A DNA stretch of 53,844 nucleotides from an uncultured Bacteroidales bacterium (GTDB lineage: Bacteria > Bacteroidota > Bacteroidia > Bacteroidales > Paludibacteraceae). How positions within the stretch are numbered: position 1 is the first letter of the stretch; every line of letters begins with the position of its first letter. The translations under genes and the position numbers were made by a program. The notes under the pieces were generated by a model. The model made no database searches. It saw only the letters and a list, made by a program, of their open reading frames with translations, and was not told the origin of the DNA. Shown here piece after piece: positions 1-53,844 of this stretch. Location of the stretch: positions 1-53,844 of the forward strand of contig CACXPH010000011.1 of the NCBI GenBank assembly GCA_902769535.1, in the 5' to 3' direction.

Positions 1-54
1 ACCTTGTTTGTGCATCTTAATTACTTGTAACTTCTCCTCTAGTGAATGTACCAT
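1..54 (-). CDS. Transposase OrfA, N-terminal 18 codons (partial)
   Basis: Only MVHSLEEKLQVIKMHKQG is visible before the window ends. This matches the start of the helix-turn-helix domain of IS3-family OrfA proteins, which typically have an (S/F)xEEKLxVVK pattern. OrfA binds the element's terminal repeats and is normally extended by frameshifting into the OrfB integrase. The start ATG at 54 is preceded closely by the terminal repeat, as expected. Integrity cannot be judged from this end alone. Confidence 0.55.
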   Translation of the reverse strand, partial: MVHSLEEKLQVIKMHKQG

Positions 55-98
55 AAGCGACACTTTTGTTTTGTGTCTAACTTTTGGGGTTCACTTCA
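1..98 (-). mobile_element. End of an IS3-family (IS150-like) insertion sequence, truncated by the window edge
   Basis: Read on the minus strand from 98 downward, the sequence starts TGAAGTGAACCCCAAAAGTT, the style of terminal inverted repeat found in IS3-family (IS150 group) elements. After about 45 nt comes an ATG and the first codons of a transposase OrfA-like protein. The outer end could instead be 93, where a shorter TG terminus begins. The other end and the target duplication lie outside the window. Confidence 0.6.
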
Positions 99-135
99 CG
101 CTTGCGGGAGGGCCGAAGTACTACAAATATTTCCC

Positions 136-177
136 AAAAAAAAATCGCACATACGCTCTCACGTACATGCGATTTTT
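136..177 (-). terminator. Rho-independent terminator
   Basis: A 12-bp stem (144-155 with 162-173, loop CTCTCA on the plus strand) is flanked by a run of nine A on the left, which becomes a U-tract on the minus strand. Two positions that mismatch on the plus strand become G-U pairs in minus-strand RNA, so it is specific for minus transcription. It would end the transcript of the giant protein gene and its small downstream gene. Confidence 0.8.
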
Positions 178-208
178 CTCCTTCATTCGTTAATTCCTTA
201 ACTCGTAA
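178..208. repeat. Short-phrase tract (cattcgtt/attcctta/actcgt)
   Basis: Phrases of the form CATTCGTTAA and TTCCTTAACTCG lie between the terminator and the small peptide gene. A near copy, with the phrases in a different order, lies at 18340-18370. Confidence 0.5.
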
Positions 209-217
209 ATACTTTCA

Positions 218-355
218 TTAGAACACTGCGTTCTTGCGTTTAGGGGCAGAAGATGGTTCTTCTGGCATACTCGCGGGGCCAAATGCTGTCATAATAACGT
301 TCGGCACCAACAGAACCACCTCATTTCGAGGTACTATATATTGTTTCTTTTTCAT
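218..355 (-). CDS. Small 45-residue peptide downstream of the giant surface protein
   Basis: An open frame of 45 codons starts MKKKQYIVPRNEVVLLVPNV and ends in a Pro/Ser/Lys-rich tail (EEPSSAPKRKN). The ATG follows a strong purine-rich ribosome site (TAAGGAGGACGAATT) only 12 nt after the stop of the giant gene, so the two are probably co-transcribed and coupled. Bacteroidales genomes often carry peptides of this style (MKKKxYxxPxxxVxxL) next to secreted repeat proteins. I know no function for them. There is no signal peptide or membrane segment. A strong ribosome site is uncommon in this phylum, which favours a real gene. Confidence 0.55.
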   Translation of the reverse strand: MKKKQYIVPRNEVVLLVPNVIMTAFGPASMPEEPSSAPKRKNAVF

Positions 356-367
356 AATTCGTCCTCC

Positions 368-3300
368 TTACTTAACTAATTGACCATCAATTGAGTAAAC
401 ATTATCACCACGGATGATATATACTTTATCTTTGACAAGCACCTTGCGTGTCTCGCCTTTAGCATCTACAACCACCTCGTCGATAGCAGTAGCAATAGCA
501 GGAACTTTCGCGCTTATCCTCAATCCATACCCATTAGCAGCACCCTTTTCCAAATACAACGTATATGCTCCATTTTCGCTTAGATTCCAAATAGCTTGAC
601 CATCCTGAGTGAGATACAACTGAGTTTCTTCATTTCTTTGTTTAATAGTACCTATTTCATAATAACCACTTTGCGGAGCATAGATACATAACGGATATTG
701 AGCTATTCCATCGAACAGAGATTGAGTATTTACACATAACCTCAAACCATAACGATCAACCCACATCTGTGCTTTTTTAGTTGTCGTACCTGCCTTAACG
801 AGATCATGATTCGTAATATATTTATCTGCCTTGTCATCTGCGATCAGCACAAACAAGTTATCTGTAGCCGCCTTACCAGACGTAGCTATTGTAACCTCAT
901 ATTCTGCCGGGCCGACATCATGCATTTGGTTTCTTCGAGGAGCCGGAGTCAATATAGATGCAACCGGAGAAATCACCACAGCTCGATTAGCTGCAGCCTG
1001 CACATAAGCCGACATTCCTACTACAAATTGAACATCTGCGAGCGCTTTCGTAGTATAGGTATCCGAACCTATGATATCAGGCACATGAATCTGGCACCAT
1101 GTAATACCCGCATCCATTGATGCTTTGTACAATGCAGGATTAGAAATGGCATTCCAATCATTGCTTCCCTCTATCGTAGTATTATATAGTTTAGTGCGGA
1201 CAGATGCAGAATAAATAATACTTGCTCCTTCTGCTTTCGTAAAACGTGCTATATAAACATTACGCGTGAAAGCAATCATGTAACCTTTACCAGGAGTGAG
1301 GTTCTTATTCGGCAAAAACTCAACATAATCCCAGCATTGCGCCCCGGGACCCGATGCCGCACGTTTTGCTCCATTATAATAGATGATATCATAATCACGG
1401 CCAAGAATTAACGGTGTCGCATTGCCAGAAGCATCTACTGCTAATAGAGGCGCGTCATCCAAATTACCGACTTCCCAAGGTACACCGAATGCATGCCATG
1501 TCCGACTAGCAGTATTAAGTTTGAGATCAAAATAAGCTTTTCCGGTGATGTTTAGTTGTTCAGCTCCAAAAATCTCGCCAGAACTTGGTGTGGTTCCGTC
1601 CACATCGGACTCGAGAATGAGGTTAGTTGCAGAAATGGATGAAGAAGCAGGCACATTAAGATTTCCCGTACTTACCACATACAAGTCGGTCACCTCATAA
1701 TCACTATTTTCAGGAATCGTAATTTCAGTTGCGACCACCATTCTCTTTGCAATTTGATTGAAGAGCGCTGTATAAGATGCATCTTCCGTTACTGCAGGCA
1801 GAAAATCACCCAACCCATATGTATTTTCATCAGCATCCTTCCATCCTGCAAAGAAATACTTATAATCATCATCCTCAAAATCGCTTACCTCAAAACTCGG
1901 GATAGCATCATAACCATAGATTTCTTCCACAGACGCTCCTTGGTTATCAACATTCGCAAATGTAATAGTATACATACGACTCTCTGAATTGTATTGCGCA
2001 GTATATGTTTCCTTGCCAGTAACTGCGGGTAAAGCATTCGGAGCGTAAGGAACACCGTTACTATTTTTCCAACCGGTAAAGACATAGTAATATGTTGCAT
2101 CACGATCACGACGTGGAACCACTGCACATGCCGGTATTTGACCTTGAGTTACCGGACCGGACGATAATTCTGAGCCATCGTAATTAACAAATTTAATCAA
2201 ATAACGGGGAGTTGCAGTGAACTGTGCTTCATAGGTTGTTTCACCTCCTACTGTCGGTGTAGAACCATTCGCATAGGTTTGACCATCCAGACTACTATGC
2301 CATCCACTGAAAACATATTCATTAGATGCATCTGTAGCTTTAGTTGGAAGAATGTCATTATATTCAGTAGGAGTACCATAGAGCAGATTCTCATCCACCT
2401 CTATTACACGATCACCATCCACCCATGTGATATCATAAGAGCGGATCTGACTTGTCCACTGCGCGGTGTAATTAGCAGCACCGGTAACAATAGGCAACTC
2501 TTCTCCCAAAGGAATAATAGTACTTGTACTACCTACCTGCCATCCTGTAAACTCATAATCATATTGCGCAGAAGATGCGCGTGTTGCATTATAAGAAGGA
2601 TGCGTTCCATAAGCACATTCTACCGGAACATCAGTATAATCTTTGGCTTTCTTGAAAGTAATAGTATATTTCTTAACAATGGTTTCAAATACCGGTTCAT
2701 AATACATATCTTCATATACTGTTTCCAATTCTGCAGTATATGCATATGTCGTACCTGTTTTACTGCTCTTCCATCCAGAGAATGTATATGTAGCCGCATC
2801 ATCTGCTCCCTTTGTGGGGTTGGAAACAATAGATGCATCCGGTTTTGCACCGTAGTTAACTTCCAGTACTTTTGTCTGCGTTTTCGCCTCATTGAGATAG
2901 AAGGTCACATTTACCTTGTATTCTTCCCAAGATTCAGATGTTGTATTGTACTTGTAATAGGTGCCATTCGTTGCACAATGATATACACCATCTGTTAGTG
3001 TGGCTGTTACTTCCCACCATTGGCAACCGGCATCAGTAGGCATGTTGATGAATTTCCGTTTCCAGTCACCTTCACCTTCTACAGAGTAGAACAAATGGTT
3101 GGCATCCTCCGTAGCGCTTGTGATAGCCACATAATCTTGCGGTTTTGCATAATAAGTATTTGTTGTCTTATTTTGAATAACACACTCATCAACCGTACGT
3201 AAATTTTCCCACTGGAAGTTGCCGTCTTCATCTAAATCCATGTAAGCGTACGTGTCACCCTCTTCCGCAATGCCAGCCGTCTCAGTAAAAGTACTACCAT

Positions 3301-6300
3301 TAAGGCCTCCATTACGTAACTGAGCAGAGGTAACAGAACGACGATATGCATCTGTCATTTCATCGGAATGAAGTACAGAGCCGGAACCATTAGAAAGATA
3401 TATATAACTAGAACTTGCCGCATCTTTGTTAAACGTAATCGTACCTGCACTATCAGGATGTGAATATATTGCGGCACCTCCCGCTGTTGTAAATATCGTT
3501 CCATTTACCTCGATCTTACCCTTGGTGTAAATAGCAGCATCCTTCATACTGCTAACGGAGGTACTACGAGGGCATGTACTACTACTCCAGGAAGGTGAGT
3601 GCTTAATCGTTTTTGAAGCAGTAGGCCACTGAGCCTGATCATATAAATAAAATTTAATGGTTTTATTTTTACTATCCTTTTCATTTATTACTACTGTTGC
3701 CGTCTTGTCAATCTCTATTTTTGCATCAGGAAGCAAAACTGTACTTTGAGTTACCGTCATCGCTCCACTAAGAACACGAATAGACATATTATGCGTAATA
3801 GGCAATGTATAATCTTTTGAATCAAACGATGCAATATCTTCTATACTCAAACTTATGGAACCTAAAGCTGCAGAACTATTGGTCTCCCATAAAATACGAT
3901 CAGTTGTTGGATTGTAACTTTTGCGCACCCAACAAGATTCATCATCTGTCATTACCTGAAACAGACTTCCCTCAGGTCCTATCACATCAATATCTCTAAT
4001 AGCGATTTCTTGTTTTCTAACTACATAACCCAATTTCCCATATAATCTTGACCCATGATAATACTTTGTGGGAGCTTCGATATTTTGAATATAGTATTGA
4101 TTGACCGGGAATACTTTATAGGTGTTTTTATTATCTGATGCAACGAAGTTTCCCTGCAAATTACTAGAGCCTTGCATATCATGTATCTGGAAATCCTCAT
4201 ATACAGAAGCCCCACTTTTTACACGTATCTCTCCTTTTCCTGTGATATACCCCCAAGCGTATATAGTTGCTGCATTATTTAGAGTTATTGTACTGCCATT
4301 CTCCAAATGAATACGTCCATAAGGACCTTGCACATAACCAATACTTCCTGCCGCAGCAATAAATATTTCCCCGCCAACCTCGATTGCTCCATACACGTCA
4401 AGATTAGCTCCACTTGCAAATGTAAGTTTTCTTGCTTCCGCAATCATACCGGCATTTTGCGTTTTGATCACATTGCCCCTTTTTGCCGACATTTGTGTCC
4501 CATTGTAGGGGACGACTAAAGTCGCATTAGAAGGCAGCATATATGCACCGGCAGGTAAGGTGTAAGGTTGTGTCATAATAATATTGTAATTAGCCCCCGA
4601 GTGATCACGCGTATAATCAAAAGCTTCCGACAACGTAGGGAATCCGGTAGAGACTTCCGGAATATAACATACATTGTCATAAGGAAGATGGTCGCTCACT
4701 CTATAATAATATCCTTCTGCATATTCAGGAGCACTAATGTCTACTCCGTATATATCATGGGACGATGGTACATAATAACGGACATTAGGTATATCATAAA
4801 AATAACCACCTGTAATAGAAACATTATTTGAGTTAGCTTTGTTGTTTATAGGATTAACAATTTGAGAAGCATCCTGAGACGTTCCTTGCGCTTTGAATTT
4901 ACCATCACGAATTTCGCCATGTGCACTACTTTCAAGATACACAGCATAGGATGCATAGGATTCATTTGTGTTTGATGTTACGTTGTCTCCATTAATTATA
5001 AAACCTCCGTTGGAATAGATACCATATGCAGTTGTTGCAGATGTTGTACTTGCTGATAGTGTATTATTCTGCAAGGAAAGTGTACTAGAAGCCGCGCCAT
5101 ATACTCCATAAGCCTGAGTGGCAGCCTCTACAGTATATGTACAGCCTATACTATTAATAGTTCCAGTTCCCGTGTAAGCTCCATACGCTTTCCGTGACAA
5201 AGAAGGTCTTGATCCTATTACATCGAATGTTGCATTACTTAGATTCGCAGTTTTCCCATTTGCAACATGCACACCATACACTTGACTATCAGCAGCCGAA
5301 TTAGCTGTAGACTGACGAGCGGTAACGCTATAGGAACCACCTGCTATAGTCAGTGTTCCCGCATCAAACTTTACACCATATGCTCCGGTAGTATAAGCAT
5401 CTACTACAGCATCTGTATTAGTGAATTTATTAGCGCCATTCTCAACATATATTCCCCGCACGTCATCAGCGCTTAAAGTCTTTGCCTCCAAAGAGCAATC
5501 TTTAGCATCTACATTAGCACAACTATAGATAGCATATGCTTTTGAAGTTGCCGATTTGGCTTTTATTGTACAATTAGTTAGTGTAAAATTAATAACCGGT
5601 TCTCCCGATTCGCCACAGGTAAAACCAAACGCAGTTTTTCCGGTGCCTGTGGTCTCAGCATTTATCGTTGCATTTGCTAAAATTCCATATGCAGTAGCAC
5701 AGGCACCAGTAGCATTATCTCCTACAGATGTTGCCGTAAATATACCGCCATCTACATCCAAGGTACCAAATTGATGATGCAAACAACAAGCATGATCGGA
5801 AGTAGCATTCGCCGTATAGTTACCTCCCTCAATAGTGGTACTAACGGCAGAACTCTCAGAATTAACGGCAGTAGGATACGTTGCAGAAGTGGCATAAATT
5901 GTACTATTTGCCAAATGAAGCGTTCCGAGGTTTTGTATACCATAAGCATTGGTGGTTGAAGCTGTCACAGTGATATTTGCCTGCTGCTGCACTGCAACAC
6001 TCGCACCCGAAGCAACATACACACCATATGCGTGAGATGTCGCCGCCGTAGATACGATAGTACCTCCATTGAATGTTAATTTTCCGCCTTGCACTCTTGC
6101 TCCATATGCATTTGTGCCTGCCGAAGTAGCCGATATTCCGACATTATCCATCACTGCGGTACCGGCACTCACGTATAGAGCAGCCGCTTCATTTCCGGTA
6201 GTCGTTATTGCGGACATTGACACCCCTTCTGCAACATTGATCGTTCCAGAGGAATAGAGAGCGTAAGCATTTGTTCCGGCACTAGACTCTATGCTTCCAT

Positions 6301-8077
6301 CGGTGATAGTGGCAAATCCGGATTCTGCATAAACACCACGCGCATCACTGCTTGCTGTAACACTAATTTTTCCTCCTTGCATCAATAAATTACCAGTATC
6401 GATTATATGGAAACCCTGCGCAGCAGCGGTATTGTTGTCTACTATCAATTTCCCTCTACCAAGTATAACTTGGTTTGCATCAGCAATCTCCACTCCTATT
6501 TTCGCTCCACTTGAATTATTTGCCAATTGTATCTCACCAGCAGCAGTATAACTATTATCTGTAATGGTTAATACAACCTTATCGGAAGTAGTATTTCCTT
6601 TTACAAAAATCAGTTTATCCAATGCTGTCGATTTTAGAACTTTACTATTCAGGTCCAAAATCATCGAACGCTTAATTTGCAGCGTTGAATGAGCTGTGAT
6701 AAACTCTTGATTATTACTTTTCTGAACGAGTTGCAATGTGGGTATTTCCTCTCCTGCTAAGTTGTTTGCATACTCCAACGCCTCAGCTAAAGTTCCGGTA
6801 GTAACAATAACATCATTCAAAAGAACACGAGCTTCATAATCGACAACTTCAGTGGCAATACCAAGAATGGATGCCACCGTTCCTGTTCCATACGCTGGCG
6901 ACACAGCCATCTCCACATTGCTTCCAATATCAAAAACATTGGCTATATACGTAAAGTTTACTGTTAACTGACCGTTCTCATATGATTTAGTACCTAAGAC
7001 AAACTCACCCGGACCATTTGCATTCTGTAATTGCACTGTAAAATCATCGGCGGTCCAAGAACCAGTCGCATTAACGGAAAATACAACTGACCCTAATTTT
7101 GGTTCAGTTTTGGAGTACGTACTTACTGATACTTCTTCCGGAGTCTCTATTGTTGCATTCTTAAATTGCGCCGAGATATTTGCTGCTTTTGATATTGTGT
7201 ACACATATGAGTGATTAGCCCCCGTTCCATTGGATTTCCAAACACCATCCTCAAGCCAACTATCAAAATTAGCCGCCGTAGAAGATAGTGTCACTACATC
7301 ATCTGCATACGAATAGCCATTTTCATGTTGAGAATCAGTTATACCATATGGCTTTTTATCTCCGGAGGAAGGAGTTAAATGAAGTGTCTCAGTAGATGTT
7401 TCAAACTTATTGGTGCTGGTATTGACGGTTCGGTAGCGATATTCCACATCATAACTACCTCCCTCTGGCTGTTTATATGTAACCACATAGGAAGTAGCAT
7501 CAGACCATGTTGCCTTTGCTGTATTTGTTACAGTATTGTACCCATCATCTCCTGACCAAGCCTTAGAACCGACTTGATCTGCCTTTCCGTTTGCTCCGGA
7601 TGGAACCTTGATATTTCCTGTCTCCAAATCATTTCCGGAAGCGGGCGTGCCATCAATATCCACACCCACCCATGTTGAGAATTTATATCCACGAGCCGGC
7701 ATAGCCCAAGCATATGTTTGAGTAGTATATTTTCCACTTCCACTACCAACAGTACCCGTTCCTAATTTTTGCTGATTTGTTACTTTCTGATTCGTGTATT
7801 TATCTTCAGATAAATCCGTTTTAGAAGGAGCAGATGTTTTTAACTCCGCATACACTAATCCTTTGCCCGTTTCCGTTTGCACACGAAGTATCGTATAATA
7901 CGGAGCTGCTGCTTTGTATGCATCAGCGGCAGAGCTTGCCCACGCATTTGAACTGAGCATAAGCATACAGAAGAGCAAGCTCAAGAAGGCAAAACGCCTT
8001 TTGAATTTAGTTAACGTAGCCGCATTCAAACGACCACATACGCCCCAAGAGGGCGATACCTTTTTGTTTTCTTTCAT
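368..8077 (-). CDS. Giant secreted beta-helix / InlB B-repeat (List-Bact-rpt) surface protein, 2569 aa
   Basis: The long N-terminus has a basic stretch (LTKFKRRFAFLSLLFC) and a likely signal cleavage after AWA near residue 48. Residues about 475-1090 are a right-handed beta-helix-like array of 20-30-residue turns rich in AYGVY/AYGIYS phrases and Ser/Thr/Ala. Residues about 1720-2110 hold five repeats of about 75 residues with the xYxFxGWxxxxG...Y.A.F pattern of the Listeria-Bacteroides (InlB B) repeat. A C-terminal domain of about 450 residues follows and ends RGDNVYSIDGQLVK, like the last strands of sorting-type C-terminal domains in this phylum. It is likely exported and held at the surface; type IX secretion is possible but not shown. 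Promoter and shared leader lie upstream. No enzyme motif was seen. Confidence 0.85.
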   Translation of the reverse strand: MKENKKVSPSWGVCGRLNAATLTKFKRRFAFLSLLFCMLMLSSNAWASSAADAYKAAAPYYTILRVQTETGKGLVYAELKTSAPSKTDLSEDKYTNQKVTNQQKLGTGTVGSGSGKYTTQTYAWAMPARGYKFSTWVGVDIDGTPASGNDLETGNIKVPSGANGKADQVGSKAWSGDDGYNTVTNTAKATWSDATSYVVTYKQPEGGSYDVEYRYRTVNTSTNKFETSTETLHLTPSSGDKKPYGITDSQHENGYSYADDVVTLSSTAANFDSWLEDGVWKSNGTGANHSYVYTISKAANISAQFKNATIETPEEVSVSTYSKTEPKLGSVVFSVNATGSWTADDFTVQLQNANGPGEFVLGTKSYENGQLTVNFTYIANVFDIGSNVEMAVSPAYGTGTVASILGIATEVVDYEARVLLNDVIVTTGTLAEALEYANNLAGEEIPTLQLVQKSNNQEFITAHSTLQIKRSMILDLNSKVLKSTALDKLIFVKGNTTSDKVVLTITDNSYTAAGEIQLANNSSGAKIGVEIADANQVILGRGKLIVDNNTAAAQGFHIIDTGNLLMQGGKISVTASSDARGVYAESGFATITDGSIESSAGTNAYALYSSGTINVAEGVSMSAITTTGNEAAALYVSAGTAVMDNVGISATSAGTNAYGARVQGGKLTFNGGTIVSTAATSHAYGVYVASGASVAVQQQANITVTASTTNAYGIQNLGTLHLANSTIYATSATYPTAVNSESSAVSTTIEGGNYTANATSDHACCLHHQFGTLDVDGGIFTATSVGDNATGACATAYGILANATINAETTGTGKTAFGFTCGESGEPVINFTLTNCTIKAKSATSKAYAIYSCANVDAKDCSLEAKTLSADDVRGIYVENGANKFTNTDAVVDAYTTGAYGVKFDAGTLTIAGGSYSVTARQSTANSAADSQVYGVHVANGKTANLSNATFDVIGSRPSLSRKAYGAYTGTGTINSIGCTYTVEAATQAYGVYGAASSTLSLQNNTLSASTTSATTAYGIYSNGGFIINGDNVTSNTNESYASYAVYLESSAHGEIRDGKFKAQGTSQDASQIVNPINNKANSNNVSITGGYFYDIPNVRYYVPSSHDIYGVDISAPEYAEGYYYRVSDHLPYDNVCYIPEVSTGFPTLSEAFDYTRDHSGANYNIIMTQPYTLPAGAYMLPSNATLVVPYNGTQMSAKRGNVIKTQNAGMIAEARKLTFASGANLDVYGAIEVGGEIFIAAAGSIGYVQGPYGRIHLENGSTITLNNAATIYAWGYITGKGEIRVKSGASVYEDFQIHDMQGSSNLQGNFVASDNKNTYKVFPVNQYYIQNIEAPTKYYHGSRLYGKLGYVVRKQEIAIRDIDVIGPEGSLFQVMTDDESCWVRKSYNPTTDRILWETNSSAALGSISLSIEDIASFDSKDYTLPITHNMSIRVLSGAMTVTQSTVLLPDAKIEIDKTATVVINEKDSKNKTIKFYLYDQAQWPTASKTIKHSPSWSSSTCPRSTSVSSMKDAAIYTKGKIEVNGTIFTTAGGAAIYSHPDSAGTITFNKDAASSSYIYLSNGSGSVLHSDEMTDAYRRSVTSAQLRNGGLNGSTFTETAGIAEEGDTYAYMDLDEDGNFQWENLRTVDECVIQNKTTNTYYAKPQDYVAITSATEDANHLFYSVEGEGDWKRKFINMPTDAGCQWWEVTATLTDGVYHCATNGTYYKYNTTSESWEEYKVNVTFYLNEAKTQTKVLEVNYGAKPDASIVSNPTKGADDAATYTFSGWKSSKTGTTYAYTAELETVYEDMYYEPVFETIVKKYTITFKKAKDYTDVPVECAYGTHPSYNATRASSAQYDYEFTGWQVGSTSTIIPLGEELPIVTGAANYTAQWTSQIRSYDITWVDGDRVIEVDENLLYGTPTEYNDILPTKATDASNEYVFSGWHSSLDGQTYANGSTPTVGGETTYEAQFTATPRYLIKFVNYDGSELSSGPVTQGQIPACAVVPRRDRDATYYYVFTGWKNSNGVPYAPNALPAVTGKETYTAQYNSESRMYTITFANVDNQGASVEEIYGYDAIPSFEVSDFEDDDYKYFFAGWKDADENTYGLGDFLPAVTEDASYTALFNQIAKRMVVATEITIPENSDYEVTDLYVVSTGNLNVPASSSISATNLILESDVDGTTPSSGEIFGAEQLNITGKAYFDLKLNTASRTWHAFGVPWEVGNLDDAPLLAVDASGNATPLILGRDYDIIYYNGAKRAASGPGAQCWDYVEFLPNKNLTPGKGYMIAFTRNVYIARFTKAEGASIIYSASVRTKLYNTTIEGSNDWNAISNPALYKASMDAGITWCQIHVPDIIGSDTYTTKALADVQFVVGMSAYVQAAANRAVVISPVASILTPAPRRNQMHDVGPAEYEVTIATSGKAATDNLFVLIADDKADKYITNHDLVKAGTTTKKAQMWVDRYGLRLCVNTQSLFDGIAQYPLCIYAPQSGYYEIGTIKQRNEETQLYLTQDGQAIWNLSENGAYTLYLEKGAANGYGLRISAKVPAIATAIDEVVVDAKGETRKVLVKDKVYIIRGDNVYSIDGQLVK

Positions 8078-8080
8078 ATC

Positions 8081-8114
8081 TTAGTACCTTTTTAATTAGT
8101 TTTCACACTAATAT
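8081..8114 (-). promoter_or_regulatory. Conserved 34-nt leader element just before the start codon
   Basis: The minus-strand leader has a small stem (ATTAG/CTAAT around a GTGAAAA loop) followed by TAAAAAGGTACTAA, 3 nt before the ATG. The same 34 nt, with one difference, lies at 17542-17575 before the DUF4105 gene. It is probably a translational enhancer or a protein or RNA binding site. Confidence 0.6.
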
Positions 8115-8227
8115 TTTCTTAGCCACAAGGGCACGATGTCTTCACAGTTAGGTTGGTTAGGTTGTATATACCTTTTGTCTTCTGTTTTCGTGCGTGCTAT
8201 GCATACAATGCACAAGCGGCGTACGAA

Positions 8228-8265
8228 AACGCCGCAAAGTTACGGTTTTTTTTTGACATACACAA
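8228..8265 (-). promoter_or_regulatory. Bacteroidetes-type promoter with inverted repeat at the start site
   Basis: On the minus strand TTG (8265-8263) is followed by 20 nt and TAACTTTG (8242-8235). An inverted repeat, GCGGCG-TTTTCGTA-CGCCGC, begins in the -7 box and covers the expected start site. The promoter at 17653-17683 has the same arrangement. Confidence 0.75.
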
Positions 8266-8323
8266 GGGTTTAGGAAAAAATCTTAACAAAAATATTATTT
8301 TTGCAAACAGAAGATAGCAAAAA

Positions 8324-8350
8324 GTGATTAGGGATTATCGATTAGGGAAT
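8324..8350. repeat. Short-phrase tract (gattaggg) at the end of the DUF3737 gene
   Basis: GATTAGGG is repeated around GATTATC. The tract encodes the last residues (SLIDNP) and the stop codon of the minus-strand gene. The same phrase recurs at 14144-14170. Confidence 0.6.
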
Positions 8351-9077
8351 ATGTCGATTTCTCAAAGGCCCGGTCGCAGGACTCATCGAGGATGCAGTCT
8401 TCGAGAATGAGGTTTTGGCAATAGCAGAGGGGTTGGGTTCCGGAGAGGCGGCAACGAACGAGACGGAGATTTTTGGAGTACCAACCGAGGTATTCGCCTT
8501 TGATTTCGGAGCCATAAACGGTGACGTTTTCGGCCTCCCAGAAGGCGTCTTTGGTATCGAGAATGGCGTTGTGAATCTCGATGTTTTTTGCGTACTGGAA
8601 GATGTACTTGCCTTGCAATCGGATATTGCTGATCTGCAACTGGTTAGCACTCATAAAAGCATACGTTCCGTTCTCCATTTTGAGTTCGGAAATCTGTCCG
8701 TTTCGGCAGTACCAGAAAGTCTCTGCGCCATTGGTGATTCTGGTGCGCTCCAATGTAATCCCATCGACCTCACGAAAGGCTTTAGGGGCATCGATAAGGC
8801 AGTCGTACAAACGCAGATTTCTGTCGTACCACATAGGCGCCCTATCCGACTCCGCGAAATGACAATTCCTGCATTCGACATCCTCACACTCCCAGATGAC
8901 GTACATGCCTTCGAACTCGCAATCAACGGCCTCAATCCGCCGCGATTCCTTCAATCCCGATTCACCTTCGCCTATCGTGACATTGCGGAGCTCAATATCG
9001 CGACTCTCATACAGCGGCCGCTCACCGTCAAAATATTTGTCTTGAATGATATTCATATCCAAATTAGTGATTTTCAT
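8328..9077 (-). CDS. DUF3737 family beta-helix protein
   Basis: The 249 residues consist of turns of about 20 residues with alternating hydrophobic and Cys/Trp/Tyr positions (ESRDIELRNVTIGEGES, YSKNLRLVRCRLSG). This is the signature of DUF3737, a predicted right-handed parallel beta-helix related to pentapeptide-like and pectate-lyase folds. The length is near that of the family. There is no signal peptide, so it is probably cytoplasmic. The function of the family is unknown to me. It may have its own promoter among the hairpins at 9181-9237; otherwise it is read from the acyl-ligase operon. The last codons come from a short repeat tract. Confidence 0.85.
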   Translation of the reverse strand: MKITNLDMNIIQDKYFDGERPLYESRDIELRNVTIGEGESGLKESRRIEAVDCEFEGMYVIWECEDVECRNCHFAESDRAPMWYDRNLRLYDCLIDAPKAFREVDGITLERTRITNGAETFWYCRNGQISELKMENGTYAFMSANQLQISNIRLQGKYIFQYAKNIEIHNAILDTKDAFWEAENVTVYGSEIKGEYLGWYSKNLRLVRCRLSGTQPLCYCQNLILEDCILDESCDRAFEKSTYSLIDNP

Positions 9078-9174
9078 TATCCGTCACATCCTCAAACGGC
9101 AGCTCCTCCACATCTTGCATGTTTTTTCCCATCTGTAGATACAAATTGGTGCCATAATATTCAGGTTCTAAAAT
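9064..9174 (-). pseudogene. Possible 3' remnant of a gene, ending inside the DUF3737 start
   Basis: A 36-codon frame bounded by stops reads ...EPEYYGTNLYLQMGKN and continues MQDVEELPFEDVTDNENH, ending 14 nt inside the DUF3737 gene. The composition looks protein-like rather than random, and overlapping stop and start codons are typical of operons here. The only ATG candidates would give 18-22 residues. It may be the tail of a deleted upstream gene. I do not recognise the family. Confidence 0.3.
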
Positions 9175-9180
9175 TTAATT

Positions 9181-9237
9181 TGCACTTTCAAAGGTGCACA
9201 TTTTTATATTTTGTGCACTTTTCACGGTGCAAAAGTA
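9181..9237 (-). promoter_or_regulatory. Twin TGCAC/GTGCA hairpins next to a -7-like box
   Basis: Two 18-nt units, TGCACTTTCAAAGGTGCA (9181-9198) and TGCACTTTTCACGGTGCA (9214-9231), each form TGCAC/GTGCA arms with an 8-nt centre and lie 15 nt apart. On the minus strand they follow TACTTTTG (9237-9230), a match to the -7 box, but no TTG lies 20 nt upstream. They look like paired operator sites or leader hairpins controlling the DUF3737 gene. Confidence 0.45.
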
Positions 9238-9254
9238 CTGCAATTTTTGAGATA

Positions 9255-10823
9255 TTACTTATAAAGATACCTTTTTATCGTCTGTTTTTCGGTTCTTTGC
9301 AGCGGCTGATCCGTGATTTCTACGTCATATAGTTGACTGAAGAGAGGGAGTTGCGGATTGATCGCACGGAGGATAGCACGGCGGATATCATCTCCCTTCC
9401 CTCTACGGGTGAAGAGCTTTGCTCGATCGAGCGTCCGGTGGACGGTCGTAGAACAATGCTGGGAGTAGGCCGCCACCACAATAGCCACTAATTTCCCATC
9501 TCTTGCTAGCACGATAGATTCTTGCACTTCTGGCAGAGCGTTAATCTTGCGCTCGATATCCTCCGGATGGATGTTTTCGCCATTAGGCAACACAATCATA
9601 TCTTGCTCGAGGCGACCTTCCACATACAGATAGCCGTCTTCATCCAAATGCCCTTTGTCACCGGTATGAAGCCAGCCGTCTTTGTCTATCTTGCGGGCTG
9701 TGGCTTCGGGATCTTTGTAATAGCCAAGCATGACATTTGCGCCTTTGACGAGGATTTCACCGTTATGAGCAATGCGGGCAGTCATGCCTTCTACTATTTT
9801 ACCGCATGTACCTGTTTTATACTCCGAGCATACCGAATAACTAATGAGCGGACCTGTTTCTGTCTGCCCATAACCAATTGAAATAGGCACTTTTGCTTTA
9901 AGAAGTTCTTTCTCCAGTTCTTTATCAAACAATGAGCCACCTATGTAGATTTGTTTACAGTCTTTAAGGAGAGATATACAATCCCCGTGTGCTTTGATTA
10001 GGCCGGTCAGTAAAAACGGGATAAAACTTAATGCATACGGACGTACTACTCGGATGGCATTATAGAGAATAGATATAGAAACGCCACATAACACATACAC
10101 ATGTTTCCCTTTGAGCAATTGCGCTAATATCTCCGTCATAAAGCCATAGATGTGTGCCATTGGCAAGACAGAAAGAAAAGCCGTTGCATCACCATTGGGA
10201 TATCCATCTATTATGTTCTTGGCATTATTACTCATGTTCCTGTTAGAAAGCATTATGCCTTTCGAAGAATCTGTAGAACCAGAGGTAAAGCAGATCATGG
10301 CTAATTCTTCAGGGACGCCATGGTCGAAGCGAGCTTTTATATTGGAGATTGGAGATTGGAGATTGGAGATTTGTTTGCCACACAGTATCTGCCAATTATC
10401 AAGGCTAATCACATGCTGGACTTGCGGAAGGGACTGAGATTTCAGTTCAGACCATATACCCACTTCCGTGAAAAGCGCTTTGGCATCAGAAAAGTCGATT
10501 TGGAGAGCGATGTCTTCCGAGGATTGCGAATGAAGGACTGTAACCGCTACTCCTTGAAAAGCAGCGATAGCCAGATAAGCGATAGCCCAATGCGCAGAAT
10601 TGGCGCCGCAAATGGCGATATGATCGCCTTGCTTTAAACCGAGCGATTGGAAAAGTTCGCCGAGACGCATTATCTCTGCATACATCTCGCCGTAGGTATA
10701 GCGATTGCCGCGTGAGGTATCTTGCGCGGAGCCATCTTCCGTCAAGTGGAAATCAGTAAGAGCCGGTTGATCCCAATTCTCATTGATTGTGTGGGCTAAT
10801 CTATTAAGGTAATGTTCAGTCAT
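9255..10823 (-). CDS. Acyl-CoA/acyl-ACP synthetase-like AMP-binding enzyme
   Basis: This is an adenylate-forming enzyme that activates a carboxylic acid, probably a fatty acid, as acyl-AMP and passes it to CoA or, given its neighbours, to a carrier protein. Motifs are CFTSGSTDSSKG (about residue 178; Asp replaces the usual Gly), GYGQTETGP, GWLHTGDKGHLDEDGYLYVEGR split as usual, and LPNGENIHPEDIE near the end with the hinge Asp/Arg region. The 522 residues are normal for the family, with no second domain. Residues about 155-167 (ISNLQSPISNIKA) are encoded by a 7-nt tandem repeat inserted in frame. It is the last gene of the lipid-type operon and overlaps the preceding ACP gene by 4 nt. Confidence 0.85.
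   Translation of the reverse strand: MTEHYLNRLAHTINENWDQPALTDFHLTEDGSAQDTSRGNRYTYGEMYAEIMRLGELFQSLGLKQGDHIAICGANSAHWAIAYLAIAAFQGVAVTVLHSQSSEDIALQIDFSDAKALFTEVGIWSELKSQSLPQVQHVISLDNWQILCGKQISNLQSPISNIKARFDHGVPEELAMICFTSGSTDSSKGIMLSNRNMSNNAKNIIDGYPNGDATAFLSVLPMAHIYGFMTEILAQLLKGKHVYVLCGVSISILYNAIRVVRPYALSFIPFLLTGLIKAHGDCISLLKDCKQIYIGGSLFDKELEKELLKAKVPISIGYGQTETGPLISYSVCSEYKTGTCGKIVEGMTARIAHNGEILVKGANVMLGYYKDPEATARKIDKDGWLHTGDKGHLDEDGYLYVEGRLEQDMIVLPNGENIHPEDIERKINALPEVQESIVLARDGKLVAIVVAAYSQHCSTTVHRTLDRAKLFTRRGKGDDIRRAILRAINPQLPLFSQLYDVEITDQPLQRTEKQTIKRYLYK
10341..10373. repeat. 7-nt tandem repeat (attggag x4) inside the acyl ligase gene
   Basis: Four exact ATTGGAG units and a partial fifth lie in the coding sequence and read as ISNLQSPISN on the minus strand. 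The reading frame is kept. A related GGAGATTG phrase recurs at the AroA/GT2 joint (42263-42305). Confidence 0.8.
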
Positions 10824-11065
10824 TTCGGTAGATGTTGTTCAATATAATCATACACATCTCTCACCGTACGAATATTCATCATATCCTTCTTTTGCGGTTG
10901 GAAGCCTAAATGCTTATAGATATGTAGACGCATTTCTACTACATCTACGCTGGTCATGCCCAAATCTTCTTTAAGATAGGCATCCGGCATAATTACTGAC
11001 TCTTCAAATTCAAGCGTTTCAATAAAAAAACGATTAACCCTTTGTTCAATTTCTTCCCGTGTCAT
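10820..11065 (-). CDS. Acyl carrier protein
   Basis: An 81-residue four-helix carrier protein. The phosphopantetheine site is the Ser in DLGMTSVDVVEM (about residue 38), matching the DLGxDSLDxVE consensus, followed by the expected helix and YDYIEQ tail. It carries acyl chains for the synthase next to it and is probably loaded by the acyl ligase, whose gene it overlaps by 4 nt. It is the second carrier protein of the operon and is closer to canonical ACP than the one at 13889-14137. Confidence 0.85.
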   Translation of the reverse strand: MTREEIEQRVNRFFIETLEFEESVIMPDAYLKEDLGMTSVDVVEMRLHIYKHLGFQPQKKDMMNIRTVRDVYDYIEQHLPK

Positions 11066-11069
11066 AATA

Positions 11070-12290
11070 TTATATCTTTTTAATTATCAATGCACTACTG
11101 GTTCCGCCAAGACCGGTGGAATGATTGAGGAAAGCATTTATTGTTGTTTGCTCAGTCTTGCGAGGTAAGCGCAATCCTTCCGCACATTCATCCATATGTT
11201 CCAAATTGATAGTAGGAGCCACAAATCCATGTTGCATCATGAGTAAGCTATACACCGTTTCACAAGCACCTGCTGCCCATCCCTCGTGTCCTGTCATGGA
11301 TTTGGTGGATGTAACCCATGGGTGATGCACTCCGAATAGTTTCTTGATAGCAATAGCCTCTTCTCTATCGCCAATCTGCGTAGAAGCAGCATGCGGATTA
11401 ATCAAATCGATTTGCTCAGGTTTCATGTGTGCATCTCTAAGCGCATTTGCCATAGCGCGATATTCACTTTCACTATCCGGGGCGGCAATCGTTTCGGTAC
11501 CATTGGAAGAGAACCCATATCCTGCTATTTCCCCATAAATAGTCGCCCCACGAGCGATAGCATGTTCGTATTCTTCCAATATCAAAGCTGCTGCTCCTCC
11601 AGATGGAATTAGTCCGTCACGTTTCTTGTCAAACGGACGACATGCCTGCTGCGGTTTATCATTATTGAGAGAAAGTGCTTCGATAGCATCTTCGCCTACC
11701 GCATTTATCGGAGATGTTTCCATCGCGCCTCCTACTAACACCATCTCTTGCATGCCGGAGCGAATAAACATAGTTCCAATGCCTATAGCGTGATTAGAAC
11801 TGGCGCATGCGGCTCCCACACTCATATTAATACCTCGAAGTCCAAAGATTGTTGCCAAATTCATTGTTACATGCGAAGCATCTCCTTGAAAAATTGCAGA
11901 TGGACCTACCATCAATGAATCTTTTTCATTGCGCATCACATCACACATAGCATCAAACCCAACGGAAGAACATCCACTTCCAAAGATGATACCAATATCT
12001 TTTTGTTTTCTATAATCCGAAGAGATTTTCGCCATCTCCAATGCTTCTTTTGAAGCCATATAGGCATATTCGGATAATTCCTGCATATTAACACGGAAAC
12101 GCCTCTCTAAAAGAGGTTTCAAATTCGGACGTGGCACATTGCCTATTAATCCACAATGCAAACCATATTTCACTCGCTCTGGATCAAAGATAATCCCAGA
12201 TCTACCTTGTTTAAGATTCTCTGTGACAGTTTGCAAATCTTGGCCTATACAAGACCATATCCCCATGCCTGTTATTACCACACGCTTCAT
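11070..12290 (-). CDS. Beta-ketoacyl-ACP synthase (FabF/KAS II-like)
   Basis: This condensing enzyme extends an acyl chain with malonyl-ACP. The Cys-His-His triad is readable: VGAACASSNHAI (Cys near residue 161), NPHAAST and TKSMTGHEGWAAGACE. The 406 residues match FabF length. It has glycine-rich C-terminal strands (NHSTGLGGTSSALI). The start codon overlaps the stop of the KR gene by 4 nt. The active-site context differs from housekeeping FabF (GACA rather than TACA), so it is probably a specialised paralogue serving this cluster rather than bulk fatty acid synthesis. Confidence 0.85.
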   Translation of the reverse strand: MKRVVITGMGIWSCIGQDLQTVTENLKQGRSGIIFDPERVKYGLHCGLIGNVPRPNLKPLLERRFRVNMQELSEYAYMASKEALEMAKISSDYRKQKDIGIIFGSGCSSVGFDAMCDVMRNEKDSLMVGPSAIFQGDASHVTMNLATIFGLRGINMSVGAACASSNHAIGIGTMFIRSGMQEMVLVGGAMETSPINAVGEDAIEALSLNNDKPQQACRPFDKKRDGLIPSGGAAALILEEYEHAIARGATIYGEIAGYGFSSNGTETIAAPDSESEYRAMANALRDAHMKPEQIDLINPHAASTQIGDREEAIAIKKLFGVHHPWVTSTKSMTGHEGWAAGACETVYSLLMMQHGFVAPTINLEHMDECAEGLRLPRKTEQTTINAFLNHSTGLGGTSSALIIKKI

Positions 12291-13045
12291 ACGCCCAATC
12301 CTCCATTGATGCCGATAACTTGTCCTGTGATATAAGCAGCCCTATCACTCACGAGAAAAGATACCAAATCAGCAACTTCTTCGGGTTCTCCTAATCGCTG
12401 CATAGGGATAGTTGTTCTTATCGTTGATTGCACTTCTTTCTCATCCCGATAACATTTGGCTGCATAATATTGTTGCAAATCTGTATGTATAATCCCAAGC
12501 GCCACTGCATTGACTGTTATTTTACGAGACGCGACTTCTACAGCAAGTGATCTTGTTGCACCAATTATAGCTGCTTTTGCAGCCGAATACCCAACCGCTC
12601 CCTTATGCCCATTTAAGGCAGCCATAGAAGAAATGTTAACTATTCTTCCATAGTGACACAAAAACATTGCAGGCAAAATTCGTTGAGTAACATAATAGAA
12701 CCCATTTAACGTTGTATCAATAACGTTATGCCATTCATTAGGTTCTATATCTAGGAAAAAGTCATTATAAAAAACTCCCGCATTATGAACTAATGCTTCT
12801 ATGTACTCATCAGGATGTGCTTTCTGCCAACTTTCCAACGCTTCGTTGATGGCTTGCGGTTGAGACACATCGAAAGGTAATAATTCAGCTTGTCCGCCTT
12901 CTTTCTGAATCTGCGCAAGCGTTTCTTGAGCTGCCTCATGATTGCTCTTATAGTTGATAATTACGCTATATCCATCCCGAGCCAACTGAATGCTTATAGC
13001 GCGTCCTACTCCACGACTCCCCCCAGTTATCAATGCGTATTTCAT
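12287..13045 (-). CDS. 3-oxoacyl-ACP reductase (FabG-like SDR)
   Basis: A short-chain dehydrogenase of 252 residues that would reduce the ketoacyl-ACP made by the neighbouring KS with NADPH. The N-terminal cofactor motif is GGSRGVGRAI, the structural motif is VHNAGV (NNAG variant), and the catalytic set is SS...YSAAK (Ser about 138, Tyr about 152, Lys about 156). The C-terminal ITGQVIGINGGLGV is typical of FabG. It lies between the AT and KS genes, with 1 nt separating it from AT and a 4-nt overlap with KS. No dehydratase or enoyl reductase lies in the operon, so either products are not fully reduced or housekeeping enzymes take part. Confidence 0.85.
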   Translation of the reverse strand: MKYALITGGSRGVGRAISIQLARDGYSVIINYKSNHEAAQETLAQIQKEGGQAELLPFDVSQPQAINEALESWQKAHPDEYIEALVHNAGVFYNDFFLDIEPNEWHNVIDTTLNGFYYVTQRILPAMFLCHYGRIVNISSMAALNGHKGAVGYSAAKAAIIGATRSLAVEVASRKITVNAVALGIIHTDLQQYYAAKCYRDEKEVQSTIRTTIPMQRLGEPEEVADLVSFLVSDRAAYITGQVIGINGGLGV

Positions 13046-13046
13046 A

Positions 13047-13892
13047 TTATATTCCTTTCTTAATTTTACGTGTCAATTCCATCAATGTATCTCCCGGACC
13101 GTACTCTACAAAATCTGTCGCACCGGCGTTCATCATATTTAGCACCGACTCTCGCCAACGAACCGGAGACACTAACTGCGCCAGCAGATTTTGTTTAATA
13201 TTGTTGCAATCGGTATGTAAGACTCCATCTACATTCTGACATATAGGGCACACAGGGTTATGAAAGATGGTTTTGTTGACATATGGAGCAAACTGCGCCT
13301 GAGCAGGTTGCATTAACGGGCAATGACTTGGAATGGATACGTCCAATAAAAAAGCATGTCTTGCTCCCGCTTCCTGCGCTGCATGACAAACAGCCGGAAG
13401 TATATCGCGCGAACCGGATATGATAGTTTGCTCTAAACAGTTGTAATTAGCAATATACACATTCTCAAAACGGTTACATATACGCTCCGTTTCGGAAGAA
13501 GGCAAGCCAATTACCGCAGCCATAGCGCCATCAATCATAGTCATACATTTACCTCGCGCATTTACCAATGCCAATGCGTCCTCAAAAGTCATCACCTTAG
13601 CTGCTACCAAAGCGCTATACTCTCCCAAACTATGCCCAGCGACTATACCCGGTTGCATACGGTTCACATCTGCCTCCATAGAGGCAATGCAATGCACAAA
13701 AACGGAGAGCTGCGTGATGCACGTTTCGGATAAGTCTTCATCAGAACCATCGAACATCAGATTGCTCAGGGGCCACCCCAACAATACATCTGCACGTTCA
13801 AAAATCTGACGTGCATGTAGCGAAGAATCATATAACTCTTTGCCCATTCCTCCATATTGTGCCCCTTGTCCGGGGAATAGATATGCTATCAT
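13047..13892 (-). CDS. Malonyl-CoA:ACP transacylase (FabD-like)
   Basis: This acyltransferase loads malonyl units onto the carrier protein. It has the N-terminal FPGQGAQYGGMG motif, nucleophile Ser in GHSLGEYS (about residue 86) and partner His in SIPSHCPLM (about 190). The 281 residues are slightly shorter than usual FabD (290-310). It overlaps the upstream ACP gene by 4 nt, indicating translational coupling and a shared role in priming the pathway. Confidence 0.85.
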   Translation of the reverse strand: MIAYLFPGQGAQYGGMGKELYDSSLHARQIFERADVLLGWPLSNLMFDGSDEDLSETCITQLSVFVHCIASMEADVNRMQPGIVAGHSLGEYSALVAAKVMTFEDALALVNARGKCMTMIDGAMAAVIGLPSSETERICNRFENVYIANYNCLEQTIISGSRDILPAVCHAAQEAGARHAFLLDVSIPSHCPLMQPAQAQFAPYVNKTIFHNPVCPICQNVDGVLHTDCNNIKQNLLAQLVSPVRWRESVLNMMNAGATDFVEYGPGDTLMELTRKIKKGI

Positions 13893-14137
13893 TGGTTCTT
13901 CAATTTTTCGAATAGGTAGTCATATAGGTCATCAAAAGTCACTACACCAGACAAATCACGCGGAGTAATAATTACGCCATATTGTCGTTTGATAACAACC
14001 ACCATCTCCAATACGGAGAGACTATTTAAATCCAACTTGTGACGTATAATGTCATCAGGATGTATATCTGTAGTTGCTATCTCAAACCGTTCCGCAACAG
14101 TAGTGTTAATTTTTTCTATTATGTCTTGTTTGGTCAT
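13889..14137 (-). CDS. Acyl carrier protein (divergent)
   Basis: An 82-residue carrier protein. The modified Ser is in HKLDLNSLSVLEMV, where Asn replaces the usual Asp before Ser-Leu. Carrier proteins that work with dedicated enzymes rather than the general pool often vary here. It is followed directly (4-nt overlap) by the acyltransferase and preceded by the decarboxylase, so it may hold the growing chain or the acyl group passed to the condensation-like protein. A short repeat tract separates it from the decarboxylase gene. Confidence 0.8.
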   Translation of the reverse strand: MTKQDIIEKINTTVAERFEIATTDIHPDDIIRHKLDLNSLSVLEMVVVIKRQYGVIITPRDLSGVVTFDDLYDYLFEKLKNQ

Positions 14138-14143
14138 ATTGTT

Positions 14144-14170
14144 CGATTAGGGATTAGCGATTTTAGATTA
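14144..14170. repeat. Short-phrase tract (gattaggg/gattag/gatttta)
   Basis: The phrases GATTAGGGATTAGCGATTTT fill the 25-nt gap between decarboxylase and ACP genes and reach the decarboxylase stop. They match the tract at 8324-8350. Confidence 0.6.
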
Positions 14171-15203
14171 TGGGATCTCCTACTTTGATGTTTTGGGCGG
14201 TGATATGCGGAGTACGGCCGGGTTCAAAAAAGAGGACGACGTCGCTGCCGCCAAATAAGAATTTCCCGAGTTCTTCTCCTTGTGAAATTCGATTATCGAT
14301 TATCGATTTTTGACTAGTGAGTGCAGGATGAGTCCATACGACAGAACTGACTTGCTGAACGCCGACGGGCACGATTGCTATCTTTCCATACGCGGGCGTA
14401 CGTACAATAAGGACTCCGCGGGTCTCGAGCATCTGGAAGTCAGTGACGCCACATTGCTTATACCGATACCGGGTCTCTGCTTCATCCCAGATAATCTCCC
14501 CTCCACCGGCATGAATACCTTGGATCGTGGTACATTCCAATATCGTACCATCGCACGGCATATGGAAGCGATGATAATCAAAGACATCAAGAACGATATG
14601 CATCGTCTCGCCTCCGGCGAATGCCTCGCGATAGACACTATCTCCCAATAGTTCAAGCCAGTTAGCTATCGTTGCCGTTTTGACCGGCGCTGACAATATC
14701 TCGCCGTCACAAGGGGCTATAAAACTGACAACTGACGACTGAAAACTGACAACTTTTCGCAGCCTTCTGGCGAAAAAGTCATTCCAGCTATGCCAGTTAT
14801 CAGGCGATTCGTAGCGGTCGGTAGCAAGTTCGAAAAGCGGATCGGAGAGCGCGAGTTGGTAATAGTCCTCATTCCAACTCTCCGGACTACTGAGCCATTC
14901 GCCCCAGGCGATATTGTAGTTCTTTAGCCATTGCGAGATGCGCGGTTCATATTGCAGGTCGCCCAACAGGAAATAGAAATAACCGATATTCTGGTCTATC
15001 CGCCGGAAGAAGGAGGCTTCTTCGCCGATATCCATCGTTTGCCACGGCATCTGATGGGCAAAACGCTCTACGTAGGCGCACCAATCTTCTATCGTCCGCA
15101 CCGGATTGGTCTCCCGATGCGGATTCTCGATAGCTGCCTGTTGGAGTCGCTGCTCCAACAACGCACGCAAATCCGGATATTTAGTCAATAAGCCATTCAA
15201 CAT
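14163..15203 (-). CDS. Phosphatidylserine decarboxylase family enzyme with PSDC-type N-terminus (PsiD-like)
   Basis: A pyruvoyl-dependent decarboxylase of 346 residues. Residues 1-140 look like the PSDC extension (FFRRIDQNIGYFYFLLGD...WLSSPESWN...WNDFFARR) found in PSD relatives that act on free amino acids, such as fungal PsiD. The catalytic core has DGEIL, FDYHRFHMP and the self-cleaving FGGSD (Ser about 320), which forms the pyruvoyl group. No membrane segment is obvious. Two repeat tracts are inserted in frame: VVSFQSSVVSF (about 150-160) and SQKSIIDNRIS (about 298-308). The gene overlaps the condensation-like gene by 23 nt. The substrate could be a free amino acid, giving an amine for acylation, or phosphatidylserine. 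The family is clear; the substrate is inference. Confidence 0.85.
   Translation of the reverse strand: MLNGLLTKYPDLRALLEQRLQQAAIENPHRETNPVRTIEDWCAYVERFAHQMPWQTMDIGEEASFFRRIDQNIGYFYFLLGDLQYEPRISQWLKNYNIAWGEWLSSPESWNEDYYQLALSDPLFELATDRYESPDNWHSWNDFFARRLRKVVSFQSSVVSFIAPCDGEILSAPVKTATIANWLELLGDSVYREAFAGGETMHIVLDVFDYHRFHMPCDGTILECTTIQGIHAGGGEIIWDEAETRYRYKQCGVTDFQMLETRGVLIVRTPAYGKIAIVPVGVQQVSSVVWTHPALTSQKSIIDNRISQGEELGKFLFGGSDVVLFFEPGRTPHITAQNIKVGDPII
14287..14311. repeat. Short-phrase tract (gattatc x2-3) inside the decarboxylase gene
   Basis: CGATTATCGATTATCGATTT is read in frame as KSIIDNR, immediately upstream of the C-terminal module that is also found alone at 22720-22860 and 24383-24532. 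Confidence 0.7.
14721..14756. repeat. Short-phrase tract (actgaca) inside the decarboxylase gene
   Basis: Phrases AACTGACAACTGACGACTGA and AAACTGACAAC are read in frame as VVSFQSSVVSF between the N-terminal extension and the catalytic core. Confidence 0.7.
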
Positions 15204-16326
15204 ACTTGCGTACTAAGGCCGCAAAGCGACGAATCGATTCGAGTTTATAATGAGTCGCGGAATACCTATAAACCAATTGCAGAGATTCTGCTTTCTCATG
15301 AATCTCTATATCCAATAGCGCATACGCATATTTTTGTTCCGGAATTGAAACAATCTCGATTGGCAATGATATATTGCGCAGCATATCTTCTACATCCGCC
15401 ACACGCAATACATTCACCGCATAGTTCCACCGCTTGGTAAACGGAGCGGTGAGGGTATATGGATAATCACTATGGGCGATACCGGAACGGATTTGATTTC
15501 TTGTTTCATGGATAAGTTCTTCTCGCGATGCAGGCTTTTGGCTTTCGACTTTCGACTTTCGACTAATCTTAAACGGCACATCTCGATGGAGACTTCCATA
15601 GATTCGCTGTTCTTCCGGCCGATCTCGTCCTTCATATGCCCAAGTGAGCGCCGCCTCTTCTGATCCACAATACTCTGCGATAGCCAAAACTGTACAAAGC
15701 GAGAAAATTCCCTCATAGGAAATAAACTGCTTGTTTTGAAATCTTTCTATCTTCTCTTGCAGAGCTGTATATTCATCCATGAATATTCCGACTTTAGGAG
15801 GAAGGAGCGTGTTTATCCATCTTCTGTCTATGATTGGACGAACCGGAACTGACTCGTCTGCAAATTTGCGCATAAGCCATTCGCGACTATTCGCATAATG
15901 CGCTTCCATTTTCTGCTGTTCATAACAAGCCACATAGTCCCAATAGCAATCGGATTCAAGTAGTAGACCTTTATAGGCACGTTCGATATCTCCCACTAAA
16001 ATTGCCATACTTCTTTCATCCCCTAATATACGACTCATTTCTATCCGGATGAGCACGTCCCCCCCATCTTCCGAAAGAGAAAAACGATGGTATTCCCCAT
16101 GCAAGATATCTTGGAGTTTTGATGGATAGTGCATCCCCTTCCAATCCACCTGCATTGAGAATACGGGATGATGCGCCAATGCCAGACGAATCGCCTGGTC
16201 AATGCGATCCTTTTCTTTGGCACCGCCTTTCCATCTCAACGTAATAGGAAACCGGTACACGCCCGGCATCCATCGTGAGATATCCCACACCAATTGCGAA
16301 TATGGAAGAAGAGGATATTTCATCAT
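15181..16326 (-). CDS. NRPS condensation-domain-like acyltransferase, stand-alone
   Basis: The 381 residues resemble condensation/carnitine-acyltransferase-fold proteins: an N-terminal YPLLPYSQ... half, a region aligned with the HHxxxDG site, then LTWAYEGRDRPEEQRIYGSLHRDVPFKIS, which matches the GRxxxxxxxxxGxFxNxxP latch motif of condensation domains. At the catalytic position it reads MSRILGDERS, so the His pair is missing while Asp and Ser are retained. It may acylate by a different mechanism or act as a docking protein. Residues SRKSKVESQK are encoded by an inserted repeat tract. Context suggests it joins a carrier-bound acyl group to an acceptor, possibly the amine from the decarboxylase whose gene it overlaps by 23 nt. 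Confidence 0.6.
   Translation of the reverse strand: MMKYPLLPYSQLVWDISRWMPGVYRFPITLRWKGGAKEKDRIDQAIRLALAHHPVFSMQVDWKGMHYPSKLQDILHGEYHRFSLSEDGGDVLIRIEMSRILGDERSMAILVGDIERAYKGLLLESDCYWDYVACYEQQKMEAHYANSREWLMRKFADESVPVRPIIDRRWINTLLPPKVGIFMDEYTALQEKIERFQNKQFISYEGIFSLCTVLAIAEYCGSEEAALTWAYEGRDRPEEQRIYGSLHRDVPFKISRKSKVESQKPASREELIHETRNQIRSGIAHSDYPYTLTAPFTKRWNYAVNVLRVADVEDMLRNISLPIEIVSIPEQKYAYALLDIEIHEKAESLQLVYRYSATHYKLESIRRFAALVRKYVEWLID
15541..15564. repeat. 8-nt tandem repeat (ctttcga x3) inside the condensation-like gene
   Basis: Three CTTTCGA phrases, read in frame as SRKSKVES on the minus strand, lie just after the latch motif. Confidence 0.7.
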
Positions 16327-16357
16327 TGGTTATTGGTAATTAGTTATTGGCGATTGA
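16325..16357. repeat. Short-phrase tract (attggttattgg) at the DUF4105 gene end
   Basis: ATTGGTTATTGGTAATTAGT and TATTGGCGATTG fill the intergenic gap. They supply the last residues (NRQ) and stop of the DUF4105 gene and sit at the start of the next gene. Confidence 0.65.
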
Positions 16358-17519
16358 AGATACGTTTAATATCATCTTTGGCAGTTATTACCACATAGGA
16401 GAGCGACAGGACGAGGAAGAATGGATCGATCACCATATGAGGCCAGAAGGCCAAGATGGCTATTCCAACCAACAAGACACCTGCATAGGGCAATGCCCAA
16501 TAACGATGCCAATACCACCCTATTGCCGGAAGCGGGTTAAAGAGGGCTAATAAGATAAATGCCGGTCCTCCAAAATGAGGCATGATGACCCATAGCACGA
16601 TTAGCAAAACTCCGAAAATAGCTTGAACGCCCAACAATAACCAATCCCAATATGGATAGCGCGTAAATGCCATGCCGATGGTTGTCAGCAAGATCAATAT
16701 CGCCAGCAGCATTGGAGTAAACCACGGTTTGCGGTTATCCAACGGAGTTCCCTCCACCATATCGCCGATGTACACTGCAAAAGGTTGACCATTGACGGTC
16801 GCATGTTGCCAAACTTCCGCTAAATCGACAGGAATAATCAGTTTTTCATCCAAAGGAATATCGCTTCCAGCAGTATTATCTGCAAAAAACAAATATAGCA
16901 AACGATACCACGGATGATTTGCCATTGTTCGATAGCCAATTTCACGAGGTGTCATGTACATCAATTCCGTATTCGAAGCATAGACGATAGGTACCTCTCG
17001 AAGCGCTCTCTTCACATATTTTACTGCTGTAATGGCGCAACCGTATTTATTCAAATCCTGTCGAAGAGTAATGCCATTTGTTAGGTGATTATCCATAATC
17101 TCCCACAAGCGCTGTTCTGCCTCAGGCGGCATATTCAGCCGGTATTCATGTACTGAACGATTCCATCTCCGATAATCCTCCACATATGTACTTGTCGGGA
17201 TGGCAAACATGCCCATCTTTGTCTTTCCGCATATGTATTGATAAAAATTGGCTGTTATACTCTCCCCCTCGTAACTAAAGCAATAATCTAAGTTAAAAGT
17301 CGGACACTGGAGGCGCAAAAAAGCATGCCCGGCAGCACCAAGAGCTTCGTCGCGCCAATCCGTCGGATCGGCGACACACAAGCTAACTAGCACAAAATCC
17401 GGATCTAAACGGTCAATCGTATCGTTAAACCCTTGCGCAGCATTGCGTTCGGCAACGGACATTTCAGTAGCACTCTGAGCCTGCCCATAGGCAAACATAT
17501 AGAATGCTAACAATAGCAA
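16344..17519 (-). CDS. DUF4105 / Lnb N-terminal-domain membrane protein
   Basis: The periplasmic part (about residues 30-250) has the DUF4105 pattern: DEALGAAGHAFLRLQ, DYCFSYEGE, and a conserved Cys in NKYGCAITAVKY, the His and Cys expected for an NlpC/P60-like or Lnb-type catalytic site. Four hydrophobic segments follow (about 265-385). Lnb-type proteins process lipoprotein acyl chains, so an acyl-transfer or amidase role is plausible. The first accepted start is TTG at 17519, but an in-frame ATA at 17540 would add IRKIHFI and complete a normal signal peptide ending GQAQS. No ATG exists before the signal core. It is the first gene of the operon, behind a clear promoter and shared leader. Confidence 0.75.
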   Translation of the reverse strand: MLLLAFYMFAYGQAQSATEMSVAERNAAQGFNDTIDRLDPDFVLVSLCVADPTDWRDEALGAAGHAFLRLQCPTFNLDYCFSYEGESITANFYQYICGKTKMGMFAIPTSTYVEDYRRWNRSVHEYRLNMPPEAEQRLWEIMDNHLTNGITLRQDLNKYGCAITAVKYVKRALREVPIVYASNTELMYMTPREIGYRTMANHPWYRLLYLFFADNTAGSDIPLDEKLIIPVDLAEVWQHATVNGQPFAVYIGDMVEGTPLDNRKPWFTPMLLAILILLTTIGMAFTRYPYWDWLLLGVQAIFGVLLIVLWVIMPHFGGPAFILLALFNPLPAIGWYWHRYWALPYAGVLLVGIAILAFWPHMVIDPFFLVLSLSYVVITAKDDIKRIFNRQ

Positions 17520-17541
17520 TATGAAATGAATCTTCCTTATT

Positions 17542-17575
17542 TTAGTACCTTTTTAATTAGTTTTCACCCTAATAT
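17542..17575 (-). promoter_or_regulatory. Second copy of the conserved 34-nt leader element
   Basis: 33 of 34 positions equal the element at 8081-8114, including the ATTAG/CTAAT stem, the GTGAAAA loop and TAAAAAGGTACTAA. Here it ends 1 nt before the candidate ATA start codon at 17540. Confidence 0.6.
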
Positions 17576-17652
17576 GTTTTCGTAGTTTAGGTCGGTTTTT
17601 CTTTGCTTCACGCATATACACATGTAACACAGGCGGCGCGATAAAAGCGCCG

Positions 17653-17683
17653 CAAAGGTACAAAAAATATTTGACTTGTGCAA
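17653..17683 (-). promoter_or_regulatory. Promoter of the acyl/decarboxylase operon with inverted repeat
   Basis: TTG (17683-17681), 20 nt, TACCTTTG (17660-17653) on the minus strand. GCGGCGC-TTTTATC-GCGCCGC overlaps the expected transcription start. It differs from the repeat at 8228 in loop sequence but has the same position and arm. Confidence 0.75.
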
Positions 17684-17741
17684 ATAAAAGTAACAATATT
17701 TTGTTATTTTATAGCATTTTATATTAAAAAGTAATAATATT

Positions 17742-18167
17742 TTAGCAGTTTCGCCGCATTCCCCGATAGATCTGCGTGTACATCCAGCCGTAGAACTTAT
17801 AATGCTGAGTACTCCCTCTCGGTATCGTCTCCAGATACTCCGCGTACTTCTGCTGCCAGATCCTCGCTTGCTTTATATCTTCCTCTCCGAACTCCTCCGG
17901 ATGATAGCACACCCGCTCGATATCATGCGCCATCCGCTGTGCCGCCTTAATCATCTCTCGATTCCGCGTCGCTCCCTCTGCCCACGGCCCTTCGTGAAAA
18001 TGGTACGTATACACCAGGTGCACCTTACTCCCGTCTTCATCTATCCATTTTTCTCCCCAGTAATGCCACTTGCAAACCAACCGAGCTCGGTTGACCTGCC
18101 CTTCTTTTACACTGTCCAGCGCGCCACGCACTGTATCAATTCCTGTTACAAATGTTACTTTTGCCAT
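17742..18167 (-). CDS. Hypothetical protein, 141 aa
   Basis: I do not recognise this protein. It starts MAKVTFVTGIDTVRGALDS, a start style seen in Bacteroidales hypothetical proteins that travel with mobile DNA, and is rich in Trp, Tyr, His and Cys (VCKWHYWGEKW, YTYHFHEGPW). Helical middle and C-terminal parts follow (IKQARIWQQKYAEYLETI, HYKFYGWMYTQIYRG). There is no signal peptide or membrane segment. It lies downstream of a DUF3987 gene on the same strand, with a 300-nt gap full of short repeats, and upstream of the acyl operon promoter. No enzyme motif is visible. Confidence 0.6.
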   Translation of the reverse strand: MAKVTFVTGIDTVRGALDSVKEGQVNRARLVCKWHYWGEKWIDEDGSKVHLVYTYHFHEGPWAEGATRNREMIKAAQRMAHDIERVCYHPEEFGEEDIKQARIWQQKYAEYLETIPRGSTQHYKFYGWMYTQIYRGMRRNC

Positions 18168-18273
18168 ACTTTTTTTTACTTTCCGATTTGATTAGACAAA
18201 TGTTTTCGTTGTTTTTTCTTTTGAAGGCTTTACTTGTCAGAGTACAGAAATCACCTATCTATCACGGAGGCTT

Positions 18274-18312
18274 GTCCTATGTATCCTAGACTTTAGTCCT
18301 ACCTTCGTCCTA
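18274..18312 (-). promoter_or_regulatory. Array of four TAGGAY sites
   Basis: On the minus strand TAGGAC, TAGGAC, TAGGAT and TAGGAC start 11, 13 and 9 nt apart, about one helical turn each. They lie in the 300-nt gap upstream of the 17742-18167 gene. The rest of the gap holds the short-phrase tract at 18340-18370 and the hairpin at 18391-18468; I see no gene in it. Confidence 0.4.
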
Positions 18313-18339
18313 ATCACAACCCACCCTCACCGTGCCCTT

Positions 18340-18370
18340 TCCTTCATTCGTTAACTCGTTCATTCCTTTA
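18340..18370. repeat. Short-phrase tract (cattcgtt/actcgtt/cattcctt)
   Basis: TTCATTCGTTAACTCGTTCA then TTCCTTTA. It matches the phrases at 178-208 in different order. Confidence 0.5.
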
Positions 18371-18390
18371 ATATATCCTTGTCACTATGT

Positions 18391-18468
18391 CGCTTTGTCG
18401 TTTTCTCTGTATCTTGCTTTATTTCAGCCTTTTACATCCGTTCCCAAAAGCGACATAGCGACAAAGCG
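18391..18468 (-). terminator. Long-loop inverted repeat after the DUF3987 gene
   Basis: CGCTTTGTCG (18391-18400) pairs perfectly with CGACAAAGCG (18459-18468), which starts at the stop codon of the DUF3987 gene. Each arm is extended by another TGTCGC phrase. There is no U-tract, so it may be a recombination or regulatory site rather than a terminator. Confidence 0.35.
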
Positions 18469-19728
18469 TCATGCTACTTTGCGATATTGACCGTGAGCTT
18501 TCTTCTCAACCATGCCGTTTTCTATCCAACTCAGATTCCATCGCTCGACAGTCCTCATCGATATCCCTTGACGTTTCGCCTCGGCTGCCAACGCCTGATG
18601 GTCGTACTCCGCCTTCAGTTGCTCAAAGAGCACCTTTCGTTGATCAATCGGTTTGATCTCCGGTACCGACTCCTGTGCATCGCCGTTAATCATCTTGTAT
18701 GCACTCGCCATGTGTACCAACAGCTTGCTCCCTATCATCTCCGCCGTCTCATAGTCCTCATCCGCGCAATAGAGTCCTTTGTTCATTAGCCCCGAATTTA
18801 ATTCGGGTATATCTCCCCTCATCGCCGTCAGTATCATCGCTATTCGCTCGATTTGTACTGCCATTCGTACCACCGCCGAGTGGAAGTTATCGCCGAGCAA
18901 TCCGATCAACGTTTTGTACTCCGTCTCCAGATGTTCTCCTAACCGCTCTTTCTGACTCTCCGTCAGACTCCATTCGCGCTCACCTCCGGTCATCAACTGC
19001 TCGTAGGTACGCAAGAGCCTGTTCCCTACTATCTTCGCCACAGTCCCTCGTCCGCCTTTGGACGAGACGTACCGCTTGTCAAACGGATTCGTTCCGGTAA
19101 TCACCACCGTCAACAGACGACTGAAATAACCGTTCTCCACACTCGGCACTAACGCCTTATATTGCCCGAATGTACCGGTTAGAAGCACGCTCAGCTGCGG
19201 ATTCTTAATCTCCGAACTCCCGGTACAACGGTTCCTGCTGATAGCCTCATGTTCCGCCGCCTTTCGCAATGCCGTGTTGTAGTTCGCCGCACTCGTCCGC
19301 CATATATCCGTGATCACACTCCCCTCGCTCTCGTGCATGTATCCGCGGCCTCCCTGCATCTCCATCGCCTTATACCATGCCGGCAAAGTGCTGTCTCCCG
19401 CAATAAGCATTGGATACTGCGCATCAATCACGCGCGCCATCTCTAAGGCCTGGTTCGCAATACCCTTTCCGCTCGCTGCCGCAGCCAGAATGAAACATTG
19501 CAGATTCGCGTAGTACTTCTTGCCCGTCGGACCGTACCGGAAATAGATATTTGGTACGCACGCACTCGCGGCCGCAAGCGTAGCCATCAGGATAATGTCC
19601 TGTTCCTCCGGCGTTGCCGCCAGACTGATCATCTGTTGTACACTCTCAGGAAGTTTTTGCATGTCGAGATGTTCCACAATGCGGAGGCCTTCCTGCTCCT
19701 CCATAGATAAAGAATGGATTCTTTCCAT
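18469..19728 (-). CDS. DUF3987 domain protein (mobile-element associated, RecA/helicase-like)
   Basis: The 419 residues match the DUF3987 core: ...ATLAAASACVPNIYFRYG...FILAAAASGKGIANQALEMA (Walker A-like ASGKG about residue 88), ESEGSVITD (Walker B-like), and LSVLLTGTFGQ. The last 60 residues (ALAAEAKRQGISMRTVERWNLSWIENGMV) form a helix-turn-helix. Full-length relatives in Bacteroides mobile elements usually carry an N-terminal VirE/primase region; here the protein starts directly at the ATPase core. The role is presumed to be in mobile-element replication or mobilisation, with no direct proof. A -7 box and terminator lie upstream. Confidence 0.75.
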   Translation of the reverse strand: MERIHSLSMEEQEGLRIVEHLDMQKLPESVQQMISLAATPEEQDIILMATLAAASACVPNIYFRYGPTGKKYYANLQCFILAAAASGKGIANQALEMARVIDAQYPMLIAGDSTLPAWYKAMEMQGGRGYMHESEGSVITDIWRTSAANYNTALRKAAEHEAISRNRCTGSSEIKNPQLSVLLTGTFGQYKALVPSVENGYFSRLLTVVITGTNPFDKRYVSSKGGRGTVAKIVGNRLLRTYEQLMTGGEREWSLTESQKERLGEHLETEYKTLIGLLGDNFHSAVVRMAVQIERIAMILTAMRGDIPELNSGLMNKGLYCADEDYETAEMIGSKLLVHMASAYKMINGDAQESVPEIKPIDQRKVLFEQLKAEYDHQALAAEAKRQGISMRTVERWNLSWIENGMVEKKAHGQYRKVA

Positions 19729-19866
19729 AATTAAAGTTTGTTTTAGTTAATAATGTTAATTACTCATGACGTGAACCAATGTAAGGTTCGCGGTATGAAG
19801 AGGAGGAATTGAGACAATTATACGAGTTACGCTTGTAACGAAGTCATTGATCTCCAATTCCGACGA

Positions 19867-19897
19867 CAAAGTTACAACACAAAACGTCCCTTTTAAA
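19867..19897 (-). promoter_or_regulatory. Probable promoter of the DUF3987 gene
   Basis: TAACTTTG (19874-19867) is a good -7 box, but the -33 position has TTT rather than TTG. A near-palindrome, GTCCCTTTTAAAGGAC (19886-19901), overlaps the -33 region and could be an operator. The leader is about 130 nt. Confidence 0.45.
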
Positions 19898-19905
19898 GGA
19901 CGCAT

Positions 19906-19938
19906 AAAAAAAAGGACGTCACCTGACGTCACTTTTTT
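19906..19938 (-). terminator. Terminator of the hipBA operon
   Basis: GACGTCACCTGACGTC forms a tight stem between eight A on the left and six T on the right. It overlaps the last codon and stop of the 19929-21014 gene. The symmetry means it could work in both directions. Confidence 0.7.
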
Positions 19939-21014
19939 GCTTTGCTCTTCATTCGCTTCCCCAGCGCGTTATCATCGACATACCAACCGAAGATGAAACT
20001 TAACTGCCGGCACATTTCTGTCAATTTATGCGCTCGAAAATAATATTTGAATTCCGCATCATATCTACACCGCTCGAGAATATACTCTCGCACTTTCACA
20101 TAATTGCGTTCAGGAGGAATAGGCATTGTATCATCTAAGAAAATCTCCTGCCTGATATCCTTCTTTTTGCCCCCGGTAGGAGCCGGATCTATCTTTTGTT
20201 CCACGAAATCCTTCCAAAGCCTCATCCATTTTCGGAACAGATTGATCTGTGCCGGAGTAAAGTCTTTCATCTCGGGTTTGAGGAAGTCGTAATCGGTTTC
20301 GTTTTTCAGGATCTCTTGCTTGATTTGCGCCAACTGCACCTTGTCGTCCGGATAGAGATTCGCTTCATCTTGGGCTACCTTCCATAGCCACTCCCAATAA
20401 CCCATTAACACCTGCTCCGCACGTAAACCTTCAAAAACAAAAGTAGGCTCAATTGGCTCGATTTCATCGGGTTTTTCAAGTTGTTGAGCAACGGTATACA
20501 CCGCTACCGGATCACTCCAGTCGATAGATAACAACTGCTGCCGACGTGTCTCTATATATCCGGCGTCAAAGAGCCATTGCGCGAAAGGACCTTTCCATGG
20601 CACCAACTCATATATCTGCGCTCTCACCTGCTCCCGCACCAGCCGGTGCATATAGTCCATTAGTAATCCGAATGCTAAGTCATATAGCCGGTCGTTGCCG
20701 CAGATGGCATACAGCCGTTTACTCTCTCCGTCTATCTCCATATACGCCTCGTTGAGCGCCTGTACTTCGGTCGTAAACAAGCCTCCGTTTTCGCGTCTCA
20801 CCTCGCGTTCGTAGCGAAGAAAGAACTGCTCACGCTGCTCATCATCATCCACCGCTATACCGCGTGCATCGCCTTCAGGCGTATCCACCAGCAGCGCCGC
20901 CACAATAGCCGCAGCGAGCATACCGCCTATTACGACCTCATCATCAGCCGGCACATAGATAAGCCTGTGCGTCTCATAGCGGAGCGTATCCGAGAAAATG
21001 AAATTTTCTAACAT
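19929..21014 (-). CDS. Hypothetical third gene of the hipBA operon
   Basis: I do not recognise this protein. The chosen start (MLENFIFSDTLRYETHRL, 361 residues) lies 1 nt after the hipA stop; an ATG at 21029 would overlap hipA by 14 nt. It has a hydrophobic patch (VVIGGMLAAAIVAALLVD, about residues 27-44), then mostly charged helical sequence and a C-terminal segment YVKVREYILERCRYDAEFKYYFRAH with a basic tail. No signal peptide. The tight spacing suggests co-expression with the HipBA pair, perhaps as a modulator, or simply as mobile-island cargo. The gene ends inside the operon terminator. Confidence 0.6.
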   Translation of the reverse strand: MLENFIFSDTLRYETHRLIYVPADDEVVIGGMLAAAIVAALLVDTPEGDARGIAVDDDEQREQFFLRYEREVRRENGGLFTTEVQALNEAYMEIDGESKRLYAICGNDRLYDLAFGLLMDYMHRLVREQVRAQIYELVPWKGPFAQWLFDAGYIETRRQQLLSIDWSDPVAVYTVAQQLEKPDEIEPIEPTFVFEGLRAEQVLMGYWEWLWKVAQDEANLYPDDKVQLAQIKQEILKNETDYDFLKPEMKDFTPAQINLFRKWMRLWKDFVEQKIDPAPTGGKKKDIRQEIFLDDTMPIPPERNYVKVREYILERCRYDAEFKYYFRAHKLTEMCRQLSFIFGWYVDDNALGKRMKSKAKK

Positions 21015-21015
21015 A

Positions 21016-22290
21016 TTATACGTACACATGCGTTTTTTCTATGGCATCAATGGTGGATTGTGGAATATCTGAGTTCTCTTTGGCAAGGCGTGACCACTGG
21101 CTGACAGCATCCACCACTTGATCAATGATTTGTTTGGCTCCCTTTACATTCATCTCACTAGCCACCGTCAAGAGATCCTCGCGACTGATGTTATCCCACT
21201 TGTTGTTAATCGACATCTGATGGGTAGCCGTCCATCCTCCGTTCGGATTATACGCCCAACTCATATCATATGCCGGAGACAGATGCCAAACACCTTGGCG
21301 ATCCATGAGGAAGGATATATTTTTCGTATGATCATCCTGATTGCGCGCTACGACGTTGAATACCATTCGGCGATAGAACTCCTCCGCTTCGGGATAGGTC
21401 AGCCGCAGCCGACGCATGACACCAAATGCCTGCTCATAGGAATAGGCATGGAGCATATTGAAGTCATAGTGCGCCAATCCGCAGAGTGTCTGCATATGAA
21501 TCTTATCACCCTTGACGCGATCAAAACGGCGCGTCATAAAGTGCGCACGGTCATGTTCACGAAAGAGACGACACTCCGTCATGTTAATGCCTGCTGCTTT
21601 GGCGAGCAGGTAATGAACATATTCGATTTCGCCGAAATGCATCGGATCGCCGAGTTCTTTATTGGTTACGCCATCCAGTTTGATGAGCCAGTAATCAAAT
21701 CCCTCCGGTGCCGTCGTCTGTCCGCTTCGCACTTCACCCGTTGCATCATTATACGCAATCACCGCCTTTGCCCGTTGCCCACCGGCGGAGGTTCCCACTT
21801 TGATTATATTCGCTATAGCTTCTTGGGAATCTGCCTTGAGATTCGTATAGAACGCTTCCTTATTCTGCAATACCTGATTTGCTACCGCTATAAGGGAATC
21901 TATCTCCAGTTTCTCAGAGTTCTCCAAATAATCCGCATAAGCCGGCACAAACTCCAAGGCACCCATACCTCGCTTGCCTTGATAGCACAGGCGCTCTATG
22001 GGGTTAGCAAAAGTTTTACCGACAGACACTAACCATTTATCCAGCAAAGCACGACCGAAGGCATCGGGTAGCGCGTCCGCTAATAATCCGGGAAGACCAT
22101 TAAACGTATTACTACGTAGCTCGGGAAACTCGTAGATCTTATTCTTCACTACCGGCATCATCAACGGAGACAACTCCATGCCTTGCGTTGCAAAATCGTC
22201 ATCATAGCGAAAAACTGCCACGTTGCGACGCTCGTCCCACGCAACTGCGCCGACGCGTTCTCCCCATAAGATAACTTCTGCGCTTACCAT
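21016..22290 (-). CDS. hipA: HipA-family serine/threonine kinase toxin
   Basis: The HipA kinase toxin of a type II toxin-antitoxin pair. Relatives phosphorylate aminoacyl-tRNA synthetases or other targets and cause growth arrest. Motifs are the N-terminal Couple_hipA domain, the G-loop/autophosphorylation segment GTSAGGQRAKAVIA (about 165-178), ATP-binding Lys in YWLIKLDG, the catalytic loop NVVARNQDDHTKN (about 309-321) and the metal-binding LSPAYDMSWAYN. 424 residues is a full length, and all catalytic residues are present. It overlaps the antitoxin gene by 7 nt and precedes a third gene by 1 nt. Confidence 0.9.
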   Translation of the reverse strand: MVSAEVILWGERVGAVAWDERRNVAVFRYDDDFATQGMELSPLMMPVVKNKIYEFPELRSNTFNGLPGLLADALPDAFGRALLDKWLVSVGKTFANPIERLCYQGKRGMGALEFVPAYADYLENSEKLEIDSLIAVANQVLQNKEAFYTNLKADSQEAIANIIKVGTSAGGQRAKAVIAYNDATGEVRSGQTTAPEGFDYWLIKLDGVTNKELGDPMHFGEIEYVHYLLAKAAGINMTECRLFREHDRAHFMTRRFDRVKGDKIHMQTLCGLAHYDFNMLHAYSYEQAFGVMRRLRLTYPEAEEFYRRMVFNVVARNQDDHTKNISFLMDRQGVWHLSPAYDMSWAYNPNGGWTATHQMSINNKWDNISREDLLTVASEMNVKGAKQIIDQVVDAVSQWSRLAKENSDIPQSTIDAIEKTHVYV

Positions 22291-22637
22291 TCTGATTCAG
22301 GATTAGGTTGTTGAACAATATTAGCTGACTTAGAAGAACTTGCACGCTTAGGCTGCGGATGTGATTTCTGATAGTCTGCCATCGCAATCGGATCTAACTG
22401 TTCTTCCTCAAAAAACAGATACAGCATATTCAACGCATTCAACGCGCGCAGAATCATCAATAATGTAAGTAATGATGGATTGCTTCCGTTTTCAATCTGA
22501 CTAATACTGAAAGCCGAAACGCCACTACGCTCGGCAAGAGTTTTTTGAGACAAATTTGCCCCTAAACGCAGACGCTTTATTTTCTGCCCGATTTCCTTTA
22601 ATAGGACCTTGTCCGATGCCAAATACAGGTCAGTCAT
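22284..22637 (-). CDS. hipB: HipB-family XRE antitoxin
   Basis: A helix-turn-helix regulator: IGQKIKRLRLGANLSQKTLA, SGVSAFSISQIENGSNPSLLTLL is a canonical XRE domain. A linker and a basic tail of 30 residues (KSHPQPKRASSSKSANIV) may contact HipA. It should bind the operon promoter and neutralise HipA. I chose the ATG at 22637, because the longer frame from 22673 would start within the -7 box. It gives 117 residues. A TAGATATATCTA palindrome lies 2 nt upstream of the start. Confidence 0.85.
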   Translation of the reverse strand: MTDLYLASDKVLLKEIGQKIKRLRLGANLSQKTLAERSGVSAFSISQIENGSNPSLLTLLMILRALNALNMLYLFFEEEQLDPIAMADYQKSHPQPKRASSSKSANIVQQPNPESEW

Positions 22638-22639
22638 AT

Positions 22640-22693
22640 TAGATATATCTATAATTACGGCGCAAAGGTACAAATAATTTTAGATATAACCAA
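22640..22693 (-). promoter_or_regulatory. hipBA promoter and operator
   Basis: TTG (22693-22691), 20 nt, TACCTTTG (22670-22663) on the minus strand. A perfect palindrome, TAGATATATCTA (22640-22651), lies downstream, and a half copy, TAGATATA (22681-22688), lies in the spacer beside the -33 box. The layout suits autorepression by HipB. Confidence 0.7.
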
Positions 22694-22719
22694 ATATTTT
22701 TGAAAAAAAATGTGATTTT

Positions 22720-22860
22720 TCAAAAAACGTCTCCTACTTTTACTGCCTTTCCGAGTTCAAAGGCGGGTGCTTTACCCGGCTCAAATAATAGAATGACATC
22801 ACTGCCGCCAAAGAGGAAAGAGCCGATCTCTTCGCCTTGGTGTAGATGGAATGGAAATTT
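22720..22860 (-). pseudogene. Orphan 3' end of a phosphatidylserine decarboxylase gene (copy B)
   Basis: An open stretch without a start reads HLHQGEEIGSFLFGGSDV, then ILLFEPGKAPAFELGKAVKV, then GDVF and a stop. It is the C-terminal self-cleavage module of a PSD, aligned with the last 42 residues of the 14163-15203 protein (GGSDV.L.FEPG and VGD conserved). Upstream, homology ends at a GAAATTTGAAAT tract that touches the stop codon of the DUF4143 gene. It is in the same orientation as the intact gene. Confidence 0.75.
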
Positions 22861-22903
22861 GAAATAATCGTTCCCCTTGAGGGATAAGAAATTTGAAATT
22901 ACC
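22856..22903. repeat. Tract of gaaatttgaaat phrases around a degenerate G/C palindrome
   Basis: AAATTTGAAAT phrases flank TTCCCCTTGAGGG (22871-22883), a degenerate relative of the G/C element found in UvrD, TrxB, FtsK and AroA. The tract supplies the stop codon of the DUF4143 gene. Confidence 0.5.
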
Positions 22904-24251
22904 TCAACCCCTTCATATCCACCTTATATATCAGCGGCTCCTCCGACACGCGCTTCCGCAGGAACATCGTCATGTATATCGGCGCATACAGCGTCCTATC
23001 CTTCACCGACACGTTCTTGTTACTCAGCACAATCGCACGACCTATCCCATAATCCTTGTTCTTCATCACATTGCTCAGCGCCGAATGCCGTTGATAATCC
23101 TTTCCCGACTTCACCTCCAGAGGTATAATCTCGTCGTCTTGCTCCAGCACAAAATCCAACTCGCCTTGCTTCTTGCTGTTGAAATACCGCAAGTCCCAGC
23201 CATGCGCCATCAACTCCTGCGCCACCAGATTCTCGTATATCGCTCCGCAGTTAATGTTCACGTCTCCCGATAACATCTGCAGTGCTATCCCGTCTGCATA
23301 CTGAACTGCCAGCAGCCCCACATCGTTCTGGAATAACTTAAACAACGATCGTTGTTCGCTCAGTTTCAATGGTGTCACCGGCTCCGATACATTGTAGGTC
23401 GGCAACGCCACTCCTGCATCTTTCAGCCAGATAAAACCATTCTCCATCCGATTGAACTGACGATGCTCGTTCATATCTTTCAATATAAACCGCTTGTTCT
23501 TCGCATTCAACTCCGACGGTATCAACGAGAATATCTCATCGATGTACAACTTATTATCCGGATCGTACTGCGCTATATCCCAATGGTACAGCGTCAGTAT
23601 CTCTTCTTGTTTCTTGCGCACCGCATGCATATCGTTCGTGTCCAGGTACGTCTGAACGGCTGCCGGCATACCTCCTATCAGCAGGTATAACGTCAAGATA
23701 CGCAGCATACTCTCATGCACCACTTCATCCACCGATGTATGCTCGTTCCATGCTTTCTCAATTGATGCCAGTACCTCTTCGCTCACACCTAATGCCTCTG
23801 CAAACTCCCGCAAGTCCAATGGATACACATCTTCTACGGCCATATATCCCACCGGCACACTGCGCACATCTTGCAGCGTCACACCCAATAGACTCCCACT
23901 TAATGCGTACCGAAAACTCCCTTCGTCAACCAGGAATTTTATCCATGTCACCACTTCGGCATATTTCTGCACTTCGTCGAAGAATATCAGTGTCTTGCCT
24001 TTCTGAAGCGTCTTGTTATAGTACGCACTCATGCGGAACAGCACCTCTTCGGCATTCTTTGCTCCTTCAAAGATACGATAAGCTTCTTTATCTTCATGGA
24101 AGTTTATTTCCAGTAGGTTCATTTTGGCTCTTTGGGCATACCTACGAATAGCAATGGTCTTTCCCACTTGCCTTGCACCGGTCAACAACAACGCAGACTT
24201 GTTGTTAGCGTAGTGATTTTCAATGATTTTATCTAACCTTCTATCTATCAT
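22899..24251 (-). CDS. AAA-family ATPase with DUF4143 (AAA_14) C-terminal domain
   Basis: The 450 residues show the AAA_14 plus DUF4143 architecture. Walker A is GARQVGKT (25-32), Walker B LIFFDEVQ (88-95), sensor ALSGSLLG, and a C-terminal PD-(D/E)XK-like region GELDFVLEQ...IIPLEVKSGK (about 367-390) with intact acidic and Lys positions. Proteins of this type are very common, multi-copy and often mobile in Bacteroidales, and may act as DNA-linked ATPases or defence or toxin-like factors. The real function is not established. The gene has its own promoter and a five-site regulatory array, and is flanked on both sides by orphan decarboxylase 3' ends. Confidence 0.85.
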   Translation of the reverse strand: MIDRRLDKIIENHYANNKSALLLTGARQVGKTIAIRRYAQRAKMNLLEINFHEDKEAYRIFEGAKNAEEVLFRMSAYYNKTLQKGKTLIFFDEVQKYAEVVTWIKFLVDEGSFRYALSGSLLGVTLQDVRSVPVGYMAVEDVYPLDLREFAEALGVSEEVLASIEKAWNEHTSVDEVVHESMLRILTLYLLIGGMPAAVQTYLDTNDMHAVRKKQEEILTLYHWDIAQYDPDNKLYIDEIFSLIPSELNAKNKRFILKDMNEHRQFNRMENGFIWLKDAGVALPTYNVSEPVTPLKLSEQRSLFKLFQNDVGLLAVQYADGIALQMLSGDVNINCGAIYENLVAQELMAHGWDLRYFNSKKQGELDFVLEQDDEIIPLEVKSGKDYQRHSALSNVMKNKDYGIGRAIVLSNKNVSVKDRTLYAPIYMTMFLRKRVSEEPLIYKVDMKGLR

Positions 24252-24256
24252 ATGCT

Positions 24257-24394
24257 ACTTTTCCAATATGTTTTTATGGTATTTATGTTACTTTTCCAAC
24301 ACGTTTTAGTGCTATATATGTTACTTTTCTAATATTTCGCGCCGCAAAATTACACTTTTCTATCGAATTATGCAAATGCTTTTTACACTTTTCT
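24257..24394 (-). promoter_or_regulatory. Five-site helically phased GAAAAGT array across promoter and leader
   Basis: The minus-strand motif (G/A)GAAAAGT occurs at 24257-24264, 24290-24297, 24323-24330, 24354-24361 and 24387-24394, with spacings of 33, 33, 31 and 33 nt, i.e. three helical turns. The first three lie in the leader of the DUF4143 gene, the closest ending 5 nt before the ATG. The fourth is between the -7 and -33 boxes and the fifth is upstream of -33. Confidence 0.7.
24345..24375 (-). promoter_or_regulatory. Promoter of the DUF4143 ATPase gene
   Basis: TTG (24375-24373), 20 nt, TAATTTTG (24352-24345) on the minus strand. The leader is about 90 nt and contains three of the array sites. 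Confidence 0.75.
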
Positions 24395-24532
24395 ATGTTT
24401 TTCTGCCATTTTTGTCAAATTATCCCCTACTTTCACCATCTTTCCAAGTTCAAAAGCAGGTGCTTTGTCGGGTTCGAAGAGAAGGATGATGTCGCTGCCA
24501 CCGAATTCAAAACGACCTAATTCGTCGTTTTT
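24383..24532 (-). pseudogene. Orphan 3' end of a phosphatidylserine decarboxylase gene (copy C)
   Basis: A stop-bounded frame reads IHKNDELGRFEFGGSDII, LLFEPDKAPAFELGKMVK, VGDN, then runs past the normal end into array DNA and stops at 24383. It is closer to copy B (both have APAFELGK.VKVGD) than to the intact gene. Upstream, homology ends in the GTGTATGGTGTATGG tract right behind the stop of the FecR-like gene. Confidence 0.75.
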
Positions 24533-24565
24533 GTGTATGGTGTATGGTGTAGGGTGTAGAGTGTT
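24533..24565. repeat. 7-nt tract (gtgtatg/gtgtagg)
   Basis: GTGTATGGTGTATGGTGTAG and GGTGTAGAGTG form imperfect tandem heptamers between copy C and the FecR-like stop codon. The same phrase follows rseC at 36869-36890. Confidence 0.7.
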
Positions 24566-25370
24566 ATTGACAATTTAGATCTTCGGGATGGCGGAGTTTG
24601 GCTTGGACAGAGGAGGGGGTGTAGGCGGTGCGGGTGGTGAAGAGGGTGTAGGTCAGAGAGGGGTTCGGGAGGAACTGATACATGTTCAAATCGAGGGTCT
24701 CGCCGGCGGGAACGACCATGGCTTCGGGTGCCACGTCAGGCGAAGGGATGATACGTAATGATACGCGTCCGGTCTCTTTCGATACCGCCAGGACATTCAC
24801 ACAATAGGCCACCGAGCCGGTGTTGGTTACCACGAAATGCAGCAAACCATTCTCCTCTACCGTGCGCCATGTTAAGGCCTGGTCATAGACCGTCTGTCCT
24901 ACCGCCAAACGTTTACCAGCCGCTAGGGCCAGGCAGGCAATCGAGTCATGCAGATCATCCGCCTCTTCGGCACGCGTCGTCACTCCGGCGACGACCACCT
25001 GACGACTATCCACGCCGCGACCCATGGCGTTGTCGCGTAACTGTTTGGCGACGGACTCCAAGAGACCGTTTGCCTTGCCGCGAGCCGCCTGGATAAGACG
25101 AAGGACGTTATCCTTCATCGGCGTGGCACAGGTATAAACATTATCGTTGGCGCCATCAATAAGCACAACCTGACTGTTGGCGCTTACCTCCATCGAATCG
25201 AGTCGATAGACCGTTTGCCGAACGGTAGGTTGTTGCCAGGTCTGCGCGCGCTGTGAACGATAGGAGACTTGCCCCTTGAGGGAATGGATATAGAGGGAGT
25301 TGGAGCGCTGCGCAGCTACTATGGTTGCCGCAAGAAGGGAGATGGTCAAGAAGAAAGAACGCATGATCAT
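24564..25370 (-). CDS. Secreted FecR-like / DUF4384-like protein of the CHAT operon
   Basis: Signal peptide MIMRSFFLTISLLAATIVAA, cleavage after AAQ or nearby. Residues about 20-85 (LYIHSLKGQVSYRSQRAQTW, LDSMEVSANSQVVLIDGAN) follow the pattern of the FecR ligand-sensing domain. The C-terminal half (LLHFVVTNTGSVAYCVNVLA, SLRIIPSPDVAPEAMVVPAG) resembles DUF4384, a domain often linked to caspase-like proteins. I chose the ATG at 25370, 2 nt after the CHASE2 stop. Together with CHASE2 and CHAT it probably senses an envelope signal; this is inference. Confidence 0.6.
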   Translation of the reverse strand: MIMRSFFLTISLLAATIVAAQRSNSLYIHSLKGQVSYRSQRAQTWQQPTVRQTVYRLDSMEVSANSQVVLIDGANDNVYTCATPMKDNVLRLIQAARGKANGLLESVAKQLRDNAMGRGVDSRQVVVAGVTTRAEEADDLHDSIACLALAAGKRLAVGQTVYDQALTWRTVEENGLLHFVVTNTGSVAYCVNVLAVSKETGRVSLRIIPSPDVAPEAMVVPAGETLDLNMYQFLPNPSLTYTLFTTRTAYTPSSVQAKLRHPEDLNCQ

Positions 25371-25372
25371 TG

Positions 25373-26587
25373 CTATTGGTCTAAATGAATACAATTATAC
25401 ACATGTTTGGCGAGAGCCATGATGCCCACCCACACATCCAGCACGAAGGCATGGATCGCCAAGGCGAACAAGGCCGGTGTGAAATCGAAATACCAGTGGA
25501 ACCAGTGGAAGAAGCACACACCGGGAACGACCACCAACAGCACTAACAACAGCACCTGGGTTATGCGCAGCGCCAGACCTTCACCGTCGTCAAAGCCCCA
25601 CTTGAAGAAGAGCATGAAGAAGGAGAAGACGAAGCACAGCACGCACGCCACTGACCAGTTGAAGTACTTGGACGAGACGGTGACGTTATTCCCGCGCAGC
25701 ATCATCTCCAGCGCGTACGCATGGATGAGCACACCCGGCATATCGGCGTCAATCGGCGTGCGGTACAGATCGGAGGTGGCTGTCATATCTCCCATGAGGA
25801 CGATCTGCCCTTTGAGCCGCGCCGACAAAGCCTCCAGGTCTGCGTTGGGGTCTATCAAATCCTTGCAGCTGAGCGTATCCATGAGCAGGTTCGAATAGAG
25901 GATATAACGCGGTTCGTCATACGGGTAGAATGTCGACACGCCGGCACCCGCCATACGCGCCAGTTGCATCTCAAACGACCAGACGGTATCGGTAGGCGTA
26001 TAGACGGCCGGAGCGAAGGTGCGGACTACATCATGGCGCGTCTTCACATCCAGTACCACCGAACCGAAGGTCACACCTTCATCCGCTAACATCGGTTCGA
26101 AATACGTACTCGGTGACGGACAGGATGCGAGCACTATGTTACCGTTACTCATGATGGCCTCCACGAGCATCTCATCGCCGTCGGCATAGTACGGGAAGAC
26201 GACATCCATGCCTATCGCCGTGGTCTCCATGTCGCTTAACAGTTCCAGCGCAGTCGTCACTTCCTGACGCGAGCAACCGTCGATAGGCATGATGGTGATG
26301 GAGCTGTATTTAGGCACACCTGTCCGACGTGAACTGCTGTTGTAGAGGTCAATCAGTTCGGGACTGTCCGTATCGGTGATGGTGTTAAACAGGTCGCCCG
26401 TGAACGAACTATGGAGCGCCAGCCACGTACAGAGCAGCGTGAGCACGGTCGCGACGACGGCATCGACCCACTCTTCCCAGGGTTCGTGCTCCTTGAGGTT
26501 CTCGCGGATCGTCTGGCGTGTGCCGGACCACAGGCGCTGCCAGAGGCTCCGTTTCGGTATAGTCGTTTGTTTTCGTTTTCGTGCCAT
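25373..26587 (-). CDS. CHASE2 domain membrane protein
   Basis: From the ATG at 26587 (MARKRKQTTIPKRSLWQR), 5 nt after the CHAT stop, 404 residues. A basic N-terminus, one membrane segment (about 45-63), then an extracytoplasmic CHASE2 sensor with hallmarks MPIDGCSRQEV, IGMDVVFPYY, FGSVVLDVKTRHDVVRTFAP and LKGQIVLMGDMTATSDLYRT, PGVLIHAYALEMM, and three C-terminal membrane segments. CHASE2 is normally fused to kinases, cyclases or CHAT; here no output domain follows, so the signal is likely passed to the partner proteins of the operon. An ATG at 26620 overlaps the CHAT gene and is less likely. Confidence 0.8.
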   Translation of the reverse strand: MARKRKQTTIPKRSLWQRLWSGTRQTIRENLKEHEPWEEWVDAVVATVLTLLCTWLALHSSFTGDLFNTITDTDSPELIDLYNSSSRRTGVPKYSSITIMPIDGCSRQEVTTALELLSDMETTAIGMDVVFPYYADGDEMLVEAIMSNGNIVLASCPSPSTYFEPMLADEGVTFGSVVLDVKTRHDVVRTFAPAVYTPTDTVWSFEMQLARMAGAGVSTFYPYDEPRYILYSNLLMDTLSCKDLIDPNADLEALSARLKGQIVLMGDMTATSDLYRTPIDADMPGVLIHAYALEMMLRGNNVTVSSKYFNWSVACVLCFVFSFFMLFFKWGFDDGEGLALRITQVLLLVLLVVVPGVCFFHWFHWYFDFTPALFALAIHAFVLDVWVGIMALAKHVYNCIHLDQ

Positions 26588-26592
26588 AGAGA

Positions 26593-29500
26593 TCAGTCTA
26601 ATAAGATGAACGCGGCCCAATATTTAGGTTGCGTATATTGTTGTTTAACGCTCGCTTGCGCCTTGAGGAAGGCCTCACGTTTGGTCATTTTGCGATCTAT
26701 CCAGTAGTAATAGAACTCGGTCATCATCAGTTGGGTGGCGGCATCATCCACCGGCCACAACGACATCAATATACTCTGCGCTCCCGCCATCTTAAAGGCA
26801 CGTTGCAGACCGAACACGCCGTCGCCGGTTACCTCTCCCTTACCTGTCTCACAGGCCGAGAGCACGACCATCTCCGAGCCGCGCAGATCAAGTAACGAGA
26901 TCTCTTTGGACGTCAATATACCGTCTTGTACACTCTGCGGTAACTCATCGCTGTGCCCGCGCAGCGCGATGTTCGAACCGGCAAAGAGCAGTCCGCTTCG
27001 CGTCAAGGGATCGATGGTAGCAGAGGACGTTCCCGTCTGAGCCATACGCTGCGCGAAATAACGTTGTTCCCGCGCCGTGGAGTCGGTCCAATAGAAGCCG
27101 TGCGTAGCGACATGCAGGATATTTTTCTTCTGTCCGCTCAGGGCTTTGAACGACTCTTCGTTAGCAGAGGAGGTGGTATAGACACGCGTGTCGAGTGCAC
27201 TCGGACGCAGGATCGCCCGTATCATCTCCACCTCATAACGTGTTCCCGGTAGGTAGTGAACGCCGGCACGCAGCGATTCGTCTGTCACGGCTCGTGTGCT
27301 GGCGAAAGCCAGATCGGAATAACTCTCGCTCTGCGCCAAGAGGTCATCCATCTCCATATCGTAGTAGATACCGCCGTACAAGACAGCCGAATGCGGTTGC
27401 TCGGCATGGTGGGCATGCACTAACTCACGCGTGGACGAGACGCGTTCGATCTGGAAGAGGGCACCGATGGTCTGCTCGGCATTAAAGGGCAGGTTCTCGA
27501 TGGCTATCTGGTGCAGCACGCCGGTCGCAGCACAATAGACCGTATCGCCATAATGCATGTACTGCAGCAGTTTGGACCAGATCGGCCGGAACAGTATCCA
27601 GCCGCCTTTGGAGAAGTCATACTGGGTATCGGGATCGGTGGTTTGCAGGATGGCAGTCACCTCTTTCTCTTCGAACAAAGGCACCATTCGCGGATGGGCA
27701 TCGCCGCTTCGTAACAACAACGCCGCGTACATCGCCGAGTCTTCGCTGAGCGGGATACGCGTGAACTCAATCGCCAGTTGGTGAGGTCGCAGCGCGACCC
27801 GCACATCTTCCCATGTGACTGTCCATATATCCGCGTTTTGACGGAAAGCCGCACTCTGCCGCGTCACCTCTTTCTCCAAGGCATCGGCCACCTGTCGGCA
27901 GCTGTCCAGTTCATGCGAAGCCTTGCCGTTCAACTCCATGAAATAGATACGTTCCTTGAGTCGCGACAGCTGCTCGTAACGCGCTATTAAGGCTTGGTCC
28001 CCGCTCTCCTCTATCGAGCGACGCACCATCTCGGTCGAGGCCAACAACAGACCTTTAGAGAAGAGTTCATTATCATACGCAAAATCCGGAATGGTCGGGC
28101 GCTCGGCATAGTGGTTAAAGATAAAGTGGGTTATCTCTTCCTGTTCCATCAACTCCATGCAGGTCTGCCAGAACTGTTCACGTTGATACTCCGACATATA
28201 ATCGAGTGCACGCTGATAGTTCTTCTTGGCAATCCCGATACTCTGCCGGAACAGACGCTCCGCCTCATCGTATTTAGCTAACTGACTGTAAAAAGAGCCT
28301 TCGTTATACAACGCTAACATCATACTCGGGTGCTCGGGTCCCAGAAGAAGTTCGAAGATGCGTTCTGCCTCTTGAGTATATTGTATCGCTTTGTGATAGT
28401 TTTTCTTCTTACTGTACGCATATGCCAAGTTCGTCAGCGCATTCGCATACTTGGGATGATTGGAGGTGTATATCTCCTTATAGGCTTCCATCGAACGTTG
28501 CACGGCAACTATCGCGTCATCCGGTCTGTCCATGTAGGCGTACACCATACCTAAGTTATCGTAAATATTAGCCTCATAAATCCCCTTCTCCCGCTCGTCA
28601 AGACCCACCAGATTCGGCAACGCACGCAGGAACATCTCTTCGGCCTTCTCGAACTGTCTCTCCAACCCATACCATGCACCGTAACCGGCATACCAGAGCG
28701 CATATCGCGCGTCCGGTTCTGTATAGAACTGCCGCAGCGTTTCTACCTCACGTTCCAACCACTCTTTTGCCTCTTTACGGTTACCCATACGCATGGCGAG
28801 CGTACTGCGGTCGTGCAAGAGAAGCGTCAATATCTCGGCATATTCATTGCCGGTCAATCGAGGTAAGTCATTCATGGCACGACCAAACATCGCCTCCGCT
28901 TCCGCAAACTGTCCCAAGGTCTCATAATGCGTTATTGCGGCTCGCAGGAAAATGAAATAGTGGATTGGTTTTTCAAACGTCACATAAGGAATGAGGGCTA
29001 AGAATTCTTCGATACATCGTCCCGCATTTTCCAAATCACTCATATCGGCATAGACGACATACAGATTATAGACACTCCCCACATAATAATCGCTGTATTT
29101 CCCCGAGTATAGTTCCGCGTATGTTTGCGCTTTCTTATAATAATTTACCGCCGTTGTGTACCATCCCTTAACACCGTAGATACCACCTAATTTCTCTGCG
29201 TACGCCAACATCGCTAACAGATAATCGCGATCCGTTCGACCACTTTCTTCCCATGCCTCTGTAGCCGATTTGAGTGCCGCTTGGCAGTATATCTCACTGT
29301 TCTTATCTACCTCTTCATCGTCTTGCTGTTCTGCTGCTTTCGGCGTTTCATCCTCTTCCATCCATTCATCTTCCACCCGCACATTACCAACCACGAACAT
29401 CGAGCCGTCGCTATCACTGGTCACTATCACCATCACATCCGAATAACGCCATACCGCCATCGACTCTGCGTTGTCGATTTGCTCCTTGTGCGGGGAACCC

Positions 29501-29835
29501 ATTTTGGAAGCCACCAGATCCCGTAGGTAGTCATAATCACTCTTCCCTCTCCAATGTTGCCCCGCGGGAAACTGAAGAGCCACAGTCGCTACTTTCTTCT
29601 GATCCGGCGTACCGTACACAAGCACATTGGTCTCCGGCACACCCGCCACCGTACCGATATATATCAGCGCACCATCCGTCTCACCATAGAGTTCAAAACC
29701 GGCCTCTTGAATATGATAGCAGTAGTCACGCATGCTCTTATTCATATCCTGTTTCAAGAAGTCCAGTATATTCTCCTGCGCATGCAGGCTGCAGACGCAG
29801 AGGAGGGAGAGGAATATGAGGGATAGTTTTTTCAT
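26593..29835 (-). CDS. Secreted TPR-CHAT protein (caspase-like peptidase)
   Basis: 1080 residues. Signal peptide MKKLSLIFLSLLCVCSLHAQ, then about 150 residues of unique sequence, tetratricopeptide repeats (about 180-560; ALPNLVGLDEREKGIYEAN, IYDNLGMVYAYMDRPDDAI), a helical linker and a C-terminal CHAT domain (about 760-1080). The catalytic dyad is intact: His in NILHVATHGFYW (about 910) and Cys in MVVLSACETGKGEVTGDG (about 995), with ILMSLWPVDDAAT and YWAAFILLD as in active members. Predicted to be a periplasmic or outer-face cysteine peptidase activated through the TPR region. It overlaps uvrD by 4 nt and leads CHASE2 and FecR-like genes. Confidence 0.85.
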   Translation of the reverse strand: MKKLSLIFLSLLCVCSLHAQENILDFLKQDMNKSMRDYCYHIQEAGFELYGETDGALIYIGTVAGVPETNVLVYGTPDQKKVATVALQFPAGQHWRGKSDYDYLRDLVASKMGSPHKEQIDNAESMAVWRYSDVMVIVTSDSDGSMFVVGNVRVEDEWMEEDETPKAAEQQDDEEVDKNSEIYCQAALKSATEAWEESGRTDRDYLLAMLAYAEKLGGIYGVKGWYTTAVNYYKKAQTYAELYSGKYSDYYVGSVYNLYVVYADMSDLENAGRCIEEFLALIPYVTFEKPIHYFIFLRAAITHYETLGQFAEAEAMFGRAMNDLPRLTGNEYAEILTLLLHDRSTLAMRMGNRKEAKEWLEREVETLRQFYTEPDARYALWYAGYGAWYGLERQFEKAEEMFLRALPNLVGLDEREKGIYEANIYDNLGMVYAYMDRPDDAIVAVQRSMEAYKEIYTSNHPKYANALTNLAYAYSKKKNYHKAIQYTQEAERIFELLLGPEHPSMMLALYNEGSFYSQLAKYDEAERLFRQSIGIAKKNYQRALDYMSEYQREQFWQTCMELMEQEEITHFIFNHYAERPTIPDFAYDNELFSKGLLLASTEMVRRSIEESGDQALIARYEQLSRLKERIYFMELNGKASHELDSCRQVADALEKEVTRQSAAFRQNADIWTVTWEDVRVALRPHQLAIEFTRIPLSEDSAMYAALLLRSGDAHPRMVPLFEEKEVTAILQTTDPDTQYDFSKGGWILFRPIWSKLLQYMHYGDTVYCAATGVLHQIAIENLPFNAEQTIGALFQIERVSSTRELVHAHHAEQPHSAVLYGGIYYDMEMDDLLAQSESYSDLAFASTRAVTDESLRAGVHYLPGTRYEVEMIRAILRPSALDTRVYTTSSANEESFKALSGQKKNILHVATHGFYWTDSTAREQRYFAQRMAQTGTSSATIDPLTRSGLLFAGSNIALRGHSDELPQSVQDGILTSKEISLLDLRGSEMVVLSACETGKGEVTGDGVFGLQRAFKMAGAQSILMSLWPVDDAATQLMMTEFYYYWIDRKMTKREAFLKAQASVKQQYTQPKYWAAFILLD

Positions 29836-32123
29836 GTATTGGGTGCTTTTTCCAGTTTGGCGTGGGTAAGGAGAAGTGTCTTGAGGCCTTGGGTATCGAA
29901 ACGGATCTCTATCTTGTCATTCTCGGTCACCTCATCGCGATAGACACGTACGACCGTACCGAGCCCGAAGACACGATGGGAGACACGAGAACCTTCCGTC
30001 CAGACGGAAGAGAGAGGAGCCCCTCCCCGACCCTCCCCTGAAGGGGCGGGAGTAGTAAAACTTGGGATTCTGTGAGAACTAGGCGTCCTAGGAATACTAG
30101 GCGTCCTAGGGATACTAGTCTCTCTGTTTGCCGGTCGGTCGAGGGAGAAGAACTGGCGGTCGATATCGTTCAGGAAGCGACTCGGGGAGGCAAAGGTGAC
30201 CGAACCGTTACGGAAGCGCTGGCGGGCAAAGGAGAGGTAACACTGCTCCATCGCACGGGTAATCGCCACATATAACAGACGGCGTTCTTCCTCGATCTCC
30301 TGCGGCTTGATAGCGAACTGGGACGGGAAGAGGTTCTCTTCCATACCGGCGATGAAGACCACGGGGAACTCCAGACCCTTCGCGGCATGTACAGTCATGA
30401 GCGTGACGCGTTCGGTGGTGTCGGTCAGGTTCTCATCCTGATCGGTCTGCAGACTGACCTCCGAGAGGAAGTCGGTGATTGGCGTGAAGTCAATGCCTTC
30501 GTTCGCACGCTGCTCCACGAACTCATGGATCGCGTTGAGCAACTCCTGCACGTTCTGCGCACGGTCGATACCTTCGGTTGAGCGGTCTAAGGCCAGCGCC
30601 GTCATCACGCCGGAGGTACGAAGTACCATCTCCGTGAAAGCGAAAGCGTCCATCGCTTCGCTCTGCTCACTCAGGCCGTCCATATAGGCGGCAAAAGCCT
30701 GCAGTTTCTTGCAGGTAGCGGCAGAGACATCGAGCGCAGTAGCTTCGGGTTGCCGCATGACATCCAGATAACAACGATGATGCTCGATAGCGTTGGTGGA
30801 CACTTTCTTCATCGTCGTCTCACCGATGCCGCGACCGGGAAAACCGACGATACGAAGGAGCGCTTCGTTATCGCGGGGATTGACCGCTAAGCGAAGGTAT
30901 CCGAGCGCATCCTTGATCTCCTTGCGCTGGTAGAACGAGGTGCCGCCGTAGATGCGGTACGGGATGTTGAGTTTGCGCAACTCACCTTCGATAACACGGG
31001 ATTGCGCGTTGGTGCGATAGAGAACAGCGAAGTCATTATAACTATAATGACTATTTGAGATTTGAGATTTCTTCCGATCTGCTTGCGCCGTATGGAGATT
31101 TGAGATTTTCGTGGCAATTCCAGCCGCTTCAGCTCGGTCATCCATATAGGGTTTGAGCGACAGCGGTTGACCGGTTTCTTTCTCCGAATAGACGGTCTTC
31201 TCTATCTGGTGCACATTCTTATGAATGAGCGAGTTGGCGGCATTGACGATGGTCTGCGTGGAGCGGTAGTTACGCTCGAGCTTGAACAGCTTGGCATCGG
31301 GGTACTGCTGCCGGAAATTGAGAATATTCCGGATATCCGCGCCGCGGAAAGAATAGATAGACTGCGCATCGTCGCCTACGACGCAGATGTTATTCTGCGG
31401 TTCGGCGAGCATCTTAACGAGCAGGAACTGGATGTAGTTCGTGTCCTGATACTCGTCCACTAAGATATATTGGAACTGCGTCTGGATGCGCTCGCGCACC
31501 TCGGGGAAATGACGCATGAGCGCCAGGGTATTAATGAGCAGGTCGTCAAAATCCATCGCGTTCGCTGCACGCAGTCGCACCTGGTACTGCTCATAGACGG
31601 TCGCCAACTCATACATACGCGCCTCGCGGTCTTCGCGGAGCAGTTGGGTATTCTGACCATACGCCGCGGGACTGATACCGTTGTTCTTGAGCATCGATAT
31701 ACGGCTCTGCACGGCGCCGGGTTTGTAGATCTTCTCATCCAGTCCGTGCTCCTTGCAGATGGCCTTGAGGACAGATTTGCTGTCGGTGGTATCGTAGATG
31801 GTGAAGTCCCGCGTGAAGCCGAGTTGGTCTGCGTTGGGACGCAGCAGTTTGGTGCACACGTGATGGAAGGTACCCATTGCGAGATAACGCGCCTCGTCAC
31901 CCACCAATTTGGTGATACGCTCTTTCATCTCACGGGCGGCCTTGTTGGTAAAGGTCAGCGCCATGATACGACTGGCCGGCACACCTTGCTGCAACAGGTA
32001 CGCGATACGATAGGTCAGCACGCGGGTCTTACCCGAACCTGCTCCGGCGACGATGAGCGACGCGCCTTCCGTACACGTCACCGCTTCGCGCTGTGTGTTA
32101 TTTAGTTGGTCAAGAAAATTCAC
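29832..32123 (-). CDS. uvrD: UvrD/PcrA-type DNA helicase
   Basis: A superfamily 1A 3'-5' helicase for repair and replication-fork work. Starting at GTG 32123 (MNFLDQLNNTQREAV as initiated), 1 nt after the trxB stop, gives 763 residues, the family size. Motifs are GAGSGKT (27-33), LTFTNKAAREM, VDEYQDTN, VGDDAQSIYSFRGAD, LERNYRS, VTLMTVHAAKGLEFPVVFI and LLYVAITRA. The C-terminal Tudor-like segment (GSRVSHRVFGLGTVV) is kept. Three repeat insertions lie in linkers: about 345-375 (ISNLHTAQ...SQISN), an 18-nt tandem (SIPRTP twice) and a G/C element (TPAPSGEGRGGAP). A longer frame from 32171 overlaps trxB and is unlikely. Confidence 0.9.
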   Translation of the reverse strand: MNFLDQLNNTQREAVTCTEGASLIVAGAGSGKTRVLTYRIAYLLQQGVPASRIMALTFTNKAAREMKERITKLVGDEARYLAMGTFHHVCTKLLRPNADQLGFTRDFTIYDTTDSKSVLKAICKEHGLDEKIYKPGAVQSRISMLKNNGISPAAYGQNTQLLREDREARMYELATVYEQYQVRLRAANAMDFDDLLINTLALMRHFPEVRERIQTQFQYILVDEYQDTNYIQFLLVKMLAEPQNNICVVGDDAQSIYSFRGADIRNILNFRQQYPDAKLFKLERNYRSTQTIVNAANSLIHKNVHQIEKTVYSEKETGQPLSLKPYMDDRAEAAGIATKISNLHTAQADRKKSQISNSHYSYNDFAVLYRTNAQSRVIEGELRKLNIPYRIYGGTSFYQRKEIKDALGYLRLAVNPRDNEALLRIVGFPGRGIGETTMKKVSTNAIEHHRCYLDVMRQPEATALDVSAATCKKLQAFAAYMDGLSEQSEAMDAFAFTEMVLRTSGVMTALALDRSTEGIDRAQNVQELLNAIHEFVEQRANEGIDFTPITDFLSEVSLQTDQDENLTDTTERVTLMTVHAAKGLEFPVVFIAGMEENLFPSQFAIKPQEIEEERRLLYVAITRAMEQCYLSFARQRFRNGSVTFASPSRFLNDIDRQFFSLDRPANRETSIPRTPSIPRTPSSHRIPSFTTPAPSGEGRGGAPLSSVWTEGSRVSHRVFGLGTVVRVYRDEVTENDKIEIRFDTQGLKTLLLTHAKLEKAPNT
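30016..30052 (-). repeat. In-frame G/C palindromic element, copy in uvrD
   Basis: Coding strand: CTCCCGCCCCTTCAGGGGAG followed by GGTCGGGGAGGGGCTCC, read as PAPSGEGRGGAP. The palindromic core is CCCCTTCAGGGG. It lies in the linker before the C-terminal Tudor-like domain. Confidence 0.7.
30078..30118. repeat. 18-nt tandem repeat in uvrD
   Basis: ACTAGGCGTCCTAGGAAT and ACTAGGCGTCCTAGGGAT are adjacent, followed by ACTAG. Being six codons long, each unit adds SIPRTP without shifting the frame. Confidence 0.8.
31031..31109. repeat. Palindrome and gagattt phrases in uvrD
   Basis: AGTCATTATA and TATAATGACT form a perfect 10-bp inverted repeat (31031-31052), followed by TTTGAGATTTGAGATTT and, 25 nt on, GGAGATTTGAGATTTT. 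All are read in frame as a roughly 25-residue insertion just before YNDFAVLYRTNAQSR. Confidence 0.7.
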
Positions 32124-32124
32124 C

Positions 32125-33123
32125 TTAGAGACTCTTGATGTATTTGTCTGCCTCGATGGCTGCTTTGGCACCGGAACCAGCGGCTACTACCGCTTGACGA
32201 TAATGCGGGTCAGCACAGTCTCCGGCGGCGAAGATGCCGGGGATAACGGTGAGCGGTGAGCGGTTATCGGTTATCGGAGCGTAGCACTGTGTGCCGTTAT
32301 CTTTGACAATAATATATCCCTCCGCGTCGCGGGCAACGTAGTCCTTGAACAGTTCGGTATTGGGATGATGACCGATGGCGAGGAAGAAACCGTCGATGGC
32401 GATGTGCTTGATGGCTTCGTCGGGTTCGCCTTTGCGGTAGATGAGGTCAGCGCCTTGTACCTTACCTTCGCCGGTGAGACAGAGGGTATTATGCTCAAAG
32501 AGCACCTCGATCTTGGGGTTATTGAGCACGCGCTGCTGCATGATCTCAGAAGCACGCAAGTACGGTTTACGCACGATCATATAGACTTTCTCGCAGAGTC
32601 CTGCCAGGTAGTTCGCTTCCTCGCACGCCGTGTCACCACCACCTACGACTGCCACGGTCTTCTTGCGATAGAAGAAACCGTCACAGGTAGCGCAGGCACT
32701 CACGCCGCGACCGCGATAGGTGCGCTCAGACTCCAGACCCAGGTACTTGGCGGAAGCACCGGTAGCGATGATGACCGCGTCGGCTTCGTAGAGGTCTGTG
32801 TCTTCGGCCCAGACCTTATGGGGAGGCCTACCCTCGGTCCCTCCCTGAAGGGAGGGAAGTGAGAATTCTACCTTTGTTACTATTCCGGAGACGAAAGTCG
32901 TACCGAAACGCTCGGCTTGACGACGCATGTCGTCCATCATTGTGAAGGGCTCTACACCATCGGGATAACCGGGGAAATTCTCGACTTCGGTGGTAGTGGT
33001 CAGTTGTCCGCCGAGTTGGGGACCTTCAATCAGTACAGGCGCTAAGTTAGCACGCGAAGCGTAGATGGCTGCGGTATAGCCGGCAGGACCGGAACCTATA
33101 ATCAAGCATTTAACTCTATTCAT
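32125..33123 (-). CDS. trxB: Thioredoxin reductase
   Basis: An FAD/NADPH flavoenzyme that reduces thioredoxin. Motifs are IIGSGPAGYTAAIYASRA (FAD), the redox pair in SACATCDGFFY (Cys about 142/145), VVGGGDTACEEA (NADPH) and IFAAGDCADPHYRQA. 332 residues against about 310-315 in relatives; the excess is two in-frame repeat insertions, SLPSLQGGTEGRPP (about 88-101) and PITDNRSPLT before VIPGIFAAGD. Both are in surface loops, so activity is probably kept. It overlaps the lolA-like gene by 4 nt and precedes uvrD by 1 nt. Confidence 0.92.
   Translation of the reverse strand: MNRVKCLIIGSGPAGYTAAIYASRANLAPVLIEGPQLGGQLTTTTEVENFPGYPDGVEPFTMMDDMRRQAERFGTTFVSGIVTKVEFSLPSLQGGTEGRPPHKVWAEDTDLYEADAVIIATGASAKYLGLESERTYRGRGVSACATCDGFFYRKKTVAVVGGGDTACEEANYLAGLCEKVYMIVRKPYLRASEIMQQRVLNNPKIEVLFEHNTLCLTGEGKVQGADLIYRKGEPDEAIKHIAIDGFFLAIGHHPNTELFKDYVARDAEGYIIVKDNGTQCYAPITDNRSPLTVIPGIFAAGDCADPHYRQAVVAAGSGAKAAIEADKYIKSL
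32241..32277. repeat. Short-phrase tract (ggtgagc x2, ggttatc x2) in trxB
   Basis: GGTGAGCGGTGAGCGGTTAT continues CGGTTATCGG and is read as PITDNRSPLT. A close copy lies in the neighbouring lolA-like gene at 33315-33361. Confidence 0.75.
32822..32859 (-). repeat. In-frame G/C palindromic element, copy in trxB
   Basis: Core TCCCTCCCTGAAGGGAGGGA (32838-32857) is a 9-bp stem with a 2-nt centre. The flanking arm on the coding strand is CCGAGGGTAGGCCTCC. Peptide SLPSLQGGTEGRPP. Confidence 0.75.
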
Positions 33124-33689
33124 TGTCTTAAATCGTTTACGTAAGTATCTTTATCAGGCGTGATTTTATATTCTTGTTTGGTGGTCACAAATTTCGGTTC
33201 TTTGAACTTGAGGACCGTGGATTTTTTGCCCTCTTTGAGTTCCACGGAAAGGGGTATGAGGTCGGCAGTACGGATCTTGAGCACAAAACGGTTGATGCCG
33301 ATACTCTGATCCTTGGGGGTAAGGGTGATAAGGGTGAGCGGTGAGGGGTTACCGGTTACGGTTCGCTCCGTGATGTTACAGACAGGCACGAGGGCTTTGG
33401 CGTAGAGGAGCGGATTGGACTCAAGCAGTTCCTCTTCGGTCGGGTTGGTGAGCGTCAGTTCATCCGTCTCTGGGGAGTACATATAGAGCGTCTTGCCGTC
33501 GTACGCCGCCTCGATATTAAACATCGACAAACGGAACTGCCGACCGCTCATGACGATCGTGCCCGGGTAGTTCATCGGTGCGTTCACTTCTTCCGACACC
33601 GTGACGGTGAAGTCCGATTGGAGGGTCTTGGTCTCAAGGTTCGTGAGGAACGAACTCAGGATTGTTAATATTGTTAGTAGCATTTTCAT
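33120..33689 (-). CDS. LolA-like outer membrane lipoprotein carrier protein
   Basis: 189 residues with a short signal peptide (MKMLLTILTILSSFLTN) and the LolA beta pattern: TLQSDFTVTVSEE, GTIVMSGRQFRLS, AAYDGKTLYMYSPETDELTL. It would shuttle lipoproteins across the periplasm. The place between ftsK and trxB is conserved in Bacteroidales. A repeat tract encodes VTGNPSPLTLITL in the middle of the sheet. It overlaps both neighbours by 4 nt. Confidence 0.8.
   Translation of the reverse strand: MKMLLTILTILSSFLTNLETKTLQSDFTVTVSEEVNAPMNYPGTIVMSGRQFRLSMFNIEAAYDGKTLYMYSPETDELTLTNPTEEELLESNPLLYAKALVPVCNITERTVTGNPSPLTLITLTPKDQSIGINRFVLKIRTADLIPLSVELKEGKKSTVLKFKEPKFVTTKQEYKITPDKDTYVNDLRQ
33315..33361. 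repeat. Short-phrase tract (ggtgagc/ggttacc) in the lolA-like gene
   Basis: GGGTGATAAGGGTGAGCGGT continues GAGGGGTTACCGGTTACGG, almost the same phrases and order as the trxB tract about 1 kb away, in frame (NPSPLTLITL). Confidence 0.7.
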
Positions 33690-36292
33690 TTGACGCCTAA
33701 TTCTTCGAGCAGTTTATCGAGTTGGTCGAGGTCTTGGATGAGGACGTCACGGCCTTTGGGTCCTTTGTTCGGGCCAACGACTCCGGCTGCCTCGAGTTGG
33801 TCGGAGAGTTTACCGGCGCGGTTATAACCGATCTCGAAGGCGCGCTGCAGACGGGAGGTCGAGCCTTCTTGCTTCGTTACTACGTAACGGGCGACATCTG
33901 CAAACATCGGGTCGAGGCGTTTCAAATCTACGCTGCCGGGCGCCAAGGCTTCGCCTTCGCCGCCTTCACCCACATACTCGGGCAGTTGGTACGGTTCGGT
34001 ATAACGCTGCTGTTTAGCGATGTGCTTGACGATCTCGTCCACCTCGGGCGTGTCCACGAAAGCACACTGCACACGGGTGATGGAGGCGTTGCCGGCATAG
34101 AGGCTGTCACCGCGACCGATGAGTTGTTCGGCACCCTTGGCATCGAGGACGGTTCGGGAGTCGATGACGGACTGCGTACGCAGGGCTATACGCGTCGGGA
34201 TATTCGCCTTGATGACACCCGTGACGATATTGACAGACGGACGCTGGGTAGCGAGGATCATGTGCATACCGACCGCACGGGCTTTCTGCGTGATACGCGC
34301 GATAGGCGTCTCGACCTGCTTGCCCGCCTGCATGATGAAGTCACCGTACTCGTCGATGATGATGACGATATAGGGCAGGTACTGGTGGTGCAAGCTGTCC
34401 GCCACGAGTTTGTTGGGGTTGAGACGACGACGAACGAACTTATCGTTATAGTCCTCGAGGTTACGCACACCGGCGTCCATGAGGAGCTTGTAGCGGTTCT
34501 CCATCTCGATGACGAGGGAGTTGAGCGTGTTGATGACGCGGTCGCAGTCGGTGATGACGATCTGCTCGGGGTCCGTGTCAGGCTGCGCCGCGAGGAAATG
34601 CTTGAGCAGCGGTTTGTAGGGCGCGAACTCGACCATCTTCGGATCGACCATGACGAGTTTGAGTTCGGCCGGGTGCTTCTTGTAGAGCAGCGAGGTGATG
34701 ATGGCGTTGATGGCGACGGACTTACCGGTACCGGTGGCACCTGCTACGAGGAGGTGCGGGGTCTTGGCGAGGTCGAACATAAAGACCTCGTTGGTGATGG
34801 TGCGACCGTAGGCGATAGGCAGACGCATCTTCGATTCTTCCTGGAAGCGCTTGGAAGCGATGACGGAGTGCATGGAAACGACCTGCGGGTTCTCGTTCGG
34901 CACCTCGATACCGATGGTGCCCTTGCCCGGGATCGGCGCGATGATACGGATTCCGGTTGCGGAGAGAGACATCATGATGTCGTTCTCGAGCGACTGGATC
35001 TTCGCTACGCGAATACCGGCTTTCGGGACTATCTCATAGAGCGTGACGGTCGGTCCGACAGTCGCCTTGATGCTTTCTATCTCGATGTCGTAGTTACGCA
35101 AGGTAGTGACGATACGGGCACCGTTAGCACGTTGCTCCTCTTCGTTGATGACCGGCGCCGCTTCGTTGTCATAGACCTTGAGCAGGTTGAGCGACGGGAA
35201 CTTATAGAACTCGAGATCTTTGCGAGGATCATACGGTCCGAGTTTCTCGAGGAGTTTGTCCGGATCTTTGGTGTAGAGTTCGTCTTCGACGATGTCTTCA
35301 ATCTTCAGAGAAGCCCCTTCCGACTCCCCCTGAAGGGGGAGAGCATCTTCAATGGGCAGTGGCGCATCGCCAAGCGGTTCATCGTTATCATCGACCAGCG
35401 GAACATCGATTGTAATATCCACTTGCCCCTCTTGGCGAAGGTCGCTCTCCCCATTATTTTGGGGAGATGCTCCGGAATCTATCGTGAAGGTGACTTCGTC
35501 TTCCGATTGGTTATTGGTTATTGGTGATTGGTGATTGTCATCGACCGGAATATCCAGAACCACCTCGTCACCGTCTTCCCTTCCCTGCAGGGAGGGGTCA
35601 GAGGTAGGCTTCCTCTTCCGTTTGAAGAGTCCTGCGAACCACGCGCCGAAGGCCTTGCAGCGGTCAATGAAACGCGGGTCGGTAACGATGAGGAAGATGA
35701 CCATCAGCGCCACGAGAATAAGGATGGCGCCGGTGGTGTTCACGTAGCTCACGAGCCAACGCGAAGCGGCTTCGCCGAACGCTCCACCCCAGCGGTAAAC
35801 GCCGAGTTGATGTACCGTATCATGAATGAAACCCAGAACGACCGAACCCCAGAGTACCAAGAAGGATGTGCAGCAGAACCATTTGAGTGCCGGGATATCT
35901 TTGAGTGCATGCATGAGCCGCAAGGCGTACGCACCGAGCAGTAAGACAAGGAGAAGCGACACATAACCGAAACTGCCGTCGATGAGGAACTGCGCGAGCA
36001 CCGCACCCGGCAGACCGATGATGTTACGCACGGCTGCACGATTGGCGATACGCTCGGCACGGGATAACGAAAGGATATCTTGGTCATAGGTGCCGGTAAA
36101 GAGGAAACTGACGTACGACAGCAAGGCGATGACGGCAAACAGAAGAAGCAGGATGCCGATGACCATACGCGTCTCACGCGCCTGGAAGAAATGCCGGATC
36201 GACTCCCACGTGTTTGTTTTCTCCACTCGAATAGCGCGTTCGTTCGGACGCTCTTCGGCTATATTTCTCGATTTTGATACTGTTCTGGGCAT
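33686..36292 (-). CDS. ftsK: DNA translocase FtsK/SpoIIIE
   Basis: A septal DNA pump that clears chromosomes and supports dimer resolution. 868 residues: four to five N-terminal membrane segments (about 35-200), a variable linker, the alpha/beta motor with Walker A GATGTGKSVAI (about 518), VDPKMVEFAPYKPLLKH, IIDEYGDFIM and ILATQRPSVNIVTG, and the C-terminal gamma winged helix (GSTSRLQRAFEIGYNRAGKL split over the DNA-reading helix). The linker (about 225-340) holds three G/C elements and one tandem tract, all in frame. The upstream -7 box TACTTTTG at 36319-36312 lacks a good -33 box. Confidence 0.93.
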   Translation of the reverse strand: MPRTVSKSRNIAEERPNERAIRVEKTNTWESIRHFFQARETRMVIGILLLLFAVIALLSYVSFLFTGTYDQDILSLSRAERIANRAAVRNIIGLPGAVLAQFLIDGSFGYVSLLLVLLLGAYALRLMHALKDIPALKWFCCTSFLVLWGSVVLGFIHDTVHQLGVYRWGGAFGEAASRWLVSYVNTTGAILILVALMVIFLIVTDPRFIDRCKAFGAWFAGLFKRKRKPTSDPSLQGREDGDEVVLDIPVDDNHQSPITNNQSEDEVTFTIDSGASPQNNGESDLRQEGQVDITIDVPLVDDNDEPLGDAPLPIEDALPLQGESEGASLKIEDIVEDELYTKDPDKLLEKLGPYDPRKDLEFYKFPSLNLLKVYDNEAAPVINEEEQRANGARIVTTLRNYDIEIESIKATVGPTVTLYEIVPKAGIRVAKIQSLENDIMMSLSATGIRIIAPIPGKGTIGIEVPNENPQVVSMHSVIASKRFQEESKMRLPIAYGRTITNEVFMFDLAKTPHLLVAGATGTGKSVAINAIITSLLYKKHPAELKLVMVDPKMVEFAPYKPLLKHFLAAQPDTDPEQIVITDCDRVINTLNSLVIEMENRYKLLMDAGVRNLEDYNDKFVRRRLNPNKLVADSLHHQYLPYIVIIIDEYGDFIMQAGKQVETPIARITQKARAVGMHMILATQRPSVNIVTGVIKANIPTRIALRTQSVIDSRTVLDAKGAEQLIGRGDSLYAGNASITRVQCAFVDTPEVDEIVKHIAKQQRYTEPYQLPEYVGEGGEGEALAPGSVDLKRLDPMFADVARYVVTKQEGSTSRLQRAFEIGYNRAGKLSDQLEAAGVVGPNKGPKGRDVLIQDLDQLDKLLEELGVK
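35310..35344 (-). repeat. In-frame G/C palindromic element, copy 1 in ftsK
   Basis: Coding strand GCTCTCCCCCTTCAGGGGGA then GTCGGAAGGGGCTTC, read as ALPLQGESEGAS. Core CTCCCCCTTCAGGGGGAG. Confidence 0.7.
35424..35473 (-). repeat. In-frame G/C palindromic element, copy 2 in ftsK (divergent)
   Basis: Coding strand CTCCCCAAAATAATGGGGAG, then GCGACC and GAGGGGC on the far side. Read as GASPQNNGESDLRQEG. The core loop differs (AAAATAAT) but the layout is that of the other copies. Confidence 0.55.
35505..35537. repeat. Short-phrase tract (ggttatt x2, ggtgatt x2) in ftsK
   Basis: GATTGGTTATTGGTTATTGG continues TGATTGGTGATTG, in frame as DNHQSPITNNQSE in the linker. Related tracts: 16325, 38707, 42604 and 45195. 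Confidence 0.75.
35574..35613 (+). repeat. In-frame G/C palindromic element, copy 3 in ftsK (inverted)
   Basis: Here the plus strand carries the consensus order, CTTCCCTTCCCTGCAGGGAG then GGTAGGCTTCC, so it is inverted relative to the trxB and aroA copies. It is still open in the gene's frame (KPTSDPSLQGREDGD). Confidence 0.7.
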
Positions 36293-36328
36293 ATTATCTC
36301 AAATTAGCGCACAAAAGTACAAAAAAAA

Positions 36329-36360
36329 GGTGAAAGTGGAAAGTTGAAAGTGGAAAGTTT
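36329..36360. repeat. Short-phrase tract (gaaagtg/gaaagtt)
   Basis: GTGAAAGTGGAAAGTTGAAA then GTGGAAAGTT lie between the divergent ftsK and rseC promoter regions. I see no gene in the gap of about 160 nt apart from these promoter parts. Confidence 0.65.
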
Positions 36361-36412
36361 TGCATTTTTTGGCGAAAAAGGTGGATTTTTTATTAAAAAA
36401 GAACGCGCGCAC

Positions 36413-36443
36413 TTGCGCATATAAAAAAGATTTTGTATCTTTG
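36413..36443 (+). promoter_or_regulatory. Promoter of the rseC-rnf operon
   Basis: TTG (36413-36415), 20 nt, TATCTTTG (36436-36443). The start codon follows within about 15 nt, so the leader is very short. Confidence 0.75.
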
Positions 36444-36455
36444 CAGTCGCTTTTA

Positions 36456-36875
36456 ATGTGCATGGACGAATTGATACGACATACGGGTGTGGTACTGAGC
36501 GTTAACGGAGAGTTAGCGCATGTGGAAATTGTGCAGACAAGTGCCTGTTCGGCATGTAAGGCGCGCAGTATGTGTATGTCGGCGGAGAGTCAGCAGAAAG
36601 AGATGGATGTCGTCATGCTCGAGCCTATGCAAGTAGGCGATCAAGTGGAGGTAGAAGTACGCGAGCGTTTGGCGTGGAAGGCCGTGTTGTTAGCGTATAT
36701 CCTGCCTTTTATTGTGATGATGGGATTGATCGCCGTGCTGGATTTCGTGACGGATTGGTCGGAGGCTGTAGTGGGCACCTTGTCGCTCTGCGGCATCGCG
36801 CTGTATTACATCGGACTCAGCGTATTCAAACACCGGCTGCAAAAACAATTTGTTTTTACGGCGAGGAAGGTGTAG
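36456..36875 (+). CDS. rseC: RseC/MucC-like protein (Rnf-associated)
   Basis: About 139 residues from MCMDELIRHTGVV (the ATG at 36462 is equally possible; a longer frame would start upstream of the promoter). N-terminal soluble domain with Cys cluster TSACSACKARSMC, then two membrane segments (AVLLAYILPFIVMMGLIAVL and VVGTLSLCGIALYYIGLSVF). RseC relatives take part in keeping SoxR reduced together with Rnf/Rsx. In Bacteroidales it stands just before rnfB, as here. The function in this phylum is inferred. Confidence 0.8.
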   Translation: MCMDELIRHTGVVLSVNGELAHVEIVQTSACSACKARSMCMSAESQQKEMDVVMLEPMQVGDQVEVEVRERLAWKAVLLAYILPFIVMMGLIAVLDFVTDWSEAVVGTLSLCGIALYYIGLSVFKHRLQKQFVFTARKV

Positions 36876-36890
36876 GGTGTATGGTGTATA
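36869..36890. repeat. 7-nt tract (gtgtagg/gtgtatg) at the rseC stop
   Basis: GGTGTAGGGTGTATGGTGTA includes the TAG stop of rseC and repeats the phrase found at 24533-24565. Confidence 0.65.
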
Positions 36891-36911
36891 TAGTTTTAAA
36901 AAATAAATAAT

Positions 36912-37319
36912 ATGAATCTGATTTTTATTTCTATGGGAGTATTAGGTGTGATTGCCTTTCTGGCAGCCTGCCTGCTGTATGTAGTCAGCCTGTACTTCAA
37001 AGTGGAAGAAGATCCGCGCATTGACCTTGTGACGGCAGTGTTGCCGGGCGCTAACTGCGGTGGTTGCGGATTTGCCGGTTGCCGTAACTTTGCCGAGGCA
37101 TGTGTGAAAGCAGGCGGTATCGAAGGTCTGGCCTGCCCTGTAGGTGGCGAACCGACCATGGACCAAGTGAAACTCATCCTTATTCCGGCTGAGGAGTCAT
37201 CAGCAGTGAGTGATCAGCCTTCAGATGGAAAGAAGGGCTTCGATCCGGTTATCGCTGAGAAGATCAAAGCGCTGGCTACGCCGAGAGCGGTATTCCCGCT
37301 GGCGCTGGGTATACGTTAA
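36912..37319 (+). CDS. rnfB: RnfB, truncated: membrane anchor and single Fe-S domain only
   Basis: 135 residues against about 280-300 in Bacteroidales RnfB. It keeps the N-terminal membrane helix (about 3-27) and the Fe-S domain with Cys 49, 52, 57 and 75 (ANCGGCGFAGC, LACPVG). It then departs at VKLIL into AEESSAVSDQPSDGKKGFDP and ends ATPRAVFPLALGIR. All C-terminal 4Fe-4S ferredoxin domains, which pass electrons from ferredoxin, are missing, and only 36 nt separate it from rnfC, so they are not in another frame. Either the Rnf complex gets electrons otherwise, or the missing part is encoded elsewhere, or the complex is impaired. Confidence 0.8.
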   Translation: MNLIFISMGVLGVIAFLAACLLYVVSLYFKVEEDPRIDLVTAVLPGANCGGCGFAGCRNFAEACVKAGGIEGLACPVGGEPTMDQVKLILIPAEESSAVSDQPSDGKKGFDPVIAEKIKALATPRAVFPLALGIR

Positions 37320-37350
37320 ACGGTTAAATCGTTAAGCTGTTAAAACGTTA
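37314..37350. repeat. Short-phrase tract (cgttaaa/ggttaaat/cgttaag)
   Basis: CGTTAAACGGTTAAATCGTT then AAGCTGTTAAAACGTTA fills the rnfB-rnfC gap and contains the rnfB stop codon. Confidence 0.65.
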
Positions 37351-37355
37351 GAATT

Positions 37356-38708
37356 ATGAGAACATTTAACATAGGCGGAGTTCATCCGCAAGACAACAAA
37401 CAATTCTCCGCGCACCAGCCCATCACTGAGTGTCCGCTGCCGAAGCAAGCGATTATTCCGCTTGTGCAACACATCGGTGCACCGACGCAGGCTGTAGTGG
37501 AAGTCGGAGCGAAAGTAAAAGTAGGCGAACTGCTGGCCAAGGCCGGTGGGTTCGTGAGTGCGAACATCTGTTCGCCGGTGAGCGGAACGGTGACCAAGAT
37601 CGGTGACTGGACCGATGCCTGGGGTGCACCCGGACAAGCCATTTATATCGACGTTGAAGGCGATGTATGGATGCCGGAAATCGACCGCACGCCGGATCTG
37701 GTGCGTCAGTGCACGTTGGAGCCGAAAGCTATCATCGACAAGATTGCCGCAGCCGGTATCGTAGGTCTCGGTGGCGCTTGTTTCCCGACGCATGTGAAGT
37801 TGCTGCCGCCTCCAGGCAAGAAAGCGGAAGTGCTGATCGTGAACGGTGTGGAATGCGAGCCGTACCTGACCTGCGACCATCAGTTGATGCTCGAGCACGG
37901 CGAGGAGATCATGATCGGTATCCAGATACTGAAGAAAGCGCTGGGTGTTGACCGCGCGATCATCGGTATCGAGAACAACAAGAAAGATGCGATTGAGCAT
38001 ATGACCAAGTTGGCGAACTCCAGCCTGGGTGTCGAGGTGCTGCCGCTCAAGTTGAAGTATCCGCAAGGCGGTGAGAAACAGCTGATCGACGCTTGTATCG
38101 GTCGTCAGGTACCGAGCGGTGCGCTTCCGATCGAGGTAGGTGCTGTCGTTGATAACGTAGCGACCATATACGCAGTATATGAGGCGGTACAGAAGAACAA
38201 ACCGCTCATCAGCCGCGTGATGACCGTGACGGGAAAGAAAGTGTCGAAGCCGGGTAACTACCTCGTTCGTTTCGGTACGCCGATTGAGGACGTTATTGCC
38301 CTCGCAGGTGGTGTTCCGGTGGATACGGGTAAGATCATCGGTGGCGGTCCGATGATGGGTCGCGCGATGGATCATATAGAAGGTATGCCGGCATACAAAC
38401 GTCTGTCGGGTCTGCTGTTCCTGCCTCAGGCGGAGAGCATCCGTCCGGAGCAAGACAACTGCATCCGCTGCGGTAAGTGCGTGCAGGCTTGTCCGATGGG
38501 TCTGGAGCCGTATCTGCTCCAACGCATGAGTGAACTGGAGATGTGGGAAGAATGCGAGAAGCACGACGTGATGGATTGTATCGACTGCGGTTGCTGCGTC
38601 TATACCTGTCCGGCTCACCGTCGTCTGCTCGACGGTATCCGTCCGGCGAAAGCCAAAGTGGGAGCTATTTTGCGGGAAAGAGCAGCCGCTGCTGCAGCCG
38701 CAAAATAA
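37356..38708 (+). CDS. rnfC: RnfC, NADH/Fe-S subunit of the Rnf complex
   Basis: 450 residues. Peripheral subunit that binds FMN and NADH and two 4Fe-4S clusters. Motifs are GLGGACFPTHVKL (nucleotide/FMN region), VNGVECEPYLTCD, GGGPMMG, and two cluster motifs CIRCGKCVQACP (about 369-380) and CIDCGCCVYTCP (about 408-419). The N-terminal biotinyl-like part (VEVGAKVKVGELLAKAGGFV) is present. Full length. An Ala-rich C-terminus (AAAAAAAK) ends before a repeat tract. Confidence 0.95.
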   Translation: MRTFNIGGVHPQDNKQFSAHQPITECPLPKQAIIPLVQHIGAPTQAVVEVGAKVKVGELLAKAGGFVSANICSPVSGTVTKIGDWTDAWGAPGQAIYIDVEGDVWMPEIDRTPDLVRQCTLEPKAIIDKIAAAGIVGLGGACFPTHVKLLPPPGKKAEVLIVNGVECEPYLTCDHQLMLEHGEEIMIGIQILKKALGVDRAIIGIENNKKDAIEHMTKLANSSLGVEVLPLKLKYPQGGEKQLIDACIGRQVPSGALPIEVGAVVDNVATIYAVYEAVQKNKPLISRVMTVTGKKVSKPGNYLVRFGTPIEDVIALAGGVPVDTGKIIGGGPMMGRAMDHIEGMPAYKRLSGLLFLPQAESIRPEQDNCIRCGKCVQACPMGLEPYLLQRMSELEMWEECEKHDVMDCIDCGCCVYTCPAHRRLLDGIRPAKAKVGAILRERAAAAAAAK

Positions 38709-38740
38709 TTGGTAATTTGTAATTGGTAATTTGTAATTTG
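38707..38740. repeat. Short-phrase tract (attggtaatttgta x2) between rnfC and rnfD
   Basis: AATTGGTAATTTGTAATTGG repeats as TAATTTGTAATTTG and includes the rnfC stop. It is read through by the operon transcript. Confidence 0.75.
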
Positions 38741-38746
38741 AAAGAT

Positions 38747-39733
38747 ATGAAACAATTTATTACAACTCCGGCTCCTCACGCGCACAGCGGTGATTCAGTT
38801 CGGAAAAATATGCTGCTGGTCATTCTTGCCTTGGTGCCTGCGTATGCGGTATCCGTGTGGCAGTTTGGCTTTGGAGCACTTATCACGGCCGCTATTTCGG
38901 TTGCAGCCTGCGTGCTGACCGAGTGGCTCATCAGCCGTTTCTTGCTCAAAGAGCAAAGACAAACCATCGGCGACCTGTCGGCCGTGCTGACCGGTCTGCT
39001 GCTGGCCTTCAACCTGCCGTCGAGTCTCGACTGGTGGATCGTGTTGATTGGTGCAGTAGTGGCCATCGGCGTAGGTAAGATGACGTTCGGTGGTCTGGGT
39101 CAGAACCCGTTCAACCCGGCACTCGTAGGACGTGTATTCCTGCTCATCTCCTTCCCGGCACAGATGACGACCTGGCCGGTTGCCAAGGGTTTTGCAACGA
39201 GTTATCTGGATGCAGAGACAGGTGCTACTCCGCTCTATTATCTGAAGCACATCATGAAATCCGGCGACACGAGTTTCGTGGACCAACTGCCGAGTCTAAT
39301 GGATTCGTTCGTAGGTGCGATGGGTGGTTCACTCGGCGAGGTCAGCGCGGCTGCGCTCATCCTCGGAGGACTGATCCTCATCTGCTGCCGCGTGATCACA
39401 TGGCATATACCGGTAGCTATCATCGGCACGGTGGCGCTCTTCTCATGGATCGCTACGCCGGCCGGCATGGATCCTTCGACTTTCGTAGGTTACCAACTGC
39501 TCAGCGGTGGTCTGATGCTCGGTGCGTTCTTCATGGCCACCGATTATGTGACGAGCCCGATGAGTGCGTGGGGTAAGATCATCTTCGGTATCGGCATCGG
39601 TTTCATTATGATGGTCATCCGTACCTGGGGTGCTTATCCGGAAGGTATGTCCTTCGCCATCCTTATCATGAACGCTTGCGTTCCATTGTTGAACAAGATT
39701 CGTCCGCAACGTTTCGGAGAAAAAAAGAAATAA
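38747..39733 (+). CDS. rnfD: RnfD, membrane subunit
   Basis: 328 residues from the ATG at 38747 (MKQFITTPAPHAHSGDSV); the longer frame from TTG 38723 begins in the repeat tract. About nine membrane segments. The covalent FMN site is the Thr in AETGATPLYYLK (written DAETGATPL, about residue 160, SGAT-like), and GGLGQNPFNPALVGR is conserved. It forms the ion-translocating core with RnfA, E and G. Confidence 0.93.
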   Translation: MKQFITTPAPHAHSGDSVRKNMLLVILALVPAYAVSVWQFGFGALITAAISVAACVLTEWLISRFLLKEQRQTIGDLSAVLTGLLLAFNLPSSLDWWIVLIGAVVAIGVGKMTFGGLGQNPFNPALVGRVFLLISFPAQMTTWPVAKGFATSYLDAETGATPLYYLKHIMKSGDTSFVDQLPSLMDSFVGAMGGSLGEVSAAALILGGLILICCRVITWHIPVAIIGTVALFSWIATPAGMDPSTFVGYQLLSGGLMLGAFFMATDYVTSPMSAWGKIIFGIGIGFIMMVIRTWGAYPEGMSFAILIMNACVPLLNKIRPQRFGEKKK

Positions 39734-39743
39734 GGAGGGAGTT

Positions 39744-40322
39744 ATGGAAAAGTTACAAAGTTCATTTAAGAATATGGTGCTGAGCCTGGTTATCATCTCG
39801 ATGGTAGCAGCCGGTGCCTTAGCAGGCGTCTATCTGCTGACGCTGAAGAATATCGAGGCGCAGAAGATCGCCAAACAAGAGGCAGCCAAGCAGGCTGTTC
39901 TTGCCGGTCACGAAGACGGTACGGCCATTGAAGTGGCAGTAGACGGTTTCGGTGGTCCGTTCCGCGTGATGGTTGGTTTTGATGCAGAAGGAACCATCCT
40001 CGGATACGAGATATTGGAGCACCAGGAGACTCCGGGTTTGGGTTCGCACATGGAACACTGGTTCAAGAACGCCGACAAGCCGGGTCAGAACATCATCGGT
40101 CGTAAGGCCACGGGTGCTTTTGCGGTCAGCAAAGATGGCGGTGACGTAGATGCTATCACGGCAGCTACCATCTCCAGCCGCGCGTTCCTGCAGGCGATTA
40201 ACAAAGCGTATGCGGAATTCAAAGGCACGGAAGCCACAACCGGCGCCAGTCAACTAAAGAATGAAGGAGTGAAAGATGAAGGAGTGAACGAACAAACAGA
40301 AACGGAGGTAAGTCATGAGTAA
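39744..40322 (+). CDS. rnfG: RnfG, FMN-binding subunit
   Basis: 192 residues: one N-terminal membrane helix (about 11-33), then a periplasmic FMN-binding domain with ETPGLGSHME and the covalent FMN Thr in VDAITAATISSRAF (about residue 140; usual motif SGATxTS). The C-terminal tail KNEGVKDEGVNEQTETE is encoded by a repeat tract. It overlaps rnfE by 8 nt. Confidence 0.92.
   Translation: MEKLQSSFKNMVLSLVIISMVAAGALAGVYLLTLKNIEAQKIAKQEAAKQAVLAGHEDGTAIEVAVDGFGGPFRVMVGFDAEGTILGYEILEHQETPGLGSHMEHWFKNADKPGQNIIGRKATGAFAVSKDGGDVDAITAATISSRAFLQAINKAYAEFKGTEATTGASQLKNEGVKDEGVNEQTETEVSHE
40257..40289. repeat. Short-phrase tract (gaatgaaggagtg x2) in the rnfG tail
   Basis: AAGAATGAAGGAGTGAAAGA then TGAAGGAGTGAAC is read as KNEGVKDEGVN, extending the C-terminus beyond the FMN domain. 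Confidence 0.65.
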
Positions 40323-40902
40323 CGGATTGAAAACATTAACCAACGGTATTCTCAAAGAGAATCCGACCTTTGTGCTCGTGCTCGGTATGTGTCCGACCTT
40401 GGCCACCACTACCAGCGCTATCAACGGTATGAGTATGGGTTTAGCGACCATGTTTGTGCTCATCTGCTCGAACGTAGTTATCTCGTTGCTCAAGAACCTG
40501 ATTCCTGACAAGGTACGTATCCCGGCGTTCATCGTGGTCATCGCTACCTTCGTAACACTCGTTCAGTTGCTCATGCAGGCATACCTGCCGGCTATCTATG
40601 ACGTGCTGGGTCTGTTCATTCCGCTGATCGTAGTGAACTGTATCGTGCTTGGTCGTGCCGAGGCTTTTGCTGCGAAGAACAGCGTAGGTCTCAGTGCCCT
40701 CGACGGTATCGGTATGGGTCTTGGTTTCACGCTGGCGCTGACGCTGCTCGGTGCGGTTCGTGAGTTACTCGGAACGGGTTCGTGCTTCGGCCTGACCGTC
40801 TTCCCGGATAACTACGGCGCACTCGTGTTCGTACTCGCTCCGGGTGCGTTCATCGCCCTTGCCTATTTGATGGTCATTATTAACAAAATCCAGAACAAAT
40901 AA
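40315..40902 (+). CDS. rnfE: RnfE, membrane subunit
   Basis: 195 residues with six membrane helices, homologous to RnfA in inverted topology. Conserved NPTFVLVLGMCPTLA (first Fe-binding Cys of the membrane 2Fe centre) and IVVNCIVLGRAEAFA (second Cys) are present. It starts 8 nt before the rnfG stop and is followed by rnfA after 2 nt. Confidence 0.93.
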   Translation: MSNGLKTLTNGILKENPTFVLVLGMCPTLATTTSAINGMSMGLATMFVLICSNVVISLLKNLIPDKVRIPAFIVVIATFVTLVQLLMQAYLPAIYDVLGLFIPLIVVNCIVLGRAEAFAAKNSVGLSALDGIGMGLGFTLALTLLGAVRELLGTGSCFGLTVFPDNYGALVFVLAPGAFIALAYLMVIINKIQNK

Positions 40903-40904
40903 TT

Positions 40905-41498
40905 ATGATTTACTTTTTAATTTTCATCTCTGCGATATTTGTTAATAATATCGTATTGAGCCAGTTCTTGGGTATCTGCCCGTTCCTGGGAGTAAGTAAG
41001 AAAATCGACACCGCGATGGGTATGAGCGCCGCTGTTGTATTCGTGCTCACGCTCGCGACGGTTGTTACATACCTGTTACAAATGCTGTTGGTCGCTTGGG
41101 GCTTGGAGTTCCTGCAGACGATTTTGTTCATCCTCATCATCGCTGCCCTCGTGCAGATGATCGAGATCATCCTGAAGAAGATCAGTCCGTCGCTTTATCA
41201 AGCCTTAGGAGTGTTCCTGCCGCTGATCACGACCAACTGCTGTATCCTCGGTGTGGCTATTCTGGTAGCTAACGGCACAGAGAAACTGCCGATGGGTGCA
41301 GAGCACGGCATGCTGACCGGTACGCTCTTCGCTTTTGCAACCGCGCTGGGCTTCGGTCTGGCACTTATCCTGTTCGCAGGTATCCGCGAGCAACTCGCGC
41401 TGGCAAAAGTGCCGGAAGCGATGAAAGGCACGCCTATCGCGCTGCTGACCGCTGGTCTGCTGGCGATGGCCTTCATGGGCTTTAGCGGAGTGGTATGA
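40905..41498 (+). CDS. rnfA: RnfA, membrane subunit
   Basis: 197 residues, six membrane helices. Signature segments are NNIVLSQFLGICPFLGVSKK and PLITTNCCILGVA, holding the Cys ligands of the intramembrane iron site. Last gene of the operon. A plus-strand terminator lies about 100 nt downstream, inside the convergent AroA-GT2 gene. Confidence 0.93.
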   Translation: MIYFLIFISAIFVNNIVLSQFLGICPFLGVSKKIDTAMGMSAAVVFVLTLATVVTYLLQMLLVAWGLEFLQTILFILIIAALVQMIEIILKKISPSLYQALGVFLPLITTNCCILGVAILVANGTEKLPMGAEHGMLTGTLFAFATALGFGLALILFAGIREQLALAKVPEAMKGTPIALLTAGLLAMAFMGFSGVV

Positions 41499-41521
41499 TA
41501 AAGGTGATAGGTTATTGGTTA

Positions 41522-43234
41522 TTACCAAGCCTTTCTAAAAAGACCGCCGATAAGGCAGATAAAGAGATAATACGGATAGATTATCTCGAGAAGCAGAGCC
41601 ACAAGCCACGAGGTTTGTGGTTCTCTTTTTTTGATGAGCGAGAACTCAATAGGGAACTTAATCAGAAGAACGAGGGGGCAGAGCCATTGAAGGATATTTG
41701 CGTAAAGGATCAGCTGACCATAACGGATAATATCCCGGTCGGTATAATGCGGTGCTTTGCCTGCCCAGCGCATGCGCTGACGGAAGAACGCGCGCCATGA
41801 TGTAAGGGGACGCACAACGGCTGTATAGTCCGGTTCGTCTATCACACCGACCGTATATCCGTGACGCTTAACGGCTTCGAGCAGGAATATGTCATCGCCG
41901 GAAGGTATCTCCGGATGGATGTCCGGTTCGCACGCCAGCCATACCTCGCGTTTGACGATCAGGTTCGCACCGGAACACATGATCGCATGGCCGCGCTTCG
42001 CTGTGCGCATCGTCAGTTCCTGGATGGCTGCGTACTCCGCCATCTGAAGTTTCTCCAAGAGCGAAGGTTTATCGTTCTCACTCTCCATGCGCAAGGGCAG
42101 GATAATCAAGTCATGTGTAAAGTGTAATGTGTCATGTGTAGCCTTCGGCAAAACGACGTCATCGTCGTGCAGCCAGACATACTCGGAATTGGCGGCATGA
42201 ATGAGTTTGGACAGCGCGTGTTTCTTGCCTAAGTTATCATCATTGACTCCTTTAATCGGTGTGATGTGAGCGATGGGAGTTTGGAGATTGAATTTTGAAA
42301 ATTGCGCTACAAACGATGGATAACTCTTGGCGATGCAGGCTTGGTCTTCGATGGAGACGGGATAGTCGGCACACATCAATGCCATCGCTATACGATGGTC
42401 ATTACGCACTTCGTGGAGACGGACGGCCTCGAGACGATCGGACTCTTTGTATTTCAAGCGTTCGGTGCCGGAGGCATGCAAATCCATCTTCAAGATTTCA
42501 CAAGTCAATGCAACTGCCGGATATAAATCAGGACAGTTGGTGAAATCTATTGAAATGGATTTATTGGTGATTCTCTGCCACAAGGGCGCGATTAACTTCG
42601 TTTTTGGTGATTGGTGATTGGTGATTTTGGCACCTTCGGGTACAAACTCCGTTTGAACACCGAAATGTTCAGCATAGATGTCCGCGACGATGCGGTCGCC
42701 TTGGATACTGTCGGCTGTGAGACCTTCTAGTAATAACTCACCACCGTGGATGGCGATATATTCATACCAAAAAGCCGCAGCAGACCAGTCTGCTTCGATT
42801 GGTGAGCCTACCCCATCCCTCCCAAGAGGGAAGGAGTTTTTCTTGTACATCTCCATCACCTTGCGGGTCATCTCTACGTAAGGCGAGTCATCGGACACTT
42901 CTATTCCGTGCATGAGCAAAGCGGAGTTGGTTTGCGAGGTGGGTTTGCCCTTGCGTTCCATGAGTCGCGGATCGCCGGTTAGTGTGATGGGTTCACCCGG
43001 ATAGCATTGATGCAGATGGACTTCCAAGAACCGCAAGGCCGTTCCGCAGTTCTTGAGATAAAGCGTGAGGGGTTCTCCTTTCTTATATTCGCGTAGGCGC
43101 GCGAGGGCATCATGGAGAACGATCACATCGTCAGGCATATTAACAGCGACGGGCATAAGCTCGTCGCCATTAATTGCTTGCAACAACAGGAGTCTGTTGG
43201 CAATCGATTTTGATATCGGAAGTTTAATTGACAT
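41522..43234 (-). CDS. Chimera: loop-deleted EPSP synthase (AroA) fused to an N-truncated GT2 glycosyltransferase
   Basis: 570 residues. The first about 310 match AroA: LPISKSIANR, NCGTALRFLE, SQTNSALLM, EADWSAAAFW, CPDLYPAVALT, KESDR, NDHRIAMAL and KSYPSF keep the known catalytic residues. Segments are missing after GDPRLMER (about 35-40 residues) and between KESDR and NDHR (about 30). From about 315 on it is a GT2 enzyme (LGKKHALSKLIHAANSEYVW, LHDDDV, SGDDIFLLEAVKRHG, FFRQRMRWAGK and C-terminal membrane helices) that lacks the first 50 residues with the usual nucleotide-binding strand. The joint (KFNLQTPIAHI) is a repeat tract. Three other repeat insertions are present. Whether both halves work is unknown. 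Confidence 0.8.
   Translation of the reverse strand: MSIKLPISKSIANRLLLLQAINGDELMPVAVNMPDDVIVLHDALARLREYKKGEPLTLYLKNCGTALRFLEVHLHQCYPGEPITLTGDPRLMERKGKPTSQTNSALLMHGIEVSDDSPYVEMTRKVMEMYKKNSFPLGRDGVGSPIEADWSAAAFWYEYIAIHGGELLLEGLTADSIQGDRIVADIYAEHFGVQTEFVPEGAKITNHQSPKTKLIAPLWQRITNKSISIDFTNCPDLYPAVALTCEILKMDLHASGTERLKYKESDRLEAVRLHEVRNDHRIAMALMCADYPVSIEDQACIAKSYPSFVAQFSKFNLQTPIAHITPIKGVNDDNLGKKHALSKLIHAANSEYVWLHDDDVVLPKATHDTLHFTHDLIILPLRMESENDKPSLLEKLQMAEYAAIQELTMRTAKRGHAIMCSGANLIVKREVWLACEPDIHPEIPSGDDIFLLEAVKRHGYTVGVIDEPDYTAVVRPLTSWRAFFRQRMRWAGKAPHYTDRDIIRYGQLILYANILQWLCPLVLLIKFPIEFSLIKKREPQTSWLVALLLEIIYPYYLFICLIGGLFRKAW
41595..41632 (+). terminator. Terminator of the rnf operon
   Basis: AGAGCCACAA (41595-41604) pairs with TTGTGGTTCT (41615-41624), nine Watson-Crick pairs and one G-U, followed by C and seven T. 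It lies antisense within the 3' coding part of the AroA-GT2 gene. Confidence 0.8.
42111..42142. repeat. Short-phrase tract (catgtgta/aagtgtaa/tgtgtcat) in the AroA-GT2 gene
   Basis: GTCATGTGTAAAGTGTAATG then TGTCATGTGTAG, in frame as THDTLHFTHD in the glycosyltransferase half. Confidence 0.6.
42263..42305. repeat. Short-phrase tract at the AroA/GT2 joint
   Basis: GATGGGAGTTTGGAGATTGA continues ATTTTGAAAATTG, read as QFSKFNLQTPIA. The end of recognisable AroA sequence and the start of GT2 sequence both fall here. Confidence 0.65.
42604..42629. repeat. 7-nt tandem (ttggtga x3) in the AroA part
   Basis: TTGGTGATTGGTGATTGGTG plus ATTTTG is read as KITNHQSPKTK. Confidence 0.8.
42801..42836 (-). 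repeat. In-frame G/C palindromic element, copy in the AroA part
   Basis: Coding strand CTCCTTCCCTCTTGGGAGGG then ATGGGGTAGGCTCACC, read as NSFPLGRDGVGSP. Same flank (GGTAGGC) as the trxB and third ftsK copies. Confidence 0.7.
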
Positions 43235-45218
43235 CCGGTAGCGGACTGTAGTAGCGGCTGTAGCGGAGGTGTTGCTCGATGTAACCTTCCGTGAAGTCGA
43301 TCTTCACGTCGGTAATGTTACCTTCTGCATCTTTGACAGCCGTATAAACCGGATTGACGAAGCCTTTGTACGGCGCGAGGTTCAGTTTTGCATAGCGCTC
43401 ACGAATCTCTTTATGCAATTCCGGATTTACCTTTACGGCATACTTCTCCACTATCTCTTTGGCAGCAGGATAATCGCCCTCGGAAGTGATACGCTGGATC
43501 TCTGCGAGCAGTTCGCCGTACAGACGACGTACACCTTCATAATCATTGATACGCAGGTAGTGCTTGCCGTCACGCTCGATGATCTCCACTTCACCGTTGG
43601 CATGCTCCAGCACCCAGTTGGCAATCAGTTGACGATTACGCATATGCGCCTCTTCGACATCCTTTCCCTCTTCAATGCGAACGAGTTGCGTCATTGCGCC
43701 ATTCATCATCTGCTGGTAGTAACCGGCTTTGTAGGCTTCCATATTCGGCAGCAGACCAAGTTCAACCAGTTTCGGATCGGCCAGGTAATAAAGTCCGAAC
43801 AAGTCCGCACGTGCCTCTTCGATGGTAGAAGCGTGCTCCTTGAGTGCATCTTTGGTAACACCCGGCATGAGTTTGCCTGAACCGTGTCCTACGCACTCAT
43901 GCAAATCGGTATGCAGGTCACCGCACATAGCGCCGTACTGCTCATAGATAGCACGGATCTCATCGTCAATCATGAACTCTTCGTTGAAGCCGTTACCCTT
44001 TGCCGCTTCGTTATATGCGTGCATGAGGTTGTCGATGGTGACGGACTTGGAACCATACTCTTTGCGGATCCAGTTGGCATTCGGCAGGTTGATACCGATC
44101 GGCGTAGCGGGATAGCAGTCACCGGCGAGTATAGCCGCGGTGATGACCTTGGCCGTCACACCTTTGACTTCTTCCTTTTTGTATTTCGGATCGGTGGTCG
44201 AGTGGTCTTCGAACCATTGTGCATTATCGGAGATGAGTTGGGTGCGTTTGGTTGCCACAAGGTCTTTGAAGTTCACCATTGACTCCCAGGTACCGGTGAT
44301 ACCCAGCGGGTCGGTGTACGTCTCCGTGAAACCGTTCACATAGTCCACACGACTCTCCAGGTCTTTCACCCACGCGATGCAGTATTCGTTGAAGGTCTTG
44401 AGATCACCGGTCTCGTTGAAGGCAATCATCTTCTCGATAGCGAGGCGTTGTGCATCGTTCTCGGCGTATTTCAGCGCCTCTTTGAGCCAATATACCACGT
44501 GCTCCAAAGCTTCGCCATAGAGACCACCTACTTTATACACGCGCTCGACGATCTGACCATTCTCGTCTTTGACGAGTTGGCTATTCAGACCTATCCACAG
44601 TGGTTCTGCGGAGTTGTCCTTGTGCGCAGCATACCATGCTTCGGCTTCGGCTTGCGTGACTCCTTCGCCGTAGTAGTTGCCGGCAGAACAAGCTACGAGA
44701 TCCACTCCGTCTTGTGCCGTCATGCGCTTGGGCATAACAGCCGGATCGAACATCACGGGCAAGATGGCCGACTCATATAGCACACCGGCTGCCTCACAAG
44801 CGGTCATGAACCACTCTTGCGAGAACTCCGGCAAGAACTTATCCTCCGAATAATGATGATGGATGCCATTGGAGAACCACACGCGCTTGAGGTAACGCTC
44901 GAAAGCCGCGAACTCAGGAGCTTTCTTATCGTACGGATAATTGAGATACAGCGCCTCGCATGCACGACGGATACGCAGGTTATAACGACCGTTTTGGTCG
45001 AAGAGGATATCACGTCCGTATAGGGCAGCCTCGCTCAAACAATAGATGAGCGATTTCTGCTGCAGCGTCAGGCTATCGAACTCCGGTACATCGTAACGGA
45101 GGATCTCCAAGTCATAGAATTTATCCACGTTGTATTGGAAGGCTTGCTCTTTCTTCTGGCAGCCGCATAAAAGGCTGACCATTAGAAGAAAGAGTATTGG
45201 TAATTTGTGATTGGTCAT
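43224..45218 (-). CDS. Dipeptidyl-peptidase III (family M49) lipoprotein
   Basis: 664 residues. Zinc motif HECVGHGSG (HExxGH type) and EEARADLFGLYY supply the metal ligands of family M49, which removes dipeptides from peptide N-termini. The N-terminal lipobox LLCGC (Cys about 20) predicts a lipoprotein facing the periplasm or surface, an arrangement seen in Bacteroidetes. The first residues (MTNHKLPIL) and start codon are encoded by a repeat tract. The gene overlaps AroA-GT2 by 11 nt. Confidence 0.9.
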   Translation of the reverse strand: MTNHKLPILFLLMVSLLCGCQKKEQAFQYNVDKFYDLEILRYDVPEFDSLTLQQKSLIYCLSEAALYGRDILFDQNGRYNLRIRRACEALYLNYPYDKKAPEFAAFERYLKRVWFSNGIHHHYSEDKFLPEFSQEWFMTACEAAGVLYESAILPVMFDPAVMPKRMTAQDGVDLVACSAGNYYGEGVTQAEAEAWYAAHKDNSAEPLWIGLNSQLVKDENGQIVERVYKVGGLYGEALEHVVYWLKEALKYAENDAQRLAIEKMIAFNETGDLKTFNEYCIAWVKDLESRVDYVNGFTETYTDPLGITGTWESMVNFKDLVATKRTQLISDNAQWFEDHSTTDPKYKKEEVKGVTAKVITAAILAGDCYPATPIGINLPNANWIRKEYGSKSVTIDNLMHAYNEAAKGNGFNEEFMIDDEIRAIYEQYGAMCGDLHTDLHECVGHGSGKLMPGVTKDALKEHASTIEEARADLFGLYYLADPKLVELGLLPNMEAYKAGYYQQMMNGAMTQLVRIEEGKDVEEAHMRNRQLIANWVLEHANGEVEIIERDGKHYLRINDYEGVRRLYGELLAEIQRITSEGDYPAAKEIVEKYAVKVNPELHKEIRERYAKLNLAPYKGFVNPVYTAVKDAEGNITDVKIDFTEGYIEQHLRYSRYYSPLPDVN

Positions 45219-45230
45219 TTGTGATTTTTT
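45195..45230. repeat. Short-phrase tract (attggtaatttgtg) over the DPP III start
   Basis: TATTGGTAATTTGTGATTGG then TCATTTGTGATTTTTT covers the start codon and first nine codons of DPP III and abuts the preceding gene's stop. Confidence 0.7.
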
Positions 45231-46105
45231 TAGATACGTTCAAGAACGGTTTTTACTAACTCTTTGATACGCGGTTTGTAGTCGGTGTTAGCGGCTTCAA
45301 TCTTACGCTGTGCGATGACGCAGCAAACCGTCATAGCGCGGTGACCCATATGGAGTGCCAAACCGGCGATACAGCTACCTTCCATCTCGTAGTTGGTGAT
45401 ACGCTGTCCTTCGTAACGGAAGGCGGTAATCTTCTCATTGATATCCGGCACGGCAAGGTCTATACGCAGCACGCGGCCTTGCGGGCCGTAGAAACCGTTG
45501 GCAGCGATGGTGCAACCACGCATCATATCGTCCTTCGCGATGCGGTCCACGAGTTCCGGGTTAGCGGCTACCACGTACGGCACAGCTGCTTTCTTCGGGT
45601 AACCGGTAAAGTCCACGAAGGCTTTCTCAAAACCGAGGTCAGCAATCTTGTCACGGTCATGATAGAAAGCGAGCACACCGTCAAAACCGATGGATTTCTG
45701 GCTTACGAGGAAAGTGCCCAGCGGAATATCTTCCTGCATACCACCGCACGTACCGATACGGACGATGTCGAGCACGCGTTTGTTCTCTTTCTCTTGACGG
45801 GTGTTGAAATCGATATTTGCGAGCGCGTCGATCTCGTTCATGACGATATCGCAGTTATCGGTACCTATACCGGTGGAGATACACGAGATACGCTTGCCTT
45901 GGTACTTACCGGTGATCGTATGGAACTCACGGGATTGCACGTCACATTCGATAGAACCTTCGTCAAAGAAGGATGCCACCATATTCACACGGTCTTGGTC
46001 ACCGACGAGAATCACCTTGTCCGCCAAGAACTCGGGTTTGAGATGCAAATGAAATGCAGAACCATCGGCATTGATGATTAACTGCGAAGCAGGGAAAGTT
46101 TTCAT
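45230..46105 (-). CDS. Nucleoside phosphorylase (uridine/purine phosphorylase family)
   Basis: 291 residues of the PNP/UDP family, which splits nucleosides with phosphate for salvage. Motifs are VILVGDQDRV, ISTGIGTDN (phosphate), VRIGTCGGMQEDIPLGTFLV, NYEMEGSCIAGLALHMGHRA (nucleoside/ribose Glu) and VCCVIAQR. It is the larger Bacteroidetes-type member. Substrate choice (uridine or purine) cannot be read safely. It lies in a co-directional run with DUF3467 and DPP III genes, separated by repeat tracts. Confidence 0.85.
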   Translation of the reverse strand: MKTFPASQLIINADGSAFHLHLKPEFLADKVILVGDQDRVNMVASFFDEGSIECDVQSREFHTITGKYQGKRISCISTGIGTDNCDIVMNEIDALANIDFNTRQEKENKRVLDIVRIGTCGGMQEDIPLGTFLVSQKSIGFDGVLAFYHDRDKIADLGFEKAFVDFTGYPKKAAVPYVVAANPELVDRIAKDDMMRGCTIAANGFYGPQGRVLRIDLAVPDINEKITAFRYEGQRITNYEMEGSCIAGLALHMGHRAMTVCCVIAQRKIEAANTDYKPRIKELVKTVLERI

Positions 46106-46108
46106 AAT

Positions 46109-46141
46109 ATTTGTGATTTTTGATTTAAGATTTCAGATTTT
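46109..46141. repeat. Short-phrase tract (gattttt/gatttaa/gatttca)
   Basis: TTGTGATTTTTGATTTAAGA then TTTCAGATTTT fills the gap and provides the stop codon of the DUF3467 gene. Confidence 0.65.
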
Positions 46142-46454
46142 AAGCTTCACCTCCGGAGAAGGTCAAGGGAAGCGTACTTCCCGGAATCGGGCCACCGATC
46201 GGTTGGATCGTACCGAATTTCTGCTCGTACTGACCGATGTTGTTCTGGAGAGCCCCAAGGATCTTCTTTGCTTGATCCGGCGTTACTACCACACGTGCAA
46301 CGACATTTGCCTGCGGAACACCCGGCATCAGTTGCGCAAAATCCAAAACGAACTCCGTCGGAGTGTGCGCTATCAGCGCTAAGTTAGCAAACACGCCCTG
46401 TGCTTTATCAGGAGCGATGTTAATCGATAATTGTTTCTGTTCTGCCATATTCAT
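46140..46454 (-). CDS. DUF3467 family protein
   Basis: 104 residues (102 if the second ATG at 46448 is used). Pattern: QLSINIAPDKAQGVFANLAL, IAHTPTEFVLDFAQLMPGVP, NVVARVVVTPDQAKKILGAL, then a Gly/Pro-rich end. This is DUF3467, a small beta-alpha protein widespread in Bacteroidetes, often near RNA polymerase genes. Function unknown. No signal peptide. Confidence 0.88.
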   Translation of the reverse strand: MNMAEQKQLSINIAPDKAQGVFANLALIAHTPTEFVLDFAQLMPGVPQANVVARVVVTPDQAKKILGALQNNIGQYEQKFGTIQPIGGPIPGSTLPLTFSGGEA

Positions 46455-46484
46455 TAAACTTTAAACATTCAACATTAAACATTA
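46452..46484. repeat. Short-phrase tract (aaacattcaacatt)
   Basis: TTAAACTTTAAACATTCAAC then ATTAAACATTA fills the gap between DUF3467 and GT2 genes. Confidence 0.65.
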
Positions 46485-46485
46485 T

Positions 46486-47649
46486 TTACCAGATATTCTT
46501 TTTCTTGCGCGGAACGATGAGCATGTAGAGGTTCACGAGCGGTAAGGTGATATCAAACCAGAGCACGCTCCACATACTGAAGCGGTGCAAACCCATGCGT
46601 CGTGCAGACACGTTGAGCACAGCCGTCTGGAACCACCAACGCACGAAGAACAAGCCAACAGCCGCAGCAAACGGGATACTGATGACGGGATAATGCACCC
46701 CGATGACTATCAACATGGCATAGAACAAACCTCTACTGATCGGTTCTAATGCCAAGCGTATCTTTGTACCCAAACGGTAGTTCGGGGAAACGGACAGATG
46801 ACGCCGTTTCTGTTGCCACCATTCCTTCATCGTCTTCTTAGCCGGCGACCAGGTGTAACTCTCCCTATTCAGAACAACAGCCGTGTTCGCTTTGGTGGCT
46901 ACATAGTTCACGAACAGATCATCATCACCGGAACGGTTACCCATCATATGCGTGAACCCTCCGGACTCAAAGAACAGACTCTTGCGGTACGCCAAGTTAC
47001 GGCCGACACCCATGTACGGATGTCCGCACAACGCGGCTCCTAAATAATGCAGACCGTTGAAGAGCGTATCGAAACGCACCAGACGGTTGACGTGATCCTT
47101 GTCGTAGAAATACGCACCGAAACCGAGAACGATCTGTTTGTCCGCCTGGAAACCGGCCATCATCGAACGAATCCATTGATTACTCTCCGGTACGCAGTCG
47201 GCATCCGTCAAGAGCAGATAGTCATACTGTGCTGCCTTAGCTGCCAGCGTCAAGGCCAGTTTCTTCGTCGATGCCACACGTGCGCCATAGGGCACAAACG
47301 TCAGATGAAGACGCGGGTCACGCACCATATAACTCTCCACGACCGCACGGGTCTCATCCTCCGAACCGTCGTCCACCACAATCACCTCATACAGCGGATA
47401 ATCCTGCGTGAGCAGAGCCTGCAGGTACTGCGACAAGTTCTCACTTTCGTTGTGCGCCGCCAGAATCACAGAGACTCCGGGAGCATTGACCATTTGGTCA
47501 TTGACCATTTTGGCATTTTTTTTGTCCTTGCGAAGACGCCGTGCAGGAGCAGCCATATAGCGGCTGTACCAATAGACTTGCGCCAAGAACAACCCAAGCA
47601 GTATGCCGAGCAGCGTCCAGTCTACTATGCTAAAAGATGTGATATTCAA
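46486..47649 (-). CDS. GT2 family glycosyltransferase, membrane-anchored
   Basis: 387 residues: N-terminal membrane helix (about 12-30), GT-A domain with VSVILAAHNES, VVDDGSEDET, LLTDADCVPE (DxD-like), GFTHMMGNRSGDDDLFVNYV and WWQQKRRH (QxxRW-like), then two or three C-terminal helices. It transfers a sugar to a membrane-linked acceptor. Residues KMVNDQMVNAPG next to the first strand are encoded by an inserted repeat. Compared with the GT half of the AroA chimera it is complete. Confidence 0.85.
   Translation of the reverse strand: MNITSFSIVDWTLLGILLGLFLAQVYWYSRYMAAPARRLRKDKKNAKMVNDQMVNAPGVSVILAAHNESENLSQYLQALLTQDYPLYEVIVVDDGSEDETRAVVESYMVRDPRLHLTFVPYGARVASTKKLALTLAAKAAQYDYLLLTDADCVPESNQWIRSMMAGFQADKQIVLGFGAYFYDKDHVNRLVRFDTLFNGLHYLGAALCGHPYMGVGRNLAYRKSLFFESGGFTHMMGNRSGDDDLFVNYVATKANTAVVLNRESYTWSPAKKTMKEWWQQKRRHLSVSPNYRLGTKIRLALEPISRGLFYAMLIVIGVHYPVISIPFAAAVGLFFVRWWFQTAVLNVSARRMGLHRFSMWSVLWFDITLPLVNLYMLIVPRKKKNIW
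47482..47522. repeat. Short-phrase tract (gaccatttggtcatt) in the GT2 gene
   Basis: GCATTGACCATTTGGTCATT then GACCATTTTGGCATT, in frame (NAKMVNDQMVNA) between the membrane helix and the catalytic domain. Confidence 0.7.
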
Positions 47650-47652
47650 TGC

Positions 47653-48735
47653 TTAGTTCTTTATTTGAATAGTATAGGTATGTGTGGAGGAGTTATCCTC
47701 GGCTTTCACGGTGATCACCCATGGTTTACCGTTGATCTCACCCGGCACGATGGTCATCTCCTGACCGTCGAGTTTGCGACCGTTGAAACGTGCTTTCTCG
47801 CCTTTGATATTCGTGAGCGTACCGATTCCGCGGTATCCTGCAATCTTCACATCATTTGCTCCGACTAACTTATAGGTCTGCACCTTCTCGCTGTTCGGGT
47901 CGAACTCCTTCCATTCCTTGCCGTTGATGACGAGTTTGTCAATCTTCGACGAGTAGATCAACTCTACATCATCCACGTACAACGCGTTACCGTCATACAG
48001 ACCGTCGTTTGCACGGAAAGCGGGATAGTTACCAGCCGAGAAAATGACGTTACACATCGTCGGTTTGCCGTCGTTCTTATAGAGCACCGGCACTTTGATC
48101 TGCGTCCACTCATTGTACTTAGCCCGTGCACGATACCATCCTTCAGCCACTTGCTTGACAGGCTGATCAATACCGCACTCGTTGCCATCGGTGGCTGAAC
48201 GGACATCCGACTCCTCGTTGATACGCTCGGTGGTCGTGCAACCGCCTGCTTTGTTCTTATAGTTACTGCTCTTCGCCGTACCGATCCACGAATAGAAAAG
48301 CAGATGGAAATCCTCCTTATCCGTATTCGGACCCACACGTTTGATCCACACACTCATCGTATCCGGACGGTATTTCCACGGGATACCACCTTCCGTTCCG
48401 GCGGTAGCGCTATTCAGGTTCAAGCCTTTCAGATACTGCCAAGGAATACCCAGACTCATGTAACCAGGTCCGGTCGCGCCTAAGTTCAGTTTCGGAATAC
48501 CAATTGAACGATCCGTCACGTAAGCGCAGTAACCCGTACGTCCCGGTTTCTGGTACATGAACGTGAATTTCGAACCGACCTGGCTCACATTACTACCGTG
48601 CCAATCGGCCAACTGCACATCACTCTTGAACTTATCTGACCAGTTCTCAAAATGCGGGTCAGGCAACTGCTGCGCCTTCATCGGCAACGCACAAACCAGC
48701 GCTAAAAGCACTACAGATATAATCTCTTTCTTCAT
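47653..48735 (-). CDS. PCMD domain secreted protein
   Basis: 360 residues, signal peptide MKKEIISVVLLALVCALPMK, cleavage near AQQ. The body matches the PCMD fold (PF13201), a jelly-roll-like putative carbohydrate module: DPHFENWSD, KFTFMYQKPGRTG, WKYRPDTMSVWIKR, NALYVDDVELIYS. The final about 90 residues form an Ig-like strand domain (KLVINGKEWKEFD, HTYTIQIKN). Likely surface or periplasmic, binding glycans. First gene of the minus-strand run that ends with AroA-GT2. Confidence 0.85.
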   Translation of the reverse strand: MKKEIISVVLLALVCALPMKAQQLPDPHFENWSDKFKSDVQLADWHGSNVSQVGSKFTFMYQKPGRTGYCAYVTDRSIGIPKLNLGATGPGYMSLGIPWQYLKGLNLNSATAGTEGGIPWKYRPDTMSVWIKRVGPNTDKEDFHLLFYSWIGTAKSSNYKNKAGGCTTTERINEESDVRSATDGNECGIDQPVKQVAEGWYRARAKYNEWTQIKVPVLYKNDGKPTMCNVIFSAGNYPAFRANDGLYDGNALYVDDVELIYSSKIDKLVINGKEWKEFDPNSEKVQTYKLVGANDVKIAGYRGIGTLTNIKGEKARFNGRKLDGQEMTIVPGEINGKPWVITVKAEDNSSTHTYTIQIKN

Positions 48736-48754
48736 TTTGCTACAAATTTGCGTG

Positions 48755-48785
48755 CAAATTTACACTTTTTTTTGCATATATGCAA
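48755..48785 (-). promoter_or_regulatory. Promoter of the PCMD gene run
   Basis: TTG (48785-48783), 20 nt, TAAATTTG (48762-48755) on the minus strand. Overlaps the divergent aroC promoter by 14 nt. Confidence 0.75.
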
Positions 48786-48802
48786 ACTTTTTAGTACTTT
48801 TG
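48772..48802 (+). promoter_or_regulatory. Promoter of aroC
   Basis: TTG (48772-48774), 20 nt, TACTTTTG (48795-48802). The ATG at 48812 is so close that the mRNA is nearly leaderless. Confidence 0.75.
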
Positions 48803-48811
48803 TGGCGTCTT

Positions 48812-49717
48812 ATGAATGTTTTTGGTGAAAATTGGACGTTTACGAGCTTCGGTGAGAGTCACGGAGTAGCGATAGGAGGGGTCTTGGACGGTGTGCCTGC
48901 CGGTTTAAAGATTGACCTGACGATAATACGCGCAGAGCTAGATCGTCGCGCAGGAAAAGGACTCGTCGGAGTTTCGTCTCGTGCTGTGCACGAACCCGAT
49001 GAAGTGGAATGGCTCTCCGGTGTCTTGGACGGTGTGACGCTTGGCACGCCTATCGCCTTTATTATTCGCAACAGAAATGCACGGCCGGAAGACTACGAAT
49101 ACCTCAAGCACACCTATCGCGTCGGACATGCGGATAAGGTCTATGAGCAGAAATACGGTATTCGTGATTGGCGAGGTGGAGGTCGAGCAAGCGCACGAGA
49201 GACAGCCGCACGGGTTGTAGCCGGTTGTATCGCCAAGCAGGAACTGGCATCCAAAGGCATTGAGATACATGCGCAGTTAGTGCAGGTAGGAGCAGAGACC
49301 GATCCTGCTAAGTTCGTAGACACGATCGCTGCCTATCAGCAAGAAGGAGACTCTATCGGAGGTATTATTGAGTGTCGCATCAACGGTTTGCCGGTAGGTG
49401 TGGGTGAACCGATCTTCGATAAACTGCAAGCGCATTTGGCTTTTGCCGTCATGAGCATCAACGCCTGCAAAGGATTTGAATATGGAACGGGATTTGCCGG
49501 TGTCACGCAACCCGGTTCGGCTATCAACACCATTAGCGGAGGCATCAGTGGCGGCATTTCTGATGGAACGGAGATAGTGTTCCGTTGTGTATTCAAACCG
49601 ACCCCGTCCACACCGAAAGCAGGCGTAAAAGGAAGACACGACGCATGTGTTGCCACACGCGCCGTGCCTGTTGTAGAAGCGATGACCGCTTTAGCGTTGA
49701 TCAATCTAATGCATTAA
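48812..49717 (+). CDS. aroC: Chorismate synthase, shortened
   Basis: Makes chorismate from EPSP, with reduced FMN. Start ATG at 48812 (MNVFGENWTFTSFGESHG), since the longer frame begins upstream of the promoter. Conserved: SFGESHG, VGHADKVYEQKYGIRDWRGG, GGRASARETAARV, GEPIFDKLQAHLA, KGRHDACVATRAVPVVEAM. 301 residues against about 355-360: segments are missing after the VQVGAE strand (about 20), at GSAINTISGGISGG (about 14, removing most of the SNNAGG-type motif) and after KPTPSTPKAG (about 13). Core His/Arg residues remain. The 3' end overlaps the convergent membrane-protein gene by 17 nt. Confidence 0.88.
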   Translation: MNVFGENWTFTSFGESHGVAIGGVLDGVPAGLKIDLTIIRAELDRRAGKGLVGVSSRAVHEPDEVEWLSGVLDGVTLGTPIAFIIRNRNARPEDYEYLKHTYRVGHADKVYEQKYGIRDWRGGGRASARETAARVVAGCIAKQELASKGIEIHAQLVQVGAETDPAKFVDTIAAYQQEGDSIGGIIECRINGLPVGVGEPIFDKLQAHLAFAVMSINACKGFEYGTGFAGVTQPGSAINTISGGISGGISDGTEIVFRCVFKPTPSTPKAGVKGRHDACVATRAVPVVEAMTALALINLMH

Positions 49718-50420
49718 GCAGCAACAAGAGCGAACTAAGCGTCTGTCCATTCGCTGCTAAAATCTGTATTCCCGAAGCAATCAGTCCTCCGATGGATAAG
49801 AACCAGAGGAGCAATGTGATCACCCAGAAGCGCAAACTCGGGTGTTTGCGTTCGCGGGCATACTTAACAATCCAATGGATGATCATCACCAGTGGCATGA
49901 CGATGGCGCAGATGAGGGACAGCGACAAGACCCAGGTCCATGCGGCACTTCCCGTTAAGGTAAACCCCATTGCAGGCACCAACGCCGCGCCACCAAGACT
50001 CAAACCAAAGATAGCCATCAAAAGACCAAACAGTACTGCTAAAACAGGGGCAAGTATTTGAATGGCGATGATGATCAGAATGACTTTGAGGATAATAGCT
50101 AACACGCGTCCTAAGCCTTGACGATTGAAACGCTCGCGCTTGATAGTCGGCCGTTTGTTCTCGCCGAATTCAGAAGGAGCCCCGATACGATTCTCGATAT
50201 TCTTAATCATCATCTGCGTCACCACTTGAGCCGAACGGGCAAAAAGTTCAGACTGGAGTACTTCTGCGATGCGACTCTCCAAGTCATCCATCACATCCGT
50301 CTTCTCATCCTCCGGCAAACGATTTTCGATATCTGCCAGATAGTCTTTCAACTCCTGATAGGCATCTTCGTCCATCGTAAGTACAACGCCATGCAGGTTA
50401 ATATTTCGGGTAATTTTCAT
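49701..50420 (-). CDS. Membrane protein of the PspC/PadR module
   Basis: 239 residues. N-terminal cytoplasmic helical part (DEDAYQELKDYLADIENRL, DVMDDLESRIAEVLQSEL) resembles the HAAS/DUF1700-type domain that partners PadR regulators. Four to five membrane segments follow (about 105-235). It shares an operon with PadR (1-nt overlap of stop and start) and PspC. Probably an envelope-stress or membrane-composition factor; the precise role is unknown. Confidence 0.75.
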   Translation of the reverse strand: MKITRNINLHGVVLTMDEDAYQELKDYLADIENRLPEDEKTDVMDDLESRIAEVLQSELFARSAQVVTQMMIKNIENRIGAPSEFGENKRPTIKRERFNRQGLGRVLAIILKVILIIIAIQILAPVLAVLFGLLMAIFGLSLGGAALVPAMGFTLTGSAAWTWVLSLSLICAIVMPLVMIIHWIVKYARERKHPSLRFWVITLLLWFLSIGGLIASGIQILAANGQTLSSLLLLLNALD

Positions 50421-50740
50421 TATTGCGTGATTTTGGTAATTGCTTGACTAATGGTGCTCCACTCTTGATTGAGTGCAGCCAATAACTCTTTTCCTTCGTC
50501 CGTTAACGTGAAGTACTTACGCGGTGGACCATCCGTGGACTCTTGCCAGCGATAAGACAGCAGACCGTTGTTCTTCAGGCGAGAGAGCAAGGGATACAAC
50601 GTCCCTTCTACCACCAACAAGTCCGCTTGCCGCAGCGCTTCAAGGATATCGGACGTATATGCCTCTTTACGACTGATAATCGTTAAGATGCAATACTCCA
50701 ATATCCCTTTGCGCATCTGCGATTTGATGTTTTCCAGCAT
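50420..50740 (-). CDS. PadR family transcriptional regulator
   Basis: 106 residues with the winged helix of PadR: QMRKGILEYCILTIISRKEA, YTSDILEALRQADLLVVEGT, LYPLLSRLKNNGLLSYRWQE, GPPRKYFTLTDEGKELL. Short form with a single C-terminal dimer helix. It likely represses its own operon (PspC-PadR-membrane protein) in response to membrane stress, by analogy with similar modules. Confidence 0.9.
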   Translation of the reverse strand: MLENIKSQMRKGILEYCILTIISRKEAYTSDILEALRQADLLVVEGTLYPLLSRLKNNGLLSYRWQESTDGPPRKYFTLTDEGKELLAALNQEWSTISQAITKITQ

Positions 50741-50743
50741 ACC

Positions 50744-50941
50744 TTATTGCTCTGCCTGCGGCATCAAAATCAGCATAATAATGTAGAGAAGGATACCCGG
50801 GAAGCCGGCACTAAAGATACTCAACGCAGCGTACGCTACACGTACCAGCGTCGGATCAATCTCAAAATACTCGGCGATACCGCCACATACTCCTGCCAAA
50901 ATCTTATTGGCACTACGAGTCAGTTTCTTTTCGCTTGCCAT
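50744..50941 (-). CDS. PspC domain protein
   Basis: 65 residues: KLTRSANKILAGVCGGIAEY, FEIDPTLVRVAYAALSIFSA and one or two membrane helices ending LILMPQAEQ. A minimal PspC, linked to the phage-shock or envelope-stress response. First gene of its operon, 3 nt upstream of padR. Confidence 0.9.
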   Translation of the reverse strand: MASEKKLTRSANKILAGVCGGIAEYFEIDPTLVRVAYAALSIFSAGFPGILLYIIMLILMPQAEQ

Positions 50942-51000
50942 AACTCCAGAAATTTATAAGTTTATACTGCTTATTTATTGGTTCTTTTCAAAATCCGGTG

Positions 51001-51031
51001 CAAAGATAATACATTTTTTAGAACTATGCAA
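51001..51031 (-). promoter_or_regulatory. Promoter of the pspC-padR operon
   Basis: TTG (51031-51029), 20 nt, TATCTTTG (51008-51001) on the minus strand, with a leader of about 55 nt. Confidence 0.7.
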
Positions 51032-51105
51032 TACATAGTAGTATAAAAATGCAAAAATCTTCATTTTTTTTACGTTTTTAGGCATTTTCGGCCTGTTTTG
51101 CGCAC

Positions 51106-51132
51106 AAAAAAAGCGCCCGAGAGCGCTTTTTT
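51106..51132 (-). terminator. Terminator of the uronate operon
   Basis: AAAAAAGCGC and GCGCTTTTTT form a symmetric stem around CCGAGA, 20 nt after the transporter stop on the minus strand, giving a U-tract. It could work in both directions. Confidence 0.8.
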
Positions 51133-51153
51133 CTATTTATGCGTGTTGCCAAT

Positions 51154-52596
51154 TTACTTAACAACTACCGGTTGATACCGTGGAACTAAAGTTTTCATCA
51201 CACTCCAACCGATCAAGTAAGCCACAGCGCAGATACAGAAGATAATCATGTAGCCTGCTGGCTTGCCGGTGAAGCCCATGAACTGGAACGCCTCACCGAG
51301 GTTAGCGGCGTGGTCAAAGAGCATACCCGAACCTTTGTTGATCAGGAACGAACCGACACCACCTGCCATGGCTCCAATACCGGTGATGGTAGCCACAGCT
51401 GATTTCGGGAACATATCACCTGTGGTAGAGAAGATGTTCGCACTCCAACTCTGGTGAGCAGCACCCACAATACCGATGATGATCGCCACGGCCCACGGAC
51501 CATAGACGCCACCAAGCGGTTGAGCAAAGAGGGCAAACAGCGGGAAGAAGGCGAAGATTAACATCGCGCGCATACGACCTGCATACGGTTCCATACCTTT
51601 CTTCTCCACAAAAATCTTCGGCAGGTAACCACCAAACAGCGATACTACCGTCACTATGGCATACAGCGTGAAGATCAACGCGATACCTTGGGGGTCAGAA
51701 GCCTTAATGCCATATTGATCCTGGAAATAAGCCGGAGCCCAGAAGAGGAAGAACCACCATACACCGTCGGTCATGAACTTACCGAACGCAAACGACCAGG
51801 TCTGTTTGTGCTTGAAAGCCTCAGCGAACGACATCTGTTTCTCTTCCTTGATAGCCTCTTTCGGAGCGTCCGCTTCGTCTTGGTGGATATACTCTAACTC
51901 GGCCTCATTGACATGCTTGGACTCGGTCGGTTTGTCATAGACAAAAATCCAGATGCCGGCCCAGATGAAACCAAGCGCACCGATGATGATGAACGCCATC
52001 TCCCAACCGAGACTCTTCGCCAACAGAGGAATAGTAGCCGGCGCAGCCAACGCACCAACCGACGCACCCGCATTGAAGAGCGCCGTAGCGAACGCACGGT
52101 CTTTCTTCGGGAAATACTCAGCCGTCACCTTGATAGCAGCAGGGAAGTTACCGGCTTCACCAAGACCGAGGATCAAACGGCAAGCCAGGAACAGCCATAC
52201 ACTCACCATCGAGATACTGGCAGCCAGTGTTCCTGTGGCTTCCAACAATGCAGCCTTGTCAGCTACTCCTACGATATTTTCCGTTACCCAGCCGCAACCT
52301 GCGTGCATTACCGCACCTAACGACCAGATAATAATTGCCCAGAGGTAGCCCTTCTTCGTGCCCATCCAGTCGATAAACTTACCGGCGAAGAGGCAGAAGA
52401 TAGCGTACGCAATGGAGAACACACCGGTGATGGTTCCGTAGTCGGAGTCTGTCCAATGGAACTCAGGTTGAATGAACTCTTTGAAGGTCAGGGACAGCAC
52501 TTGGCGGTCCATGTAGTTAACCGTAGTGGCGAAGAAAAGCATCGCACACATGACCCAACGCCAGTTGGTCATGATGGCTTTTTTAACGTCGTTCAT
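51154..52596 (-). CDS. MFS transporter of the hexuronate/anion:cation symporter type (ExuT-like)
   Basis: 480 residues from MNDVKKAIMTNWRWVMCAML (the ATG at 52611 adds five residues that overlap the aldolase end). Twelve membrane segments. Motifs are NYMDRQVLSL at the end of helix 1, FIDWMGTKKGYLWAI, GLGEAGNFPAAIKVTAEYFPK (ACS family signature) and WSANIFSTTGDMFPKSAVAT. It would import hexuronates such as galacturonate or glucuronate, in line with the KDPG aldolase and KDG kinase genes upstream. It starts 2 nt after the aldolase stop. Confidence 0.88.
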   Translation of the reverse strand: MNDVKKAIMTNWRWVMCAMLFFATTVNYMDRQVLSLTFKEFIQPEFHWTDSDYGTITGVFSIAYAIFCLFAGKFIDWMGTKKGYLWAIIIWSLGAVMHAGCGWVTENIVGVADKAALLEATGTLAASISMVSVWLFLACRLILGLGEAGNFPAAIKVTAEYFPKKDRAFATALFNAGASVGALAAPATIPLLAKSLGWEMAFIIIGALGFIWAGIWIFVYDKPTESKHVNEAELEYIHQDEADAPKEAIKEEKQMSFAEAFKHKQTWSFAFGKFMTDGVWWFFLFWAPAYFQDQYGIKASDPQGIALIFTLYAIVTVVSLFGGYLPKIFVEKKGMEPYAGRMRAMLIFAFFPLFALFAQPLGGVYGPWAVAIIIGIVGAAHQSWSANIFSTTGDMFPKSAVATITGIGAMAGGVGSFLINKGSGMLFDHAANLGEAFQFMGFTGKPAGYMIIFCICAVAYLIGWSVMKTLVPRYQPVVVK

Positions 52597-52598
52597 AA

Positions 52599-53267
52599 TT
52601 ATTTCTTGCAAGCGTTAATAATCTCAAAACATTCTTTGCACTTATCGGTCACGTACTTCCAGTCGCCGGCTTTTACCTTGTCGGACGGGAAGAGCTTGCT
52701 GCCCATACCTACGCAGTACACGCCTGCTGCGAACCATTTCTCCAAGTTCTCTTTCTCGGGAGCCACGCCACCGGTAACCATGATCTTCGACCACGGCATC
52801 GGAGCCATCAGACCCTTCACTAGGTTCGGACCAACCACGTCGCCCGGGAAGACCTTCGTGAAGTCGCAACCCACCTCTTGTGCCAGACCGATCTCGCTCG
52901 GTGTCAAGCAACCCGGACAGTACGTCACGCAACGACGGTTACAAACAACCGCTATATCCTTATTGAACAACGGACCAACCACAAAGTTAGCACCCAACTG
53001 CAAGTACAGTGCTGCTGTCGGAGCGTCCACAACGGAGCCGATACCGAGTGCCAACTCCGGGCACTCAACAGCTACCCACTTGCTCAGTTCACCGAATACC
53101 TCATGTGCAAAATCGCCACGGTTAGTGAACTCGAAAGCACGCACGCCGCCTTCGTAACAAGCCTTAATCACGTTCTTGCAAACTTCCACGTCCTTGTGAT
53201 AAAACACAGGAACCATCGGTGCAGCCTTAATCTTGGCCATCACCTGAAATTTATCGAACTTTGCCAT
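52599..53267 (-). CDS. eda: KDPG/KHG aldolase
   Basis: 222 residues, full length. Splits 2-keto-3-deoxy-6-phosphogluconate into pyruvate and glyceraldehyde-3-phosphate. Motifs are [20 protein letters not shown] (base Glu about 46), [11 protein letters not shown] and the Schiff-base Lys in [13 protein letters not shown], then [16 protein letters not shown]. Operon order kinase, aldolase, transporter. Bacteroidetes-type sequence with the [10 protein letters not shown] start. Confidence 0.93.
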
Positions 53268-53300
53268 AAAATATCAAATTTAAAATATCAAATGTCAAAT
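53268..53300. repeat. Short-phrase tract (atatcaaattt)
   Basis: AAAATATCAAATTTAAAATA then TCAAATGTCAAAT fills the gap between kinase and aldolase genes. Confidence 0.65.
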
Positions 53301-53306
53301 AACGCT

Positions 53307-53844
53307 TTAGCGTTGTACTCGTCCGTTTGCATTTCCTCCGGCGAGGGAGAGCACTTCATCCTCGCTTACGAGGTTGTAGTCGCCGTTGATGGTGTGTTTC
53401 AGAGCCGAAGCGGCAACTGCGAACTCAAGAGCCGATGCTTGGTTATCCGGGTATTTGAGCATACCGTGGATCAGACCGCCGGAGAAGCTGTCACCACCAC
53501 CCACGCGGTCGATGATCGGGTTAATCTCATAGCGTTTGCTCTGGTAAAACTCCTTGCCGTTGTAGATCATCGCCTTCCAGCCGTTGAACGTAGCGCTGAA
53601 GCTCTCGCGAAGCGTCGAAACAACATACTTGAAGCCGAACTCTTTCATCATCTGCATCAGCGGACGCATGATCGAGATAGCTTTCTCGCTGGTCCACAGT
53701 TTCTTGCGGAAGTTCAGGTCCACACTCACGCAAACGCCATGACGCTTTGCAGCCTCGCAAGCGAGCTTCGTGATCTCAGCAGCCTTGTCCGAGATAGCCG
53801 GAGTGATGCCACTCCAGTGGAACCATGCAGCACCTTCCATGATC
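53307..53844 (-). CDS. kdgK: 2-keto-3-deoxygluconate kinase (PfkB family), 5' part outside the window, internally shortened
   Basis: The visible C-terminal 179 codons contain WFHWSGITPAISD, VSVDLNFRKKLWTSEKA, NPIIDRVGGGDSFSGGLIHG (anion hole and catalytic Asp) and ALKHTINGDYNLVS. It phosphorylates KDG to KDPG, the aldolase's substrate. Between IMRPLM and KEFGFKYVVSTLRES about 43 residues are missing compared with relatives, including the CDVxxGNEED segment of the sugar-kinase fold. The frame is kept and no repeat lies at the joint. The start codon is beyond 53844. Confidence 0.85.
   Translation of the reverse strand, partial: IMEGAAWFHWSGITPAISDKAAEITKLACEAAKRHGVCVSVDLNFRKKLWTSEKAISIMRPLMQMMKEFGFKYVVSTLRESFSATFNGWKAMIYNGKEFYQSKRYEINPIIDRVGGGDSFSGGLIHGMLKYPDNQASALEFAVAASALKHTINGDYNLVSEDEVLSLAGGNANGRVQR

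Follow-up and report, generated by a model that had tools for sequence, protein, structure and literature searches.

A dispersed family of probable intrastrand triplex motifs, in frame inside genes of a Paludibacteraceae bacterium

Class II intrastrand triplex motifs have been described in bacteria under the names BoxC, PIT elements and TM_ECO (Holder et al. 2015, PMC4666352, citing the work of Hoyne and Maher from 2000 and 2002 on such motifs). According to that paper, E. coli MG1655 holds 23 copies, reported as always intergenic, and the purine motif cannot form in RNA. The paper also states that the E. coli motif folds in vitro but that DMS footprinting in cells gives no support for a stable triplex. 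The words 'Bacteroid', 'intragenic' and 'in-frame' are absent from its main text, and in the open-access literature searched we recognised nothing on in-frame triplex motifs or on covariation among their three strands. Intragenic palindromes, for their part, are described from Rickettsia and other REP-rich genomes (PMC3733652).

A palindromic repeat family in the window and in the draft genome

We analysed a 53,844-bp stretch of DNA (hereafter the window), which is contig C11 of a 1.89-Mb draft genome (39 contigs, 85% complete) of an uncultured Paludibacteraceae bacterium. All sequences used for comparison are drafts as well, and the named relatives are mostly metagenome-assembled. The best 80 ftsK relatives are Paludibacteraceae, Bacteroidales or Bacteroidia records, mostly from rumen and gut by their titles. 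The relevant features of the window, with matches to a covariance model (CM) of the repeat, Pfam domains and tandem repeats found by TRF, are as follows.

29835–32171, minus strand: host gene uvrD (Pfam UvrD-helicase, UvrD_C and tudor)
30015–30052, minus strand: candidate triplex-motif copy in uvrD, in frame, with the variant tail GGGGAGGGGCT (CM match, E 5e-5)
32125–33123, minus strand: host gene trxB (Pfam Pyr_redox_2; solved homologues)
32247–32277, minus strand: 7-bp tandem arrays, in frame, at trxB site 2 (TRF)
32822–32859, minus strand: candidate triplex-motif copy in trxB, in frame (LPSLQGGTEGRP), in a loop within Pyr_redox_2 (CM match, E 4e-10)
33686–36292, minus strand: host gene ftsK (Pfam FtsK_4TM 39-203, FtsK_alpha 365-466)
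35309–35343, minus strand: candidate triplex-motif copy in the ftsK linker, read as LPLQGESEGA (CM match, E 0.024)
35425–35471, minus strand: in the ftsK linker, another motif, triplex-like but longer in its loops, earlier listed as the copy at 35424 (no CM match)
35505–35537, minus strand: 7-bp tandem array, in frame, in ftsK (TRF)
35576–35613, plus strand: candidate triplex-motif copy, in frame in the ftsK linker and running against the gene (KPTSDPSLQGRE; CM match, E 3.5e-12)
41522–43234, minus strand: host gene, an aroA-like ORF joined to a glycosyltransferase 2 domain (Pfam EPSP_synthase, Glyco_tranf_2_3)
42604–42626, minus strand: 7-bp tandem array, in frame, in the aroA-like gene (TRF)
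42802–42837, minus strand: candidate triplex-motif copy in the aroA-like gene (SFPLGRDGVGSP; CM match, E 7e-4)

The first-pass annotation of this DNA had proposed six copies of one palindromic family. Five of them, at 30015–30052, 32822–32859, 35309–35343, 35576–35613 and 42802–42837, share the consensus CTCCCYTCCYTTYAGGGAGGGGNYGGGGGTAGGCT, while the copy at 35424 belongs to another motif, whose fit to a triplex was judged by eye and which also occurs in ftsK of three relatives (L072, L075 and L119). The sequence GGTAGGC is indeed present in three of the listed copies (trxB, the third in ftsK, and the aroA-like gene), and the third ftsK copy is a family member that runs opposite to its gene and nevertheless stays open. 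On the other hand, a supposed degenerate copy at 22871–22883 is a lone CCCTTGAGGG with no model match. A decamer search of the window gave 10 matches, against a shuffled mean of 3.5 and a largest shuffled value of 8.

A covariance model built from 7 copies returned 38 rows at E<=1 in the draft genome. One row is the same palindrome read on the other strand, so that these rows mark 37 places, and the genome count is at least 37, with 150 of 158 candidates scored; the counts for this genome, its congeners and the genome G077 are likewise to be read as 'at least' wherever more than 150 candidates arose. A profile scan of the genome thus finds further copies, and the proposal of a family stands.

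The insertions differ in their surroundings and in their distribution among relatives. The uvrD copy falls between the UvrD_C (297-650) and tudor (727-775) domains, at a site where four orthologues differ, and the trxB insert at 32822–32859 coincides with a gap in the alignment to a solved TrxB structure. In ftsK, the linker between the 4TM and alpha domains holds two family copies and the related motif; by alignment, the nearest relative (L071) carries at the 35309–35343 site a peptide like that of a 7-bp array, and the 35576–35613 copy is common to both. Five relatives have other sequence, varying in length, at the aroA-like site. At several sites, the orthologues examined thus lack the insert or carry another one, which does not fit residues that are ancestral in all relatives. 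Some insertion sites are common to the nearest relative.

Covariation of a third strand with the hairpin

On one strand, the consensus consists of a pyrimidine arm of 8 nt, a 4-nt loop, a purine arm of 8 nt, a 3-nt loop and a purine-rich third strand of 8 nt, the arms of this genome being CCCTTCCC/GGGAGGGG. Compared with the class II definition used in the ITxF search (stem of 6-15 nt, one mismatch if longer than 7, loops of 1-6 nt), the element has the class II order, with the pyrimidine arm, the purine arm and a purine third strand on the 3' side, as well as class II sizes, with 8 triads, loops of 4 and 3 nt and one G.A mismatch; individual copies may carry more mismatches. The 3-nt second loop is the sole offset that stands out. 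The element does not match the TM_ECO pattern CCCTCNCCCN3-6GGGNGAGGGN3GGGNGAGGG. Judged by its sequence, the element very probably represents a family of purine-motif intrastrand triplex motifs of class II, dispersed through the genome. Because the 3' tail, formerly described as a GGTAGGC 'flank', covaries with the purine arm by the purine-motif code, the hairpin would be two thirds of the motif and the tail its third strand.

Mutual information, calculated with no third strand assumed over 93 copies from three species (90 distinct rows, two partial reverse-strand self-matches of the 95 rows being left out), places arm-tail and arm-arm mirror pairs at the top. The pair 22:35 leads with 0.70 bits, followed by 4:33, 4:24, 24:33 and 21:36, with 3:28 ninth, each equalled in 0 of 200 permutations; a triplex does not account for the high-ranking pairs 1:31, 6:10 and 1:2. 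Between arm and tail, G is matched by G, and A by either A or T; this is the reverse-Hoogsteen, antiparallel purine-motif code. Most triads are of the types C.G*G, T.A*A, T.A*T and T.G*G.

We counted triads in ungapped 38-mers only and left out position 8/17/31, which is a constant G.A mismatch. In the discovery set (75 distinct 38-mers of 95 rows), the tail obeys the code in 34 of the 35 cells in which the purine arm changes. A hold-out set of 74 rows taken from G077 and further species, which comes to 45 distinct sequences once a truncated row is discarded, gives 19 of 22 cells, or 5 of 6 without G077. This set shares 3 sequences with the discovery set and contains eight loci orthologous to copies of the genome analysed here; with both removed, the code is obeyed in 17 of 20 cells and broken in three. 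A tail kept at the consensus would give 0 obeying cells in either set. Changes in the pyrimidine arm alone leave the tail unchanged, indicating that it is the purine strand that the tail reads. Four arm positions in the discovery set have, each of them, the strongest association with the mirror position of their own. In the hold-out, this also holds for the two well-populated positions but not for arm position 22 (two changes), and a stray association appears at arm position 15. As copies share ancestry, the cells are not independent events, and we judge the covarying changes to represent four or five events inherited by many copies, plus other arm types.

A model-free scan of the window and the ftsK loci (81) finds tails that match at 7 or 8 of 8 positions in 21 of 75 Y/R hairpins, compared with 6.8 for shuffled tails, 8 in parallel and 0 upstream. 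Over all 241 loci, many of which were fetched by model matches, 100 of 292 hairpins match at the 3-nt loop, against 37 when shuffled (maximum 50, of 200) and 0-22 at other offsets. When each distinct arm/tail pair (50) is given one vote, the mirror order ranks among the best 10 of 40,320 column orders; arm positions 2, 4, 5 and 7 peak clearly on the mirror, and positions 1, 3, 6 and 8 do so little. Taken from sequence comparison, the joint change of the strands between copies suggests that the triple strand itself may matter. To us, such three-strand covariation appears new. Arm/tail pairs such as GAGGAGGG/GAGGTAGG occur naturally.

These data bear on a different reading, in which the element is a coding palindrome of the RPE/REP type: the hairpin alone would matter, the tail would be flank, and a Y1 (RAYT) transposase would move it. 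The hairpin is paired in 98.3% of cells, the tail contains GTAG, a Y1 match exists in 22 of 61 genomes of the genus, and in-frame insertion in repair and other genes, UvrD/REP helicase included, is reported for intragenic REPs (PMC3733652), all of which would suit such a palindrome. The covariation of tail and purine arm weakens this reading, as does the loss of GTAG in several arm variants (tails GTTAGG and GAGAGG); we dropped the GTAG end as a REP signature because the tail follows the purine arm. Moreover, the 85% complete genome has no Y1_Tnp (PF01797) match, 20 fetched Y1 loci have no convincing element within about 1.5 kb (best E 0.84), and the presence of Y1 does not obviously track copy number. 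Target duplications, which the first-pass annotation had considered, are absent among the 90 of 93 copies that could be assessed (at the best setting, 14 observed against 8.3 expected, for 2 bases). Mobilisation by RAYT/Y1 was rejected after the PF01797 search of this genome and of the 61 genus genomes and the element search near the 20 Y1 loci, and we consider the RPE/REP reading as a whole unlikely. These searches found no spreading machinery for the element and no linked transposase.

Two further readings are less probable still. If the element were an RNA element, selected as an mRNA hairpin for stability or regulation, its Y/R arms would pair, with G-U wobbles; but copies lie in both gene orientations, an Rfam search of 29800–43300 gave no match, and the third-strand code is that of the purine motif, the one stated to be incompatible with RNA (PMC4666352). 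Least probable, by a narrow step, is a G-quadruplex repeat, in which the G runs of arm and tail would matter rather than pairing. The consensus GGGAGGGGNYGGGGGTAGG is G-rich with several G runs, yet recurrent variants break these runs (GGAGGAGTCGGAGGTAGG) and keep the triad code, and a quadruplex predicts neither the pyrimidine arm nor the mirror positions nor the A-to-T triads. A family of triplex motifs is the reading that we carry forward.

Placement in genes and exchange with 7-bp arrays

In the draft genome, 32 ORFs contain 35 of the 37 copies in frame, and the other two, C2:132179 and C1:15911, are intergenic; all 37 fall within some stop-to-stop open frame of at least 174 codons. Of these 35 calls, 28 come from an automatic coding rule and 7 were made by hand, since the rule missed leaders, C-terminal ends and the uvrD linker; copies of other genomes were called by the rule without a hand check. 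A Pfam match is present in 29 of the 32 host ORFs. The hosts include arginyl-tRNA synthetase (ArgRS), RsmH, MnmE (two copies), Mfd (two), Dus, Mrp, UvrD and FtsK (two), as well as TrxB, the AroA-like protein, an HU-like protein, an NtrC-type regulator, an ABC-F protein and others. By eye, a domain envelope encloses about a dozen copies, and the others are found in linkers, at ends or in three apparent signal peptides. Copies occur in both orientations to the gene. The earlier description of a palindromic repeat in frame in essential genes, in either orientation, is thus supported, and its placement in loops or linkers holds in the form of mostly loops, linkers and ends. The consensus can be read through in four of its six frames, and copies that use either of the other two depart from it in tail, loop or length.

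A neutral model with an assumed coding density of 90% expects about 86% of copies in genes (P=0.085 for 35/37). By the automatic rule, 28 of 37 copies are coding in the genome analysed here (G000), 21 of 29 in G021 and 5 of 27 in G006 (G000 versus G006, P=1e-5), the G006 and G021 copies coming from 20 stretches per genome, chosen among the highest-scoring matches. In G077, 27 of 30 copies examined are spanned by a frame that runs for at least 200 codons from stop to stop. Copies are mainly in genes in G000, G077 and G021 and mainly between genes in G006, and with only 5 of 27 G006 copies called coding, the in-gene habit is not general to the element. Compared with the always intergenic copies of MG1655, in-frame placement appears new to us.

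The hairpins CCCTCTCC/GGAGAGGG occur in 58 of the 296 Bacteroidota genomes searched, some with a matching tail (seen by eye, uncounted). Other Bacteroidota also show the same class with other arms, in which NNN and then GGG(T/A)GAGG come after GGAGAGGG. From several CCCTCTCC genomes, 20 tail-fitting places gave 20 matches over 19 loci, two of which (L299 and L300) have a long open frame on both sides; in this small sample the motif looks mainly intergenic outside the genus. The arms CTCTCCCC/GGGGAGAG, tried as a cross-phylum test, gave 12 matches in 5 of 296 genomes with one clear tail match as read, which is too few.

Copy number is very uneven among relatives. At least one copy is present in 20 of the 41 genomes searched, namely 18 of 25 in the genus and two weak single matches among the 16 others, and numbers range from 0 to 75 in the 25 congeners. 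The nearest relative found, G077 (FtsK 94%), has at least 63; some of its sites are common to G000 and others are not. When 13 G077 copies were searched in the genome analysed here, ten had alignable counterparts, which by eye are five short non-repeat loops and five 7-bp arrays. In the five non-repeat comparisons, also read by eye, a few loop residues are replaced with a net gain of 8-12 codons, and there is no clean insertion.

Among 53 and 58 readable genes at the two trxB loops, the palindrome is present in 3 and 7, a period-7 array in 9 and 12, other sequence in 8 and 8, and nothing in 33 and 31. At site 2 (32247–32277), five relatives (L071, L093, L094, L111 and L115) carry the triplex motif instead of the 7-bp arrays, and G000 and G077 have different modules between the same flanks. 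Since some of the same sites hold 7-bp arrays in other species, one repeat module seems to take the place of another in protein loops. The occurrence of different repeat types at the same protein loops appears new to us. A nested 19-nt core (GAAGTTAATCGCGCCCTTG) in the 7-bp arrays was set aside, being of low copy and in 3 of 25 genomes.

Shared loops need not be special: a few tolerant loops could accumulate independent repeats by selection alone. The host sites are largely loops, linkers, ends and leaders, and many orthologues are empty (33/53 and 31/58 at the two trxB sites), as this would predict. However, 7-bp arrays stand at 5 of 10 counterparts of G077-only copies, as read by eye, against 6.1% of random windows drawn from the same loci and judged by a period-7 score (P=1.6e-4, the two measures being different). 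In G006, a 7-bp array lies directly upstream of 8 of 27 copies and directly downstream of 1 of 27, against 0.7% of control windows (intergenic controls left out); the upstream count is 0 of 37 in G000 and 0 of 29 in G021. Occupied trxB site-2 alleles also share flank residues that are absent from empty ones. We regard the odds for tolerance alone as evenly balanced; pure hotspot targeting was considered and is not established.

Proposed mechanism and comparison with described systems

We propose that, in a single strand, the two arms pair and the third strand occupies the major groove, running antiparallel to the purine arm with triads of the types C.G*G, T.A*A and T.A*T, and that this triplex would really form in cells. 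Copying into new sites would depend on the fold, for example at stalled or broken forks, in gap repair or by template switching, and the folded single strand would be what is copied or protected. The third strand would be kept in register because copies that do not fold do not spread. Purifying selection would then decide where copies persist, which would be at sites whose reading frame is left open and where additional residues are tolerated in a loop, linker, end or leader.

The explanation as a whole, that is, a triplex-motif family with fold-dependent copying, persistence in tolerant sites and module replacement, has in our estimate a probability of roughly 0.75. That folding matters for spread is, from the sequence patterns, a little better than an even bet, and any particular copying route is less likely than that. 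More tentative, and somewhat short of even, is the view of a selfish repeat whose spread requires an intrastrand triple helix and which, in some lineages, colonises protein loops, trades places with 7-bp arrays and continually supplies essential proteins with new loop peptides.

Covariation across about 110 distinct natural copies would speak, on evolutionary grounds, for a triple strand that is selected or needed for spread, in a field where motifs fold in the test tube but lack in-cell footprint support (PMC4666352). It also gives exact predictions that can be tested with oligonucleotides. In addition, a repeat at the level of DNA remodels parts of essential proteins, and a second repeat type is found at some of the same sites.

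That second type, the 7-bp heptamer arrays of the genus, resembles the element in being in frame and in occupying some of the same loops, with units that differ between species, but it consists of direct repeats with neither hairpin nor third strand. A literature search on these arrays gave nothing on Bacteroidales.

The first-pass annotation had pointed to the Rickettsia palindromic elements. The likeness is a formal one, in that RPEs and the intragenic GTAG/CGTC REPs are short in-frame palindromes, found in DNA-repair genes among others, whose peptides lie in tolerant sites (PMC3733652, as described there). Identity does not follow, since the element has a third strand instead of a bare palindrome, no target duplication and no Y1 match in the 85% complete genome, its GTAG is not conserved and no RAYT link was found. 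The CGTC end reported for RPEs (PMC3733652) is absent at both ends of the consensus, which by that description sets the element apart.

The closest likeness of form is to BoxC/PIT/TM as described by Holder et al. Both have the order of Y arm, R arm and R third strand, triads of 8-9 nt, a short first loop, a 3-nt second loop and a G/C-rich composition; both show patchy copy numbers among close relatives, and BoxC/PIT/TM is likewise reported without transposase association. In contrast to that system, the arm here is CCCTTCCC rather than CCCTCNCCC, and 35 of 37 copies are in frame inside genes rather than intergenic as in MG1655. Unlike the described motifs, moreover, the copies of this family are varied enough to show covariation of all three strands.

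Element copies at protein ends

Several proteins, a number of them carrying LRR or glycosidase domains, have a copy of the triplex-motif element directly ahead of a similar C-terminal segment, which reads LRDGQLY or LHNGQIFI and is perhaps a secretion signal. The same kind of linker is thus occupied repeatedly. At other loci, we observed by eye that the element contributes to a hydrophobic leader at the N-terminus, MRRRISIVILFSLLLGRAGVGYSQ being one example; judged from these sequences, such copies give the impression that the repeat was taken over as signal-peptide core.

Element copies at protein ends (G000, own genome; G021, congener; G077, nearest relative found)
Before the C-terminal segment: L010, L011, L021 (G000); L203, L211 (G021); L242 (G077)
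In the N-terminal leader, by eye: L019, L037, L068 (G000); L254, L270 (G077)

A second triplex-type sequence and Y1-type proteins

A second triplex-type sequence, CTCCCCTTCTGAGAAGGGGTCGGGGGATGTC, was observed in the congener G006 (L223, L224), where both arm and tail differ and the tail again fits its own arm (by eye). Recurring Y1-type transposase-like proteins of about 330–400 aa are found in the genus (L159–L170), with a long C-terminal part similar among them; the G021 match carries an internal TAG.

Seven-bp repeats and the aroA-like reading frame

The window contains many tandem arrays with a period of 7 bp, some of 9/18 bp, whose units differ between arrays and several of which lie in frame within genes. 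In other species, arrays built from other units occupy the trxB loops.

Examples of tandem arrays (7-bp, some 9/18-bp)
30078–30118
31053–31070
32247–32277
35505–35537
36326–36359
38706–38740
42604–42626

A core of ~30 nt, GAAGTTAATCGCGCCCTTG...GGCAGAGAA, is flanked by 7-bp repeats in the aroA-like gene (around 42573–42612) and again in ftsK and uvrD of the nearest-relative locus L071 (around 10777 and 16589). Our genome holds two copies of this core, and its 19-nt core is present, at ≤1 mismatch, in 3 of 25 genomes.

The 'aroA' ORF itself (41522–43234) combines a partial EPSP-synthase match with a glycosyltransferase-2 domain in a single frame. Because L110 and L085 match it across residues 1–570, sequence comparison suggests that this fusion is conserved.
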